The notes beneath the pieces were generated by a model, which worked only from the letters and a program-made list of their open reading frames with translations, was not told the DNA's origin and ran no database searches. The position numbers were made by a program, and so were the translations under genes. A stretch of DNA of 64,000 bases, taken from Xylaria sp. FL1777 (Eukaryota > Ascomycota > Sordariomycetes > Xylariales > Xylariaceae). Positions within the stretch are counted from its first letter, which is position 1. The number at the start of each line of letters is the position of its first letter. Location: positions 310,001 to 374,000 of the forward strand of contig MU400520.1 in the NCBI GenBank assembly GCA_022578965.1, given 5' to 3'. This document shows, piece after piece, positions 1 through 64,000 of this stretch.

Positions 1-1737
1 TAGCTGACAACCCAACAACGTTTGTACGGCAGATTGATATCTCTCACCCATCCGCCATCCGATATCAGGCAGCAGCTTGCTAGTCAAATAGTTGTACCAC
101 GAGGTGCGGTCAGCCATCTTCTGCCGCCTCTGATCTGAGACGGTGCTTGTTATAAGGTACCATCGCCCAATCTCACACAACACCACCCCAAGACTATATA
201 GATCAGTGCGCCGCGAAAACCCCTTATCAGCCGCTGGATGGTAGTAGTACTCTAGCTCGCTATTTTCTAGCGGACCCCGCGAGAGTGACTCGTCACCGGT
301 GGGCCGCGAGTATTGGAATCCTGTGATAAAAGGGTCTGTGACTTTTATGACTGCCTCCTGACCGAAACAATTTGCAAGGAAGAGGATGCTGCCGCTATGG
401 AACCCTTTATGTAACCACCCTGCGCTGTGAAGATTACTAAACGCTGTGGCTAGCTCGAATGCCAAGGTAAATCTATCACCTAGGGGGGGTATGGGAAAGG
501 ATTTGTCTCTAATCAAAGAACTAAGTGTGCGCGGGGGGTGAATGCGGAAATCCGTTGTGTATATTGGCCGAGATGGTTCAGCAGAACGGTGAAGCAGTGG
601 TGATGATAAACCAGTTTGCGGCGCACCAAATACATAACCGATACGCTGCACCCCGAACTCGACTTCGTGTTTAAGGTCGTCGAAGATGCCATAGCAGACT
701 GGTAGGCGGAGGGCCGCTGCAACAATCGGAGTTAGTTACCGCTATTTAGAGCATGATTTTGAGAGGGTTTCCGAAGCCTCTAGACATAGTCTTGCCTTAA
801 AAGGCAGTCTTGTGCTCTGAAAGTCGCTTAAACGAGGAGAAACTGTTATTGAGAATTGCTTACGGTCGCCAGCCTCCTTTAGTAGATAGCCTAGAGCCTT
901 TACCCGACGGACATATTCTGGTGCTGCTTTGCCGCTGCCAATGATGCTCCATTCAATCCATACTGTAATAGGCGTTTGGCCTGGCAATGTCAGATTGCCG
1001 AGAGATTCTGATCCTTTCCAAATTTGAAGTTCGCTGGTTGTTATTCCAATCCCAGGCGCATCTGACGGCTGGGCTGAACTAACTCGCATTAACTTGGCTT
1101 TGGCTGACATAACCAAAGTAGTACTGGCCTTAGCCTTAGGATCGTGTAAGCTTTGTAACATGCTGGTGTTTGTGATGTGATTGAGGCTCATTGAGGGTAG
1201 AGTTTTCTCTATCAAGTGAGACTCTGATGGACTGACAGTCAGGTGTTCGAGTTCGTCGAAGAGATTGCTAATTTTTGACACATTCTCCTCGAATTCGGCC
1301 TTTCCTTTAATCGTCCACAGGAACCTAGCCTTTGGTTTAACTCTTAATTTGGATAGAGTCGTTACAATATTGACTTGTGATTGTGGAGCGATGTTTGGGT
1401 TGACAAGGGGCATGGAGGGAAGCTCAACACCATGTTTTACCACTAGCTTTTGCAATTCGTCAAGCAACTGGGTAATCTGCGCAAGGATGCGAATCACGAG
1501 CTCTTGTATTTTTTCAGGTTTATCTTTCAATGCGCACATAGATGGGTCGTCAATGTTGTAAACCTGTCGCCAGAGCTCAAGACGGGTCTTTTGGGTGTGG
1601 TAACATAGGGCTAGAAAGCTGCAGTTTGACTTCTCATCGCTAAAATAGGATTCAATGAGCAAAGCTGTATCAAGGGAGCCTTTGAAAGCTGTTAAGGTAC
1701 TGCCGACTCCAAGTACAAGGCCTGCTGCTTCTGCCAT
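1..1737 (-). CDS. HeLo-domain pseudokinase (3' end beyond window), pair 1
   Basis: Two exons are visible: 1737-864 and 716-1, with intron 863-717 (GTAAGC donor, CAG acceptor, phase 1). They give at least 530 residues, still open at base 1. The start is the ATG at 1737, because the HeLo domain begins there with MAEAAGLVLGVG. Residues 1 to about 200 are HeLo (prion-inhibition and propagation family), a helical bundle that in HET-S type proteins inserts into membranes and kills the cell. The rest is a kinase fold without catalysis. The HRD position reads LHKGFHSGS, the DFG region reads ITGFQYSRP, while YYYHP and DLYSLGVVLCEIGRW persist. No amyloid motif is visible. It is divergent from the kinase-ankyrin gene at 2100. 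The family is seen in sequence; a cell-death role is known for HeLo relatives and inferred here. Confidence 0.85.
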
Positions 1738-2099
1738 TGTAGATAAATGTGCCTCAAGTAAAGAATCAAGACCTCCTCGTACTAGAGTGGGCGACCGAAC
1801 CAAATATGCGGATTAGGAGGGAAGTAGGTGGGCGTGCGTGTCCGTCCGAGGAGGCGTTTAATAAATTCTGCCTGAGCATGGGCTAATCATAGACGAGCTC
1901 TCTTACAACCTAGGTGGGGTAATATGCCAACCAGCAACAAGAGCAGACGGAAGCCCAAGGCATGGCACTGTTGGGCCTAAGTGTATAATTAGGCGGCAAG
2001 ACGGTTTTTTAGAGAAAAACCTAAAGACATACAAAAGTTGCACTATACCTACCTAGCTTTGAAATCACGGTTTGATGTTCTATCGATCGTGCCCCCATC
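1738..2099. promoter_or_regulatory. Shared divergent promoter region, pair 1
   Basis: These 362 bp lie between the start codons of the HeLo-pseudokinase (minus) and the kinase-ankyrin gene (plus), so both upstream regions share them. There is a copy of the ACCTAGGT palindrome at 1908-1915. No clear TATA box and no motif shared with the second pair's promoter was seen. That it is a bidirectional promoter is inferred from gene layout only. Confidence 0.5.
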
Positions 2100-5000
2100 A
2101 TGTCATCTTCGACGCCGCTCACGCGCTCTGGGCGCTTATGGTCCACTACCCCTTCACTCCACACAAAAAGTATGAATGAGCCACGGAGGGCTCATTCACA
2201 AATCTTGAACGATACAGATTACTTACGATACCAACTCAACGGAGAATACTTCATGGATGTCGCACGTGTCGTTCATGATCACGGTCTACCGTCCTTTGGG
2301 CTACGCAAAAGGGACCCATGGGATCCGGAGTCAAAGGGCGCAACCATTCTCTTGGGTAGTGGAATGACATCTAGGGTGTCTCAGCATATTCTTTCGGATG
2401 ATGAGGCGGCGAAGACAAAGTCTGCGAAACTAATAGCATTGAAAAGATTCACTCCGACATCATCAGCTAGTGTAAAAAGCTCGACGGTATATGAAACGAT
2501 CATTAGGGAGATCCGATTACTTTGCCACCCACTGCTTTCTAGACATCCAAACATCGTGCGACTTTATGCCGCCGGTTGGACCAAAGGGGAGCGTTTTCCC
2601 GCACTAGTGATGGAGTGTGGCTCACACGGCTCGTTGGATTATTTGATTCGGAGTTCCTGGGCCGGCCTTAACGATACCCAGCTTCACCAAGTACGCCGGC
2701 ATCTGACTATTGATATTGCTGTGGGCCTCTACGCTATCCATGAAGCTGGATTTATTTACGGCGACCTCAAACCACACAATATTTTAGTTATGAGCCACCC
2801 GTGCGAAAGTCGCCGTGCGATTGCGAAGCTGACCGATTTTGGCGGGAGCTCGATAATTCCCGGTCAACGCGACGGGCAGCCAGTTCATTATACTCCTCTA
2901 GTAAGTATGATCTTTACACTACTGAAATTCACCCCCTAATACTGCAGATCTATCTATGTCCTTGACACGTCTGTGACTTTATTCGAAATATAATTCTGAC
3001 AAAACCAATAAAGTGGTGTGCCCCTGAGGTTATCAATAAAGACCCAGACGTCGACTGGAAGAAAAACGACATATATTCGTATGGGCTGGTAGTCGGTAGC
3101 CTCTGGGCTTGTCGGCGGACGGAAGGCGGTTTTGGAGCCGGACGACTAGAAAATGGAAGTTCCTGCTTCTTGGCCAATTTTATTTTCTCCGCGATGACTA
3201 AAGAAGAAGAAATGGACGTGCTGTGGATAGCAAAAAGTGAGGTAGATGAGGCGGCAAATCTCAACTCTCTCCTCAGGAGGGTGCTCGAGGTTTCTATCAC
3301 CGATGAGACCGACAGGGCGCACATTCTCCGAGTTCTAACGCCAACACTGCAGCCTCACTTTTGGCTTCGACCTGATGCGGAGAGCCTATGCCAGAGTTTG
3401 CGGATATTAGCTCTACAGGTCAAGCGTCAAATTTGGTATGGGAACTTTTCTTCATCCTCTATAAGGGTTTATCCTCTGAAAATTTTACTAATCTTATTTG
3501 CAGGGAAGAGATGCATATCGTACCAGAGACCGGGAATAAAAACCCCCATGCACAACAGATGCACCCTGAATTGCGGTCTGATGAGCAACTTTTCGATTTT
3601 CCATTTATCTTCGTGGAGCAATTAACTTTTGCCCTCGATGATACAACAGTTGCAGAGAGGGACTCGCTTTCTCACCCCCTGCTAGATCTCCCAGAAACTC
3701 TTGCGGACGACATCGATCCACAGCAATACTTCATAGCTATGGCTAATAGCATCAAGCAGTTTTTGCTGAGGGGTTACCAGGGCAAGAGCACAAGCGAAAA
3801 AAATGCTATTCTCGCTAGTCACCGCAGAAGAGCAATGCTGTCATGGTTCGTCACAGTTTTCCACGCCGGGGTCCTCTCAGATTGGGTAAATTTCGCAAAC
3901 ACAATGTACACCACTGCCATAGCGGGACAGGGCGAGGCCATGCTTTCTGCAAGCTTATTCTTTAATAACACTGATATGGAAGCACGGATCCCAATCCGCT
4001 CCTATCTCTCGCTGTTTGCTCTGTCGCAGTCTAACCATGCCGCGCAAATTCTTCACAGTCGCTGGCCGGCCCACTATGACATGGTTCAGCAACTCATTAA
4101 ACTGAAGCCCTCGGCGTTTGAACAATCCGGGTTCGGAAAGAAACCAAATTCAAATTTCTTCATGACCAACACTTTGGTACTCTATAGAGATGAGCCAATG
4201 CTGACAACACCGCTTAGCCTTAGGCGAATCTTAGATACAGGGCTTGTTAAAGAGATCCGTGGGATTTTAGATGGCACTGCTCTCACTGTTGACTTTGAGG
4301 AATCTGCATCAATGTTGCTTCATGGGCTCTCCAACTTCCCAGATGCTGAAGCTGTCGCACTGGTTCCAAAAGCATACTGCAAAGGGGGTAAGTTGTCTTT
4401 CTTGGGCATGGTCAAATCCCCTATAGCCTCTACCGGCTTCTTCTCAGATAAGGGGGAGATGCTATCACCTATCTCCGCTGCTATCAGGCGAGGGAAAACA
4501 CAACTCGCTCTTGCGATTTTCTGTCTACACATAGAGAATGAAGAGCCTATTGTAGACTTCGACCGAGCTATCAGACTAAGTTGTCTGTACTTAAACTATG
4601 ATGTTATATCGCCGCTTCTGGGTCTTTATAACGACAGCCCTTACATGTGTCTTAGAAGCCCACAAACTGGGCGGGATACGAAGGCTTTGCTATTAGAGCT
4701 TTTACTCGACATTGTGGTGACGTCCGCGGAATTGTTTACGCTAGAACTAGAGCGGCGCTTGTTGTATGGCACCGGCTATCAAATTGCCTACAAGACTACC
4801 CTTGAGGTTCTTGTCGATGAAGGAGCTATTCCAGATTCTGTCGACTTACACCTGCTGAGAGAGGCATTGAAACGCGATGACTTAATTGCCGTTAAAATAC
4901 TTATTGAGCATTGGGAAAGGAGCAACAAGGATGCGGTTTACTATCTTCGGAATCTGGGGAGTGATCATCAAGATGCCGCCGCCGTTGGTTTCCGTGGATC

Positions 5001-7212
5001 GGCGCTGACCATGTGTATGAAGTTCGGCTCTATAATGGTTTTCGAGTATCTAATGCAAAGATTTCCATTGCTGACCCTGCATTCTCCTGGAGATTATGGG
5101 CCCATCCCAATTCTTCACACCGCGTGTATGCTGAACAACGGAACCCCTTTTGTCGAAACTCTCCTTCGATGCGGGGCCGATGCTACATCGTATGATAGAC
5201 ATGGCATCAACGCCATATATGCGGCACTCTCAAACGGGCAGTTAAAATCAGCTGACGCCATTGCGAGCCATTGCGAGCCTGAGAAACTCAGGGAACTATT
5301 GGGCCGAGACGCTAGTGGATGGTCCGTTTCCTCCCATCTTCTTAGCGCATGGCGACATGATAGGAGTCTTGACATGATCGAAAGTTTCCAGTGGCTCGCT
5401 CGAAAAGATGCCATTCATAAAATTGGTCCACTGGGCTACCCTTCCTGGACAGCTATCCTTTTACCGTCAAGGCCATTTTGGGCTGCTCACCAACGCCTGG
5501 ACGTTCAGCTGCTCAGGCTGGTTCTCGGCGCTGGCGAGCTCAACCAAAAGATGATAGATAACGAAATATGGGGTTGCAGGACCTTATTGAGTCTTGCTGC
5601 AATGAACGGACATATTGAAGTTGTAAGACTACTTCTCGATAGCGGTGCTGACCCCAATATTCGGGTACCCTTCAAGCCTTCGGATTTCCCGAAAGATTTT
5701 CCGTCTTATCTCGTAGATAAAAAATTCACTGCACTTGATATGGTAAATCTTGCGCTTAGTGGAGTGAGGATTCCACAAGAAGTTGATCGTGGTGGTTTCA
5801 TAGAACTTCAGATGTGGGTCGAAGACCTTGAAGGGATCAGGAGCCTGCTAAGAGCACGGGGAGCGCAAAGTATCCTCTACGACATATTCGTGGGAGACTC
5901 TAGCGAGCTAGAAGTGAACCACGATAGCATCATCGACAAGATGTTTGTACAAAGAAACGGGGTTATAAGGGGTAGTTGGCCAGAGCCTTTAGTCGAAACA
6001 CCAGTCTCCCAAGTCGTAGAGACGGGAGAGGAAGCATCAGCACGTAAAGCTGGAGCACGTGAGATCTTCTATAATATCCGACGATCCGACTACCAAATGA
6101 AACTGAGAGAAGAGCGGCAGGAAATCGAAAAGAAGGTAACGCCAACAGACTACTTGCAATCGATCAAGCGGCACGCCTTGATCAAAAGACACGCGTGGCG
6201 TCTACCAACTGGATGGCATTGCCATATGATAAGGGCAGATGAAAGCCAACCTAGTGGCTATGATATCCTGTACTGGAATAGTACCTCAGGCAAGACCACA
6301 TGTGAAAAGCCAGAGCTAATGAGGAAAGAACCGAAAGCTAGGCAGGAGGAGAATAGTGAAAAATTGATTGAAGAGGACATCTATGGCGCCACACCTATTA
6401 TGAAGCCTAAAACCCTGCCCCTGGAACAGGACATTGTTAGTCTAAGTCTTGATGACGCAAACTCAACTAAATCTAGACCAGCAATGCACCCGCCTCCTAG
6501 TGCTAAGCCCTTGTCTGGCTTCTCCCATGAAGAATCTATTCAGGCAATAACAGCTCATTCAAACGATCCTGACCTTGTCGCAGTAGTCCCACCTGGAATG
6601 GCTTACCAGCTTTCTCGCCACATGGAGCACTTAAAGCTTCCAGACAGTAGCACCACGCTCCATGCTTCAATAGCAGCGGATGATCTCGAGCTTGTTTCTA
6701 CCATTCTGGAACAAAACTCGATCCCGATTGATAGTGAGACCTACGGCGGATGGACTCCCCTACACGTCGCCGTGATAAACGGGAAACTTGATGCACTGGC
6801 GTTGCTGTTGGCGTATGGTGCGGATCCAAATCGGGTATCCCCACGAACAGGGCACCGGCCAATGCATATGAGCATCGTGCAAAGATACGCAGATGCGGCT
6901 TATCTGCTGGTCCAGGGTGGAGCGGATGTAAATGCGACGAATGTAGAGGGGTATACACCATTGCACCTTTGTGTTGCTGCAGGAGACAATACTGAGTGTC
7001 TCGAAGTCTTGCTCGAGAATGCAGCGGATGTGAATGCAGTCGGACCGCATGGTTCTGTTTTGAAAATGGCCGTGAGTTCGGGAGCCGAAAAGAGTGTGTC
7101 AATACTACTGAGCGCTGGGGCGCGTACGGATGAGAATGAAAGCTTTCTTCACGTTGCGGCAACACTCGGAAATACAAAAATCATGGAAGCACTATTGAAC
7201 AAAGGAATATGA
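2100..7212 (+). CDS. Protein kinase-ankyrin repeat protein with WW-like module, pair 1
   Basis: Three exons, 2100-2900, 3014-3435 and 3504-7212, join in frame to 1643 residues. The intron 1 acceptor is an unusual AAAG, chosen because it restores WCAPEV and sits behind a CTGAC branch site; the CAG at 2945-2947 leads to a stop. Residues about 80-400 are a Ser/Thr kinase with all key residues: LGSG loop at 85-88, K115 in ALKRF, E137, D222 and N227 in GDLKPHN, D246 in DFG, then the APE motif. Ankyrin repeats follow, clear near residue 1097 (RTLLSLAAMNGHIEVVRLLL) and from 1460 to the end. At about 1307-1345 is a WW-like module (LPTGW, YWN, TTCEKP) whose second Trp is Cys. No membrane segment was noticed. 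It is divergent from the HeLo-pseudokinase. I infer a sensor kinase; substrate unknown. Confidence 0.85.
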
Positions 7213-8236
7213 GACTATCTCATAATGATGAAATGTACAACTGTCATCAACACGCGCGTCTGACTATGGATATATCTCTGGATGATTGGATATAGAGCCA
7301 CAAGGTCTTGGAGTTGTATGTAGGCCCTCGACTAACAATAAGCATGAAGCTGAAGGACTGCAATTATATGAAGTTAGAATGTGTATAAATATGAGACAGA
7401 ACCATGGCCCTTGAGACCCCTCGTAGATCATTATTTAATATATGACTAAGATCCAAGCCCTCATTAAAAGCCCTTGTCACGCGTGAAGGACCTGGCTTCA
7501 CCCGAGCCTGCCACATTATTTTCTCTAGTAATACACTTGCTGCCTTAAAAGTGCATCCCACAGTGATGATCGAAAAAGGGGGGGAGAGGACAAGAAAAGC
7601 GGATATATAGAAAGCCTCATATAAGTAATTGAATATTTCAACACTACATTGCCAAGTTTTCTGCAGCTTAAGAAGACTACCGCGGAGCAGAACCATAAAT
7701 GACGGTGAGGTGGGATATGGTCTGTGGAATTACTCCATAGGCCTGGGAGAATTTATTTGGGTTAAGTCAAGCCTCCCTCAATTTCGTCAACGCCCAATAG
7801 TATGCGCCCGGTTATCGGGAGTCACGCTTGTTTTATGACTGTGCGAGGCATTGCAAGTGCCGGGCTCAACTGACGAAGGGGATGCAAATCATGAGTCGGA
7901 CACAAGAAAGGCATCTGCGGGGGATCTTATCAATTCACCATAGGTGAATATAGTGCACGGTACATATTTATGAAATGCCATGATCGTCAGATACGAACCC
8001 ATGCGAGTTATTTAGTAATAGCAGACCTAGGCCGCTCTCTCTTCATTAAGTACCATCCCTTCGCGCTCGGCTCTTCGATTTGGAGGAAATACAGTTTTTC
8101 CGCGTGTATTGCCTCTTCAGACGTTTTAAAGCGAGTCGGGTGGCCCCATGGAGCCATCACTGAACTTCATCGGGTAACCTCTTGTATACTTTTGCTTGCC
8201 GTTTGAAAAATAGCCCGATTCGGCCCCGCTGCAAAG
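7213..8236. other. Intergenic; holds a probable solo LTR
   Basis: No gene seen. The first part (7242-7481) looks like an unmutated but diverged solo LTR of the chromovirus family described below. The remainder, to the DUF1996 start, has only short open frames that look random. Confidence 0.5.
7242..7481 (+). repeat. Probable solo LTR, same family as the chromovirus
   Basis: From about 7397 the sequence aligns with the 3' LTR end: ACCATGGCCCTTGAGACCCC, then CTAAGATCCAAGCCCT and the terminal CCCTTGTCAC. A plausible TGTC start lies at 7242, but the first half matches poorly and no target duplication is evident. It is not RIP-mutated. Confidence 0.5.
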
Positions 8237-9733
8237 ATGAAGACGATTTTCACAGTCGCTGGGCTTATTACGCTGGCTCAAGCCGGTCTCCGGTTTCCAT
8301 GCTCGACATTGACTGTACAGCGCCTTGACCCCGCCGGCGAACCTGGCCAGAATCCGTCTTCCCATGTTCATCACATCGTCGGTGGAAATGCATTTAATGT
8401 TACCATGACAGGTGATGTTGGCGCTCGCGCTACTTGCACCACCTGCCAGATGGCTGAAGACTTTTCTAATTACTGGACTGCTCACTTGGTGTGTCTTAAT
8501 TTTCCCACGCCTTCTCCTTTAGGGCCCTCGACTCGTGTAGATGACTGACACATTTTCTACATGTAGTATTTCAAACACCCGACCAATGGCTCCTACCATC
8601 GTGTGCAGCCCGTGCCAGTCCAGCCCTTGCTAGGGGGTTCAAATGGCGCCGAGGGAGGACTTACTGTATACTACACGCAGTTTGATCTCAGCAGGGACAA
8701 TCTTCAGCAACAACCCATCAAGAGCTTCCCACCAGTAATTCTACCACATCGTATCCTCTATTGTCTATATCACTAAGGTTTCCAGGGGTTTCGCATGACC
8801 GTGGGCACTCCCACGGCCACCTCACGTGCACACGTCGGGCTCAGCTACCAATGCATGACTGGAGGTAGCCGGGGTGCATTACAAGCTGATATGCCTAACA
8901 AGCCATGTTCAGGCGGCATCTTCACTACTCACCACTTTCCACCGTTAGTAAAGCATTTTCTACTGATTTCATTTTCACTTTAACTAATTTGGCTTAGATG
9001 CTGGGACGGCAAGAACCTTGACAGTCCAGACCATCAATCCCATATGTACAATACTGTCAATACGGATTACTTCAACAACGCCCCAGCATGTCCGGCATCT
9101 CATCCTGTCCGTGTACCACAAGTTACCTTCGAAACAACCTGGTATGTACAAAGGAGACCCCCATATCTTCTCACTGCTCTTGTTCCTCTCTTTATTCGCT
9201 TCTATTTTCCCTTTTCCTCCTTTGCGGCAGTGTTTCAGGAGGACAACTGTTATCAAGGAAGTTTCAAAGCCAAGAAGAAAGTTCAAAAAATAGCGATGTT
9301 TCTCCTAGAATATGAAATTACTAATCTTAAATTTCGACAGGGACACCACCAAGTTTAACAGCATGTGGCCTTCGGGTGCTCCTAATCCATTTGTATGGAG
9401 CTTCGAAGGCAAGTCATCCTCCCTATCCTGAGGTACAGAGAGAGGCATTTGCCATGACTGACATAATTTTAGGGAACTCATACGGAACCCACGCCGACTA
9501 CATGTTCGGCTGGAAAGGCGATGCCCTACAACGTGCCATGGATAAGCCTGAGTGTTTTTACGACGGCTGCGGTTCTATCCAGAAGCAGAGCATGGCCATC
9601 GCCAATCAATGCCAAGTCAAGGACATGGTCAATGAACAGACTGATGGATGTAAGGTTTCCAGACTAGCTAATCTCCCCATACAAACGCTAACCGGTTTCA
9701 GGGCTCCCAAAGCTTCCTGGTATGGCTATGTAA
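8237..9733 (+). CDS. Secreted DUF1996 protein
   Basis: Seven exons (8237-8488, 8567-8734, 8786-8943, 8998-9141, 9341-9408, 9473-9649, 9702-9733) give 332 residues. The N-terminus MKTIFTVAGLITLAQA is a signal peptide with a likely cut after Ala16. The mature part begins LRFPCSTLTVQRLDP and holds the family signature HVHHIVGGNAFN, then CTTCQMAEDFSNYW, conserved cysteines, and the typical end GWLPKLPGMAM. DUF1996 proteins are extracellular or cell-wall proteins of unknown biochemical function in fungi. Intron 5 (9409-9472) uses a GC donor (GCAAGT) with AG acceptor; no GT alternative preserves the frame. No partner gene is evident nearby. Confidence 0.88.
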
Positions 9734-11090
9734 GCACAGTATGGCCAAGTTGGTAAAGGGTTGTGCATTGGGGCGCACAATGGTAACTTTTTCTCGACGT
9801 CAGAAAAAGCTCCTCTGCTCGACCCTGCAAGGATTACAGATACAGGGCAGATTGATTCATTACCCGAAATTATTTATTTACATCACCAAGCATAAGTAGT
9901 ACTGTGAATGGAATTGTGCTATAAGATAACTACATCCCACCTACATTGCTGGGGTTGCATGATCACGTGATTACAAGAAAAAGGGCTCCTTAGGCGCCGC
10001 TTACTTCGCATATAGTTGGTTTCAATGTACTGAAAAATGGATGTATCTCTGTTTTAAAATTATTACCATAGTAGGTAGGTATCTGTAAGGTGTTAAGTGT
10101 ATATCTTACTGCAGGTCGAGTTTAAAAATTTATTTAATAGGCAAATTAGCGTAATTCTGAGCACTTCTAAGCCACAACTTAGCCATACAGACCTGGTTAT
10201 AAGGGTCTGTATGAAAGGGTTCGTTCGGCTAGGTCTGTATAGAAGACTTATAATATTGATGTTAAGTTTTTTGTCTTTATTACTACGTAATGTAGAAAAC
10301 CTCCGGCCATAACAACATGTTTAAAGCCGTATACCACCCGCAACAACCCCAACCCTATTGGCTGGCTGCAGCGAGCAGTAGTAGTTTTCATGGTATCAAT
10401 GCATACCGATATAAGGAGTGCTGTAGTTATTCTCATACGCCTGTTCCATCACGTTCCATCAAAATCGCCGAACACGACTTGAACACCTCCTCTTCTTCGG
10501 CCGGCGTCTGATTTGCTGGTGCGAGCGCCGGTGGCTTGCTGAGGTCGCGGCGTGTGACCCCGGAGGGCGTGAGCACGGGTTCAGCGACCTGGAAGCATTC
10601 TGGTCTTCATTTTTTGGGGAGACGCTGCAATTCGATACGATGCTTTTCGTCCTGTAGCCAGATAATTGCCTCCCCAAGAAGAGAGTTGGAAATGGGAGGG
10701 GACGACGATACCTGCAATGACAGAGCTACCTGTACTATATATGTGCGCACATCACTACCCGATATGAGCAGCTCGCGTCACTTATCTGCGCCTGCTTCTC
10801 AATTCTAATTTACTATATGTGCAATGTGATACCACAATCTACTGTACGGGCCGCGCAAAGCTACCAGCAACCGAGCTGCAAGCCGACCTTGAACTTGGCG
10901 TGAGGGTTGGTTCTACCTAGGTGGATAGCTTTTGTTTTTAACGCCTTTCTAGCCTCTAATAGCCAGCTCGCCAACGTAGTAGCCTCTGAGGGATATGTTC
11001 TCTGGGGTATGGTTTCTTTCACTGCCAAGCCTCCGTAGAACACTAGCCGGAATAGGAAGGAAGGGGCATTTCTTTGTTGGGCGACAAAAT
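9734..11090. other. Intergenic region with one perfect hairpin
   Basis: No gene is supported. There is a 10-bp inverted repeat at 10184-10193 and 10204-10213 (arm CATACAGACC, 10-base loop), with a third partial copy of the arm near 10230, and one ACCTAGGT at 10915-10922. Open frames here have no recognisable domain. Confidence 0.5.
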
Positions 11091-14000
11091 TCAGCGTGGG
11101 AGAATCCCGGCGCCCTCGGGGATACGTGGTGTCTCTATCCATTGTGATACTCGTTGAACGAATCTTGTTCCTGGCCCATAAAGTGCCTGGGAAGAACTAG
11201 CTATACCCTCAACATCACTTTGATGCGCCATCGTGCCAAGTCCAGGTAATAGTATGGACTTTACGAGCCGTTTATCAATAGGATGTCCGTCGGGCCAAGG
11301 AAAATTCAAACAAACGCTGACGACGTTAATAAAGACCACTTCAATCGCAATCTTAATCACTATAGGTAACGGCATTATAAGAGATTGTGGAGGACGCACA
11401 ACAATTGGGATCAAAACAATAACTGACAAAATAAGAGGGGAAAGGGAAAGTTGTATCGCAGCCATGGTTCCTAGCCCACTGTGAATATTAGGTTGGGAGG
11501 ATAGTAACTTGTAACAGTTCATTGCGTCTGCTTGAGAATTCGAGACAAAAGCCTCAGTGGGCTTCTCTTGCGCACCAAGGATAATAGTTGCCATATCTAA
11601 GGGTGTTATCCAAAGGCGATTCGCCCACCAGCCATTCGGACTATAGCCCAGGTCTATCAAAGCTTCAAGGGCTAGAGGATCGGAATGTAGTACGGCAATC
11701 TTCACGAGATTATATGGGGGCCAATAAGGTCTTTTCCTCATTGTGTGTAGCCCACCTGGGCACTGGCTTTTGTGACCCTGTACCAAGAGCTTCCAGATCT
11801 CTCTGTGGGTCAACGCTGACGCGGAATCTCTTGATTCCTTGCCAATTGCCGCGAAACAGAGCATGAGTAAGTATGTGTCGACGTGGCTTTGTCGAATTGC
11901 TCTGGCACAGAGAAGGTTAAGCAAAAACAAGGCTTGCGAGCGTGCTGATCGATTTACACCGGATTGATGTGGTTTAAGCAAACGTTTCCTACTTTTGAGT
12001 ATCGTGTCATACTTCAATAACCATTCGATTACTGGGAATTTAGACGACGATTCCCATACCCGCTGGTGGATCGAGACAATCAGATACTGCAATGGCTTGA
12101 GGCTCCGATGAAATCCACACAGAGAGAAGAGAATCGCAAGTATGAGGTTCATATTGGTTGGTCGGGGGTGATAGATTTTAGCATTGGGTTCTGCGCCATT
12201 CTGAATCATCAACGCAGCCATATCGTCCCACTGCTGAGAGGCGGCTGTGAGCAACGGAAGCCCAGGCGTGGATGTACCAAGCCAACAATGTTCAAGAAAA
12301 TTTCGAGGGGCCCAGCCATGGGCAGTGTCTATATTTTCTGCATTAAGAAGGCCGAGTAGAGTATTGCTGTGGAATATGAGTTTCATACAGATAACGTTTC
12401 TAGGAAGATATATTATTTGTAACACTTACGCAAAACACAGGTCACGGTGTTGAGATCCCGCAATACTATTCATATATAACAGTGCATAATTCAGCCTCCC
12501 ATCTACGACGAGCAGATTGATCCGACGTAGGGCTTGTATACCGAACCTGTTTCTCGTGGGTAATATCTCATATGAAATTTCTCGACAGCCTGCGAAATCC
12601 CTGCCATCTGGTTCTGGGTAATTAGGATTTGGCTGTATAGACTCATAGGCTAGGTAGAGATGGAGACGAGGAAAGTAAGATGTTACTGCGTCTTCTATCG
12701 GTAAGTGATGTCGACATTTGTAGAACCAAATAAAATCTACGGGGAAATAATCCCCCATCCTCAATGCCTCGGAAGTTCGAGCCTGTAGAAGTAAGCGGAA
12801 GATGTCGTGTTTTCCAGCTGTGATGGATGCGAGGATTGCGTCGACGAGGCCCTGCTTCTGTCTATCGTTAGTGCAACTGGATAATATTGATTGCGAGGTG
12901 GATGTGCCCTCATCAATTGTTAAGCTCTCCAAGATCCGCGGATTGTCGGTGTGTTCAACGGCGCCAAAGGGTGAGAATTGATCCGAGTTTGTGCAAGATT
13001 GGAGCAAGATAGAGACGACTTCTGCATGCCCCCTTTCTATGGCAAAGAAAAGAGCATTACGCTGCTTTCCGCATTTCGTCGTTTGAAAGTTAATACCAAG
13101 TGCCTGTAGCGCGTCGAAACTATGGCCCAGACTAGTCGAATAGTCGCGCCCATGGTACATGCATCGCCAGAAAGCTTCTGGGAAATCAAAGCCGTATGAT
13201 GGGTTGTTGGATACACACCCATTGATCCACATTGAAGCAAGAGTGAAGGTGGCGTTGTGCATCCGAAGTCTTATTTTCGGGAGCCTCAATGATTCCAAAA
13301 CGTCTGGAAAGAATTGCGGAATCATCCTTAACACTCGATAGTTGTTTAGACGGCAGGCCCACCCGATTATTTTATAACAGGTAGATTTCCATAGTAACAC
13401 CTCCCTTGCGGTATTGGTGGAATAATATTGCTTTCTCAAATTTATCAGTACAGTCGCTGGAGTAAGTGCATTCATAGTAATCGCCCGTAGAATAGGGCAA
13501 CCGGGGACTTTGAAATGGACGTCGAAGACCGCGTTGTTTGTGATTTTTTCTGCTGACTCTTGGGTGATGTCGGCGCCATGCTCGACGAGCAAAGAAGCCA
13601 AAGAGTCCACATGCTCGGCTTCAATAGTGTAGAGATAGTGTAAGGCGTTCTCGCCAGAAGCATTCACTAAGGTCGCACTAGCACCTAGGGCAATCAGCTT
13701 CTTAGCAATCGCACACCACCCTGAACGACATGCATAGATTAGAGCTGTGTCCCCATTCCGATCTTGAATATTTAGATCGGTCGACGATAGCACATCGTTC
13801 GTCGATAAGAAGTCGAGGATATTGTCCAATCCCTGCATGACAATCCAATGTAAGAATGTCTGGCCGTGCTCGTTTCGAGATGTGATATAGAAACTCGACT
13901 CGAGTGTCATCATATTGTTATAATCGTATAGGAGCGCGCCAAAATCGTAAGCATTATCTTCTGGATATATTGAAGTAGACTTTCGATAGGCCTGTAGTGC

Positions 14001-15882
14001 ATTTGGATAACTTGTCGACTGGCGGTCTTTTAAGCTCTCAATCGCAGTCCAGGACCCTTTGGCACCAGCGGTCACAAGCCAGGCGTCGATGTGATTTGGA
14101 TCAACAGTATCTCCTAGACCGAACGCTTCGAGAAGGCGAAAGCTTACCGCCTGGGCGGTCAATTCCCCTTCACGCGCTGCGAGGCATAGCCAGTCTCGAG
14201 CCTCGGTCCTGTCTAATTCCACACCAAACCCAGCTGCATAGCATATACAAAGTTCAAAAGCCGCTGCAGCAATTCTTACTTTTGTCTGATTTCTTTCTGT
14301 ATTTTTTGCGGTTTTGGTCAAGGTCGCTACGATCTGGCGTTTCAAAACGTTGCTGAGACCGTTTAACGCTTGGTAGGGTATATCAATCTGCTATATGTGT
14401 GAGTTCGTCTGATATCCTGATAATAGATATGATATCATGACTCACGAGATCCGGGTCCCATGGTTTCGGCGTGTCGAATACCTCACTCAGTTGACGTGAA
14501 GCGAGATCTTCGTTCGATGTTTCAAGGATACATGAACTCTTATCCAATCGACTTGATTATGGTTATCTTCTGTGCAAGAAGAACCGTTGGAAAATGACTT
14601 ACTTGTCTCCATTTTGAGCCCCTAGCACACTGTCAAGGTGACGCCTTTCCGGCTGCAAACTGAGAGTGTCATTAAGCCAAAGTTCCACCAGCAAGATGTC
14701 ACCGGATGTCAAGGTGAGATCTGTACTCATTATATTGTAGAACTCGTCAAGAATGGTAGCCTTGAGGGAATCTTGTTCTTTGAGCCGATTCAGCTCAAGA
14801 CTCCTTTCCTCAGGAATGCCGGCACCAACTTTTTCCAAAATTCGATCAATGATATCAACCCCTGTCACTGTAGAGCCTACCACGATTCCGAAATAGTAAA
14901 TGTCGGTCTTCATCAATAAGTCCGTCGTCAGTTCCTTCTTCCACTCAGGCGCTGCATACTTGGTAGTGCCCCCTATAAGTCCAGTTGAACGACCGGTATT
15001 GAACTGGGAATGGCTAAAGTCCGCGACCTTAGCAATCCATTTGGAATGGATATCCTTAAACATGAGGATATTAGCAAGCTTGACGTCTCCATGGATGATG
15101 CCACATTTGTGAAGAGCTGCGAGGCCACGAGCAATATCACGACAAATATCTCGCTTAGTAGCGAATAAAACATCTGATTCACTGTAGAGAGTTAGAGCAA
15201 ATGTCATCAATAGTTTAAGATGATACTTAAGGTGATGTACAAGGCAGTGTCAATACCTTCTCAAGAAGCCATCTAGTGTACACTCTGCTTGTTCGAGAAC
15301 TAATCCCATTTCCGGACATGCATCTGGCTGCGTCTTTATCAGGTCTATTTTCGAAAAGAAAACATACTTGAATGAATTTACACAGGGTTCATAGCTCCAT
15401 GCCACGCCTAAGATATCAACCACGTTTTTGTGTTGTCTAATATCAGGTATGGTCAGAACTTGCAGCTCTCGTAACATGCCATGTGCCGCAAGTTGAGATA
15501 GTTTATTATTATTATGGACAGTTCCATCTTTTTCGAATTTCAGAGCAGGTGATCTCTTCATAACGACTCTTTGTTGTAGCGGCCCAACTTGAGATCTCTC
15601 TCCTGTTTTCGATTCGTTCTTGCGGAAGGACACGTGGAAAATAGCGCCACTATCGATTGACTCCATTTCCCAGTCGGCAAGCACCTCCATAGGTTGTGCA
15701 TTTTGTCTATATAGAATTGATACGTAGGATAGAATGTCAATGAAGTCGGGGAAACGGTTGCGTCCATTTTGGGTGTGACGAAGAAAGGTGGTGGATGTTC
15801 GCGTGGTCGATCGAGGGTTCATCGGACTGATTCGACCAAAGTCGCGATCTTCGAGCACACTGGCAATAGTATTATTCGCCAT
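11091..15882 (-). CDS. Protein kinase-Sel1-ankyrin protein with hydrophobic C-terminal hairpin, pair 2
   Basis: Five exons (15882-15257, 15181-14603, 14551-14446, 14390-12430, 12366-11091) join in frame to 1515 residues; each boundary keeps the reading phase. The start ATG at 15882 gives MANNTIASVL. The kinase spans residues about 75-380 and keeps K109, E139, D241 and N246 (HGDVKLANIL), D263 (DFS for DFG) and AAPEW; the glycine loop is degenerate. A Sel1-like repeat lies at about 481-517 (CYAAGFGVELDRTEARDWL), and ankyrin repeats run from about 610 (GQTFLHWIVMQGL, GDTALIYACRSG). Residues about 1393-1414 and 1420-1444 are two strongly hydrophobic stretches, so the C-terminus may sit in a membrane. 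It is divergent from the HeLo-pseudokinase at 16409. The architecture parallels the gene at 2100. I infer a sensor kinase; not shown. Confidence 0.85.
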
Positions 15883-16408
15883 GGTAGAACTGGTATTCTC
15901 AAGAAGTGTAAGCTAGAATATGAGAGTAAGGGTTCGATTAGGCACCAGTGGTTTCGTGAGGGTAAGTCGGGCTGAAACGGCTATTCGAGCCTCGCCGCAG
16001 GATCCGCGACATATAAGGACCAGAAGCAGCGACGACAGGACGGTGGTGGGGTTCAGTTAAATCCCTTTTCGTTGATCCAACGCTTGTGTCAGGCATACTA
16101 CAAAAAGTGCACATTTGCACAGCCTGCATGTGAGGTGTAGTAACTACTGGCTGGAGTGGAAGGTATAAATAATTTCTATGCAGGAAGGGCAGAATTGACC
16201 GAAGGAATTGCCTGGGATTGGCTACACCATGTTGGAGTCAAGGCACTTTCAATCGACTGCGTCTGCGATATGGCTGGCGATTGGCACGCGAAAATAGCTG
16301 GCTGGGAGAGCTGTAGGCGAACTAAGTTTTAGCTTATAAGGATCACATATCGCCATAGAACTTGGGACTGGTGATAGGACTGTTACCCCATATGGTAGTC
16401 AAATCAAC
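15883..16408. promoter_or_regulatory. Shared divergent promoter region, pair 2
   Basis: These 526 bp separate the two start codons of the second kinase-ankyrin/HeLo-pseudokinase pair. A TATA-like GGTATAAATAA lies near 16160. No motif obviously shared with the 1738-2099 region was found by eye. Joint regulation is inferred from layout. Confidence 0.45.
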
Positions 16409-18372
16409 ATGGAAGCTATTGGCCTAGTCGCCAGTGTCATTAGCATTGGTCAACTAGCAAAAGGTGTGATCGATCTTTACGAAATCGTATCGGACGTGAA
16501 ACATGCCTGGAAGGAACTTGAAGAAATGCAGGGACTTTTTCGCTTGGAGCGCATGCGGTTTTTTCTCTGGTGCGATTATGTTGGTCTGACCACGCTTACA
16601 CTCCTGAAGCAGAACAGTGGAGAGGAGCCAACGTGGAACGAATTCCTGAGCTCCCGAACCTCAGCTGTATTAAGACAAGAGTGGACTTTGGAAATAATCG
16701 GCACGACACTTAAAAATATCACATGCAACTTCAAGGACGTTGACAAGCTACTTGCAAACTACACAACTAAAAGAGCCCCATCAATCCTCACTCGATTGAC
16801 CGCCAGGCTTAACCAATCGGATGACAGGATACAATTAGCGCTTGCCCATCTTGACCTCTCTAAGGACCGCACCCATTGTGATACTAGCAAAGGCACTTTG
16901 AGAGTGATTAAAAGGTTACCGTGGAGCTTCGTCGATAAAAAGAAATTCCGTACGTTTATAAGCAACTTGCAAGATTTCAACAATGGGCTCGATGCGATTC
17001 TTTCCGGCATTGAGAAGCTGGAATTAAAACGACAGAACGAGCTGCTAGCGACAAGCAGCCCCTTCGGATCGATCATCATGGCTTTGCGGTCAGAAGGGCA
17101 ACGGCCAAACATAGATTCGCGTATCTTAGGATCTTTGCCGCAGCTCCTGGAGTTAAAGGAGAGAGCGTTGATCCTCGATGATGTGAACAACCGGGCTCCT
17201 CTAAATACTATGATTTTCAAGCCGGGATCATATTCAGCCACGCAGGGGCTTCATTTGGTCTTATCCGATATTGAGTTTCAAGAGGCGCAAGACCTTGATC
17301 TGGGCCGACGACTTATAGCTAAGCATGGAGGTCTTCCTTGCTTGGTTGAGTGGAAGTATTATTCACGACGAATCACACCTGACAAGCTAGCGTACATTCG
17401 ACAAAGAACGAGTATGTTAGTATTGCAGTTGCAACAATCGGCGGAAACCCCTGGTTTCAGCATTCTTAACTGCGTCGGTCACTTCGAAGATGATGCTAAT
17501 TTTCGGATCGGCATCGTCTATAAACCCGCCGAACATACGCAATCGATTGAAATAAAGGACCTTGTATCTACCATGCTGGCAGATTGGCGGAGAAGAACGC
17601 TCAGGGACCTTGAATGTCGATTAGCAGTTGCCCGCGCTCTTGTCATGACATTCTTCCGTCTGCATCAAATCAATTGGCTCCACAAGTCCTTTCGTAGCGA
17701 GAACGTCCTGCTTATCAAAAAGAGTGGAAGCGACCAGGATGAGCTTGGTCGCCCTTATATCTGCGGCTTTGACTTCTCTAGGCCGGATAGTAAGTAGTTT
17801 TCTGAGTGGTATTCATTTATCTCAGCCGAGGTTTGATAGAGTTGTTATAGTCTCCATGCTATTAAGAGTTCTTTAGAAGAAAAGCGGCTAATCTAAGTTG
17901 TGCAGTGCCGTATGAACTAAGTGAAAGTATGCCCACACAAATTCGACATTTGAAGTCCGCCCTCGAAGACAGCTTGTACCGTCATCCCGACTTGAGACAA
18001 GAGTCTAGTATTCTCCAAGGCAGCAGAAAAGACGGAGTGGTGCGATACCATAAGTCGTATGATACGTACAGTCTAGGGGTAGTCCTAGTAGAGATTGCGC
18101 AGTGGTGCCCTGCCAAAAAGCTAATCAAGAAAGGAGAATCTCCTATGGAATTCCACAGTAGGCTCCTAACTGACATAGTTCCGGAGCTGCGACATCTCAT
18201 GGGAAGAGCATATCATAATGTAGTAGTTAAATGCATTATGGGCCAATTCGGAGAAAGCCACGGGAGTGAGGGTGAGGAAAGCTCAAATGAAGATTATCAA
18301 AAGCGATCGGAAAAATGGATGAGATCGTTCTTGAAGGACGCTGTGGAAGTCTTCGAACGCCTGGTTCTCTAA
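16409..18372 (+). CDS. HeLo-domain pseudokinase, pair 2
   Basis: Exons 16409-17789 and 17906-18372 (phase 1 intron, GTAAGT donor and CAG acceptor) give 615 residues. The N-terminus MEAIGLVASVISIGQLAKGV and the following helices, with LRVIKRLPWSFVDKKKFRTF near residue 170, are the HeLo domain. From about residue 280 comes a kinase fold. CLVEWKYY carries the probable beta-3 lysine, but the catalytic loop is LHKSFRSENVLLI (no catalytic Asp), and the DFG region reads GFDFSRPD, followed by LYRHPDLRQE and YDTYSLGVVLVEIAQW. It is therefore a pseudokinase. The C-terminus is acidic and helical with no recognisable amyloid motif, so signalling by prion-type templating is not suggested. It is divergent from the kinase-Sel1-ankyrin gene. 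Proposed role, by analogy to MLKL: membrane-active effector. Confidence 0.88.
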
Positions 18373-18931
18373 ACTAGGACATTGAGGGTGGCGGAGATGC
18401 TTGTTGAAATCAAGAGTTAGGGGTGAAGTAAACGGTATTAGAGAGAGCCGAGTTAATACGTATTGGGTATACCGCCATAGGTAGTTATGTATGAACCGCG
18501 AGTTGCTCCATCTTTAGGATTTATCTACATGAACAGCTCAACAGTGGCGAAGGGGTGGATATATCACCGGATTCGAAACCTTTGCTAGTATACTAGTATA
18601 GTACACACCGAGTACCTGGGAGCAATTGGCGATTGCTTGCATACTTGGAATCATATAGAAAGCCCCGGCCTGGAGTTGCGAGGAACACATATTGATATCG
18701 AACAAGACAGAGATCGCAACCGATCGCCTTTCTAAAATGCGGTTCAAAAGTTACGAATTTACTGGGTTAGTATATACGTAGAGTTCCAGAAAAATATAAA
18801 GAGGGGTACATAGCAGGGGGGTACAGGGGTCCTTTGTGGGATGCGTTATAAAATATTGAATAAACGAATTATACTTAACACGTTAAGCACTAGGAAATGT
18901 AAAAGGGGGAATTAAATTGATTGGTAGAAAA
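18373..18931. other. Intergenic between convergent genes
   Basis: Both neighbours end here, so it holds two 3' regions. The only structure seen is a perfect 12-bp palindrome CTAGTATACTAG at 18585-18596. Confidence 0.5.
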
Positions 18932-19986
18932 TTATTGTGACTCTAGCTTTTTGCTTTCTGCGGTGGTAGCCAATAGCCGTCTATCCGTTCCCGTCGATGT
19001 CCATAAGGACGTTAATTTTCTATATGATTGACTAACAAAGAGTAGAGGATGGAAGTTGCGCAATAAAGGTGATAGAGCAGGCAGATTTGCACCCCAGATC
19101 CCAAGTCCCATTTCAATTGTCGCGAGAAGGGTAGGGTTGAGCGTCTCGAAGATAGGTGAAGGTACGGCGGGCTCTCCAGGTGCCGGTTTAAAGTTGAAGC
19201 TAAACCAGCCGTATTTCAGAGCCGCCGAGACGTAAACCAAGCGCGCTATACTAGCCCCAGTTGACCTAGACATCACGTCAGTGCTGCGTGGTGGATGTTG
19301 CTAAAGGAATAGAGATTGTTAGTGACTGACGCGAAGCCTAAGAAAAACACAACGGCCGATGCCCATTTCCTCCTCGTAGACATCTGTAGCCTTGCCACGA
19401 AAACTAATGGTAAGCCAACGACGAGCATATCCGTTAGGACGCTGAAGAGTGCGAAGAAAAACTGCAGGTGGCCTCTCTCAGCACAGCGCTCTCTGGCGGT
19501 ATGCTGGTCTAGGTCAAGCCAGATGAGGTAGAAGTTGGTACCGCAAAGGAAGAGTTGGCCAAAGCTAAACGCGATAGAATAAGCTACGAGAAGCACAATA
19601 GTAGCATTATTGATCCTTCGGAACACCGGCCAGACTCCGAAGATGCGACGGTAAAAGAATGAAAGCGACAGCTTGATCAACCCGAATGCCCAGGCTTCCA
19701 GTATGGGGTTTATCCAGTTGACCTGGAGCGCAATGCGGGCTTGTCGCTGGGATTCGGCCAGCTTGACATCGTCCCCGGCCGTCCCTAAGAGTGCATTCGT
19801 GATCTGAAGGGCCACGGCGCCCGTTACGAACACAACTGCCGCGAAAGCCGTGAAATCGTCGGCAGCTAAGGCGACCCTCACATATCGAGTTCGAACCCAC
19901 AGGCGAGCCGCAGTGAAGGCGATGCCGACGCCAGTTATTGTTGCATAGGTGGGTATCACCTTCTCTGGCGTGTAGGCAGAAGGCAT
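18932..19986 (-). CDS. Rhodopsin-like (SAT4 family) integral membrane protein
   Basis: Exons 19986-19331 and 19265-18932 (intron 19330-19266, phase 2, CTGAC branch site) give 329 residues. Several hydrophobic helices are visible, consistent with the seven-helix fungal rhodopsin domain. Family marks are RLWVRTRYVRVALAADDF near residue 30, the Cys in FLCGTNFYLIW, TDMLVVGLPLVFVARLQM, and the final helix before ASIARLVYVSAAL. These proteins are common in moulds, sit in the plasma membrane and have mostly unknown ligands; they are not retinal proteins. The last 80 residues are a polar cytoplasmic tail. The donor GTCAGT is not ideal, but it is the only one noticed that preserves the frame and the family pattern. 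Confidence 0.8.
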
Positions 19987-22905
19987 TGTTGCTGCGAGTC
20001 CTGAGAGGGAATGTGGTGCAAGAAACGAGTTTGGTATACTACAACTTCTGGAATTGTAAACTCAGTATATATCTCCCTAGCCGACCCCTTCGACGGCCGT
20101 TGAACTGCCCTTCCATTTCGAATTCGATCAGCTTGATCCTTGGACTGCTGCTGGTGGGTTGCGAAGACGGATGAGGTTGCATAGATGATGATGATATATT
20201 CCTTGTCAGCTGTTTGATGTGGTGACAGTGAAGGAAGAGGCCGAGTTGTTGTAGTAATAATATCATGATCACCATCTCCAAGCTCTGCAATTGGTGATCT
20301 GTTATAAAAATAGGATTGCCTGTGGCGTTGTGCTCTTATGCGATCTAGTCTACCTACAGTGGCTACTAAGGAACCGTCTACAAGTACCTACCTAGATACT
20401 TAGTCATTGTAAAAGCAGCTCCTCGGCAGCTTTGAAATTTGTTAAGTTTTATAAGTCCTGATGCCTTCTTTATTCAGTTTTAAGTTAGAATGGTAGCCAT
20501 TTTTAATAAAATATGATATTAATGTATCTAGTGTGCGCATATTCCTCAGATTTAAACTGTATTGAATTGCTTGTAAGTAAGCTCAATTTCGCTCAACATA
20601 GGGATTATTTGTGGCCAACCTAGGCCTTGTACCCGAGTACAGCGTGCTTTTAACGAGTGCCGGCCGCGACTGCGGGGGAGGTGGGAAAAAGTTGGGGCGA
20701 GCCAGATCCCTGGGTAATATGGGCACCTAGGTACCTGGTCTGGGGAAAGCTTCTCCACTTCCACGGAGAGCTTACCTAGGTACTTAGGTCCTGTAATTCT
20801 ATAGTAAGCAGATATAGGCTGCAAGATAGGCTTCATAATTCGTATTCCAGTTGTACTACCCAAGTGCCGGAAATCTTGCCACTCGCAGTTAATTGAGCGC
20901 GATCCCACAAACAGGGGGACTACAACGGCACCCTGAGCCAGATCACCATACGTGCTACCGCATAATTCAGCGATACCAAATCTCACAACGACAAGTTCTT
21001 ACTTTGCTTGACTGTCTCGAATGTTTCTATCTTGATAGACATGAAACAATGAGATTATGTCGAAGTTGGGTTGGTGGGTTTGAGGAAACTGACCATGTTT
21101 CGTTACCATACACTTGGAATTGATCTTAGTGCGAAGAACCAAGTAGTGAAGGATTCTCAGTCTGCACCTGATGCACGGGAAAGGATTTCCTATCTCTCTC
21201 TCAAAATTGTGTCTTTGAGTGCAATACGAACTAAATGCATAGAAAGGGTCCAAGAAAGCAGGCCTACAGTGCATGGATAGGGTCTATAAATAGAGCAAGC
21301 ACCCTCTTGCGTTACTTACCTAAGCTAACCCCTGGCGTCCCAAGGAATGCTAATCGTCCGAGGCAGCCAAGGCAGCGGAGTCACTAAGCGTGAACAATTC
21401 AGGAGAATTACTAGGGAAGCAAGGAGATGATCCTACTAATTCAACGTCCATCTAATAGTGAAAGACTTGAAAATGATATAGAAGCTCTGATTACATCCCT
21501 GGTAAGCTCTATATCAAGCCGCAATTTTTTTAGGATTGGGCCCTGCTGGTGTTGGAAAATTTTGCAGTTATACGATGGCCACCCTAGTCTAACAATGTTG
21601 ACTATGTGCCTTTTGAACGGCGAGAATCTTGACAATAGGCCTTCCGATAATCACACAACATTTAATCTAGCTATCTCTGGAATTTGTAAAGCTCATTCTT
21701 TCAAAAGCACATCATCTCAACTGAAGCAGCGCAGTCTCAATCTTCAACGAGGGCAACCGGTTCACCCAGTCAGAACTTAACAAGAGCGCATCGCCGACAC
21801 CGACTTGTTTGAGAAATTAACTCTTGCGGGCAGAGAATCCAGGAGTAGGGTTAATATTGTCGGAACAGCTATCTCTCACTAGAATTTTTCAAGAGCCAGA
21901 GGAACTAAAGTATATTCTTGCGAGCAGTGGCTCCCACAAGCGAAGCAAGTCTAAGAATGGCCTTCTGACTTGTTTTTACCTAATTTGAGCTCTGATTTCG
22001 GTGTATTTGACTGATTTAGCTGACTTCCGTACTTACCTTGGGCCAGATCCAATAAATTAAATAATCCCAATAACTATTTTTGGGCAATTGAGCATAGTTT
22101 GGAAGGTCTGATTGCGATGATTACGAATCTATTGAGATAATAATGCTAAATGAGAAGCGCGAGTAGCCTCCGCCGGAAGACTTCAATTAGCAATTGCAGC
22201 AACCTTTTCTTATATTGTGTAAAAAAAAAATAGGGGAAAATCTAGAAAATCATTTATGATCAAAGCACACTTCTACTTTTTTGCAGCCCCTAAGTAGTCT
22301 AAGATTTATCTCGAAAGAAATATGGCGATCTGTATTGTGGGTTTTATGACTGTTAGAATCGGCGTCTGTGTGCCGAGGAGTAACGCCCCCGCTAGTCCAA
22401 AATTGCGCCAACTCTTCTTGGAAAGGTGCTCTACATAACCACTGGAGCTTCATTCACTTACGGCTCGCAAGCTACGACTCACAAGCAAAACAATATTTCG
22501 CCTGCCTTAGAAATTATTAAACCCAGCAAAACAAGATAAACGTTTTAGAGTTACATATCAATTAAACATGAACTTGAATTTGTCGTTAATTGTTTACAAT
22601 TGCACCCATGGATGGGGAACTAAGGTCTCGCAATTCTTATGAAATAAAAACGACAGCTGCAGCGCCTCTAGACACTAAAGCAGTAGGTATTTCAACAAAT
22701 GTGCTGTCAGATGTATCTGAGGCCATGCTCCTAACAACAATACCGACAGCCAATTAGGACATTCTTAACACGCACTTGTGATTTACAGGCGAGGGTACCG
22801 CAATGTGATGAAGGAGTTTTCATTTTTAGAGTATATATTATGAAGTACTAAGGCTGGTAGTTACGGGTGACCTTGTCCTTACAACCTCTCAGAATTCTTC
22901 TCACT
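19987..22905. other. 2.9 kb gene-poor stretch
   Basis: No gene is supported. ACCTAGGT occurs at 20725-20732 and 20774-20781. Near 21535-21560 a short frame reads GPAGVGK, like a Walker A loop, but stops at once; see the rejected list. The last 700 bp become A+T rich without clear repeats. Confidence 0.45.
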
Positions 22906-25900
22906 ATGGCCGTGGCACAGTCCTCTCTCATGTATACTGACATGCCTCTTGCGATTCTAACCACACCGCAATTTGAGACAGGCGAGGTAACCCCAAATTT
23001 CGATGCCATTACAGGTACTATCACTAATGAAGATTGTTAGACAGACCCCTTCACGATTGAGGCCTCACACATGGTTTTAAGCCATAATGCATTCATCCGG
23101 GGTTTCAATAGCATTTACCAACAAGCGCCGCGTGTACAGGCTGCAGACAAGGCCGATTTTGTAGGGTACTGTCTTGCCTGGCACGATTGCGTTGAAGCGC
23201 ATCACCGCTTCGAGGAAACAGAGCTTTTTCCAGCTATCAACAAGGCATGTGGGAGAACCGAGCTGATGAGCACTGCCGTGAAGGAACATGGTAAGTGCAT
23301 GCCAACACGGTGCAAACGACATAATTAATCCCGTCTCCGTTTGGTGTGTAGCTGTCAGACGGATATTAACCCACAACCGGGCTCGGGCCATTACCACCCG
23401 AACCAGCGCGTATGAAGTCAGACTATTGGTTTATGATAGTTACCTGTGATATAGTTGCATATGTAGCAAACCTAACAGCTAAAGAAAGTCCTAGATTGTA
23501 TAATAGCTTAACAGGTTAAAGCTTAAACATTGTATAAAACTATTCGTTTATAAAAGGACTAGAAATTTCTAAGTTTAAAGGAAAAACTTAAAAGAACTAT
23601 AGCTTTAAGACTTTTAAAGAATTATTAGTTAAATAATAATATAACTAAGTTTTAAGCTTTTTATTAGAGCTTTTATTATAAATAATTTTTTAACTTTTTA
23701 AAAATACTACTTATTTATAATAAACTTAAGCTATATATTTGCTTTTATATTTAGCTATATATATATTTTTTTTTATTTATTAGCTATATAATTAGCTTAA
23801 GTTAATAAGCTTGCTTAGCTTTTAGTAAAAACTTTTATTATTTAGCTTTAAAACAAAAATTTAAAAAAAAAGAACTTTAATAAAAAAGATTTAAAGAAAT
23901 TAAGCAGCAAAAAAAAAAGCAAACTTAACACTTTATAAAAAGAACTAAAAAACGCTAATTATAATTTTAAGCTTACTGCAAAAAAACTTAATAAGCTATA
24001 TTTTTTTATATAATTATATAATTTTTTAGCTACTTTAAAACTTATGCATAACAAATAGTTGCTTAGTTTTTTTAAAGACTTTTTTTTTATTAAACAAATA
24101 TTTAATTTTATTAACTTTTTTGTATAAAAAGCAAAAAAAGCTAAAAAAAAAATACAAAATAATATAACTAAATTAACTATTTAAAAAAAAAAAAGAAACT
24201 TTAATAATATTTTTATATTTTATAACTTTTTTATGTTTAATAATATAAATAATAAAGATTTTATAATATTAAATATTATAATTGCAAATTTACTTAAGTA
24301 GCTAATAAAAATTTATAAGTAAATATAATTTGCTTATAATAATATATAAGCTTTTATAAAATATATAAAATTTATAAGCTAAGCATAACGTTATAAGTTA
24401 TTTATAATATATAAAGTAATTTAAACTATATATAATTTTGTTATAGGATTTTTTTAAACTTAAACTAAAATAATATAAAACTAAATTAAAAAGTTTTAAC
24501 AAAAAATAATTTAAAGAAGTATTACTTTTTTTAAAAAAATATAAAGAACTATTGCTTAATTAGCTATTAATGCTTAAGCAAAAAAACAAGCTATTACTTA
24601 ATTAAAAAAAGTAGCTAATTATTACTATTATATTTTTAGTATTCTTTAAAAAAAAATAGCTAAACAAAAATAAGCTTGCTAAAAAAACTAAAAAATAATT
24701 AATAGTTAAGCAGCTATAAAAAACAAACAAATTAATTAGTTATTTAATTGTTTTTATGCTAATTTATTTTAACTAAAAAAGCTTTATATATATATATAAG
24801 CTGCTTTTATTAAATTTTATAACTAGTTAAATAATTATTAATAGTTAAATGTAAATTTAATTATAAAAAAGCTTTAATTATAAAGTATTATTATTAGTTT
24901 TGTAAGCTAATTTTTTATAAAGTAATTAACTTTTAAAAAAAAGCTTTAAAAGTAAATTATAAATAAAGCATTATAAGTTATTTAAGCTTGCTTTATTATT
25001 AAAGCTTTAAAAGCTTAATATATAGCTACTTATATTATATTTAAAGTTATTATAAAACTAGCTTTTAATGGAGATTTTAGGTTTATTACAAGGTTTGCTT
25101 TAAGAAAAAACTTTAATAATTTTAATAAAAATAATAATTTTTTTGCAAGGAAATTATTTTGTAGTTTTTTTAAAAAACTGCTTAAAAGCTTGCAAAAACT
25201 AACTAAAAAAAATAGCAATTTAGATAATAAATTACTTTTTAAAACATATAATTGCTTTATAAAAGCTATTTTAAAAGCAATTAATAATTTTATGCTTAGT
25301 ATAACTACTTTTAACTTTGTTTAATTAAATAAGCTATAAATTTATAATAGTAAAAATTTTGCTAAGTTTTTACTATAGTAATAAAAAGTATAAAACTATA
25401 TAAAAACGTACGCAAAAAGTTTTTTTTTAAATAAGCACTAAATTAATTAAATTGGTTTTTTTTTAATAAATAAAGCTTTATTATAGCATTAGTTATACTA
25501 AAAGTAAGTTTATTAAGTTAATATTATAAATAACTAAATAGCTTATTAAATAGCTATAAAAGCTTGTTTTAAAAACTTATTAGTTATTTTTTAATTAGTA
25601 AATAAACTAATAAAAATAACATATAAAAGTAATATAGCTTAGTTTTTTACTAAGGTTTTTAATTTTAATAATTTTATAAAATAGTTTAAATTTATGTTTT
25701 AAACTTTTATTATAAAACGCTTACTAAAAGAATTAATTAAAATAATATATTATATATATAAAACAATACTATAAAACAACAGTGATTTTTTAAATGCTAT
25801 TTAAAAAGCTAGCATAACTTATAAAAACATGTTAATATACTTAGGTTTTTTTTTAAAAAGCAAGCTTAGTTTAAAAAAAAAGCTTTTAAAACTAAGCTAA

Positions 25901-28900
25901 TTTAACTATAATAAAAAGAATTACTTTTGCTTAAGCTAAAATTTATTTTTAAAAAGCAAGTTAAGCAATAATAAAAAATCTAACAAATTTACTAAAATAA
26001 TATTAAACTTAAAAAATAAAAAGTAAGCTAATATTATTATAGCTTTTAAAAATATAAACTAAGCTATAATTAACTAATAAAAAAAAAATAAAGTTAACTA
26101 TTAGTAGTGCAGTTAAAACAATTATTATATTTTAGCTTGCTACGTAAAAAAAAATATTGCTAAAAAAGAATTACTTTTAGTTTTTAAAAGAACTTTTGCT
26201 ACTAAACAAAAAACTACTAAAGAAAAGCTTGCTTTAAGCGCAACTAAAAAAGCTAAAATTAATATAATTATAATAAACGTGCTTATATTTTAGTTTGTAA
26301 AGCTAAATAACTTTAATTTAAATTTTTAATAAGTTTTTATAAAGTATTGCATAAAAATAATTAGCTTATAAAAGGTAATTTTGCTTACGTATATAACTTA
26401 AAGCATAATAAAAACTAGCTAAATAATTTAGCTAAACAAAAAAATTAAAAGCTTTAATTAAGTTATTAACTTATTATTTTTATAACTTTTATATATAATA
26501 ATTAAGAATATTTTATATAAGTACTTTTAAACATAAAAAGTATAGTTTTAGTAATATTAATTAATAAAGCAAAACAATAAAAGCTATTTTTTATTAAGTA
26601 GTTATAGCTTTAATTTATAATTACATTTAATGCATTATATATATAAAAGGCAAAAAAATATTATATAAAAAAAATAGTTTTTTGCTATTAAAAAAACTAC
26701 TTTATTTGCTTTAGCTTTAAACTTAGCAAATTTAATAGCAATTATAATGTGCTATTTTTTTAATAGTAGCTAAAATAATACTTTTTTGCTTGCTTTTTTA
26801 AAAAAGCAAACAAGATTATTTTTTTTTTTAAGCGTTACTAAAAATACTATATAAGTTAAGCTTTATTTAACTTAAAAACAGCTAAAATTATAATAACTTT
26901 GTTAAATAAAGCAGTAAAAAATGCGCTAAACTAAGTTTTAAAGAAATTTAAGAAATTTTTATTAATTATAGCAAAAGTAGCAGTATAAAAGCTACTAAAC
27001 TACTAACTATAAAACTATATAATTAATATAATTAAAAGCAAAATAGCTTTTTAAGGACTTTTTTATATTATAAGTAATTAAAAGCTTAATACTTTAAAAC
27101 TATAGTTAAAAAACATGCTAAAAATATAACGTATTAAAAAATTTACTTTATTATATAGTGTTTTTTTTATGTTTATAAAAAAAAAAGACTTTAATAATTT
27201 TTTTAAACTAGTTATAAATTATTAAGAACTTAATGTAGTTATAATATTTATTTAATACTTTATTTTTTTAATTTTAGAATTATAAGCTTGCTTTAAAACA
27301 GCTAAATAGTTCTTAAAAATAAACTTTAAGTTAGGATTTTATTTTATAAAAATTAAGAAAAAATATAAATAAAAAACGGCTTTTTGCTATAAATATAAAC
27401 TATTTAAATATATAGTTATGCTAATAGAACTAATTAATGCTTTTGTAACTTTTTAGTTAATAATAAACTATATTTTTTGCAACTTTATTAATGCTAGATT
27501 ATTAGTATATTTTAATAATTTTTTTATATATGCTAATATTTAAGAAAAACATAACTAACTAATTAAAAAAATATTATAATGATTTATTAAGTATAATTTA
27601 GCTGTTGTACTATAAAAATGCAAATAGCAAGTATAAAAAGTTAAGTTTTTAAACTATGTTATAAGCTTAAAAAGTATTTTTATAGCATAAAACAAAGTAA
27701 ACTATATTATTTAATAAAAACTTTTAAGCACTTTAAAAAAATTGCAGTAGTTTGTTAGTTTTATTAACTTTTATTAAAAGTTTATTTAAAAGTTCTTTTT
27801 AATTATAAAACTATTTATAAATGCTAATAAAATGAACTAAAAGCAATAAAAATAAATAAATGCTATAAATAAGGCTTTTTTTAAACTAAAATATAGATTT
27901 ACTACTGCTTTTATTTTAGTTTATTTTGATTTATTTTAAGTAGCATACGTAAAAACTAACGCTTTTAACTTTGCTTTTAATGCAGTATTATTTTAAAAAA
28001 ACAATAATAGAAAACTATACCTTGTAGTATTTTATTTTTAAAAATTTATGCTTGCAAAAATAAACTATAAAATATATAATAAAGAATTATTTGCTATAGT
28101 AGATTTATTTAATTAATAGCGTTAGTACTTTAAAAGTGCTAAATATTAAATTAAAATTTATTTAAACTATTAAAACTTGTTATATTTTATTACTGCTAAA
28201 GTGCTAAATTAACAACAAGCTAAATAAGCTTAATAACTAGCAATATATTGGTTTATTATTAATTATAAGCTAAAATAGCTTAATAAAAAAGCTAATATTA
28301 TATTATGCTTTTTTTAATACTGCTTTAAGAAAAAAAGAAATAAAAACTAGCTAATTAAGTTAGTTTTATAAAATAAGCATTTTTTGCATAACAAAAGAAC
28401 TATATTTAATATAGCAGTATTAATATTGCTTACTTTAAAATAACTTTGCAGTTTTTTTATACTAAACTAGCTGCTAAAATTTGTTAAAAGGATTAAAAAA
28501 GCAGCTAAAAATAACTTAGAATATATAATTTAAAAAAAAAAACTCTTTAAAGATATAAAACTCTAAAATAACTTTTTATATAAAAAAGAACGCTTATAAG
28601 TACTTATTACTATTTAACAAAATATAATAAGATTTAAATATAATATAAAAATAATAAAACATATAAGCATAAATAAAACATTAAAACTTATTACTTAGAA
28701 TTTTTAGTAACTAAACATTAAAAAAACTATATAAAAATTTATTTATAAATGCTTTAGTTGTTAATAAAACAAAGCGCTATATTATATATTTTATAAACTT
28801 TTATAACTTATAAAACTATACTACGTTTTATAGCAGTTAATTATAATAAACTTTATTATAAACTTACTTTTTTTTAATAAATGTAATTTTATATAAATAA

Positions 28901-30738
28901 TAGTAAATTTTTTTATAAAAATAAAATACTTTATTTTATTAAAGGTTAACAAAAAAAAAACTAAAAATTTAATAAAAATATTTGCAAAATTTTATTAAAA
29001 ACTATATAGTATACCTTTTAATATTATTTTTAATAAAGATTTTAAGTTTATAAGCTACTTTTAAAAGAACTTTCTAAAGCTTATTAAAGTTAAACTTTAA
29101 ATAAGTATTGCTTTTTATTTTTAAATTAACAGTTAAATAAAACAACTTAATTAAATCTTTAAAATATACTTAAAAACGTTTATAAATTATAAAATAACTA
29201 ACTAAAAAAACTTTTTACTAACTATAAAGTTTGTATATAATAATGCTATATTTGTTTTAACTTATATATTTTTATTTTATATTAATTATAGTTATTATTT
29301 AGTAATATATAACTTATTTTTAAGTATACTACGTAATTTAGCTAATAATTTATATACTTATTAAATAACTAAAGTTTATAAAAAAGCTAAGCTATAGTTA
29401 AACAAATTTAAACAATAAATAAAGAAATAAGCAAACAAAAAACAATAAAAAATATTACTTTATAAACTTAACTAGTTAGTTATATTAAATGCACGTTATA
29501 TTAAAACTAAAAAACTTGCTAAAAAACTAAACAAAAAAATATTAAAACTTTTTAAAATTTAAAAAATAATTTTTTTTACTGCTATTAAGCTATTATTACT
29601 TAAAAGTTAAAAAATCTATAATTTATTTTACGTTTTATTTATTAAGCTTTATTATGCTAGCAATTAAGTACTACTTAATTTTAACTAGGTTTTATAAAAA
29701 GTGCTTTTAATTAAAGCAAAAAACTACTAAGTAAAAAAAATCAAAAATTCTATAAAAACCTAAAAAAATATTAAATATTTAGTTAAATAAAAAAGTTAAC
29801 TAGCTAAATAACACTAAACTTAAAAACCTTTTAATTATATATTTATTAATAGTACTAAAGCTTTTATATAAAACTTTTATTAATATAATCTTAGCAAACT
29901 AGCAAACCTTTAAAGTTTAAATTAAAAACTTTAATATTGCTTAAAGTTAAGCTTAAAAAAAAAAAAAAATAATGTTAAATAAATATTAACTTATAATTAA
30001 GCTTAAGCTATTATTACTTAAACTAGCATATATAAAGTTAAATTATTAATTTATAATAGTTATTTATAATATAGTTATATATATAGTAAACTTAATAGCT
30101 AAAAAAAGTCCTAAATTATATAATAGTTTAACAGGTTAAAGCCTAAACATTATATAGAACCATTTGTTTATAAAAGGACTAGAAATTCCCGAGTTCAAAG
30201 GAAAGACTTAAGAAAACTATGGCTTTAAGACCCCTAGAGAATTATTAGTTAAATAACAATATAACTAAGTTCCAAGCCCTTTACTAGAGCCCTTGTCACA
30301 GTAGCACAGTTTCATGGCGGCATGGACCGAATGAAGGCTTATTTGCAGCATGAGGGAGCCAACTTCAAAGCTGATGAACTGGTCGCTATCCTGGACTCAT
30401 TCAAGGACGCCTTGCATTCCCATCTCAAAGCCGAGCCTCCTTCTATTGTCGCACTCAGGCAGTACAGTACAGCTGAGAGACCGATCGATATCCTGGGAAT
30501 TTCTGACGCAGCTGGGAAGAAGCAAGTCACCCTGAGCTTTGTGTTCAACGTGCTGCCCGTGTTTCTCCTAAACATGGATACGGTAGACTTCGAAGGAGGC
30601 ATGTGGCACGAAGTATTCCCGCCATTCAAGGGGTTAGTTAAATGGATTTTCACAAGAGCTGTTCCAGCGTGGCATTGGCGCAGGTGGCGGTTTGTGTCGT
30701 GTTCTGCCGAGGGGAGGACTAAGCAGCTAGCGGTTTGA
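22906..30738 (+). CDS. Hemerythrin-like HHE protein, split by a retrotransposon at a splice acceptor
   Basis: Exons 22906-22986, 23041-23290 and 30305-30738 join in frame to 254 residues, about the size I expect for fungal HHE proteins. Metal-ligand motifs are intact: LSHNAFIRGF, HDCVEAHHRFEETELFP, then across the insertion VKEHAQFHGGM, and LHSHLKAE. The C-terminus has EGGMWHEVFPP and WRRWRFVSC as usual. Before insertion, intron 2 was 61 bp (GTAAGT at 23291, GTAG at 23348-23351). The element entered at the intron-exon joint and its 5-bp target duplication GTAGC restores the acceptor at 30301-30304, so the intron is now about 7 kb. Use of the near acceptor would read into the LTR and stop after some 30 codons. 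Whether the long intron is spliced is unknown. Family function: binding of O2, iron or NO-type ligands; the role here is not known. Confidence 0.8.
23348..23352. repeat. Target-site duplication, left copy
   Basis: GTAGC directly before the 5' LTR. It contains the original intron's acceptor AG. The same five bases occur at 30301-30305. Confidence 0.9.
23353..23680 (+). repeat. 5' LTR of the chromovirus
   Basis: 328 bp, aligning without gaps to the 3' LTR at 29973-30300. Its outer part (to about 23540) is nearly unmutated, while its inner part is converted to A+T. Differences from the 3' LTR are almost wholly C/T or G/A transitions. Confidence 0.93.
23681..29972 (+). pseudogene. Fossil gag-pol of the chromovirus
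   Basis: Internal region between the LTRs. Tryptophan, glutamine and arginine codons have become stops and aspartates have become asparagines, as C-to-T and G-to-A change predicts; for example the RT active-site YFDD reads YFNN. Gag could not be recognised in the first 3 kb. Short open frames here are chance products of the base composition. Confidence 0.85.
29973..30300 (+). repeat. 3' LTR of the chromovirus
   Basis: 328 bp. It is the mirror of the 5' LTR in damage: the inner part is heavily mutated, while the last 120 bp or so next to the host exon are nearly intact. Confidence 0.93.
30301..30305. repeat. Target-site duplication, right copy, carrying a restored splice acceptor
   Basis: GTAGC directly after the 3' LTR. 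Bases 30301-30304 (GTAG) act as the acceptor, and C at 30305 is the first exon base of the hemerythrin-like gene. Confidence 0.9.
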
Positions 30739-31765
30739 ACTATACCAGTACTTGCCTTGCTAATGCACCTTTTCAGCGCACTTATCACCAAATGCGCCCG
30801 CTAAGAATCCATAGGCTCTGACATTTTTATACCTAAATTTTACAAATCATAATGAATTGGATATATCCTGAGTTCAATAGGAAGACATTATAGAAGAAAT
30901 GAAATCAAAATATTTTTCCATGTCCATATTTCCGCGTCTTGATTCTGTCTTCAGGCCCTTCATGTTCGCCAAAGCTGAAACCATGTTAAGGCCATTTGGT
31001 CCCTGGCGTTTAAGCCGAGTTGGCCGTCTACCGAATACAGGATACAGATTCATTTCCAAAACTTGTATCTGTTAGACACAAGGCGTAGCCCACAAATGAC
31101 CTGCAATTAACCGGTGACGTTAATCTTCTGGGGCAGTGGTAAATCTTACAACACCTGAATGAAGCTGTACTTCCGAAAATCTAGCCCATGTTTGCTTTTA
31201 TAGAAAATAAAAATGTCCGAAATATGAATGCTAAAACAGTTGGATTACAAGAAGCTGCAACTTACCTAACAATGACTTGCTCACCATGACTCATTTCATT
31301 GTAGCTTCAATTGAATGATACATAAGATAACAAATTCAATGCATCCATCTCTGCATAGCTAATGGAGAAGTTTTAAATGGAAAGCATATCTCTTTCCCGT
31401 ACTATGTATGCACTTCCGCGATACGTAATGTAAGGAGAGCTATGCAGTACAACACTAAAAATACATCAATGCTCCCTAATAGTCGCATACATTGTAGCAA
31501 ACATTGAATTTTACGCAGACAAGCAATCCTCTTGTAGACAGGGATGAATTTATGATTTCTCATTTGTGAACTTTCCATCGATGGTAGAAATCTATTCAAG
31601 TACAACGAGACAGCTTCCTTTTTATCTTCCATCTTCATCTCGTCTCCGGTTTTCTCCTTCCGCATTGCCACCCACTGACTACTCCCTGTGAAGTCTTCAT
31701 ACTCTTCAATAAGAGGACGATGCGTAGGTTTTATCTGATGGCCTAATGTTCTTCACCTGATATTA
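30739..31765. other. Intergenic, nothing recognised
   Basis: 1 kb downstream of the hemerythrin-like gene. An 89-codon minus-strand frame at 31402-31671 has no recognisable features and is not called. Confidence 0.5.
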
Positions 31766-32200
31766 ATGCTTTTGATGCCAGCGTCCAATATCATGTCTAG
31801 CTCCAGTGCCAGCCAAAGCACCGCGGGGCACATCATGAACTACGTCACCCACGCAAACTTCGGGAGGAACTCGGTGCAACAGTTTTTCCCCGTTCTCTCT
31901 GACCCAAATCACCAAATCTTCCGGGACTTAATCGAAGACCTGAAGCAGACCAACTATCAACTTCCACCCCTCTATTCGTCGTTCGACAACTTCAAAGAGT
32001 ACTTTTACCAAGTATATAAGTTAGAAAATCGGCTCATAGCACTCCACCGCATGTCTTCCGCTCTCGGCACATTTTGTCCAGAGCTCACCGAACAGCAAGT
32101 CGAGTGTAAGAGGGAGCACTATGAGACTTACGGCATGTTTCCCCCCACCTCCATTCTCTGTATCTTCAGTGGACATCCAGCTAACCTATATGTCATTTGA
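31766..32200 (+). CDS. Hypothetical protein, structure uncertain
   Basis: An open frame of 144 residues; a better start may be the ATG at 31793 (MSSSSASQSTAG). Composition looks protein-like, with amphipathic helices (HQIFRDLIEDLKQTNYQLPP, YFYQVYKLENRLIAL). A possible donor GTGTAAG at 32102 and acceptor TAG near 32205 would lead to a helical continuation (EYKELWRDIKRQ), but no splice I tried keeps the frame cleanly. Family not recognised. It could be a real gene with an unresolved intron or a decaying one. Confidence 0.35.
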   Translation: MLLMPASNIMSSSSASQSTAGHIMNYVTHANFGRNSVQQFFPVLSDPNHQIFRDLIEDLKQTNYQLPPLYSSFDNFKEYFYQVYKLENRLIALHRMSSALGTFCPELTEQQVECKREHYETYGMFPPTSILCIFSGHPANLYVI

Positions 32201-33679
32201 ATAGAAGAATACAAGGAGCTGTGGCGAGACATCAAAAGGCAAATCAGAAGCCTATCTGTGCAAGGGCCCCATCATATCGAAAGTATAATACCGGCCATGT
32301 GCGGAAGGACCAGGGGGTGACAACGGAACCCAATATTAAGAAGTCATATGGACCAGCAGCGGCACAAGCCTAGGGAGAAACACTAAGAGATTGTGTATAT
32401 TCAAGTTATCCATTTGAAAGGGTACACTAGAGCTCAATTATCTCGGGAGCATTATGAACTGAGGCTATGGATATGGATACCCGGACGGACCATGCGAATA
32501 CGTCCTAAAATGGAGTCTCAGGGAAAAGGAACCAACTGAATTGGCGGTCGGAATATGAGGTGGAGAGAAAGAGGGTGGGTGCATCGGGACTTAGACTCTC
32601 TGCAGACACTCACGCAATACACAACACGAGTACTAATCTCGAGATGTAGAATGATTCACTATCGCTACGTGCTAACGTCTGCGACGTAATGTCCACATAT
32701 GCAAAATTGAACACCTGGTAGGAAAGTATCTGCTGACTCATTGTAGAGGTGCAATGGTTTTGCCCTTGTGTTGTAGCTGCAAGGCTTCTGGTTCGCTATT
32801 AGCACGTTAACTTACTAAAGCACTTGTTTATTTTTATTTTTATTTTAAAAAAAAGAAAGAAGGAAAGAAAGAAAGAGGCATTTAAAATCATTTAAAGCAT
32901 ATTCCATATAAATAAATGTCAAGGTGTTGGTATAGAAGCCTCTAAGACTAGAGGTTGTGGTATCCGAAACGGAGTCCCCTATACTATGTTTGCCCCATAG
33001 GGCGGACACGTTCACTTGAAGCTCACCTTATAACACTTAGGCAAAATTACTGATTGAGCTCATTCTTGGAGTAATGCCAACGAAAAATAGTGCGCTGTAA
33101 CAGCTGCCTCTTACCCCGCATCTCGCAGAATGAGCTAATGCATATTCGCCGTGCATGCGGGGTCATGGCTAACCCCGCCTAATAGCGGCTCAATATCCCC
33201 TTACCTATGTATTCAGCATCTAGCCTAGATAGCGATAGCTAAACGCCTCATTTTAAGGGCTGCTAGCATGCTCTAGCAGCATAGATATGCCAGCCCATAC
33301 GAAGCTTGTAAGAACAGAAGATAATATAACCGGGCAGGCCCCCCTTTACAGGTGAACTAAGGGGTCGTAAGTAATGGAAAAGGGGGTTTTTCTTCTTTTT
33401 TTTTTTTTTGGCACGTGTTTAGATTTAAAGAAATATCAAAATACCACCCAAGTTTTCCCTGAATACCATGCCAGGGTGGCTAGGTTGGCATCTACACGGG
33501 CCACCCTCGGATTTATATCGCGCCGTACCGACCATATTACCAATTCCTGGTTATTACGCATGGGGCATTCCATCTCTGTTTCTAATAGCTCGCCCAAATA
33601 GTCGTAGACCATCATTATTAGAATACAACCCTGCATTTTAACTTTCTCGCACTCGTCTCAATAGATTGAAACTGACAAC
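32201..33679. other. Intergenic with microsatellite and nested inverted repeats
   Basis: It holds an A/GAAA-rich microsatellite at about 32847-32877, a long T run near 33400, and a cluster of inverted repeats between 33057 and 33178: AGCTCATTCT with AGAATGAGCT, and ACCCCGCAT with ATGCGGGGT. No gene was recognised. Confidence 0.5.
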
Positions 33680-34292
33680 ATGTCCACCGACGAAAACCCG
33701 AATACGCCCAAACGGATCGTGTTGCAAACAAAAACACATCAAGTCCCGGGCGATGATTATCATGAACGATGCGGAAATATGAAGAACCTCCTTTGCCAAC
33801 ACCTTTGGAATCGAGATTTCGACTATAGCCAGGATCGCTGGCAAGAGTATGGGGCTGCCTTTGCCTACGAAGGTCGACGCTGTTACTTTCTTCTTGATCA
33901 CGGCCAGTCTACTAGTAATGATGTCCCAGTCCTTTGGTACAAATGGACTGGCAATTCATTGTAAGATATCTAGCACGCTCATTCGATATCACGGTTGGTC
34001 CTAACATTAAAATACCAGTAAACTTATTGAAGGCCCTCTACCTGCCCAAATGCGTGCCAGACTCAAGGGTTACCCGTTCATTCGCCCAAAGCGAGAATCG
34101 TTACAGGCCAAGGAATCACCACCTCCAGATGTCGCGACCAGACGTCAAATGATTCGATACAGGCTCCGTTCTAATATGAAAATTGCACCCATAGAGCTTG
34201 AGCTTTTGAAAAATCCCGACCAGGTAGCGTTACTCAAGGCAGAAGTTGATCCGAAGTTCTGGGACCAGATCGATCAGCTTGCGCAGCGCTGA
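33680..34292 (+). CDS. Uncharacterised 184-residue protein
   Basis: Exons 33680-33960 and 34019-34292 (intron with GTAAGA donor, CTAAC branch site and CAG acceptor, phase 2) join in frame. The protein begins MSTDENPNTPKRIVL, contains a Trp/Tyr-rich central part (DRWQEYGAAFAYEGRRCYFL, PVLWYKWTG) and ends in a charged helical tail (DPKFWDQIDQLAQR). No signal peptide or membrane segment. I do not recognise the family. The well-formed intron and clean joining frame argue that it is a real gene. Confidence 0.6.
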
Positions 34293-34371
34293 AATGCTAA
34301 GGTATAGTTCGAGTGATGGAGAAGCTTATTGTTGATGGTTCAGACCTGGCCACTGCTGTGCTTCTTGCATC

Positions 34372-34599
34372 TTACGCATCGCTATCATCGCTATCGGGCG
34401 GCGTTGGTAAATGTGCACAATCCTCGCATCTCTCATCCATATCTTCGGTATGGTGAATAACACCTGCTTGGTAGTTATCACAATTTGCTGAGCCTTCCTC
34501 GTTTGGCCTAGGGTTTGATTCACTCCAGTCATCACACGCATAAAATGTTGCGAATGTCAAGTGCCCACAGTTCCAAAGTTTCCAAACTTCCTGGCACAT
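34372..34599 (-). CDS. Small Cys/His-rich protein
   Basis: A 75-residue frame beginning MCQEVWKLWNCGHLTFATFY, with Cys at 2, 11, 22 and later CDN and CEDC. The N-terminal pattern (MC, about eight residues, CGH, then Cys) is familiar from short uncharacterised fungal proteins that probably bind a metal. The acidic tail ends DSDDSDA. No introns needed. Function unknown; short length keeps confidence moderate. Confidence 0.45.
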   Translation of the reverse strand: MCQEVWKLWNCGHLTFATFYACDDWSESNPRPNEEGSANCDNYQAGVIHHTEDMDERCEDCAHLPTPPDSDDSDA

Positions 34600-35851
34600 C
34601 GTGATTGCTATTACGGTTATGGCAACACAGCTGGTTTGTACAAGTCAGATCAATCTCTATAGTGAAAAGGGTATTTTGCTTGCCTTGTATCTATTATGAG
34701 GTAGTCTGGGATTGCGAAGTTTCTTTTTCCCAATATCTAGGGGGCGCGTTAGTCTATATATATATGGCTACACGTTACTGACCCTCTTGCCTGAGAGGGT
34801 TGCAGAATGGGCCTAACAGGCTGAGTGCTTCAGCCTTATTTTTCTCATTCCCATTCCATCTCCAACACGGTCACGCGACTATGGTCTATGGGATGTATGG
34901 GATCTATCCATCCAACAGATCCAGTAGATCCAACAAGACAAAGACCCTCCCTAGGGAGGAAGATACTCATATTTCCTTCGTCTATATAACATCATGATTC
35001 CTTTCTATATCTAGTCACTCCTTTGGTTTAGTTCTTCAGCTATCAATCTAACACCATTGTATGCCTTACACATTGTGTTCTCATACAATCGACTTCTACG
35101 TGTGACTGCACTGCACCTAGAAGTGGGAGCCCCGATATTACAAATGATGAAGCAAAGTTCCACGTCTTTATCCATTGTTAATAGCCGCTGCTGTAGTCTA
35201 ACTGTTAACTGTTATACGGACCGAACTACCATACCCAACTCGGGTGGATCCCACCCGAAGGCAGCGCCTAGGAAGTCAAGGCAATTGGTTCAAGATAGTC
35301 ACGCGATAGCTCTGCATATGCGGCAACCTAACAGCTAACGAAGTCCTAGATCGTACAGCGACCCAACGGGCATACATAGGCCAGAAGATTCCCACGTACG
35401 AAAGGCGGGAAGAAACCACGGCCTCGACCCCTAGAGAATTGTTAGTTGAATTGACCAAGTTCCAAGCCCTCTGGTCCACATAGTCGAGCCCTTATCACGT
35501 AATAACGCATATAATTCACCGCAATATTTATTTAAATGTGAGGTATTACAATAGGTAAATCATATAAAATAAATTTAAGGATAAAAAATTAACTAATAGC
35601 TTCAAAACTTATTAATAGTTTTTAATAAACTTCGAATCGCTGTACTAATAAATTAGCTAATAATCGTACAACATTTTTTTTAAAAATGTATATGGATATA
35701 GATAAAATAGCTTGAATAAAAGCAGCATTCTTTAAAGCAGAAAATGGAAAAATTATCTGCCCTATGGACAGTGAGACAAGAGTCATGCCTTAGTTAATGT
35801 ATATCCCTTCACTCTCCGATCCTTCTCACATATCATGCTCCCGCGACATTC
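34600..35851. other. Intergenic with solo LTR and A+T-rich relic
   Basis: It contains the solo LTR at 35210-35499, directly followed to about 35760 by A+T-rich sequence that may be a decayed repeat. A 7-bp stem (ACCCTCT / AGAGGGT) lies near 34780. No gene was recognised. Confidence 0.5.
35210..35499 (+). repeat. Solo LTR of the chromovirus family, not RIP-mutated
   Basis: It aligns over most of its length with the chromovirus LTRs: TGTTATACGG start, CCCACCCGAAGGCAGCG, GCATATGCGGCAACCTAACA, GACCCCTAGAGAATTGTTAG, AAGTTCCAAGCCCT, and end CCCTTATCAC. It is somewhat shorter than 328 bp and keeps many Cs and Gs lost in the full element. No clear target duplication was found. Confidence 0.8.
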
Positions 35852-39189
<3,338 letters not shown>

Positions 39190-39516
39190 TCATTCCAGAC
39201 TAGTTAACAGCAATTAACTACAGGAGATAACTGGCAGTTGACTTCTATAGAAGACTGACAAGCTAGGTGGTTGGGAAGTTCATGGACGTATGAGGGTTCC
39301 ACATGACGTTCTCCATAACCCCCGCCAGGGGCGCTGCCGCGCCTATGATGTATTGTGACACTCGATGCGTCCTAGTATCGGAGGCTTCTCCACCGAGCAG
39401 GGCGGGTTAGCTTTCGGGGCACCCGATGTCCGGCATAAAGCTGGTAAAAACAACTATTATTATAAAAAGATATCAAAGCATGAAGCTGGGTAATGAATGC
39501 TTAATACATATTTTAA
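39190..39516. promoter_or_regulatory. Upstream region of the beta-galactosidase gene
   Basis: The 327 bp between the HET gene's stop and the GH2 start. It carries a CCCCGC (39320-39325), i.e. GCGGGG on the coding strand, which fits the SYGGRG core of the carbon-catabolite repressor CreA. Single site, so only suggestive. Confidence 0.35.
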
Positions 39517-41935
39517 CTAGACCAATACTATTTGATACCGCAAAACATTGTCACAAAAGCTATAGCCTCCTTTATCATACTCCCAAATCTTTATATCTGG
39601 GCATAGACCATGGTTTCGCCGTACGATGTTCACACCATCTACAGAACGAAATTGCAGAGCATGAGTCCAGAACATCTGCTGACTCTCGTTATGCAAAATA
39701 GAAAATGTTCCCAATCTCCGGAAAGCCCCCTCGTTACCATCATTGTCAAAATTAGACTGCAAGATTAAGCCATCGATAGATGAACATAGGCGTTCCCCGA
39801 CGAGACTTGTCGGCTCGGTTTGCGTAACTGTATAGACAGGCATCAGCCATACAGTATTCTTGCTCTCGGGATCGAATTCGTCCCAGATGTCCCATGTCAA
39901 TCTCGCCCAGAAGTGAGTGCTCCCGCTTTTTATAATTTCTGCCGGATCGACGTCTTCCATACCCATGGATTTAATTTGAAGAGTGCCGTTAAAGGTGCGG
40001 ATATAATCATCATCAGGAGGTCTTAAGTAAAACAAGTCAGTGGAGCTGGCCCCGGATTCATCAGTGCCCACACTCCTCGAATCTAAAGTAAAATGTTGCC
40101 AAATTCCGCTGGTGTCCGGAGTTTCCTTTCGCCATTTGTTCAGCTCCTTGATATTTTGGCGACTCGGGAACCAAATCGATACGAGGTAGCAACAGATTTG
40201 GAGCTTTGCTTGGCTGATCAACCCAGTCCTCTCCGCGACCGAGTCGCCGCGATCTACGCCAAGAATTTCGCATAGAGCTTTCTCTCGTAGGAATTCACGG
40301 TTCATTCCCCTTCCTGTCATCGGATTTTCAACCGCATCCCATTGCGGGAGCATATTGATGGGTCCATCAAGGGAGGCCCAGGACCAGGATGGCGCAATCG
40401 CTACCTGAGGTCGTGATGTTTGCCCAATACTCGTAGGTGATGATGAAGGAATCATTGAAGGGTGTGATTTGTGCATAGGTGTCCACACCAGCTGGCTCGG
40501 CATGTTCTTCATAAAGAGCCCAGCCACATAGGTCCATCCACACACTTCTTGGATCCGAAGGCCGACGCCGTGAATCGCAATAAGCCGATCGGATGGTTTC
40601 GTAATTCCGGTTGAGGTGTATGTCCTAATAATTGGCCGCCAAAGGTCGCTCAATGCCCAACCTGGGATTGTGTCCTCCTGCAAGTTCTGTGCGGATGAAT
40701 CGATCTCTCGTCGAAAAAGGCGTGAGTGTGGAGCAAGGAGCGTCTGCATTCCATTCGGGAAACGTTCGCATGCGGTTAGACAGTTGCACTCCCAAGCAAT
40801 TTGGTCGCTATCGTAGTGTAAAACTCGAGGTGACAAGAATCGCTCCTGGACCACCCAAGCTCTACAGTTTAGGGGTTCACGTTCAAAACGGTCCCACCAT
40901 ACGCCAGCGTTGGTTAGATACAGCTTTGACGGTGCATCTGGGGGAAAGTTTTTGAATTCAAGCCTGACTGCAGCGAGAGCATTAGGGTTACGAAGCTGAA
41001 AGCATCCACCGTTACTATCGGATGCAGAGGTTGCTGCAATAGTACAAGTAGAGTTTCCGTATATCCTATGCATCTGAGTTGATTCTGCCGCCCAGTCTTG
41101 GTCTGAATCCTGGACAATACATAAGCAGTCGATCCAGATATAATGAATACCAAGCTCAAGAGCTATTCTCGCGGCATCGCGAAACGTTTTCCCAAGAGAG
41201 CTTGTAGGAACTGCAATTTTCATTGCCACGATTGTCTTTGTAGTCAATTGATGTGGCATTACTGGTCCCCAACAATGACTTAAGGTCGAATACTCAACAT
41301 TGGCGGGGATCTCTGGCCCCTCAACAAGTCGGAGAGTCTGGCAGCCAGTTTCAATTTTCAACAACCTCGTTGGGGTGAAGCCCTCTCTTCCGACATGGCA
41401 CAAGTGATCTGTCAAACAGGTCTTGAGCCATCTTCTTGCCTGATTAAAACATAATTCAGATCCTGTGTTTGGATCCATGGGTACATCCTGGATGAGGTGC
41501 TCGATTTCTACCCTAATATTAGTTTACTATTTTTCATCTATAAACTTGAATGAACGCACCTTTTGGTTCCCGCAAACGGTATCTTAGAGGCGTGGCATTG
41601 AGGCCGCAAAGAAGACCAATGGAGTCGGGGTAAAAGAAATTATCACTTTGAGTAAGAAAGATCTTTGCTCCTGGACCCATAAGATCCTCATAACCTCGGA
41701 TGAGATTCAAATCAGCCTCGAAGATCGCGCAAACCCGACAACCTTGAGACGCAAATAACTTGATCTCTTCAATTTTTCGATTGAACCCATTTATACCAAT
41801 CTCCCAATGGCGAGGATCATCTAAATAGAGAAGCTTCCGACAGACTGCGCAAAGTCCGTTCCTATGTTTAGGAAAGGTGAAACGCAGCAGCAGTTGGCTG
41901 CCCGCCGTTTTTATTTTCTCTCGCAGTCCGTCCAT
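39517..41935 (-). CDS. HET-domain (heterokaryon incompatibility) protein
   Basis: Exons 41935-41560 and 41507-39517 (52-bp intron; the acceptor GTAG, not the earlier TTAG, keeps the frame) give 788 residues. The N-terminal part has CxxC pairs (LCAVCRK, CRVCAIF). The HET domain follows: YSTLSHCWG at 198-206, YIWIDCLCIVQD at 249-260 and RAWVVQERFLSPR at 342-354, the three conserved blocks of the family. HET domains are TIR-related and trigger death when incompatible hyphae fuse. The remaining 400 residues have no recognised domain. No adjacent partner gene is obvious, but the window also carries two HeLo genes, so allorecognition-type genes are abundant here. Confidence 0.9.
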
Positions 41936-43922
41936 TGAAAAGTATGAATTAAATAGTCAAATGAGCTATGTTAGATATAGGACTAGCTACTGACCTGACT
42001 AGGTAAAGTAGGTTAGCTTCAACTTTAATGAAGACTCGAGATGTGTCGAGCGGATTTGATTGCTGATTAAGCCGGCAATTAATTGAATTGCGGGGGTGTC
42101 ACGTGTAGTGTACACACCTAGGTGCCTAAAGGGGACAAGCCAGTCTAGCACCACAATAAGTCAGCAGAGCACTCTGTACTAAATTATGGATATTACTTTT
42201 TCTTTGCCAGTATCTTCCCATGATCCGTCTTGAAGCCCAGGCATTTAACTTCGAAATCAGTGGGAAAGTGTTCCGTGAAGTTGCGGGTATCAGTGAGGTT
42301 GTTTGGCGCGCACAAGTGAACGAAACAACAGGACATGGGCTACCTGAAAACCAATACTACTGGGTTCATCGAGTGACGAAGTGGATCAATACGGCATCGT
42401 CTAGGGGGCTTCAACAATCATACCTGGTTTCAATATTCATAGACCTAGTAGTCAAGAGCAGGTTTCTTGCAGCCTTTTAGGACGACTTTTGACATTACAT
42501 CTAACTTACACGACTTTGGTATTACCACAAAAGCTAAACAAATTATAAACAAAAATAATACCCTATTAAAAGCTTTGTAACTACAACTAAAAAACCAAGC
42601 AGTATGTGTATAAAGCTTTAATTATAAGTTAAATCATAGCTTGTTACAACTATTATTATAGCTTATAACACATCTTTACTTTTTATTAAAGTATAAAAGT
42701 TATAGCTAACTGCATGTAGTAAACACTTAAAGTAACCAGTAGCTCGTAAAGAGGGGAGTGAATGTGGTGATCATTACCTAAGAAAAGGAAAGACTTTCTA
42801 AAAGATTAAAGAGTATATTACGTAGTACTTGGCTTTGCTCTGAAACTGAAATTTTTACCATACACGAATTACTCTAACACTTTATACTAAAGTTGTGCAG
42901 GTGATCGAGGAGGCTAGGTAGGTAGTACATGGAATTTGGACTATCTGATATCGTAGATAGAGGATTCGACCCTTGCTCTGAGCGGCCGGCCAATTTGGAG
43001 ATGTCATGCCAAGACGGGCGCTAAACATGGATAGCGTGGCAAAATAAGCGATGAGCAGTAACGGGCTCGGCACCGAGCTTTTAGTTATTACATGTGTTGG
43101 TTCTATGCATACCCGTTCCACAATCTAGTGTAGTCGGTTTTAACTAGCTGCTCAACGATGTTCACGGTTCGATGGGGGATCACGTTATGCAAACACCTCG
43201 AGATAAATTCTAAAACTGTTGAGTTTCTAGCGTCCATATTAGTGCCTCAAGTGTTGAAAACGAGGTGTCGATGATACTGCTCGCCTTTCGATAGCCTGCC
43301 TCCACATGTACCTAGACCAACACCCACCCCTCCGCCGTGAAATGAGGAACCAAAAATAACGACTCCTATACGGACTTTTAGTAAGCAATTACGAACTCCG
43401 GTAACGTACCGTACAATTCTCCGGCAGACGTCTGTATAGGAAGGTCTACGTGAACGTTACACACGGAACGGAGGTTTAACGCGACATATGCTAAGGAACG
43501 AAGGTTCCGGTCCGTGATATCGAACGGCTCGGCCTCCGAATAAGACCTATTAATCACCGCTGTACAGAAATACACTGGTACTCTTCATAATTGCCGAAGG
43601 TCGATTGAGTTGTATTTATAGACTTAGGATTTCTGCCCTGCAGCTGTAAGGCTTCCTAGTGGATAAACGAATATGTTACATCATAGAGTATCATACAAAG
43701 TAAGTCAAGTCTGATTTCCAACCCCTAGTGCAAGGCCTTGGTGTAGCATGCCTGCTACAGTGGGGATAGATTTCCGTGCCGATAATGAGGTGTCGTATGT
43801 AGGAGATAGGCAGATCATGCCATATCAGGAATATATATATCCCAACATCCCACTTATGCTCTGGCCCAAAATATGCATGTCTATCACGATCAAATACTCT
43901 TGAGGCAATTAGTTACTATACC
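41936..43922. other. Intergenic with a short A+T-rich repeat relic
   Basis: Bases about 42480-42720 are A+T rich in the same style as the RIP-mutated element and may be a small transposon remnant. ACCTAGGT occurs at 42116-42123. A TATATATAT run near 43833 may serve the methyltransferase gene. An 86-codon frame at 42220-42480 is not called. Confidence 0.45.
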
Positions 43923-45379
43923 ATGGAGAACACTCAAAATACTGCAGCAAATTTTATCGCAGCCGCCCAAAATGCCTTGGCCAGTGGAGATGAGGCTTCT
44001 CGAAAACAGATGCTTGAGGCTGCCAGGCAGGTAGCAGGTATGCTAGAGACTCCGCTTGATACTATCTGGCGGATGATAATGTCAGTAAGTATTTGGTGTG
44101 TGAAGAATTCATGTCTCCCAAGACTTATAGAAATAATAGCCACATGCCCCTGCGGCGCTCATGACCCTGATTAAAGCCGGTGTAATCCAAGAAATCACTA
44201 AATCGGACTCACCAACGACGGCAGATCATCTTTCTACGACTACTGGGGCGGAGAAACTACTGATAGGTAAGGCCTATCAGCTGTACACCTTTTCACAACA
44301 TATTGACTTCGAGCAGTGCGTCTCTTGCGACCACTTGCTGCCTTAGGGTTTGTTAAGGAAGTATGTGCGGAACAATATGTCCCAACTCCCATCACGAAAG
44401 CTTTAGTAGGCCGTGCTCTACTAGGAGGCTTCCAATTTCAGTAAGCCGTTCTTCAAAGACACCGCTAACCTCGCTGATACTTTTGAGGTTCTCCGCCGCA
44501 ACACGGTCTCTTGCCAATATGCCGTTCTATCTAGAAAAGACAGGATTCAAGCATGTTTCAGGTTCCCCAGGTCCCTTTCAAGATGCCCATGACACGCAAG
44601 ACAATATGTATCTATGGCTGATCAAAGATCCCCCTATGTTGAGCAATTTCAATGCCTTTATGACAGGGCAGCGGGCAGATCGCAAGCAGTGGTTTGATTT
44701 CTTGGACGTCAATGGGATATTGCTAGAGGGAGCAAGGAAAGACTCGGATGCAATATTACTCATTGATATCGCTGGTGGTGAAGGTCATGACATAGCAGAA
44801 TTCCACAGGCGTTACCCCGATGCCCCTGGCAGGCTTGTACTACAGGATTCGCCGTCTGTGATCGACAGTATTCAGGAGCTCACGCCCAAGGTGGAGCGTC
44901 AGAAGTACGACTTCTTCGAGGAGCAGCCTATCAAAGGTATACTACCCGTCTCATGTATACTAGTGTGGAGGCTGACTTGTGAAATAGGCGCTAGATGCTA
45001 CTATTTCCGCTCCATCTTCCATAACTGGCCCGATGCGGACTGCATCAAAATTCTCAAAAACACGGCAGCAGCCATGAAGCCTGGATATTCTAAACTGCTC
45101 CTTTCTGAGTTTGTACTTCCCGCGAGTAACTGCCCTCTTTATCCGGCGATACTTGATATCAATATGATGAGTGAGCCTTCCTCTCTCTCCACCCTACCTA
45201 ATATCGTGCTTTCAATATGTACTAATAACATACATCTCCTAGCTTTACTCAATGGAATGCAAAGAACAGAGGACCAGTTCAGCGAGTTATTAGATGCTGC
45301 AGGACTCAAGGTTGTCAAATTCTGGTCTGTTGGTGCTGAGACTGAAGGCCTAGTTGAGGCAACCCTGAAAAATGAATGA
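43923..45379 (+). CDS. SAM-dependent O-methyltransferase (COMT-like)
   Basis: Six exons (43923-44084, 44140-44266, 44317-44440, 44488-44936, 44988-45170, 45243-45379) join in frame to 393 residues. The N-terminal dimerisation/winged-helix part shows PHAPAALMTLIKAGVI and GAEKLLI. The Rossmann part has motif I LLIDIAGGEGHD, then LVLQDSP, and YYFRSIFHNWPD whose His is the usual catalytic base, then DINMMTLLNGMQRTEDQFSEL. The family methylates hydroxyls of phenolic or polyketide products. No polyketide or peptide synthase lies in the window, so substrate and pathway are unknown. Confidence in intron 3's acceptor (44487) is lower than in the rest. Confidence 0.85.
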
Positions 45380-46875
45380 TCGTAGTGTGGGCAAGAAATG
45401 ATAGAACATAATATGTAAGCTTTGGAATTTTTAGATTATTCTCTTTTCGATTATATTCGACATTTTGATAGGATTATTTATCCTCAGAACTAGCAATGCC
45501 ATGAAGGCTCTAGGTATTTCGTGAGGTGTGTCCCCCCCGAGCCGTGCCTTCGACTAAGTCCAGTCTTTGAAAGAATGTGGACTACTCACAACAAAAAGCA
45601 TTTACTAAGTTTACCCCATGGCATGTGTGACGATCACTTCGCTACATAAGAGTCTCTTTTCTTCCGTACATCTTACTGTAACTGTAGATTGACCCATTAC
45701 ACAGCCATGAAAGTTAGTCGCTGCCCTCAATTTCTAATAATAAATCATCTGATCTTCCCTGTTCATCGTAGTAATGAAACATATGATTAATAGGACTAGG
45801 CAGAATCATGGATGGACGTAGACACTACCCAGTGACACGTGACCGCAAACAAAACTGGAATTTTCTACCCCATACTTCCATCACAGACTGTAGCCTCGGT
45901 CCCGAACCCGTCCAGGTTGCTTCATCCTTCAGTCAGTTCGGATGGGTCTCTGCTACCCAGCTTATACTCGCACCCAATCGCGGATTGCCGCTATACGATA
46001 CCCTCGTCTGAGTGTATTAAGTATGGGGTCGTCTGGGATCATATATGAGCGTCATCTAACGTGGTTAAATGCGCACACCGCTAGATCATCGACTCTTCGC
46101 AGCATGGTAGAATACCCTACATTTACTACGAGTCTTGGGTATACCCCAGGTTATATACATCGATAACATTATTTTGCTGATTATTATTTAGGTGTTTTGA
46201 ACTGGACCCCTCGGTAATATGCTAGGATTACAACTTCGCAGTCAACTGCGGTCAACATAGTAATTCTCTATTTCTCAGTTGATGTATCTCTACGTTGTTG
46301 TGCTAGCTATAGTGGCTAAGTTAGCTGTGGTTCGGCTCGTTAGACTAACATCACATCGTCCCATTTCTCATCTCAGCAAAGACGCATTGTGCAGCCTCTG
46401 TTAGCCACCTGGATATTACTACGTGTCACGAGTATTTGTTGTAGTCTGGCAACCGCAGAGACCAGAGCTCGAGATAAAATGCTCAATCCGGATGAAGTTA
46501 CAGTTAGTGCGTATACACTAACTGATCTGCGCGGTGTGTGTTAGTGGATTCAACGCCGATGGAGATCAGAAGTCTCCTTGCTCTGATCTGCACGCCTTTG
46601 TAGCTATGCCCGATATCTCTCCAATTAAACCTGTAAACACACAATAAATCAAACTGCCCTTATAGCAATTTTTTTAGCCTAATACCTGGCTTGTTTTATA
46701 GCAAACTTAAATATGCTGTTTAAATAATTATTATTGCTACAAATAATACTTAAAAAAAACAAAAAAGAAGAAAAAGGGGGATCACTAATGGTGTTGCAGG
46801 GATTTAACCCCGTATTATTAGTGTGCTAAGAGATTAATTATTACGTCATTACATAATGAGGCATAAAAAATTGAA
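45380..46875. other. Intergenic with palindromes and a tRNA-like relic
   Basis: Two hairpins lie close together: CAGTTAGTG/CACTAACTG at 46501-46524 and AGATCAGA/TCTGATCT at 46563-46589. From 46600 the sequence is A+T rich, and at about 46788-46845 a minus-strand tRNA-like stretch with an Ile(AAT)-like anticodon loop precedes the intact tRNA. No protein gene was recognised. Confidence 0.4.
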
Positions 46876-46947
46876 TGCCCACTGCCAGAGTCGAACTGAC
46901 GACCTCATCATTACTAGTGATGCGCTCTACCGCTGAGCCAAGCGGGC
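46876..46947 (-). tRNA. tRNA-Thr (anticodon AGT)
   Basis: The minus strand folds into a complete 72-nt cloverleaf. The acceptor stem GCCCGCT pairs with AGTGGGC, followed by discriminator A. The D arm is GGCTCAGCGGTAGAGC. The anticodon stem CATCA/TGATG encloses loop CTAGTAA, giving anticodon AGT. The T arm is GTCAG-TTCGACT-CTGGC. No intron. Confidence 0.93.
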
Positions 46948-48736
46948 TGTGTTACTTGATTTGTGGAAGAGCACAACGGAATAGAGAACTAATACTGAGT
47001 GAGGCAATCTTGAACCAGAAGAATATGTACTTGACATATTTCCTTCTTGATTTTAATTCATCCCGTAAAGAAAATGGAACTGCTACACGTACCATTGTGC
47101 GAGTTTAAATGAAAAAACCTTGGCGATATTAGTGCGTATATCTGCTAATTCTCACTAAATGATGATTTCTTGGCTCTATAGGGCTAAGAAAAACGACATC
47201 ATTACATAACTCATCACTTGTCCCAAAATATAGAAGATCTCGTCATTGGAGTTAATTTTCTTTCAGCGATCAACAGAGACTTGTCTTCCGAGAGTGTAGG
47301 TGGAAGTGGAGTCCGCACGGGTAATAACTGTATGTGTTTGAAGGCATCGTGAAAAAGAGACCCTATACACTCTTGGGTAGGACGTTTAAGCTGAGCCAGC
47401 TACTCAGAGACTAGTGGGTTACTTGCCACTCAAGCCACTCTACTTCGTTACGTAAATGTTAAAGAAGGGGCTATAGAGCGACGTAAACGCGGAATCTCGG
47501 CCTGCGCAGGGCACCTAGTGTCAGAGTTGCAGTGCATGTTCGGCTTCGTGCTACTACAGTGAATATCAGTATACGTACTGCGTAAGCTGAGGTTTGAGCA
47601 TCACATGACTAGATTTTGTGCCTTCGTAAACCAAGAACTGGACACAAGAACTTAGAAACAACCCAGCTTTCCACGAGAAGCAGACAAATAGATCCTCATA
47701 TACAAGTTTTGCCAACTTATACTAAGCCAATAAACACTTTTCGTCGTAAAGTATTTCTATAATTAATTAGAGCTGCTAATGCTTAACCAAAACTCGCAAG
47801 TTAGTACCTTGCTCTAGTGGTTAAGCACTTCGTAAAACTTGCCCAGGTTTTTAACGGTCATTACTTTACTTTTGAAGCCGGTGTGGAATTTAGACACGCC
47901 TATAGCTGTAGTGTGTTCCCGAAAGCCACCCCATTGGTTCGCAGGCGATCCCCACGTCAATCAGTTCCTGTAACCATGATGAGAAAAGCCCGTAGCTTTT
48001 GATATAATTAGAATATCGCGTTGCTCGGAATACTCTATCAACTGAGTGTAAAACCCTAGGGTACCTATGCATACTACCTTAAAGAAGAGAATGGCTGCAT
48101 CACGAGATAATCAAGCCGATCATGTATCTCTTCGGGTTTCCACTGATAATTTTAGTCCATGTTAGCCCGGCACTGCCTTATGTACGAAGAGATATATTCA
48201 TTACATTCTACCGTTGCACTAGGCAACATTGATCAGATTCATTTGCTATTTGCAAGTAGATTTTTATTATCAGCGTAGGTTTACACTATACTGGTGACAG
48301 GTCATTTTGACCATTACTGGCTAGCCGGTCTCCGAGATAAAACTTATGTAATTCGCTTTTGCACAAAGAGTTAACAACTGTCCTCAAGGTTTCTGCAAAC
48401 AATATACAAAGATGCTTAATCATATTACAGGGTAATGGAATTGCACAAGCTGTATCCGATTACTCCAAGCTCGGGCGCAGTGGAGAAACCATGTTCTTCA
48501 AACTCCGCCAAGGGACTTTACAACTCCGCCGACCGGGTCGCTGGGTCTCCTGAGTCGCTAGCTCCGTCCGAACTCCACGCAACTTCATGTGCATCTTTAG
48601 TATGCACCACCGTATATGTCCTCGTTAAAATGTAATCAATCAATGGGAGTCCAGACCTTTCTTTGTTCCCTCAGCAATTAAATTTCCTTTTTATCTCCTT
48701 TTTATCCTCAACAATATCAATAATCTCTTCCCTAAA
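46948..48736. other. 1.8 kb intergenic region
   Basis: No gene recognised. A stretch near 47805-47840 resembles a polymerase III A box (TGCTCTAGTGGTTAAG) but does not fold as a tRNA. Confidence 0.45.
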
Positions 48737-49534
48737 ATGAAGGTCCTCATCACTGGCGCGACTGGGTCCATTGGAGGCGAATGCCTTGCTCAATGTCTCT
48801 CCCATCCGGCCATATCCACCGTCGTGGCATTTGTGCGACGTGACTTGCCCGCTAACATATCGAGTCACTCGAAGCTCAAGAGTGTTCTCATCAAGGATTT
48901 TTCACAATGGCCAGAAGATGTTTTACAAGCGCACTCAGATGCCGTAGGCATGATTTGGTAAGTCAGCCGAAACATGAAAAAGCCATTGTTAATCAATTGT
49001 AATCCTTTTTACTAACTGGAGGCTGCAGGGCTATGGGATCATATAAAGGGAGCCGCACAGCCGACCTAAAATATCCCCTTGCATTCTTAGAGGGCATGGG
49101 GCGGGTGTTAAAAACAAAACCGACAAGGCCCCAATTCAAATATATCCATCTAGGAGGCATGTTTACGTGCCATGATCAAGAGAAGAAGTTGTGGTTTTTG
49201 GAGTACCCGCGGAAAGTCAGGGTATGTCGACTTTGTATATGAGCTTCTAATTCTGACGTTACTCCAGGGATTGGGCGAGGCCAAAGTCCTCGAGTTCGGA
49301 GACAGTAATAATGGCAAATGGAAGATTTTTGTTGTCAGGCCAGGGGCCGTTGCGACTGATTCCATGATGGGCTCCCGAACAATTGCTTCAATACTGGGGG
49401 AGAATTGGTGCGTCCGAATTGAAGAGCTGGGCGCATTCATGGCGTACCTTGCGCTTGGTGGCGAAGAAGAGAGCTCCGTTATTGAAAACGCCCGTTTAGC
49501 GAGGAAAGGTAGAGAACTTTTGAAGCTTCATTAA
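48737..49534 (+). CDS. NAD(P)-binding Rossmann-fold protein (NmrA/epimerase-like)
   Basis: Exons 48737-48957, 49029-49221 and 49268-49534 join in frame to 226 residues. The start MKVLITGATGSIGGECL is the nucleotide-binding TGxxGxxG loop at the very N-terminus. Further marks are FVRRDLP at the end of strand 2, YIHLGGMFTC, the helix KLWFLEYPRKVRGLGEAKVL, and VVRPGAVAT. There is no YxxxK catalytic pair, so it is more like atypical or regulatory members than classical dehydrogenases. Substrate unknown; no obvious pathway neighbours. Confidence 0.8.
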
Positions 49535-50996
49535 TACGGCCCTAAATCTAGACCGTAACTACATTTACAAATGTTAATTAACACAGAAGTAGTTAGATGT
49601 ATAACAAGATTTGGTGTATTACTAGGATATTGGTTAACAGCTGCTCAATATTAAACTTAATGACGGTCCTCCCTGTCTACACATGTTACAAGGTCTGTCC
49701 AGATGGGCAAGCTTAAGAACTAGGGGGGAGATTTGATGAGGATTATCTACTAAATACCGCCATCTCCACAGCCCGAGTATCTAGATGAATTAGCTTCAAA
49801 TGAAGGCATAGTGTCCTTTCAAACTAATTCAATACAGCACCAGGATCTGAAGATAAGGGTCTACGTGGATTACACTACGCAGCTATAAATCTACGCTGCC
49901 AGCCGTGTGTGAGCAACAGCTTAGGGGGTCCTTGGAGAGCACTTAATGTTACCTTATGCTACACCCGGACGCGTAGTTCGGTGAGACACCTGGACCGTAC
50001 TACGCTGAACTGAGATCTATTGAGACTGTCTCGCGTATCCAGAAGTGAAGCTATTCAGCCCGCGCTTATCTAAGACATACTGGCGGACCCCGGAGGTTTG
50101 GAAGCCCGAACCGATTGTATATAGAGTCAAGGACAGCCACCATGCCCGGCGCGAGTTCGAGTTGGGGTAAGTTCCAAGCCCTGTTGCAACAGCCCTTGTT
50201 ATACTTAGCACGGGCTCTCCATGTATTTTAGGGGGAAATGGCATTCGTTGCATCGTTTGTAGGATGTAGTCATATTCGCCATTAAGAAAAAGGAGGGGTC
50301 CGTGTGTAGGAGTGGCAGCAAACGGATACCTACAAACGGGGGCTGTTGGCTTTGGCGTCGTGTACAAAGGCCCGTCTCGGGCCGTCCCGGCGGCTCGTAC
50401 TCCCTAGGCACTTCAAAATCACTATCAATTTTATTTCCGCGAGACGACATTGATAGGTTCAATGAAGATCACCAAGTGCCTCATCAAATACAGGAACCGC
50501 AATTCTATCTCATTTCCGCAGCACATAGATCGTTTACATTGCCATTACAATCATATGGATTTCCATAATATAACAAGTTCAGACTATGTTCGAGGGTTAT
50601 AGAAGCACAGTTCACCCCTAAGTCGAAAGATGTCCTCCGTAGCTTCACCTTGTTTGTCTCAAATTCTTCGGCGCCTACGGAACAACGACGAAGCTTCCCT
50701 GCTGAGATGCAATGGTCCGTGGGATCATATAATTTTCACCCTTAATGAACTAGTTTTCCCGAGGATGGAATTGTCCAGAATTAGGAAGAGGCAAACGGAG
50801 CCACTCCGGTTTATCTCTTCACTTTTCTACCCGCCGTGAAGCAAACTCCCATGGAGGTATATAACCCCTAGAACGCAACCTGCGCTTATCTGATGATGCT
50901 ACTGAGTTCAAGCTACCCAACTTTAAGTCCACCTCATCAGACTTGCAGAATCACAGATACCTTTCCCATTCCAACATTACAATTCAAGGAGACATT
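49535..50996. other. Intergenic with an LTR-tail relic
   Basis: Bases about 50168-50203 match the last 35 bp of the chromovirus LTR (AAGTTCCAAGCCCT, then AGCCCTTGTTA); the sequence before it aligns poorly. No gene was recognised. Confidence 0.4.
50168..50203 (+). repeat. Possible LTR 3'-end fragment
   Basis: A short match to the chromovirus LTR end, with the two conserved blocks AAGTTCCAAGCCCT and AGCCCTTGT in the right spacing. Upstream homology is not convincing, so it is either a truncated LTR or a diverged relative. Confidence 0.4.
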
Positions 50997-52691
50997 ATGA
51001 CCATGCGAGGTGACCCGCATGAGGGAAAAATAAGTTTCGCATCGACAACCACGGATGCAAGTGATAATGGAGACGGTGGAAACAACAATGACGAAATCAT
51101 GAATGAGCAACTAAAATTACTGGTTCAGCAAACCGTGACCGACGAGCTGAGCGAAATTAATAACGCTCCTTTGTTTACATTTCCTGTCTTAGAACACGCT
51201 AAGCAGTTAGCAACATCAGCCTCTACCCCGGCATTTTCACAATATGGGCTCTTGGCCGGAGATGTACGCAGCCTGAGAGGAACATCATCCGACGATCCAC
51301 GGATCTTCTATAATGTGGCAGCACCTTCCAGCATCTTCATCTGTGGCAGCCAAGGGTCAGGTAAAAGCCATACACTATCTTGCATTCTGGAGAACTGTTT
51401 GATCCAATCGGACAGGCTTGGTCGTCTTCCACGTCCTTTGACGGGGATCGTCTTTCACTACGATGACTACGCATCAGACTCCCACGTTTCTCCCTGCGAG
51501 GCTGCCTACCTCGGTAGTGACCCCACCATCAGCGTGAGAGTGCTATGCTCACCTACTAACATCAGAGCTGTAAAGGTATTCTTGATGTCCTTCCCGCCTT
51601 ATTGTCTTCTCTAACCCGATACAGGATTCCTACAGCGGGCTCGATAATGTTAGCGTTGAGGCTTTACGCCTAGACCAGGCAGACCTTAACACAAAGCGTA
51701 TGCTGGAGCTCATGGCTTTCGACCGCGCGCAACCCCTATACGCCCAGGTCATTCAGAGGATACTGAGAGATATGCGCCTCAGCCAGCAGGATAAACCGGG
51801 CAGATTTAACTATCATGAATTCATAAGCAAGCTTGATGGTGAGCCATTAAGTCCCGATCAGAAACGTGGCCTTAGGCAACGATTGGATACATTGCAAAGC
51901 TTCATGGTTCCGGAGCAGGTCAACCGGCTCACTAATCGCGGCGACGAGCGACTTGGGACTAATTGGACGCCCAAAGTAAGCCACCGCCCTAAGCCCCTTT
52001 ATATAACTCCTCTTAACCAATTGACGTTCCATAGGCTCGTGAACTCCTTATCGTCGATCTTTCGTGCCCATGTGTCACTGCTTCTATGGCATGCGCGCTG
52101 TTCAACATTTGCCTGTCTATATTCCTGGCCCAGGAAAAGTCTGTAGGGCGAGTTATCGCGCTGGATGAGGCTCACAGATACATGGGCGAGACTTCGGACT
52201 GTGAGGTCTTGACGAATAGCTTACTCGCAGCAATCCGGTTTCAGCGGCACCTCGGTGCTCGAATCATCATATCTACGCAGGAACCGACAATATCGCCCAA
52301 GCTGCTAGACCTGTGCAGTATTACGATTGTGCATCGATTCAGTTCACCGGACTGGCTTAATGTTTTGACGAAACATCTCGCAGGCATTTCTAAGGTATCG
52401 AGACTTACTAATAAGGTTGCTAGTGCGGATAATCATGATAATGAGGAGGATGCCAACTGTCACGGCCTACGTGGGATTGCCGTGTCGCCGGATGATCCCA
52501 TCCTCGAGCTGTTCTCGCAGATAGTAGAGTTACGGACTGGTGAAGCGTTGGTTTTTGCTCCCAGTGCTGTTGCATCACTGGAAAAGCGGAATCTTGAATT
52601 TATACCGAGGAAATTAGCACATCGTGTTTTGAGAGTTGTCATGAGAGCACGAATCACAGCAGACGGAGGAAGAAGTATCATGGCGTCTTAA
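50997..52691 (+). CDS. HerA/FtsK-like P-loop ATPase
   Basis: Exons 50997-51575, 51625-51975 and 52035-52691 join in frame to 528 residues. The start is the ATG at 50997 (MTMRGDPHEG). Walker A GSQGSGKSH is at 117-125; Walker B VIALDEAH has D354 and E355; between them IVDLSCPC ends the strand before ALFNICLSIFLAQ, and STQEP follows as a sensor-like strand. This order (long insert between Walker A and B, DEAH, STQ) is like the HerA-FtsK-VirD4 group of DNA- or protein-pumping ATPases. The N-terminal 60 residues are low complexity (TTDASDNGDGGNNNDE). No signal peptide or membrane helix. Comparable proteins occur in other moulds without known function. It is alone, with no nuclease beside it. Confidence 0.8.
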
Positions 52692-55600
52692 TAATAAGGA
52701 TTGAAGTAGAAGTAGTTTTAGGCCTTTTCCTTTCACTGCTACAATAGAATGTTTGTTTTAGATTCTGGGGCTTCCAATTAGCTTTTAGTATTTGAGTCTA
52801 CATAGCTCTACGTAGGTAGTTATATGTAACCCGCTGGAGTGAGAACAATGCCGAGACGGATTAGTTCAGCTCTAGAACCTTTGCAGCCAAGATTTTCTCT
52901 CATACTGACACCCTGACATATATACACAATTAACAAATTCATCTGGTACATACGACCATAGGATCCGGAAAACACGGGGTCCCGTCCGCTCCCCCATAGC
53001 TAAGCCGGATACCGCTAGATTAGTTGGTAGGTGTGAACAATCGTGGCGATTGTAAGGCTGTTTGCTCGGGTTGAACTGGTGTGTTATTACCGTCTGCAAC
53101 GCTCCGCGTGCAACTATTGGAAAGGTAAAAGCTATCTCCAGCTTCCTACCCATATAAACTACCTAGGTTAGGTGGTAGAAGGTTCCAGCAGTCCGGCCAC
53201 ACACATCCCTGCGCTCGGTCGCACGGTCGCAAATAGCCTTCGGAGGCTAACAGTACCTAAGTACGGCCAATCAAGTGTCAAAAAAAAAAAGGTTAGGTAC
53301 AATCTTAGCTGGCTATAAATCCAACTAATTTTCTAATTTTCTCAGTTCGGCCCAATGTCATCCTGTTTCAGCTCGTAACAAGTTGTTTTTTTGGGGTTCT
53401 CATCATGATAGGCGGCGCGTGTGGAAACATAGAGGGTGATTCCTGTGTGCGTCCAGTGGGTACAGGGGGTTACTTTCCACGAGCTTCCGTCTCGGATAGA
53501 GCCGAATGCTAGGAAGCTCAGAGTCGGCCCAAACACGGAAGTTTCCGAGATATGATGACTTACCGACTGAGATGCCTTATGCAGCACTTGGCGTTTTGCC
53601 AGTCGGCTATGGCTGTCTCTGTCTGATCTCAAACCCAAGTTAGCAAACGTGTTTACAAGAAGAATGTGAGCTTGAACGGGCTTACCAGGTCCATAGTCTT
53701 GAGGGGCCATCCTATATCACGCCTCCCTATACCTCTTAATCCCCTCCCCATCCCCCTCCGCCTTATACCACGACGAGGCATAGCAAGTCGGCAAGTGTCT
53801 GGGAAGGAGGACCGAGTCTAGTAAATGATAGAAACTACCAGTCAGCTTTAGCACGACGCCAGTTCCAAGCTGGGACCCAAACCTTCAACTGGTGATCGAT
53901 TCCGTATTGAAACAGTCGTATTTACATCGGTTTTATTGCAACTATTGCTGGGACGGAGCTGTTGCTCTCTTGTGTGGTATCTTCGGTTTGGACCTCTGGT
54001 ATTTTGGCTTCTTCTGTTTTGGTTATTCAACGGCTGTGATACTAACTCGACAAAGACACGAGACTATACACGAGAACATGCGGAACACTAAACCAAAGCA
54101 ACTCACCTGGGCGTGCAAGTGTGTGATAAGGCACAAGGACAAAGAGACTTGCGTATATGTATCTAGATGGCCTCACTTAGCCCTGAGATCCTCGTGCAAC
54201 AACAAGAGTCATCACCTACTGCAAGCTTTGGGTTCGTGACAAAGTGTAAACCGATTACGAATGGAGGATAATGATTCAGGACGTTTACGATGCAAAGGAA
54301 TATGAGAAGTTCTGATCAACTTGTAGCTGCGTTAAACAATAGCAAGATAGGAAACGAGATTGACGGATTCCAATTGATTAATGGCAATTTAGGCGAGAAG
54401 ATGAGAAGATGGGAAACAATGCAAGGTAAATCGCTAGGAGACCAGAGTTGAATATTGGGAAAATGACCTGATCCGTGGTTGCAGGCTCTTTGATCAACGA
54501 ACGGCAAGTGCTGGGTGCTCAATATACAGCCTAGAACGACACGCAAATCTATCAAGTCAAAAGTTGATAGTCTTGGAGACTGCCACAGCCGTAACAGGCA
54601 AGAATGAACGGGGATGCTTAGCTTGGCTATAAGAACCAAGGCATGGAGTCCGGGTTGCCTATTGGAATATATCTAGTAGCAGCACTCTTTCTACTTTTGA
54701 TGGAATACTATTAACTTCTTTATGTATGCCTGTCTCATAGCTACATTATGTTTATCGGTGTCAAGATTAAGCGGTGCGCAATAGCTCGGAACGGCAGGAA
54801 CATCATACGTAGGTAGTCTTTAAGTAATAGCTTTCCAAGTTATCATAAACATCATAGCCTTTATGAAGGCCTAGGTATTAGAAGGAGAAAGGGGATGCAA
54901 ATGCTCTTTCTCAAATTCGTTATGATGTCTGAGTTTTTATGTCGTCAAGACTGTCAGAAATACGCCACGTTCGGAAGAAAGAACAACCTACCTAGGTGGA
55001 TAAAAAATTATAACGTCCTTCAATAGCTCTCTCTCCCATCTCTCATCTCTAAGCTTATATTCCCCTATTTCTACGTCTCCTGGAACTGGGGAAAGTCGGA
55101 GCAGGAACCGATATGATTGCATTGAGCTTGTTTAGAAATATGGATTATCAACAACTGTCTCTCAAGACCACATCTGTTTCCGATAGTGTCAGCGTGCTAT
55201 TTTGCCATGTAATTATGTCAGGAGCTAGGGTCGCAGCAGGGTAGAAGCAGCTCAATTATGAGGAGATAGTCTAGTATTTTCTATATAAAGTTGGGTTCCC
55301 TTCCAATACTTCTTGGGGGACTCAGGAATCAATAATATTGAGCCCTTACCCATAACTACGACCTAGCAGCTACCCTCTAGTGACCCAACTTCACTCTGGA
55401 GACAGACACCCCTGACAAATTACCTCCTTGTGATAGACCTACCTGTCACGGTAAAGCGCTATACCCACGACACTACCAAATGATATAACATCACTAGAAC
55501 GGGAACCTAGCTGGCTGAATTCGGCATGTGGTGCATTTTTACGAGAGAGAAGTGATTTGGGTGATTTGTAACCAACGTACCAATAAGGGAACAATTCTGC

Positions 55601-56027
55601 CTCAGTATTCCAATAGGCCTCCGCCTAAACCCCAGTTACCTAGGTATGCTGTTACTAGGCTAGGTTCATCATAGGCAACTGTCCCCCTAGATATCCCCAG
55701 AACGATACCCTTGGTGCCGTCGAAAGGCAATATGCACGAAGCTAGGAAGAGCCGACATTGGGAGGAAGGAGAATAGAAAGCTACTTAGGTACGTTGGTTG
55801 TCCATTAGGTAGATAGCTAAGTATATACCCTGCTAATAGTAGTGTCACGTGTGTGTGGATTATCCACCCACTAGGTTTTATCGGAATCACACACACTATA
55901 GGTCCCGTGCTACAGGTATTTGCCTGCCCATAAGGTTCCGGCACCGGCTCCAATTATGTATTATGCAAGTCCGAGCAGCGCCAGAAGTCAGAATCGCAGT
56001 GGCGTACCATTTTCGCACGCAAAATTA

Positions 56028-56465
56028 CTAGTATGGTTGGGAGAACAGTGTTGAAAGCATTGCAGCAGTGTCAAGAGGCACAAGGATTATAGTTTCCTCA
56101 TTCACGATGTGCCTATCATGAATTATTGGCGCTTCCGTGTTAACCTTTTCTCCGAATATCTCACTAACAGTAAATGGAACTAACACTGGAGTAGATTCGT
56201 CGTATACTAGAGCAAGACCACAAAGCGGGAAAGTCTCATCGTCGAATAGTGTACAATGTACAATTGGACCACAAGCGGATCGTGATATACCACTGGGAGT
56301 CAGGCTACTTCCGTTCTTGTTGCCTGTTTCAAAAGAACTCGAGATCCATGTCCATCTATAGAAATAAGCCGTATGATGATCTAGATAGTTTAGATTTAGG
56401 GTGATTAAGGTCCTGTAGTGACACCGACAATCGCAACACCCTGTTCCTTTCCCAATAAGAGTCAT
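56028..56465 (-). CDS. Weak hypothetical gene
   Basis: An uninterrupted frame of 145 residues. A possible intron (donor GTGTCA after CDCR, acceptor TATAG before WTWISSS) also keeps the frame and gives a shorter protein. The C-terminal half (FGEKVNTEAPIIHDRHIVN, TIILVPLDTAAML) looks protein-like, but nothing is recognised. It could be chance. Confidence 0.3.
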   Translation of the reverse strand: MTLIGKGTGCCDCRCHYRTLITLNLNYLDHHTAYFYRWTWISSSFETGNKNGSSLTPSGISRSACGPIVHCTLFDDETFPLCGLALVYDESTPVLVPFTVSEIFGEKVNTEAPIIHDRHIVNEETIILVPLDTAAMLSTLFSQPY

Positions 56466-57902
56466 GACTGGTTCTCTGGTTAGAAGGGAGAAGTGCTGAA
56501 GACAGCAATGGATTTTCCTTTCAAATCCTTTTAAGTCAGCCTACATATGCCCCCTGGTTCTAGTTCCAGTTCCAGTTTCGTAGCAGCCAGCTCGTGGGTC
56601 TTCGTTTTGCACGGGCTTTCTTAAAGTCAGAATCATTGCAACTTCGTGTCGTGCTCGGCCAAGCACTATTATAGAAGACAGTAAGAACTTATATTATACC
56701 GCCATTTTAAAAGGTACTTGGTTAGACGTTCATGGGAACTAGATCAATTTAATCTTACTGCGTGATATATATATCTCCTTGCGCGGCGGCGTGACTGATA
56801 ATTCCGGAATGATAAAGACTGAAGTGTAGGTATGTCGGAAGCTAGCTGCTGGTAGTCTGGGATATCAACCAGGGGAAGTAACGCCAATTCTAGAGCAATT
56901 CCACAATAGCTTTGCGGCCGGGGTGGCATTTTGTGCTGTGGGTAGCTCACAGAGGCACAACCTCGTTGAGATAGATGCAGTGTCGTTTTAATCGCTACAA
57001 ATTGATTCTAGGAACATACGGTAGGTACTTGTACAAAGGAAATAATAACTATTTGTTCTATGTTGATGTACTCGAAGTCCCCTTTTAGTAACTCTATATA
57101 AAGCATTCTCACAGCTCCAGGAAGTAATAAATACCTAGTTGAGCTTGTTAAATTATAGGTCGGTATGATCAAAGATAGCCAACTTGATAATTCCTCTTTG
57201 CTGAAATCGGCGACAGTGATTAGGATTATTGTAAAAGTTGGAAGTTCAAATACTTAGGTACATGTAAGGAAAATGAAAAGTACTGCCATAATAATTAATC
57301 CCTGGAACCTATTGCTGATAAGCCACATAATTGGATGTAGTATTGGGGTCTTGTCAGGTTCCAGGTTGTTTACGTACATGTGCACTACCTTGAAGTCGCC
57401 CGAGCCCTGTGTAGCTGTTTGGGGGCTTTAACAGCCTGTTTTGCGGTGAGAAATGTACCTAGGTACCTTGGAAGATTGGGGGCTGGCGGGCCAGGTAATC
57501 AACCTTACGTCTTGCAGTACCTACATAAGGTAGGTATTTTAGGTATTTTAGGTATTTTAGGTTACCTATGTCCGCCCACGCACGGGTGCTTTGTATATGT
57601 GCTTTGTTTATAGGGACTGCGTAGAGGTACATCAAGAGGCTGTAAGGTTGCGGAGCAATGATGGTAAGACGATTGGGCAGCGACTCAGGCCAAGGGAAGT
57701 ACCTCTGATGTATAATTTTCCGATTTGCCTGGCCAGTGCGCACCAGCAGCGCCAGCCTCAGACCTGGCCTAGCAGTACAGGGGGCCAGGGGGCCGGGGCG
57801 GCGGACGTCTGCGAATGACACGCGCTAGAAATTTTCGGCCAGGGCATGACAGGGCACGGCAAAAAAATTGCCTACCGACCGTGACACACTGTCGCTGGCG
57901 GC

Positions 57903-58562
57903 CTTCTTTCACTCCCTTCTTCGTTTCTTTCTTTCCTTCTTTCTTTCTTCAGCCCCTTGCACGCTCCGTCACGTCACGTCTGACCGCCGCCATCCTCTGT
58001 CAATCGCCCTCTTGGTCTGGGTGGCCTGTCGAATTCCCTTCTATTCTTTCTTGCCGTGGTTATCAGGTATTATCTGGTCCCTCCCCGCCGTCGCCGTTGC
58101 TGTTGTTGTTGCTGTTGCTGCGCTGCCTTCGTTCCGGCTGCGTGTTTACCTGGATCCAAAAAGCCAACAAACCCCGGCACTGCACCCGGCAACACGCTCC
58201 GGCCGACCAGCGAACAGCTGCAGTCTTTTACAGCCTGGTAAGAGCCGTTCCGGTCCTGGTAGAAAACACAGCCTGCGATCCATCGACCTTGCTGATGAAA
58301 GAGCACGGCCTTTTGTTGTTGGTTGTTGGTTGGACAAAGCTGACTGGTCTGGCTTAGCCGCCTGGAGATACTGAGATCCGTGCAGAAGAAGAATCGTCTA
58401 TCGAGAAGCCGACCAGGGCCTCCGAACCGAACCCAACTACGTCTACCAACGCTCGCCTTGCGACTGGAGACCTTGCTCCCTCCCGCCCGACGATCTGACG
58501 ACAAGAAACGAAAGGAAACCCAACCCTGCACACGTGTGTTGTATCTGTGGCTTTGACTAGTC
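57903..58562 (+). promoter_or_regulatory. CT-rich promoter and leader of eIF2A
   Basis: A pyrimidine-rich tract at 57903-57950 (CTTTCTTCTT-like) is typical for transcription starts of strongly expressed fungal genes. A GTTGCT-type trinucleotide tract lies at 58096-58120. Several upstream ATGs lie in the presumed leader. Promoter assignment is inference from position and composition. Confidence 0.45.
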
Positions 58563-60738
58563 ATGGCGGCCCCGTTGCAGTTTGCCTACCGAACCCAGAA
58601 GGAAATCGGCGTCACTGACGCTGCGCCTGTTTACCTACCCCTTCCTGGGTTCGTCAAGCCTGAAGGGAATTTGCGGTGCTGTGTGTATTCGCCCTGTGGA
58701 CGGTTCCTTGCTTGGGCGTCAAACGAACGTGTCTGCGTTGTCGATGCTTCTGTTGGCCATGTCCTCACTACTCTTATCGTCTCGAATGTATTCGAAGTCG
58801 CATTTTCTCCCCGCGGTACGTATCTGAGCACATGGGAACGCCCAGCGAAGGATGAGAATGGGGATGCCACCAAGAACTTGAAAATTTGGCGTGTCGCTGA
58901 GGAGACTTCGGACGGCGTCGATAAACAACCGATAGGGCGGTTTGTTCAAAAGTCGCAGACTGGCTGGAATCTCCAGTACACCTCGGATGAGAAGTTCTGT
59001 GCCCGTCTCGTGACAAACGAGGTGCAATTCTACAACAGTGGTGACCTGGCTACTGTTTGGAACAAGTTGCGAGTTGAGGGAGTGACAGATTTTGCTATTG
59101 CCCCCGGTCAGAGGTATAACGTCTCTGTTTTTATCCCTGAACGCAAGGTGCGTGACTTGATCCCCCCATCTCTAAAAAAAACTCACTATTGGTTCTACCT
59201 TCTTTGGTTTACAGCAATGCTAATTCCGATTCCAGGGCCAACCAGCCGCAGTTAAGGTTTTCAATGTCCCCCAATTTATCACGCCGATATCTCAGAAGAC
59301 CTTTTTCAAGGGTGATAAAGTGCAGCTGAAGTGGAATAGCCTAGGCACGAGCCTGATTGTGCTGGCACAAACAGATGTTGACAAGTCGAATAAGAGTTAC
59401 TATGGTGAGACGACACTCTACCTCCTGAGTGCAAATGGATCACTCGATGCTCGCATCACGCTCGATAAGGAGGGACCTATCCATGACGTATCTTGGTCGC
59501 CGAATGGAAAGGAATTCGGAGTTATCTATGGTTATATGCCTGCAAAGACTACAATCTTCAACCATCGAGCTGTCGTATCCCATTCGTTCCCCCTCGGTCC
59601 CCGGAATACCATCATCTTCTCACCTACCGGCCGGTTCGCACTGGTCGCTGGCTTCGGAAACTTGGCTGGCCAGATTGACGTGTATGACTTGGAGAAGGAT
59701 TTCAGGAAGATTTGCACTATTGAAAGCGGCAATCCCAGTGTGTGTCAGTGGAGTCCTGACAGCCGTTATATCATGACCGCGACAACCTCTCCCCGGTTGC
59801 GGGTTGATAATGGCGTGAAGCTTTGGCATGTTGGTGGTGGGATCATGTATCATGAGGACATGGTTGAACTGTACCATGTATCGTGGAGACCATACCTGCC
59901 TGAGAACCTACCTCGCGGCGACCCTTTGCACCCAGTTCCCACTCCACACGCCTCTGCTCTCACGTATCTAGACACGGTCAAGACGCCTTCCAAGCCTGTT
60001 GGCGCATATCGACCTCCTGGCGCACGAGGCATGTCCACGCCTCTCCATTTCCGGCGCGAGGACGAGGGTGGTGCGGCTCACGTGATGAGTAATGGGAGTT
60101 CTAACATTGGTCCAAATGGCTTCGGACGTCCGCGCCGCCAGGTCCCTGGTGCGGATTTACTTGAAACGGGTACACGATCTGTGCCGGGCGCTGCTGCTGC
60201 GCAGGTACCTGGATCGGCGGGTGATGAAGGTCTGTCCAAGACTGCGCTGAAGAATAAGAAGAAGCGGAACAACAAGAAGGCCAAAGAAGCTGATGGTCAA
60301 ACCGGTGCTGGTGGATTGGCACCTCCCACCCAGGAGTATGGTCCTAGCTCTGGAAATGAGGGACGAAGCCCTGAGCGTCGCGCTAATCAAAACCACCAAA
60401 GACATCACCGGAGTCGTTCGCGACACAATGCTCATGGGGGTAACAACCCCGGGCGCAATCGCAGCAACACCAACCAAAATGGCCAGCATCCTGGAGCTGT
60501 ACCACAAGTCAATACATCGCAGCAGCCCGCCGCAGACTCGCTTTTATCTCCTGGTAGTCAGAATCCAGCTTCAAAGAAGCTCCGAGGTCTCCAAAAGAAG
60601 ATCCGTGCGATTGAGGATCTCGAGATGCGTCTCGCTGGCGGCGAGAAGCTAGAAGATACGCAGATGAAGAAGATTGCCACGAAGCCTGCAGTTCTTAAGG
60701 AACTCGAGGGTATAGACAAGGAGCCTCACGCAGCCTGA
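58563..60738 (+). CDS. Eukaryotic translation initiation factor 2A
   Basis: Exons 58563-59147 and 59236-60738 (88-bp phase 0 intron) give 695 residues. The first 430 residues form the eIF2A beta-propeller: VYSPCGRFLAWAS, GWNLQYTSDEKFCARL, HDVSWSPNGKEFGVIYGYMP, IIFSPTGRFALVAGFGNLAG, CQWSPDSRYIMTATTSPRLR and KLWHVGGG, all characteristic. A long low-complexity linker (Pro, Gly, Asn, His) follows with a basic patch ALKNKKKRNNKKAKE, and the C-terminus is a charged helix (LRGLQKKIRAIEDLEMRL). The protein delivers Met-tRNA or non-AUG initiator tRNA to ribosomes. It is the one clear housekeeping gene in the window and an anchor for synteny. Confidence 0.95.
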
Positions 60739-61642
60739 GCTGTGAGTGAGATAAGTCTTGCTCCGTCTGAAGGTGCAATATCTTGGGTTATGTTGGACAC
60801 TATCAGCGTACTACCATAACTATCCAGTAGCGTCGTTAATAAGATAAGACCGAAGAAAATCGGAGAATGTTCACGGATCGTTTTCAATTTGCCCAAATCC
60901 AAGTGTGTGTGCTGATTCTCTGTGTAAATCCGAAGTCTTGGGCTAGAACTATGCCCCTATTCTCAGTGCCAGTATCTATTAAATATGATATGGTGGAAAA
61001 GGGTACCTTTTACACATGAGAGATTGCGACAGTCCCAATCCTAGAACTGTTTCGGAATATTAGACTTTTGACGCGCAAAGACCATTCCCTACATATGTCC
61101 CTCGGAAAACGAAAGCCTCCCTCTCCCACCTCTCTTTCTTTTCTTTTGGTTTCTTTCGAGTCTAGAAGAGAGGGGGGGAAACGCTTTGAGAGTAGAGTTG
61201 CTTCTGACCTACAGTGAAACCGTCATTTTCGAGATTGTGTTAAGATGTAGGGACACGATTACTAAGTTAACAGATAAAAGGAGTCCGGACGGACACCGGT
61301 GAGGTTGTGTGCATCTGCCATCATGAAGCGCTGAAGCCCATATCGACTGCTCAGATAACGAGCCGGCGGAGTTTAAGGCGAGAAGAGTATCGCCCGCTGC
61401 TTGCCCCCCTAACAGCTATAACCTAGTATTGGCGAGGCAGGCTAGTGTGCGACCTTTCGGCACCTTCTGTACTCTCACGTAGGAGGAAGCACTTTGCAGC
61501 AATCGTCGTCGTCGGTGCTGGAGAACCATGTTCACTTCAAAATTAGGATACGACCAGCTTGAACGTATATATTTCTATATCTTAGTAATGCTGCCACCCC
61601 TCTTGGTACGCCTGTATAATACCTCCTATCCCTCCCTTATGC
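60739..61642. other. Intergenic between convergent genes
   Basis: 3' regions of eIF2A and of the FAD monooxygenase. A pyrimidine-rich tract lies at 61110-61155. No other feature recognised. Confidence 0.5.
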
Positions 61643-63050
61643 TCAAAACTTTGTTGCCCACTCTGGATATACCTCCTCTTGTCTCGGCGTTGAGGCGACA
61701 TTCCGATCGTGGATGTGGTCTTCCAGGGGTAAATCCATGTGCTGGCTATGCTCGCCCATATCCACGCCTCTCTTCTGTATGTATCTGGCGAAGCCCAACG
61801 TCTGTCTCTTCCACTCCTCCCTATTGACCTTTCCATCAATATAATCCGCAAAAATCATAGCGTCGAACGCAGCCTGCGACGTTGAGGCTACTGTATGTGG
61901 ACGAAACCCGGCGAGCGCGTCCCCGATTAAGACAACCTTTCCGCCCCAATACTCGTGCTCTGGGCTGAGCACATCCGTGACTGCTTGGACGAACGGCTTG
62001 GTGGTCCCACAGACGACCTCGGCGAATTGCGGTGGGAGACGCTCACGCGCGAGCTTCCGCTGTTTCTCCCATGCTTGTGGATCTGTCATGCCGGGCGGCA
62101 TGGTGATGGCTCTACGTCGCCCGTTGCGATCAGTCATGATCTCTTCGAGATCTTCTGATCCCTCTGGGAAATTCGTGTAGTATACGAAGTTGATTAGCCG
62201 CTTCCCAGGCTCAACGGTGCCGTCTTTCCCCGGGATGAGGTACGTCAGGATCTGGACTCCTGAGCAGTGGAAGAAGGTGAATCGTTCGCAGCAAGTCTCC
62301 CTTGTTTTCTCACTTGCCTCGTCTTCCGGCAGCGTTCCTCTTAACGCGCAGTATCCGGCGTACTTGCGCTCTACATTGGGTTGCACGAGCTTCCGGATTG
62401 TTGAGCTTGGTCCGTCTGCCCCGACAACGATGTCAGCAAGGAGGGAACCTTCGTCACCTCGACTACTTTTCCAAAAGACTCGTATCCGTCCATGTCCATC
62501 GTTGCTTTCTTCCGCGATATTCGTTACGTTCCGATCATGGATATGCACGGCTTTCCCATGCTCTGGGACCGGATCTGGCACCTCACAATAAGGACTCTCT
62601 ACACCATCGTAGTTGGCGCGCATTAAGTAGTAAGTTAAATCCCATGATGTCATTCTCTGCAACATCTCCTCCTTATGCACGATCTTGCCTTCACGATTAA
62701 GGTATTGCCGCGCATACGAAGTCACCCCCAGCGGCCGATTGCAGCGGTTATAGCGCTCGAAGAAATCAAGCGTATCTCCTCCGGCGACGATCCCAGCTCC
62801 CTGGTCCTGGAGAAGCGGCTTCGGGTTGCGCTCCAGGATCGTGGTGTCATGACCCAGCGCTTTCAATGCCAGGCCCGTCGCGAGACCACCGAGCGACCCT
62901 CCCACCTATATCATCGCACAATTACGATCGGGTTCGAAAGAAGCGTTTATCATGCTGTGAGAAATCCAAACTCACTATCACAAAGTGGAGCTTCTTCTCA
63001 CTCCCATCACGTTGCCCCTCTTTTTGTTTATCCGTCGAAGTCGAGACCAT
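61643..63050 (-). CDS. FAD-dependent aromatic monooxygenase (2,6-dihydroxypyridine hydroxylase-like)
   Basis: Exons 63050-62976 and 62905-61643 (70-bp phase 0 intron) give 445 residues. The start ATG at 63050 gives MVSTSTDKQKEG; the dinucleotide loop VGGSLGGLATGLAL spans the splice at residues 26-39. GADGPSS at 187-193 is the DG motif and GDALAGFRPHTVAS from 353 is the second FAD motif; the RPH form is typical of the dihydroxypyridine/aurachin-type branch. Such enzymes hydroxylate aromatic rings using NAD(P)H and O2. Substrate unknown. The methyltransferase is 17 kb away with eIF2A between, so a shared pathway is not indicated. Confidence 0.88.
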
Positions 63051-64000
63051 CGTAGCCAATTCGAGCTTTCGTCGGTCCTTCTTAAAAACAATAGGGGCGA
63101 GGCCCAACTATGGGAAGTTTGGCATTTGAGATGTATTGTCCTCTTAAGATAATGAATTCACGCAGAGTGGGAGAATAGACTGATTTCAACCTTGGTGAAT
63201 ATAGGCATCAGATAGATGAGGGGACACTGACGTCAGCATAGGCTAAATGGACGCTGTCCATGATGAACGGCACTTTAAAGGCGCGTACAGAAACAAAATG
63301 TCGTGGGGGAAAATCAGGTATTCTCTAATTTGAGGTTGGGAAACGTTTGCAGTTCAGACTTGTTCGTACAGATATTTTCCATGAAGGACTAGCACCTCTC
63401 GTCTCGAACTTTCAGTATTCAGCTTTGCTCATTTAATTGCTCTGTGAGCATCATCCTTAGTTGCTAGCGGTTGGATGAAGATTACGAACAGGATGAATTT
63501 CTGTAAACTTTTGGAGATAAGCATCACATGCAAGCCCCCCCTCCCCAACAAACAAAAAAGACGACGATTCCTAGGACCTTCCATATTGGAACTGTCGCAC
63601 GCAATACCGATATAATTAGCCACAAGGAGGGAAGAACCAGCTTCAGCTTAGGCTGGGTTAGGTAACTTGACGTATGCATGTACTATATAACCCTAGTATT
63701 CCCGCATCATTACCGATGATCTTCAAAACATAAACTGACATTTGAACCCCAGTGTAGAAGAGTATTGCTAAATCAAGGGCGTTATCTAGGCTTTTAGTTA
63801 AGCCTTGGTTCTAAACATCTAGGCTAAACACTCAAATTACCTATTCTGAGGGTTGAGCATTTTTGTGGACAAAATAACGCATAGGTTTAAACACGAACGT
63901 TCGCCATAACAGTGCAATCGCTTGTGTCTTGTCGAAGATACAGGCCTACTCTACATCCTATGAAAACAAGGCCGTTGTTTATGCGTGAGCAAGAATAGGA
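63051..64000. other. Upstream region and window edge
   Basis: The promoter side of the FAD monooxygenase and further sequence with no recognised gene. Confidence 0.5.

What the first reader, a model, noticed from the sequence alone, without database searches (positions are those of the whole stretch)
1..18372. Two kinase-ankyrin / HeLo-pseudokinase pairs: a candidate RIPK-MLKL-like cell-death module in a mould
Seen: each of two divergent pairs couples a kinase that keeps Lys, Glu, catalytic Asp, Asn and metal-binding Asp, fused to ankyrin repeats, with a HeLo protein whose kinase domain lacks the catalytic Asp. Known: HeLo kills by membrane insertion and is related to the MLKL four-helix bundle; MLKL is a pseudokinase triggered by a RIP kinase; RIPK4 and ANKK1 are kinase-ankyrin proteins. 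Inference: the kinase-ankyrin protein senses a ligand or non-self and phosphorylates the HeLo-pseudokinase. Fungal HeLo effectors are usually paired with NLRs through amyloid motifs; here neither an NLR nor an amyloid motif is visible, so the wiring would be new.
Basis: partly seen in the sequence, partly recalled or inferred. Interest (0 to 1): 0.9.

Follow-up and report, generated by a model that had tools for sequence, protein, structure and literature searches.

The report
Kinase-triggered fungal cell-death gene pairs
In a Xylaria mould, genes for a kinase with repeat domains sit back to back with genes for a HeLo protein (a type known to kill fungal cells) whose own kinase domain has lost its catalytic aspartates; this pairing recurs in six of the seven such genes found, and the kinase likely switches the killer on, much as RIP kinases do to MLKL in animal necroptosis.

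Summary
The window (Xylaria sp. FL1777) carries two divergent pairs of a kinase-ankyrin gene and a HeLo-pseudokinase gene; two of the four gene models match deposited proteins exactly. The pairing is not chance: of seven HeLo+pseudokinase genes found in this genome, six stand head to head, about 360-740 bp apart, with a kinase gene (five with clear ankyrin repeats, one marginal); the seventh has no partner. Relatives of both pair-2 genes lie on contigs of equal length in Xylaria telfairii and in Ophiobolus disseminans, a fungus of another class. The same pseudokinase family also occurs fused to an active-type kinase in one chain, often with a HeLo-like segment between. All 55 fusions aligned keep the kinase's catalytic Asp, Asn and DFG Asp, have lost the pseudokinase's DFG Asp, and share a Ser/Thr in the pseudokinase activation segment, a candidate phospho-switch. 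No NLR domain or tested amyloid motif was found in the pairs; the two intact HeLo genes lacking the pseudokinase go with NLRs instead. Likely mechanism: the kinase senses a cue and phosphorylates the pseudokinase, releasing HeLo. Phosphorylation, killing and the ligand are untested. It works like RIPK-MLKL; membership of that family is not shown.

The parts
1..1737 (-). Gene A: HeLo-pseudokinase 1, exon 1 at 1737-864, exon 2 from 716 past the window start (558 aa; the last 87 bases lie outside the window)
   Evidence: HeLo 51 bits; DUF7580 22.2 bits, below its cut-off 27
1189..1722 (-). HeLo domain of gene A
   Evidence: C15:311189-311722, 53.7 bits
280..282 (-). Codon of Ser437 of A, aligned with the conserved Ser/Thr of the pseudokinase activation segment (candidate phospho-acceptor)
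   Evidence: role inferred
1738..2099 (.). Region between the divergent starts of pair 1 (362 bp)
2100..7212 (+). Gene B: kinase-ankyrin 1, exons 2100-2900, 3014-3435, 3504-7212 (1643 aa)
   Evidence: Pkinase 94.1 bits; Ank_2 132.9 bits
11091..15882 (-). Gene C: kinase-ankyrin 2, exons 15882-15257, 15181-14603, 14551-14446, 14387-12430, 12366-11091 (1514 aa; identical to F5Y12DRAFT_148456)
11295..11474 (-). Hydrophobic C-terminal stretch of C (aa 1388-1447), predicted membrane anchor
   Evidence: KD19 up to 2.47; similar C-termini in the C204 partner, P0018 and P0019, absent from the shorter models P0017 and P0020
15883..16408 (.). Region between the divergent starts of pair 2 (526 bp)
16409..18372 (+). 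Gene D: HeLo-pseudokinase 2, exons 16409-17789 and 17906-18372 (615 aa; identical to a deposited protein)
16421..17020 (+). HeLo domain of gene D
   Evidence: C15:326421-327020, 87.8 bits
17920..17922 (+). Codon of Ser466 of D, Ser/Thr in 13 of 14 aligned orthologues, in the pseudokinase activation segment
   Evidence: role inferred

Best explanation
Each pair is a two-gene module in which the kinase-ankyrin protein likely acts as the sensor and would phosphorylate the dead kinase domain of its divergently encoded HeLo partner, which is predicted to free the HeLo bundle to permeabilise the fungus's own membrane. Shown here: the domains, the retained and lost catalytic residues, the recurrent head-to-head pairing, the matching contigs of pair 2 in two other species, and single-chain fusions of an active-type kinase to the same pseudokinase family. 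Inferred: the ankyrin array binds the trigger, and in pair 2 a hydrophobic C-terminus anchors the sensor in a membrane. Also inferred: the switch is the conserved Ser/Thr in the pseudokinase activation segment (Ser466 of D, Ser437 of A), the segment in which RIPK3 phosphorylates MLKL. HeLo would then insert its N-terminal helix as HET-S does. The kinase would take the role that the NLR and its amyloid motif play for HET-S.
Against: No phosphorylation, interaction or killing was tested. C84 is a HeLo+pseudokinase gene with no kinase in the 7 kb fetched nor near it's capped list. Divergence of kinases and pseudokinases is not significantly correlated over the six own pairs (Mantel r 0.42, 100 of 720 permutations), so co-evolution of partners beyond orthology is not shown. 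The conserved Ser/Thr is not at the aligned column in C135 (5 of 6 own paired genes have it). A second Ser, in the GF-x-x-S-R motif just before it, is as conserved in the fusions (54 Ser, 1 Thr of 55; 12 of 14 in D's orthologues), so conservation may be structural. 20 of 55 fused pseudokinases keep the catalytic-loop Asp, so not all are dead by that mark. The C135 partner has only marginal ankyrin matches. In fusions the HeLo-like segment is internal and weak (hhalign probability 14%), so they may not kill.
Confidence: 0.5

Rival explanations
1. The kinase works on the pseudokinase by binding, not by phosphorylation: the two kinase folds form a JAK- or RAF/KSR-like heterodimer, and ligand binding by the ankyrin part separates or rearranges it to release HeLo.
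For: The single-chain fusions resemble tandem kinase-pseudokinase proteins; the three best Foldseek rows of the fusion model are JAK and TYK2 tandem chains. Pseudokinases often act as allosteric partners (recalled).
Against: The kinase half keeps catalytic Asp, Asn and DFG Asp in 55 of 55 fusions and the beta3 Lys in 42 of 43 that have a letter there, which pure scaffolding would not require. The whole-chain Foldseek superposition is poor (TM about 0.2), so only the presence of two kinase folds is matched.
Confidence: 0.2
2. Toxin-antidote or guard logic: the kinase-ankyrin protein holds the HeLo protein off, and its loss or modification by an invader or by hyphal fusion releases killing.
For: Tightly linked divergent pairs suit an antidote gene; HeLo proteins act in incompatibility (PMC12881547, passages and sections 18 and 20 read; PMC10197012, passages). 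A HET-domain gene lies 21 kb away.
Against: The partner is a large multidomain repeat protein with a sensor-like build, like the protease and NLR sensors clustered with other fungal death effectors; kinase catalytic residues are conserved.
Confidence: 0.17
3. The linkage is inherited from one ancestral duplication and the two genes have no joint cell-death function; the HeLo protein may signal or scaffold something else.
For: Fungal immune-type families duplicate often (recalled); no functional data; the Mantel test over six pairs is not significant.
Against: Linkage and orientation kept at 20-34% identity, matching contigs in another class, and kinase-pseudokinase fusions.
Confidence: 0.1

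Closest known systems
RIPK3-MLKL necroptosis (animals)
   Same: A kinase partner plus a helical-bundle protein with a dead kinase domain; Ser/Thr in the pseudokinase activation segment; HeLo and the MLKL bundle are held to be related (PMC12881547, sections 18 and 20).
   Different: No RHIM-like core (recalled pattern) in any of the 12 pair proteins, some of them incomplete ORF models; the kinase carries ankyrin repeats; the genes are linked head to head; after HET-s the pseudokinase profile's best PDB sequence matches are weak hits to eIF2-alpha kinase 1, IRAK4 and LIMK1, MLKL at E 0.95; phosphorylation untested.
HET-S/NWD2-type HeLo-amyloid-NLR clusters (Podospora)
   Same: HeLo effector encoded beside its likely sensor; two-gene cluster; an example (C8) is in the same genome.
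   Different: A C-terminal pseudokinase replaces the prion domain and a kinase-ankyrin gene replaces the NLR.
Protease-clustered fungal gasdermins
   Same: Pore-former gene beside a multidomain sensor with repeats; activation by covalent modification (PMC12881547 section 20).
   Different: Kinase instead of protease, HeLo instead of gasdermin. DUF7580-type ORFs lie directly before S8 protease ORFs on the same strand at C18, C30 and C319.
Plant MLKLs and plant tandem kinase proteins (e.g. Pm13; Pm24, Pm57)
   Same: HeLo-type domain plus pseudokinase (MLKL); kinase-pseudokinase in one chain (tandem kinases). Seen: search listing and starts of abstracts only.
   Different: No divergent kinase-ankyrin partner gene in the lines seen; different kingdom; homology of the pseudokinases not tested.
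RIPK4 / ANKK1 (animal kinase-ankyrin)
   Same: Kinase followed by ankyrin repeats (recalled).
   Different: Nearest PDB kinases by sequence are LRRK2 for B and IRAK4 for C, with RIPK3/RIPK1 weaker for C; partner and setting differ.

Membership tests
HeLo domain (PF14479) | Pfam score above cut-off at the N-terminus | tested here: met
   A 51 bits, D 85.1 bits, cut-off 23.2; C110, C134, C204 above, C135 just below at 22.0; C84 29.1
DUF7580 (PF24476) | Pfam score above cut-off | tested here: not met
   A 22.2 and D 19.8 against cut-off 27, though 5 of the 14 proteins aligned in A1 (P0001-P0014) carry it precomputed
MLKL / RIPK-MLKL axis | Helical killer-type domain followed by a pseudokinase lacking catalytic residues | tested here: met
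   (killing itself not tested)
MLKL / RIPK-MLKL axis | Pseudokinase specifically of the MLKL family | tested here: inconclusive
MLKL / RIPK-MLKL axis | RHIM-mediated assembly of the kinase | tested here: not met
   no [IV][QN][IVL]G core (recalled pattern) in any of 12 pair proteins as modelled
MLKL / RIPK-MLKL axis | Partner kinase phosphorylates the pseudokinase and triggers death | not testable with these tools
   needs experiment
HET-S/NWD2-type amyloid cluster | Prion-forming C-terminus on the HeLo protein | tested here: not met
   PF11558 absent from A and D, found in the C8 HeLo protein
HET-S/NWD2-type amyloid cluster | Adjacent NLR gene | tested here: not met
   partners B and C have no NACHT or NB-ARC match; 13 of the 22 other window ORFs of 130 aa or more from 7,300 on were scanned and have none; the other nine were not scanned
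Protein kinase (PF00069), partner genes | Pfam match and full set of catalytic residues | tested here: met
   B 94.1 and C 60.3 bits; residues by eye

The most novel reading that the evidence does not exclude
Filamentous fungi run an amyloid-free, kinase-wired counterpart of necroptosis: a repeat-bearing kinase sensor phosphorylates one conserved activation-segment Ser/Thr of a HeLo-pseudokinase executioner. It exists both as divergent gene pairs and, across Pezizomycotina, as single-chain kinase-HeLo-like-pseudokinase proteins. The receiver domain on the effector (prion motif or pseudokinase) decides whether the sensor is an NLR or a kinase.
Probability: 0.38. Interest if true: 0.9.

Novelty: new variant of a known kind. 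Interest (0 to 1): 0.73.

Why it matters
It would show that the kinase-to-pseudokinase wiring of necroptosis has a working counterpart in fungi, next to the amyloid/NLR wiring already known, and would name the missing upstream partner of fungal HeLo-pseudokinases. It makes an open question directly testable with four genes in yeast: did the RIPK-MLKL logic arise once or repeatedly?

Tried and rejected
Whole-genome relatives: none are held for this genome, so cross-species context came only from contig lengths of homologous proteins. The idea that the pairing is a one-off was rejected. RHIM-like cores: none in the 12 proteins as modelled. A WW domain in B was suspected by eye; Pfam gave no match at E<=0.1. 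Co-divergence of partners was tested and was not significant over six pairs; with X. telfairii and Ophiobolus added r rises to 0.895, which reflects orthology. The HeLo-like middle of the fusions was tested against D's HeLo by hhalign and was weak; the structure searches of the fusion model were filled by kinases, so that domain's fold was not searched by itself. MLKL is not in the 50 Foldseek rows shown for D's model but appears in the VIA list. D's model is of moderate quality (pLDDT 64, pTM 0.51), its HeLo half being the weaker part. Literature searched; no paper held with 'prion-inhibition and propagation' plus kinase plus ankyrin or with DUF7580. Most subscription journals and bioRxiv are not held, and Daskalov 2016 (PNAS) was not held. 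Rows dropped:'s nine HeLo matches, C102 (one stop inside) and C11 (87-aa frame) are fragments with no pseudokinase hit and were not counted; DUF7580 hits C3:247406 and C27:421756 were not examined, nor were the weaker pseudokinase-search hits C102:22983 and C162:73681, nor the second C319 hit (13631-14311) beyond reading its ORFs. The 55 fusions aligned of 120 listed include P0036 and P0137, which already bore a precomputed HeLo label, and were picked for rank and for named species, so 21 of 55 is not an unbiased rate.
Full report
What is there. The window is contig C15:310001-374000 of a 58.7-Mb genome in 588 contigs. Two of its proteins are identical to deposited proteins of Xylaria sp. FL1777, a Sordariomycete. 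Splicing by hand gives four genes in two head-to-head pairs: A/B with 362 bp between starts and C/D with 526 bp. A and D start with a HeLo domain. Their C-terminal halves resemble DUF7580, below Pfam's cut-off, and weakly a protein kinase in A. B and C carry a kinase domain and ankyrin repeats.

Is the pairing real? I searched the genome with HeLo, DUF7580, three kinases and three HeLo-pseudokinases and read the neighbourhoods. Seven genes combining HeLo with this pseudokinase were found: A, D, C110, C134, C135, C204 and C84. Six have a divergent kinase gene beside them: the two window pairs, C110, C204, C135 and C134. C135's HeLo is just under the Pfam cut-off (22.0 against 23.2), and its partner's ankyrin matches are marginal. 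C134's kinase is split by introns: its C-lobe scores below cut-off (20.2 bits), but GRGAYG, HRDIKPGN and DFG exons are readable by eye. C84 has no kinase in the 7 kb fetched and none near it. Gaps between starts are 362, 526, 601, 643, 723 and about 737 bp (the last runs to the opening of the HeLo ORF). With 135 kinase matches (where 123 of 243 candidates were scored, so a lower bound), four of five non-window genes having a kinase within 5 kb by chance has P 1.4e-6 under uniform placement, and 1.6e-5 if there were 250; with only the three neighbours that itself lists, P is 1.2e-4 and 7e-4. The pairs have diverged far: kinases are 20-33% identical to one another and pseudokinases 21-34%.

Other species. 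D has 14 other relatives at E<=0.001 in a 5.8-billion-protein set, and C has 11, of which four are strong (E below 1e-140) (about 8,000 candidates scored in each). Relatives of both genes are listed for X. telfairii on contigs of 9,429 bases and for O. disseminans on contigs of 1,010,802 bases. I read equal length in the same species as the same contig; order and distance there were not seen. Ophiobolus is a Dothideomycete. The lichen genus Xylographa has both families, but in different species. The C relatives of Ophiobolus and X. soralifera, like C and the C204 partner, end in several hydrophobic stretches, predicted to be membrane anchors; B, the C110, C134 and C135 partners, and the shorter models P0017 and P0020 do not.

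Fusions. Three more genes of this genome (C8:290324-293291, C3:324023-327210, C63:7284-10185) put an active-type kinase and this pseudokinase in one chain. A search with the C8 one found 186 proteins at E<=0.001, of which 120 were listed, in Xylariales, Sordariales, Botryosphaeriales, Pleosporales, Chaetothyriales and lichen fungi (orders recalled from the names listed). I aligned 55 of the 120, picked for rank and named species and including two already labelled HeLo. All 55 match Pkinase, 49 DUF7580 and 21 HeLo at E<=0.1. Of ten shown singly, six have a HeLo match, three of them above Pfam's cut-off, each lying after the kinase and before the pseudokinase; four have none. By hhalign the fused pseudokinase matches D's pseudokinase at E 5.6e-61, while the middle segment matches D's HeLo only weakly (30 columns, probability 14%, E 0.002). 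The fusion model is good (pLDDT 86, pTM 0.72) and its middle, residues 442-640, is helical; that part was not searched by itself.

A candidate switch. In the 55 fusions the kinase half keeps HxD, Asn and DFG Asp in 55 of 55 and the beta3 Lys in 42 of the 43 with a letter there. The pseudokinase half has lost the DFG Asp in 55 of 55, though 20 of 55 keep the catalytic-loop Asp. Between the GF-x-x-S-R motif and Y-x-HP one position is Thr (41) or Ser (14) in all 55; in D's alignment the matching position is Thr or Ser in 13 of 14. The Ser of the GF-x-x-S-R motif is as conserved in the fusions (54 Ser, 1 Thr), and in 12 of 14 in D's alignment. The candidate is Ser466 in D and Ser437 in A, and Ser or Thr in 5 of the 6 own paired genes (C135 has a Ser one place off). 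MLKL is switched on by phosphorylation of a loop of its pseudokinase (PMC12881547 section 18). That this position is a phospho-acceptor is inference.

Contrast inside the genome. The two intact HeLo genes without this pseudokinase go with NLR domains: C8:478780-479898 has HeLo plus the HET-s prion domain and stands divergent to an NB-ARC-TPR gene, and C145 has a HeLo ORF upstream of a NACHT-ankyrin ORF on the same strand. DUF7580 ORFs lie directly before S8 protease ORFs at C18, C30 and C319, the kind of protease linked with fungal gasdermins (PMC12881547 section 20). This suggests, without proof, that the pseudokinase is a receiver module placed on different effectors.

How it most likely works. 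The kinase-ankyrin protein senses a cue, phosphorylates the pseudokinase and releases HeLo to permeabilise the membrane. The pairing and the catalytic residues are shown; sensing and all that follows are inferred. Allosteric and antidote readings remain open. Against the model: one unpaired gene, no significant co-divergence (100 of 720 permutations), and no functional data.

What is known. [quoted passage not shown] In what I saw it does not name a kinase-ankyrin partner. The passages I saw of PMC10197012, PMC9815663, PMC12258605 and PMC4986451 do not either. This is therefore filed as a new variant of a known kind, wired through a kinase.

Noticed in passing
window 39520-41523 (-): HET-domain (heterokaryon incompatibility) gene, 107 bits, about 21 kb from pair 2.
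   Followed up: no
window 22000-30000: Very AT-rich block (14-16% GC from 24 to 30 kb) between normal gene regions; looks like a mutated repeat island.
   Followed up: no
L034 (C84:174371-177142, -): HeLo+pseudokinase-like protein with a long C-terminal extension and no kinase gene in the stretch fetched.
   Followed up: partly
C8:478780-482606 (L010, L011): HET-S-type pair in the same genome: HeLo plus HET-s prion domain, divergent to an NB-ARC-TPR gene.
   Followed up: partly
C18, C30, C319 (L032, L033, L030): DUF7580 ORFs followed by S8 subtilase ORFs on the same strand at all three.
   Followed up: partly
L028:1-793 (C8:289001-289793, -): A further kinase fragment (HGDLKPHN by eye; 19.8 bits, below cut-off) divergent to the C8 kinase-pseudokinase fusion gene.
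   Followed up: no
window about 6190-6320 (+): WW-like stretch by eye near the C-terminal ankyrin block of gene B; no Pfam support at E<=0.1.
   Followed up: partly
window 35855-39189 (-): LacZ-type beta-galactosidase gene pieces (Glyco_hydro_2 and Bgal_small_N families).
   Followed up: no
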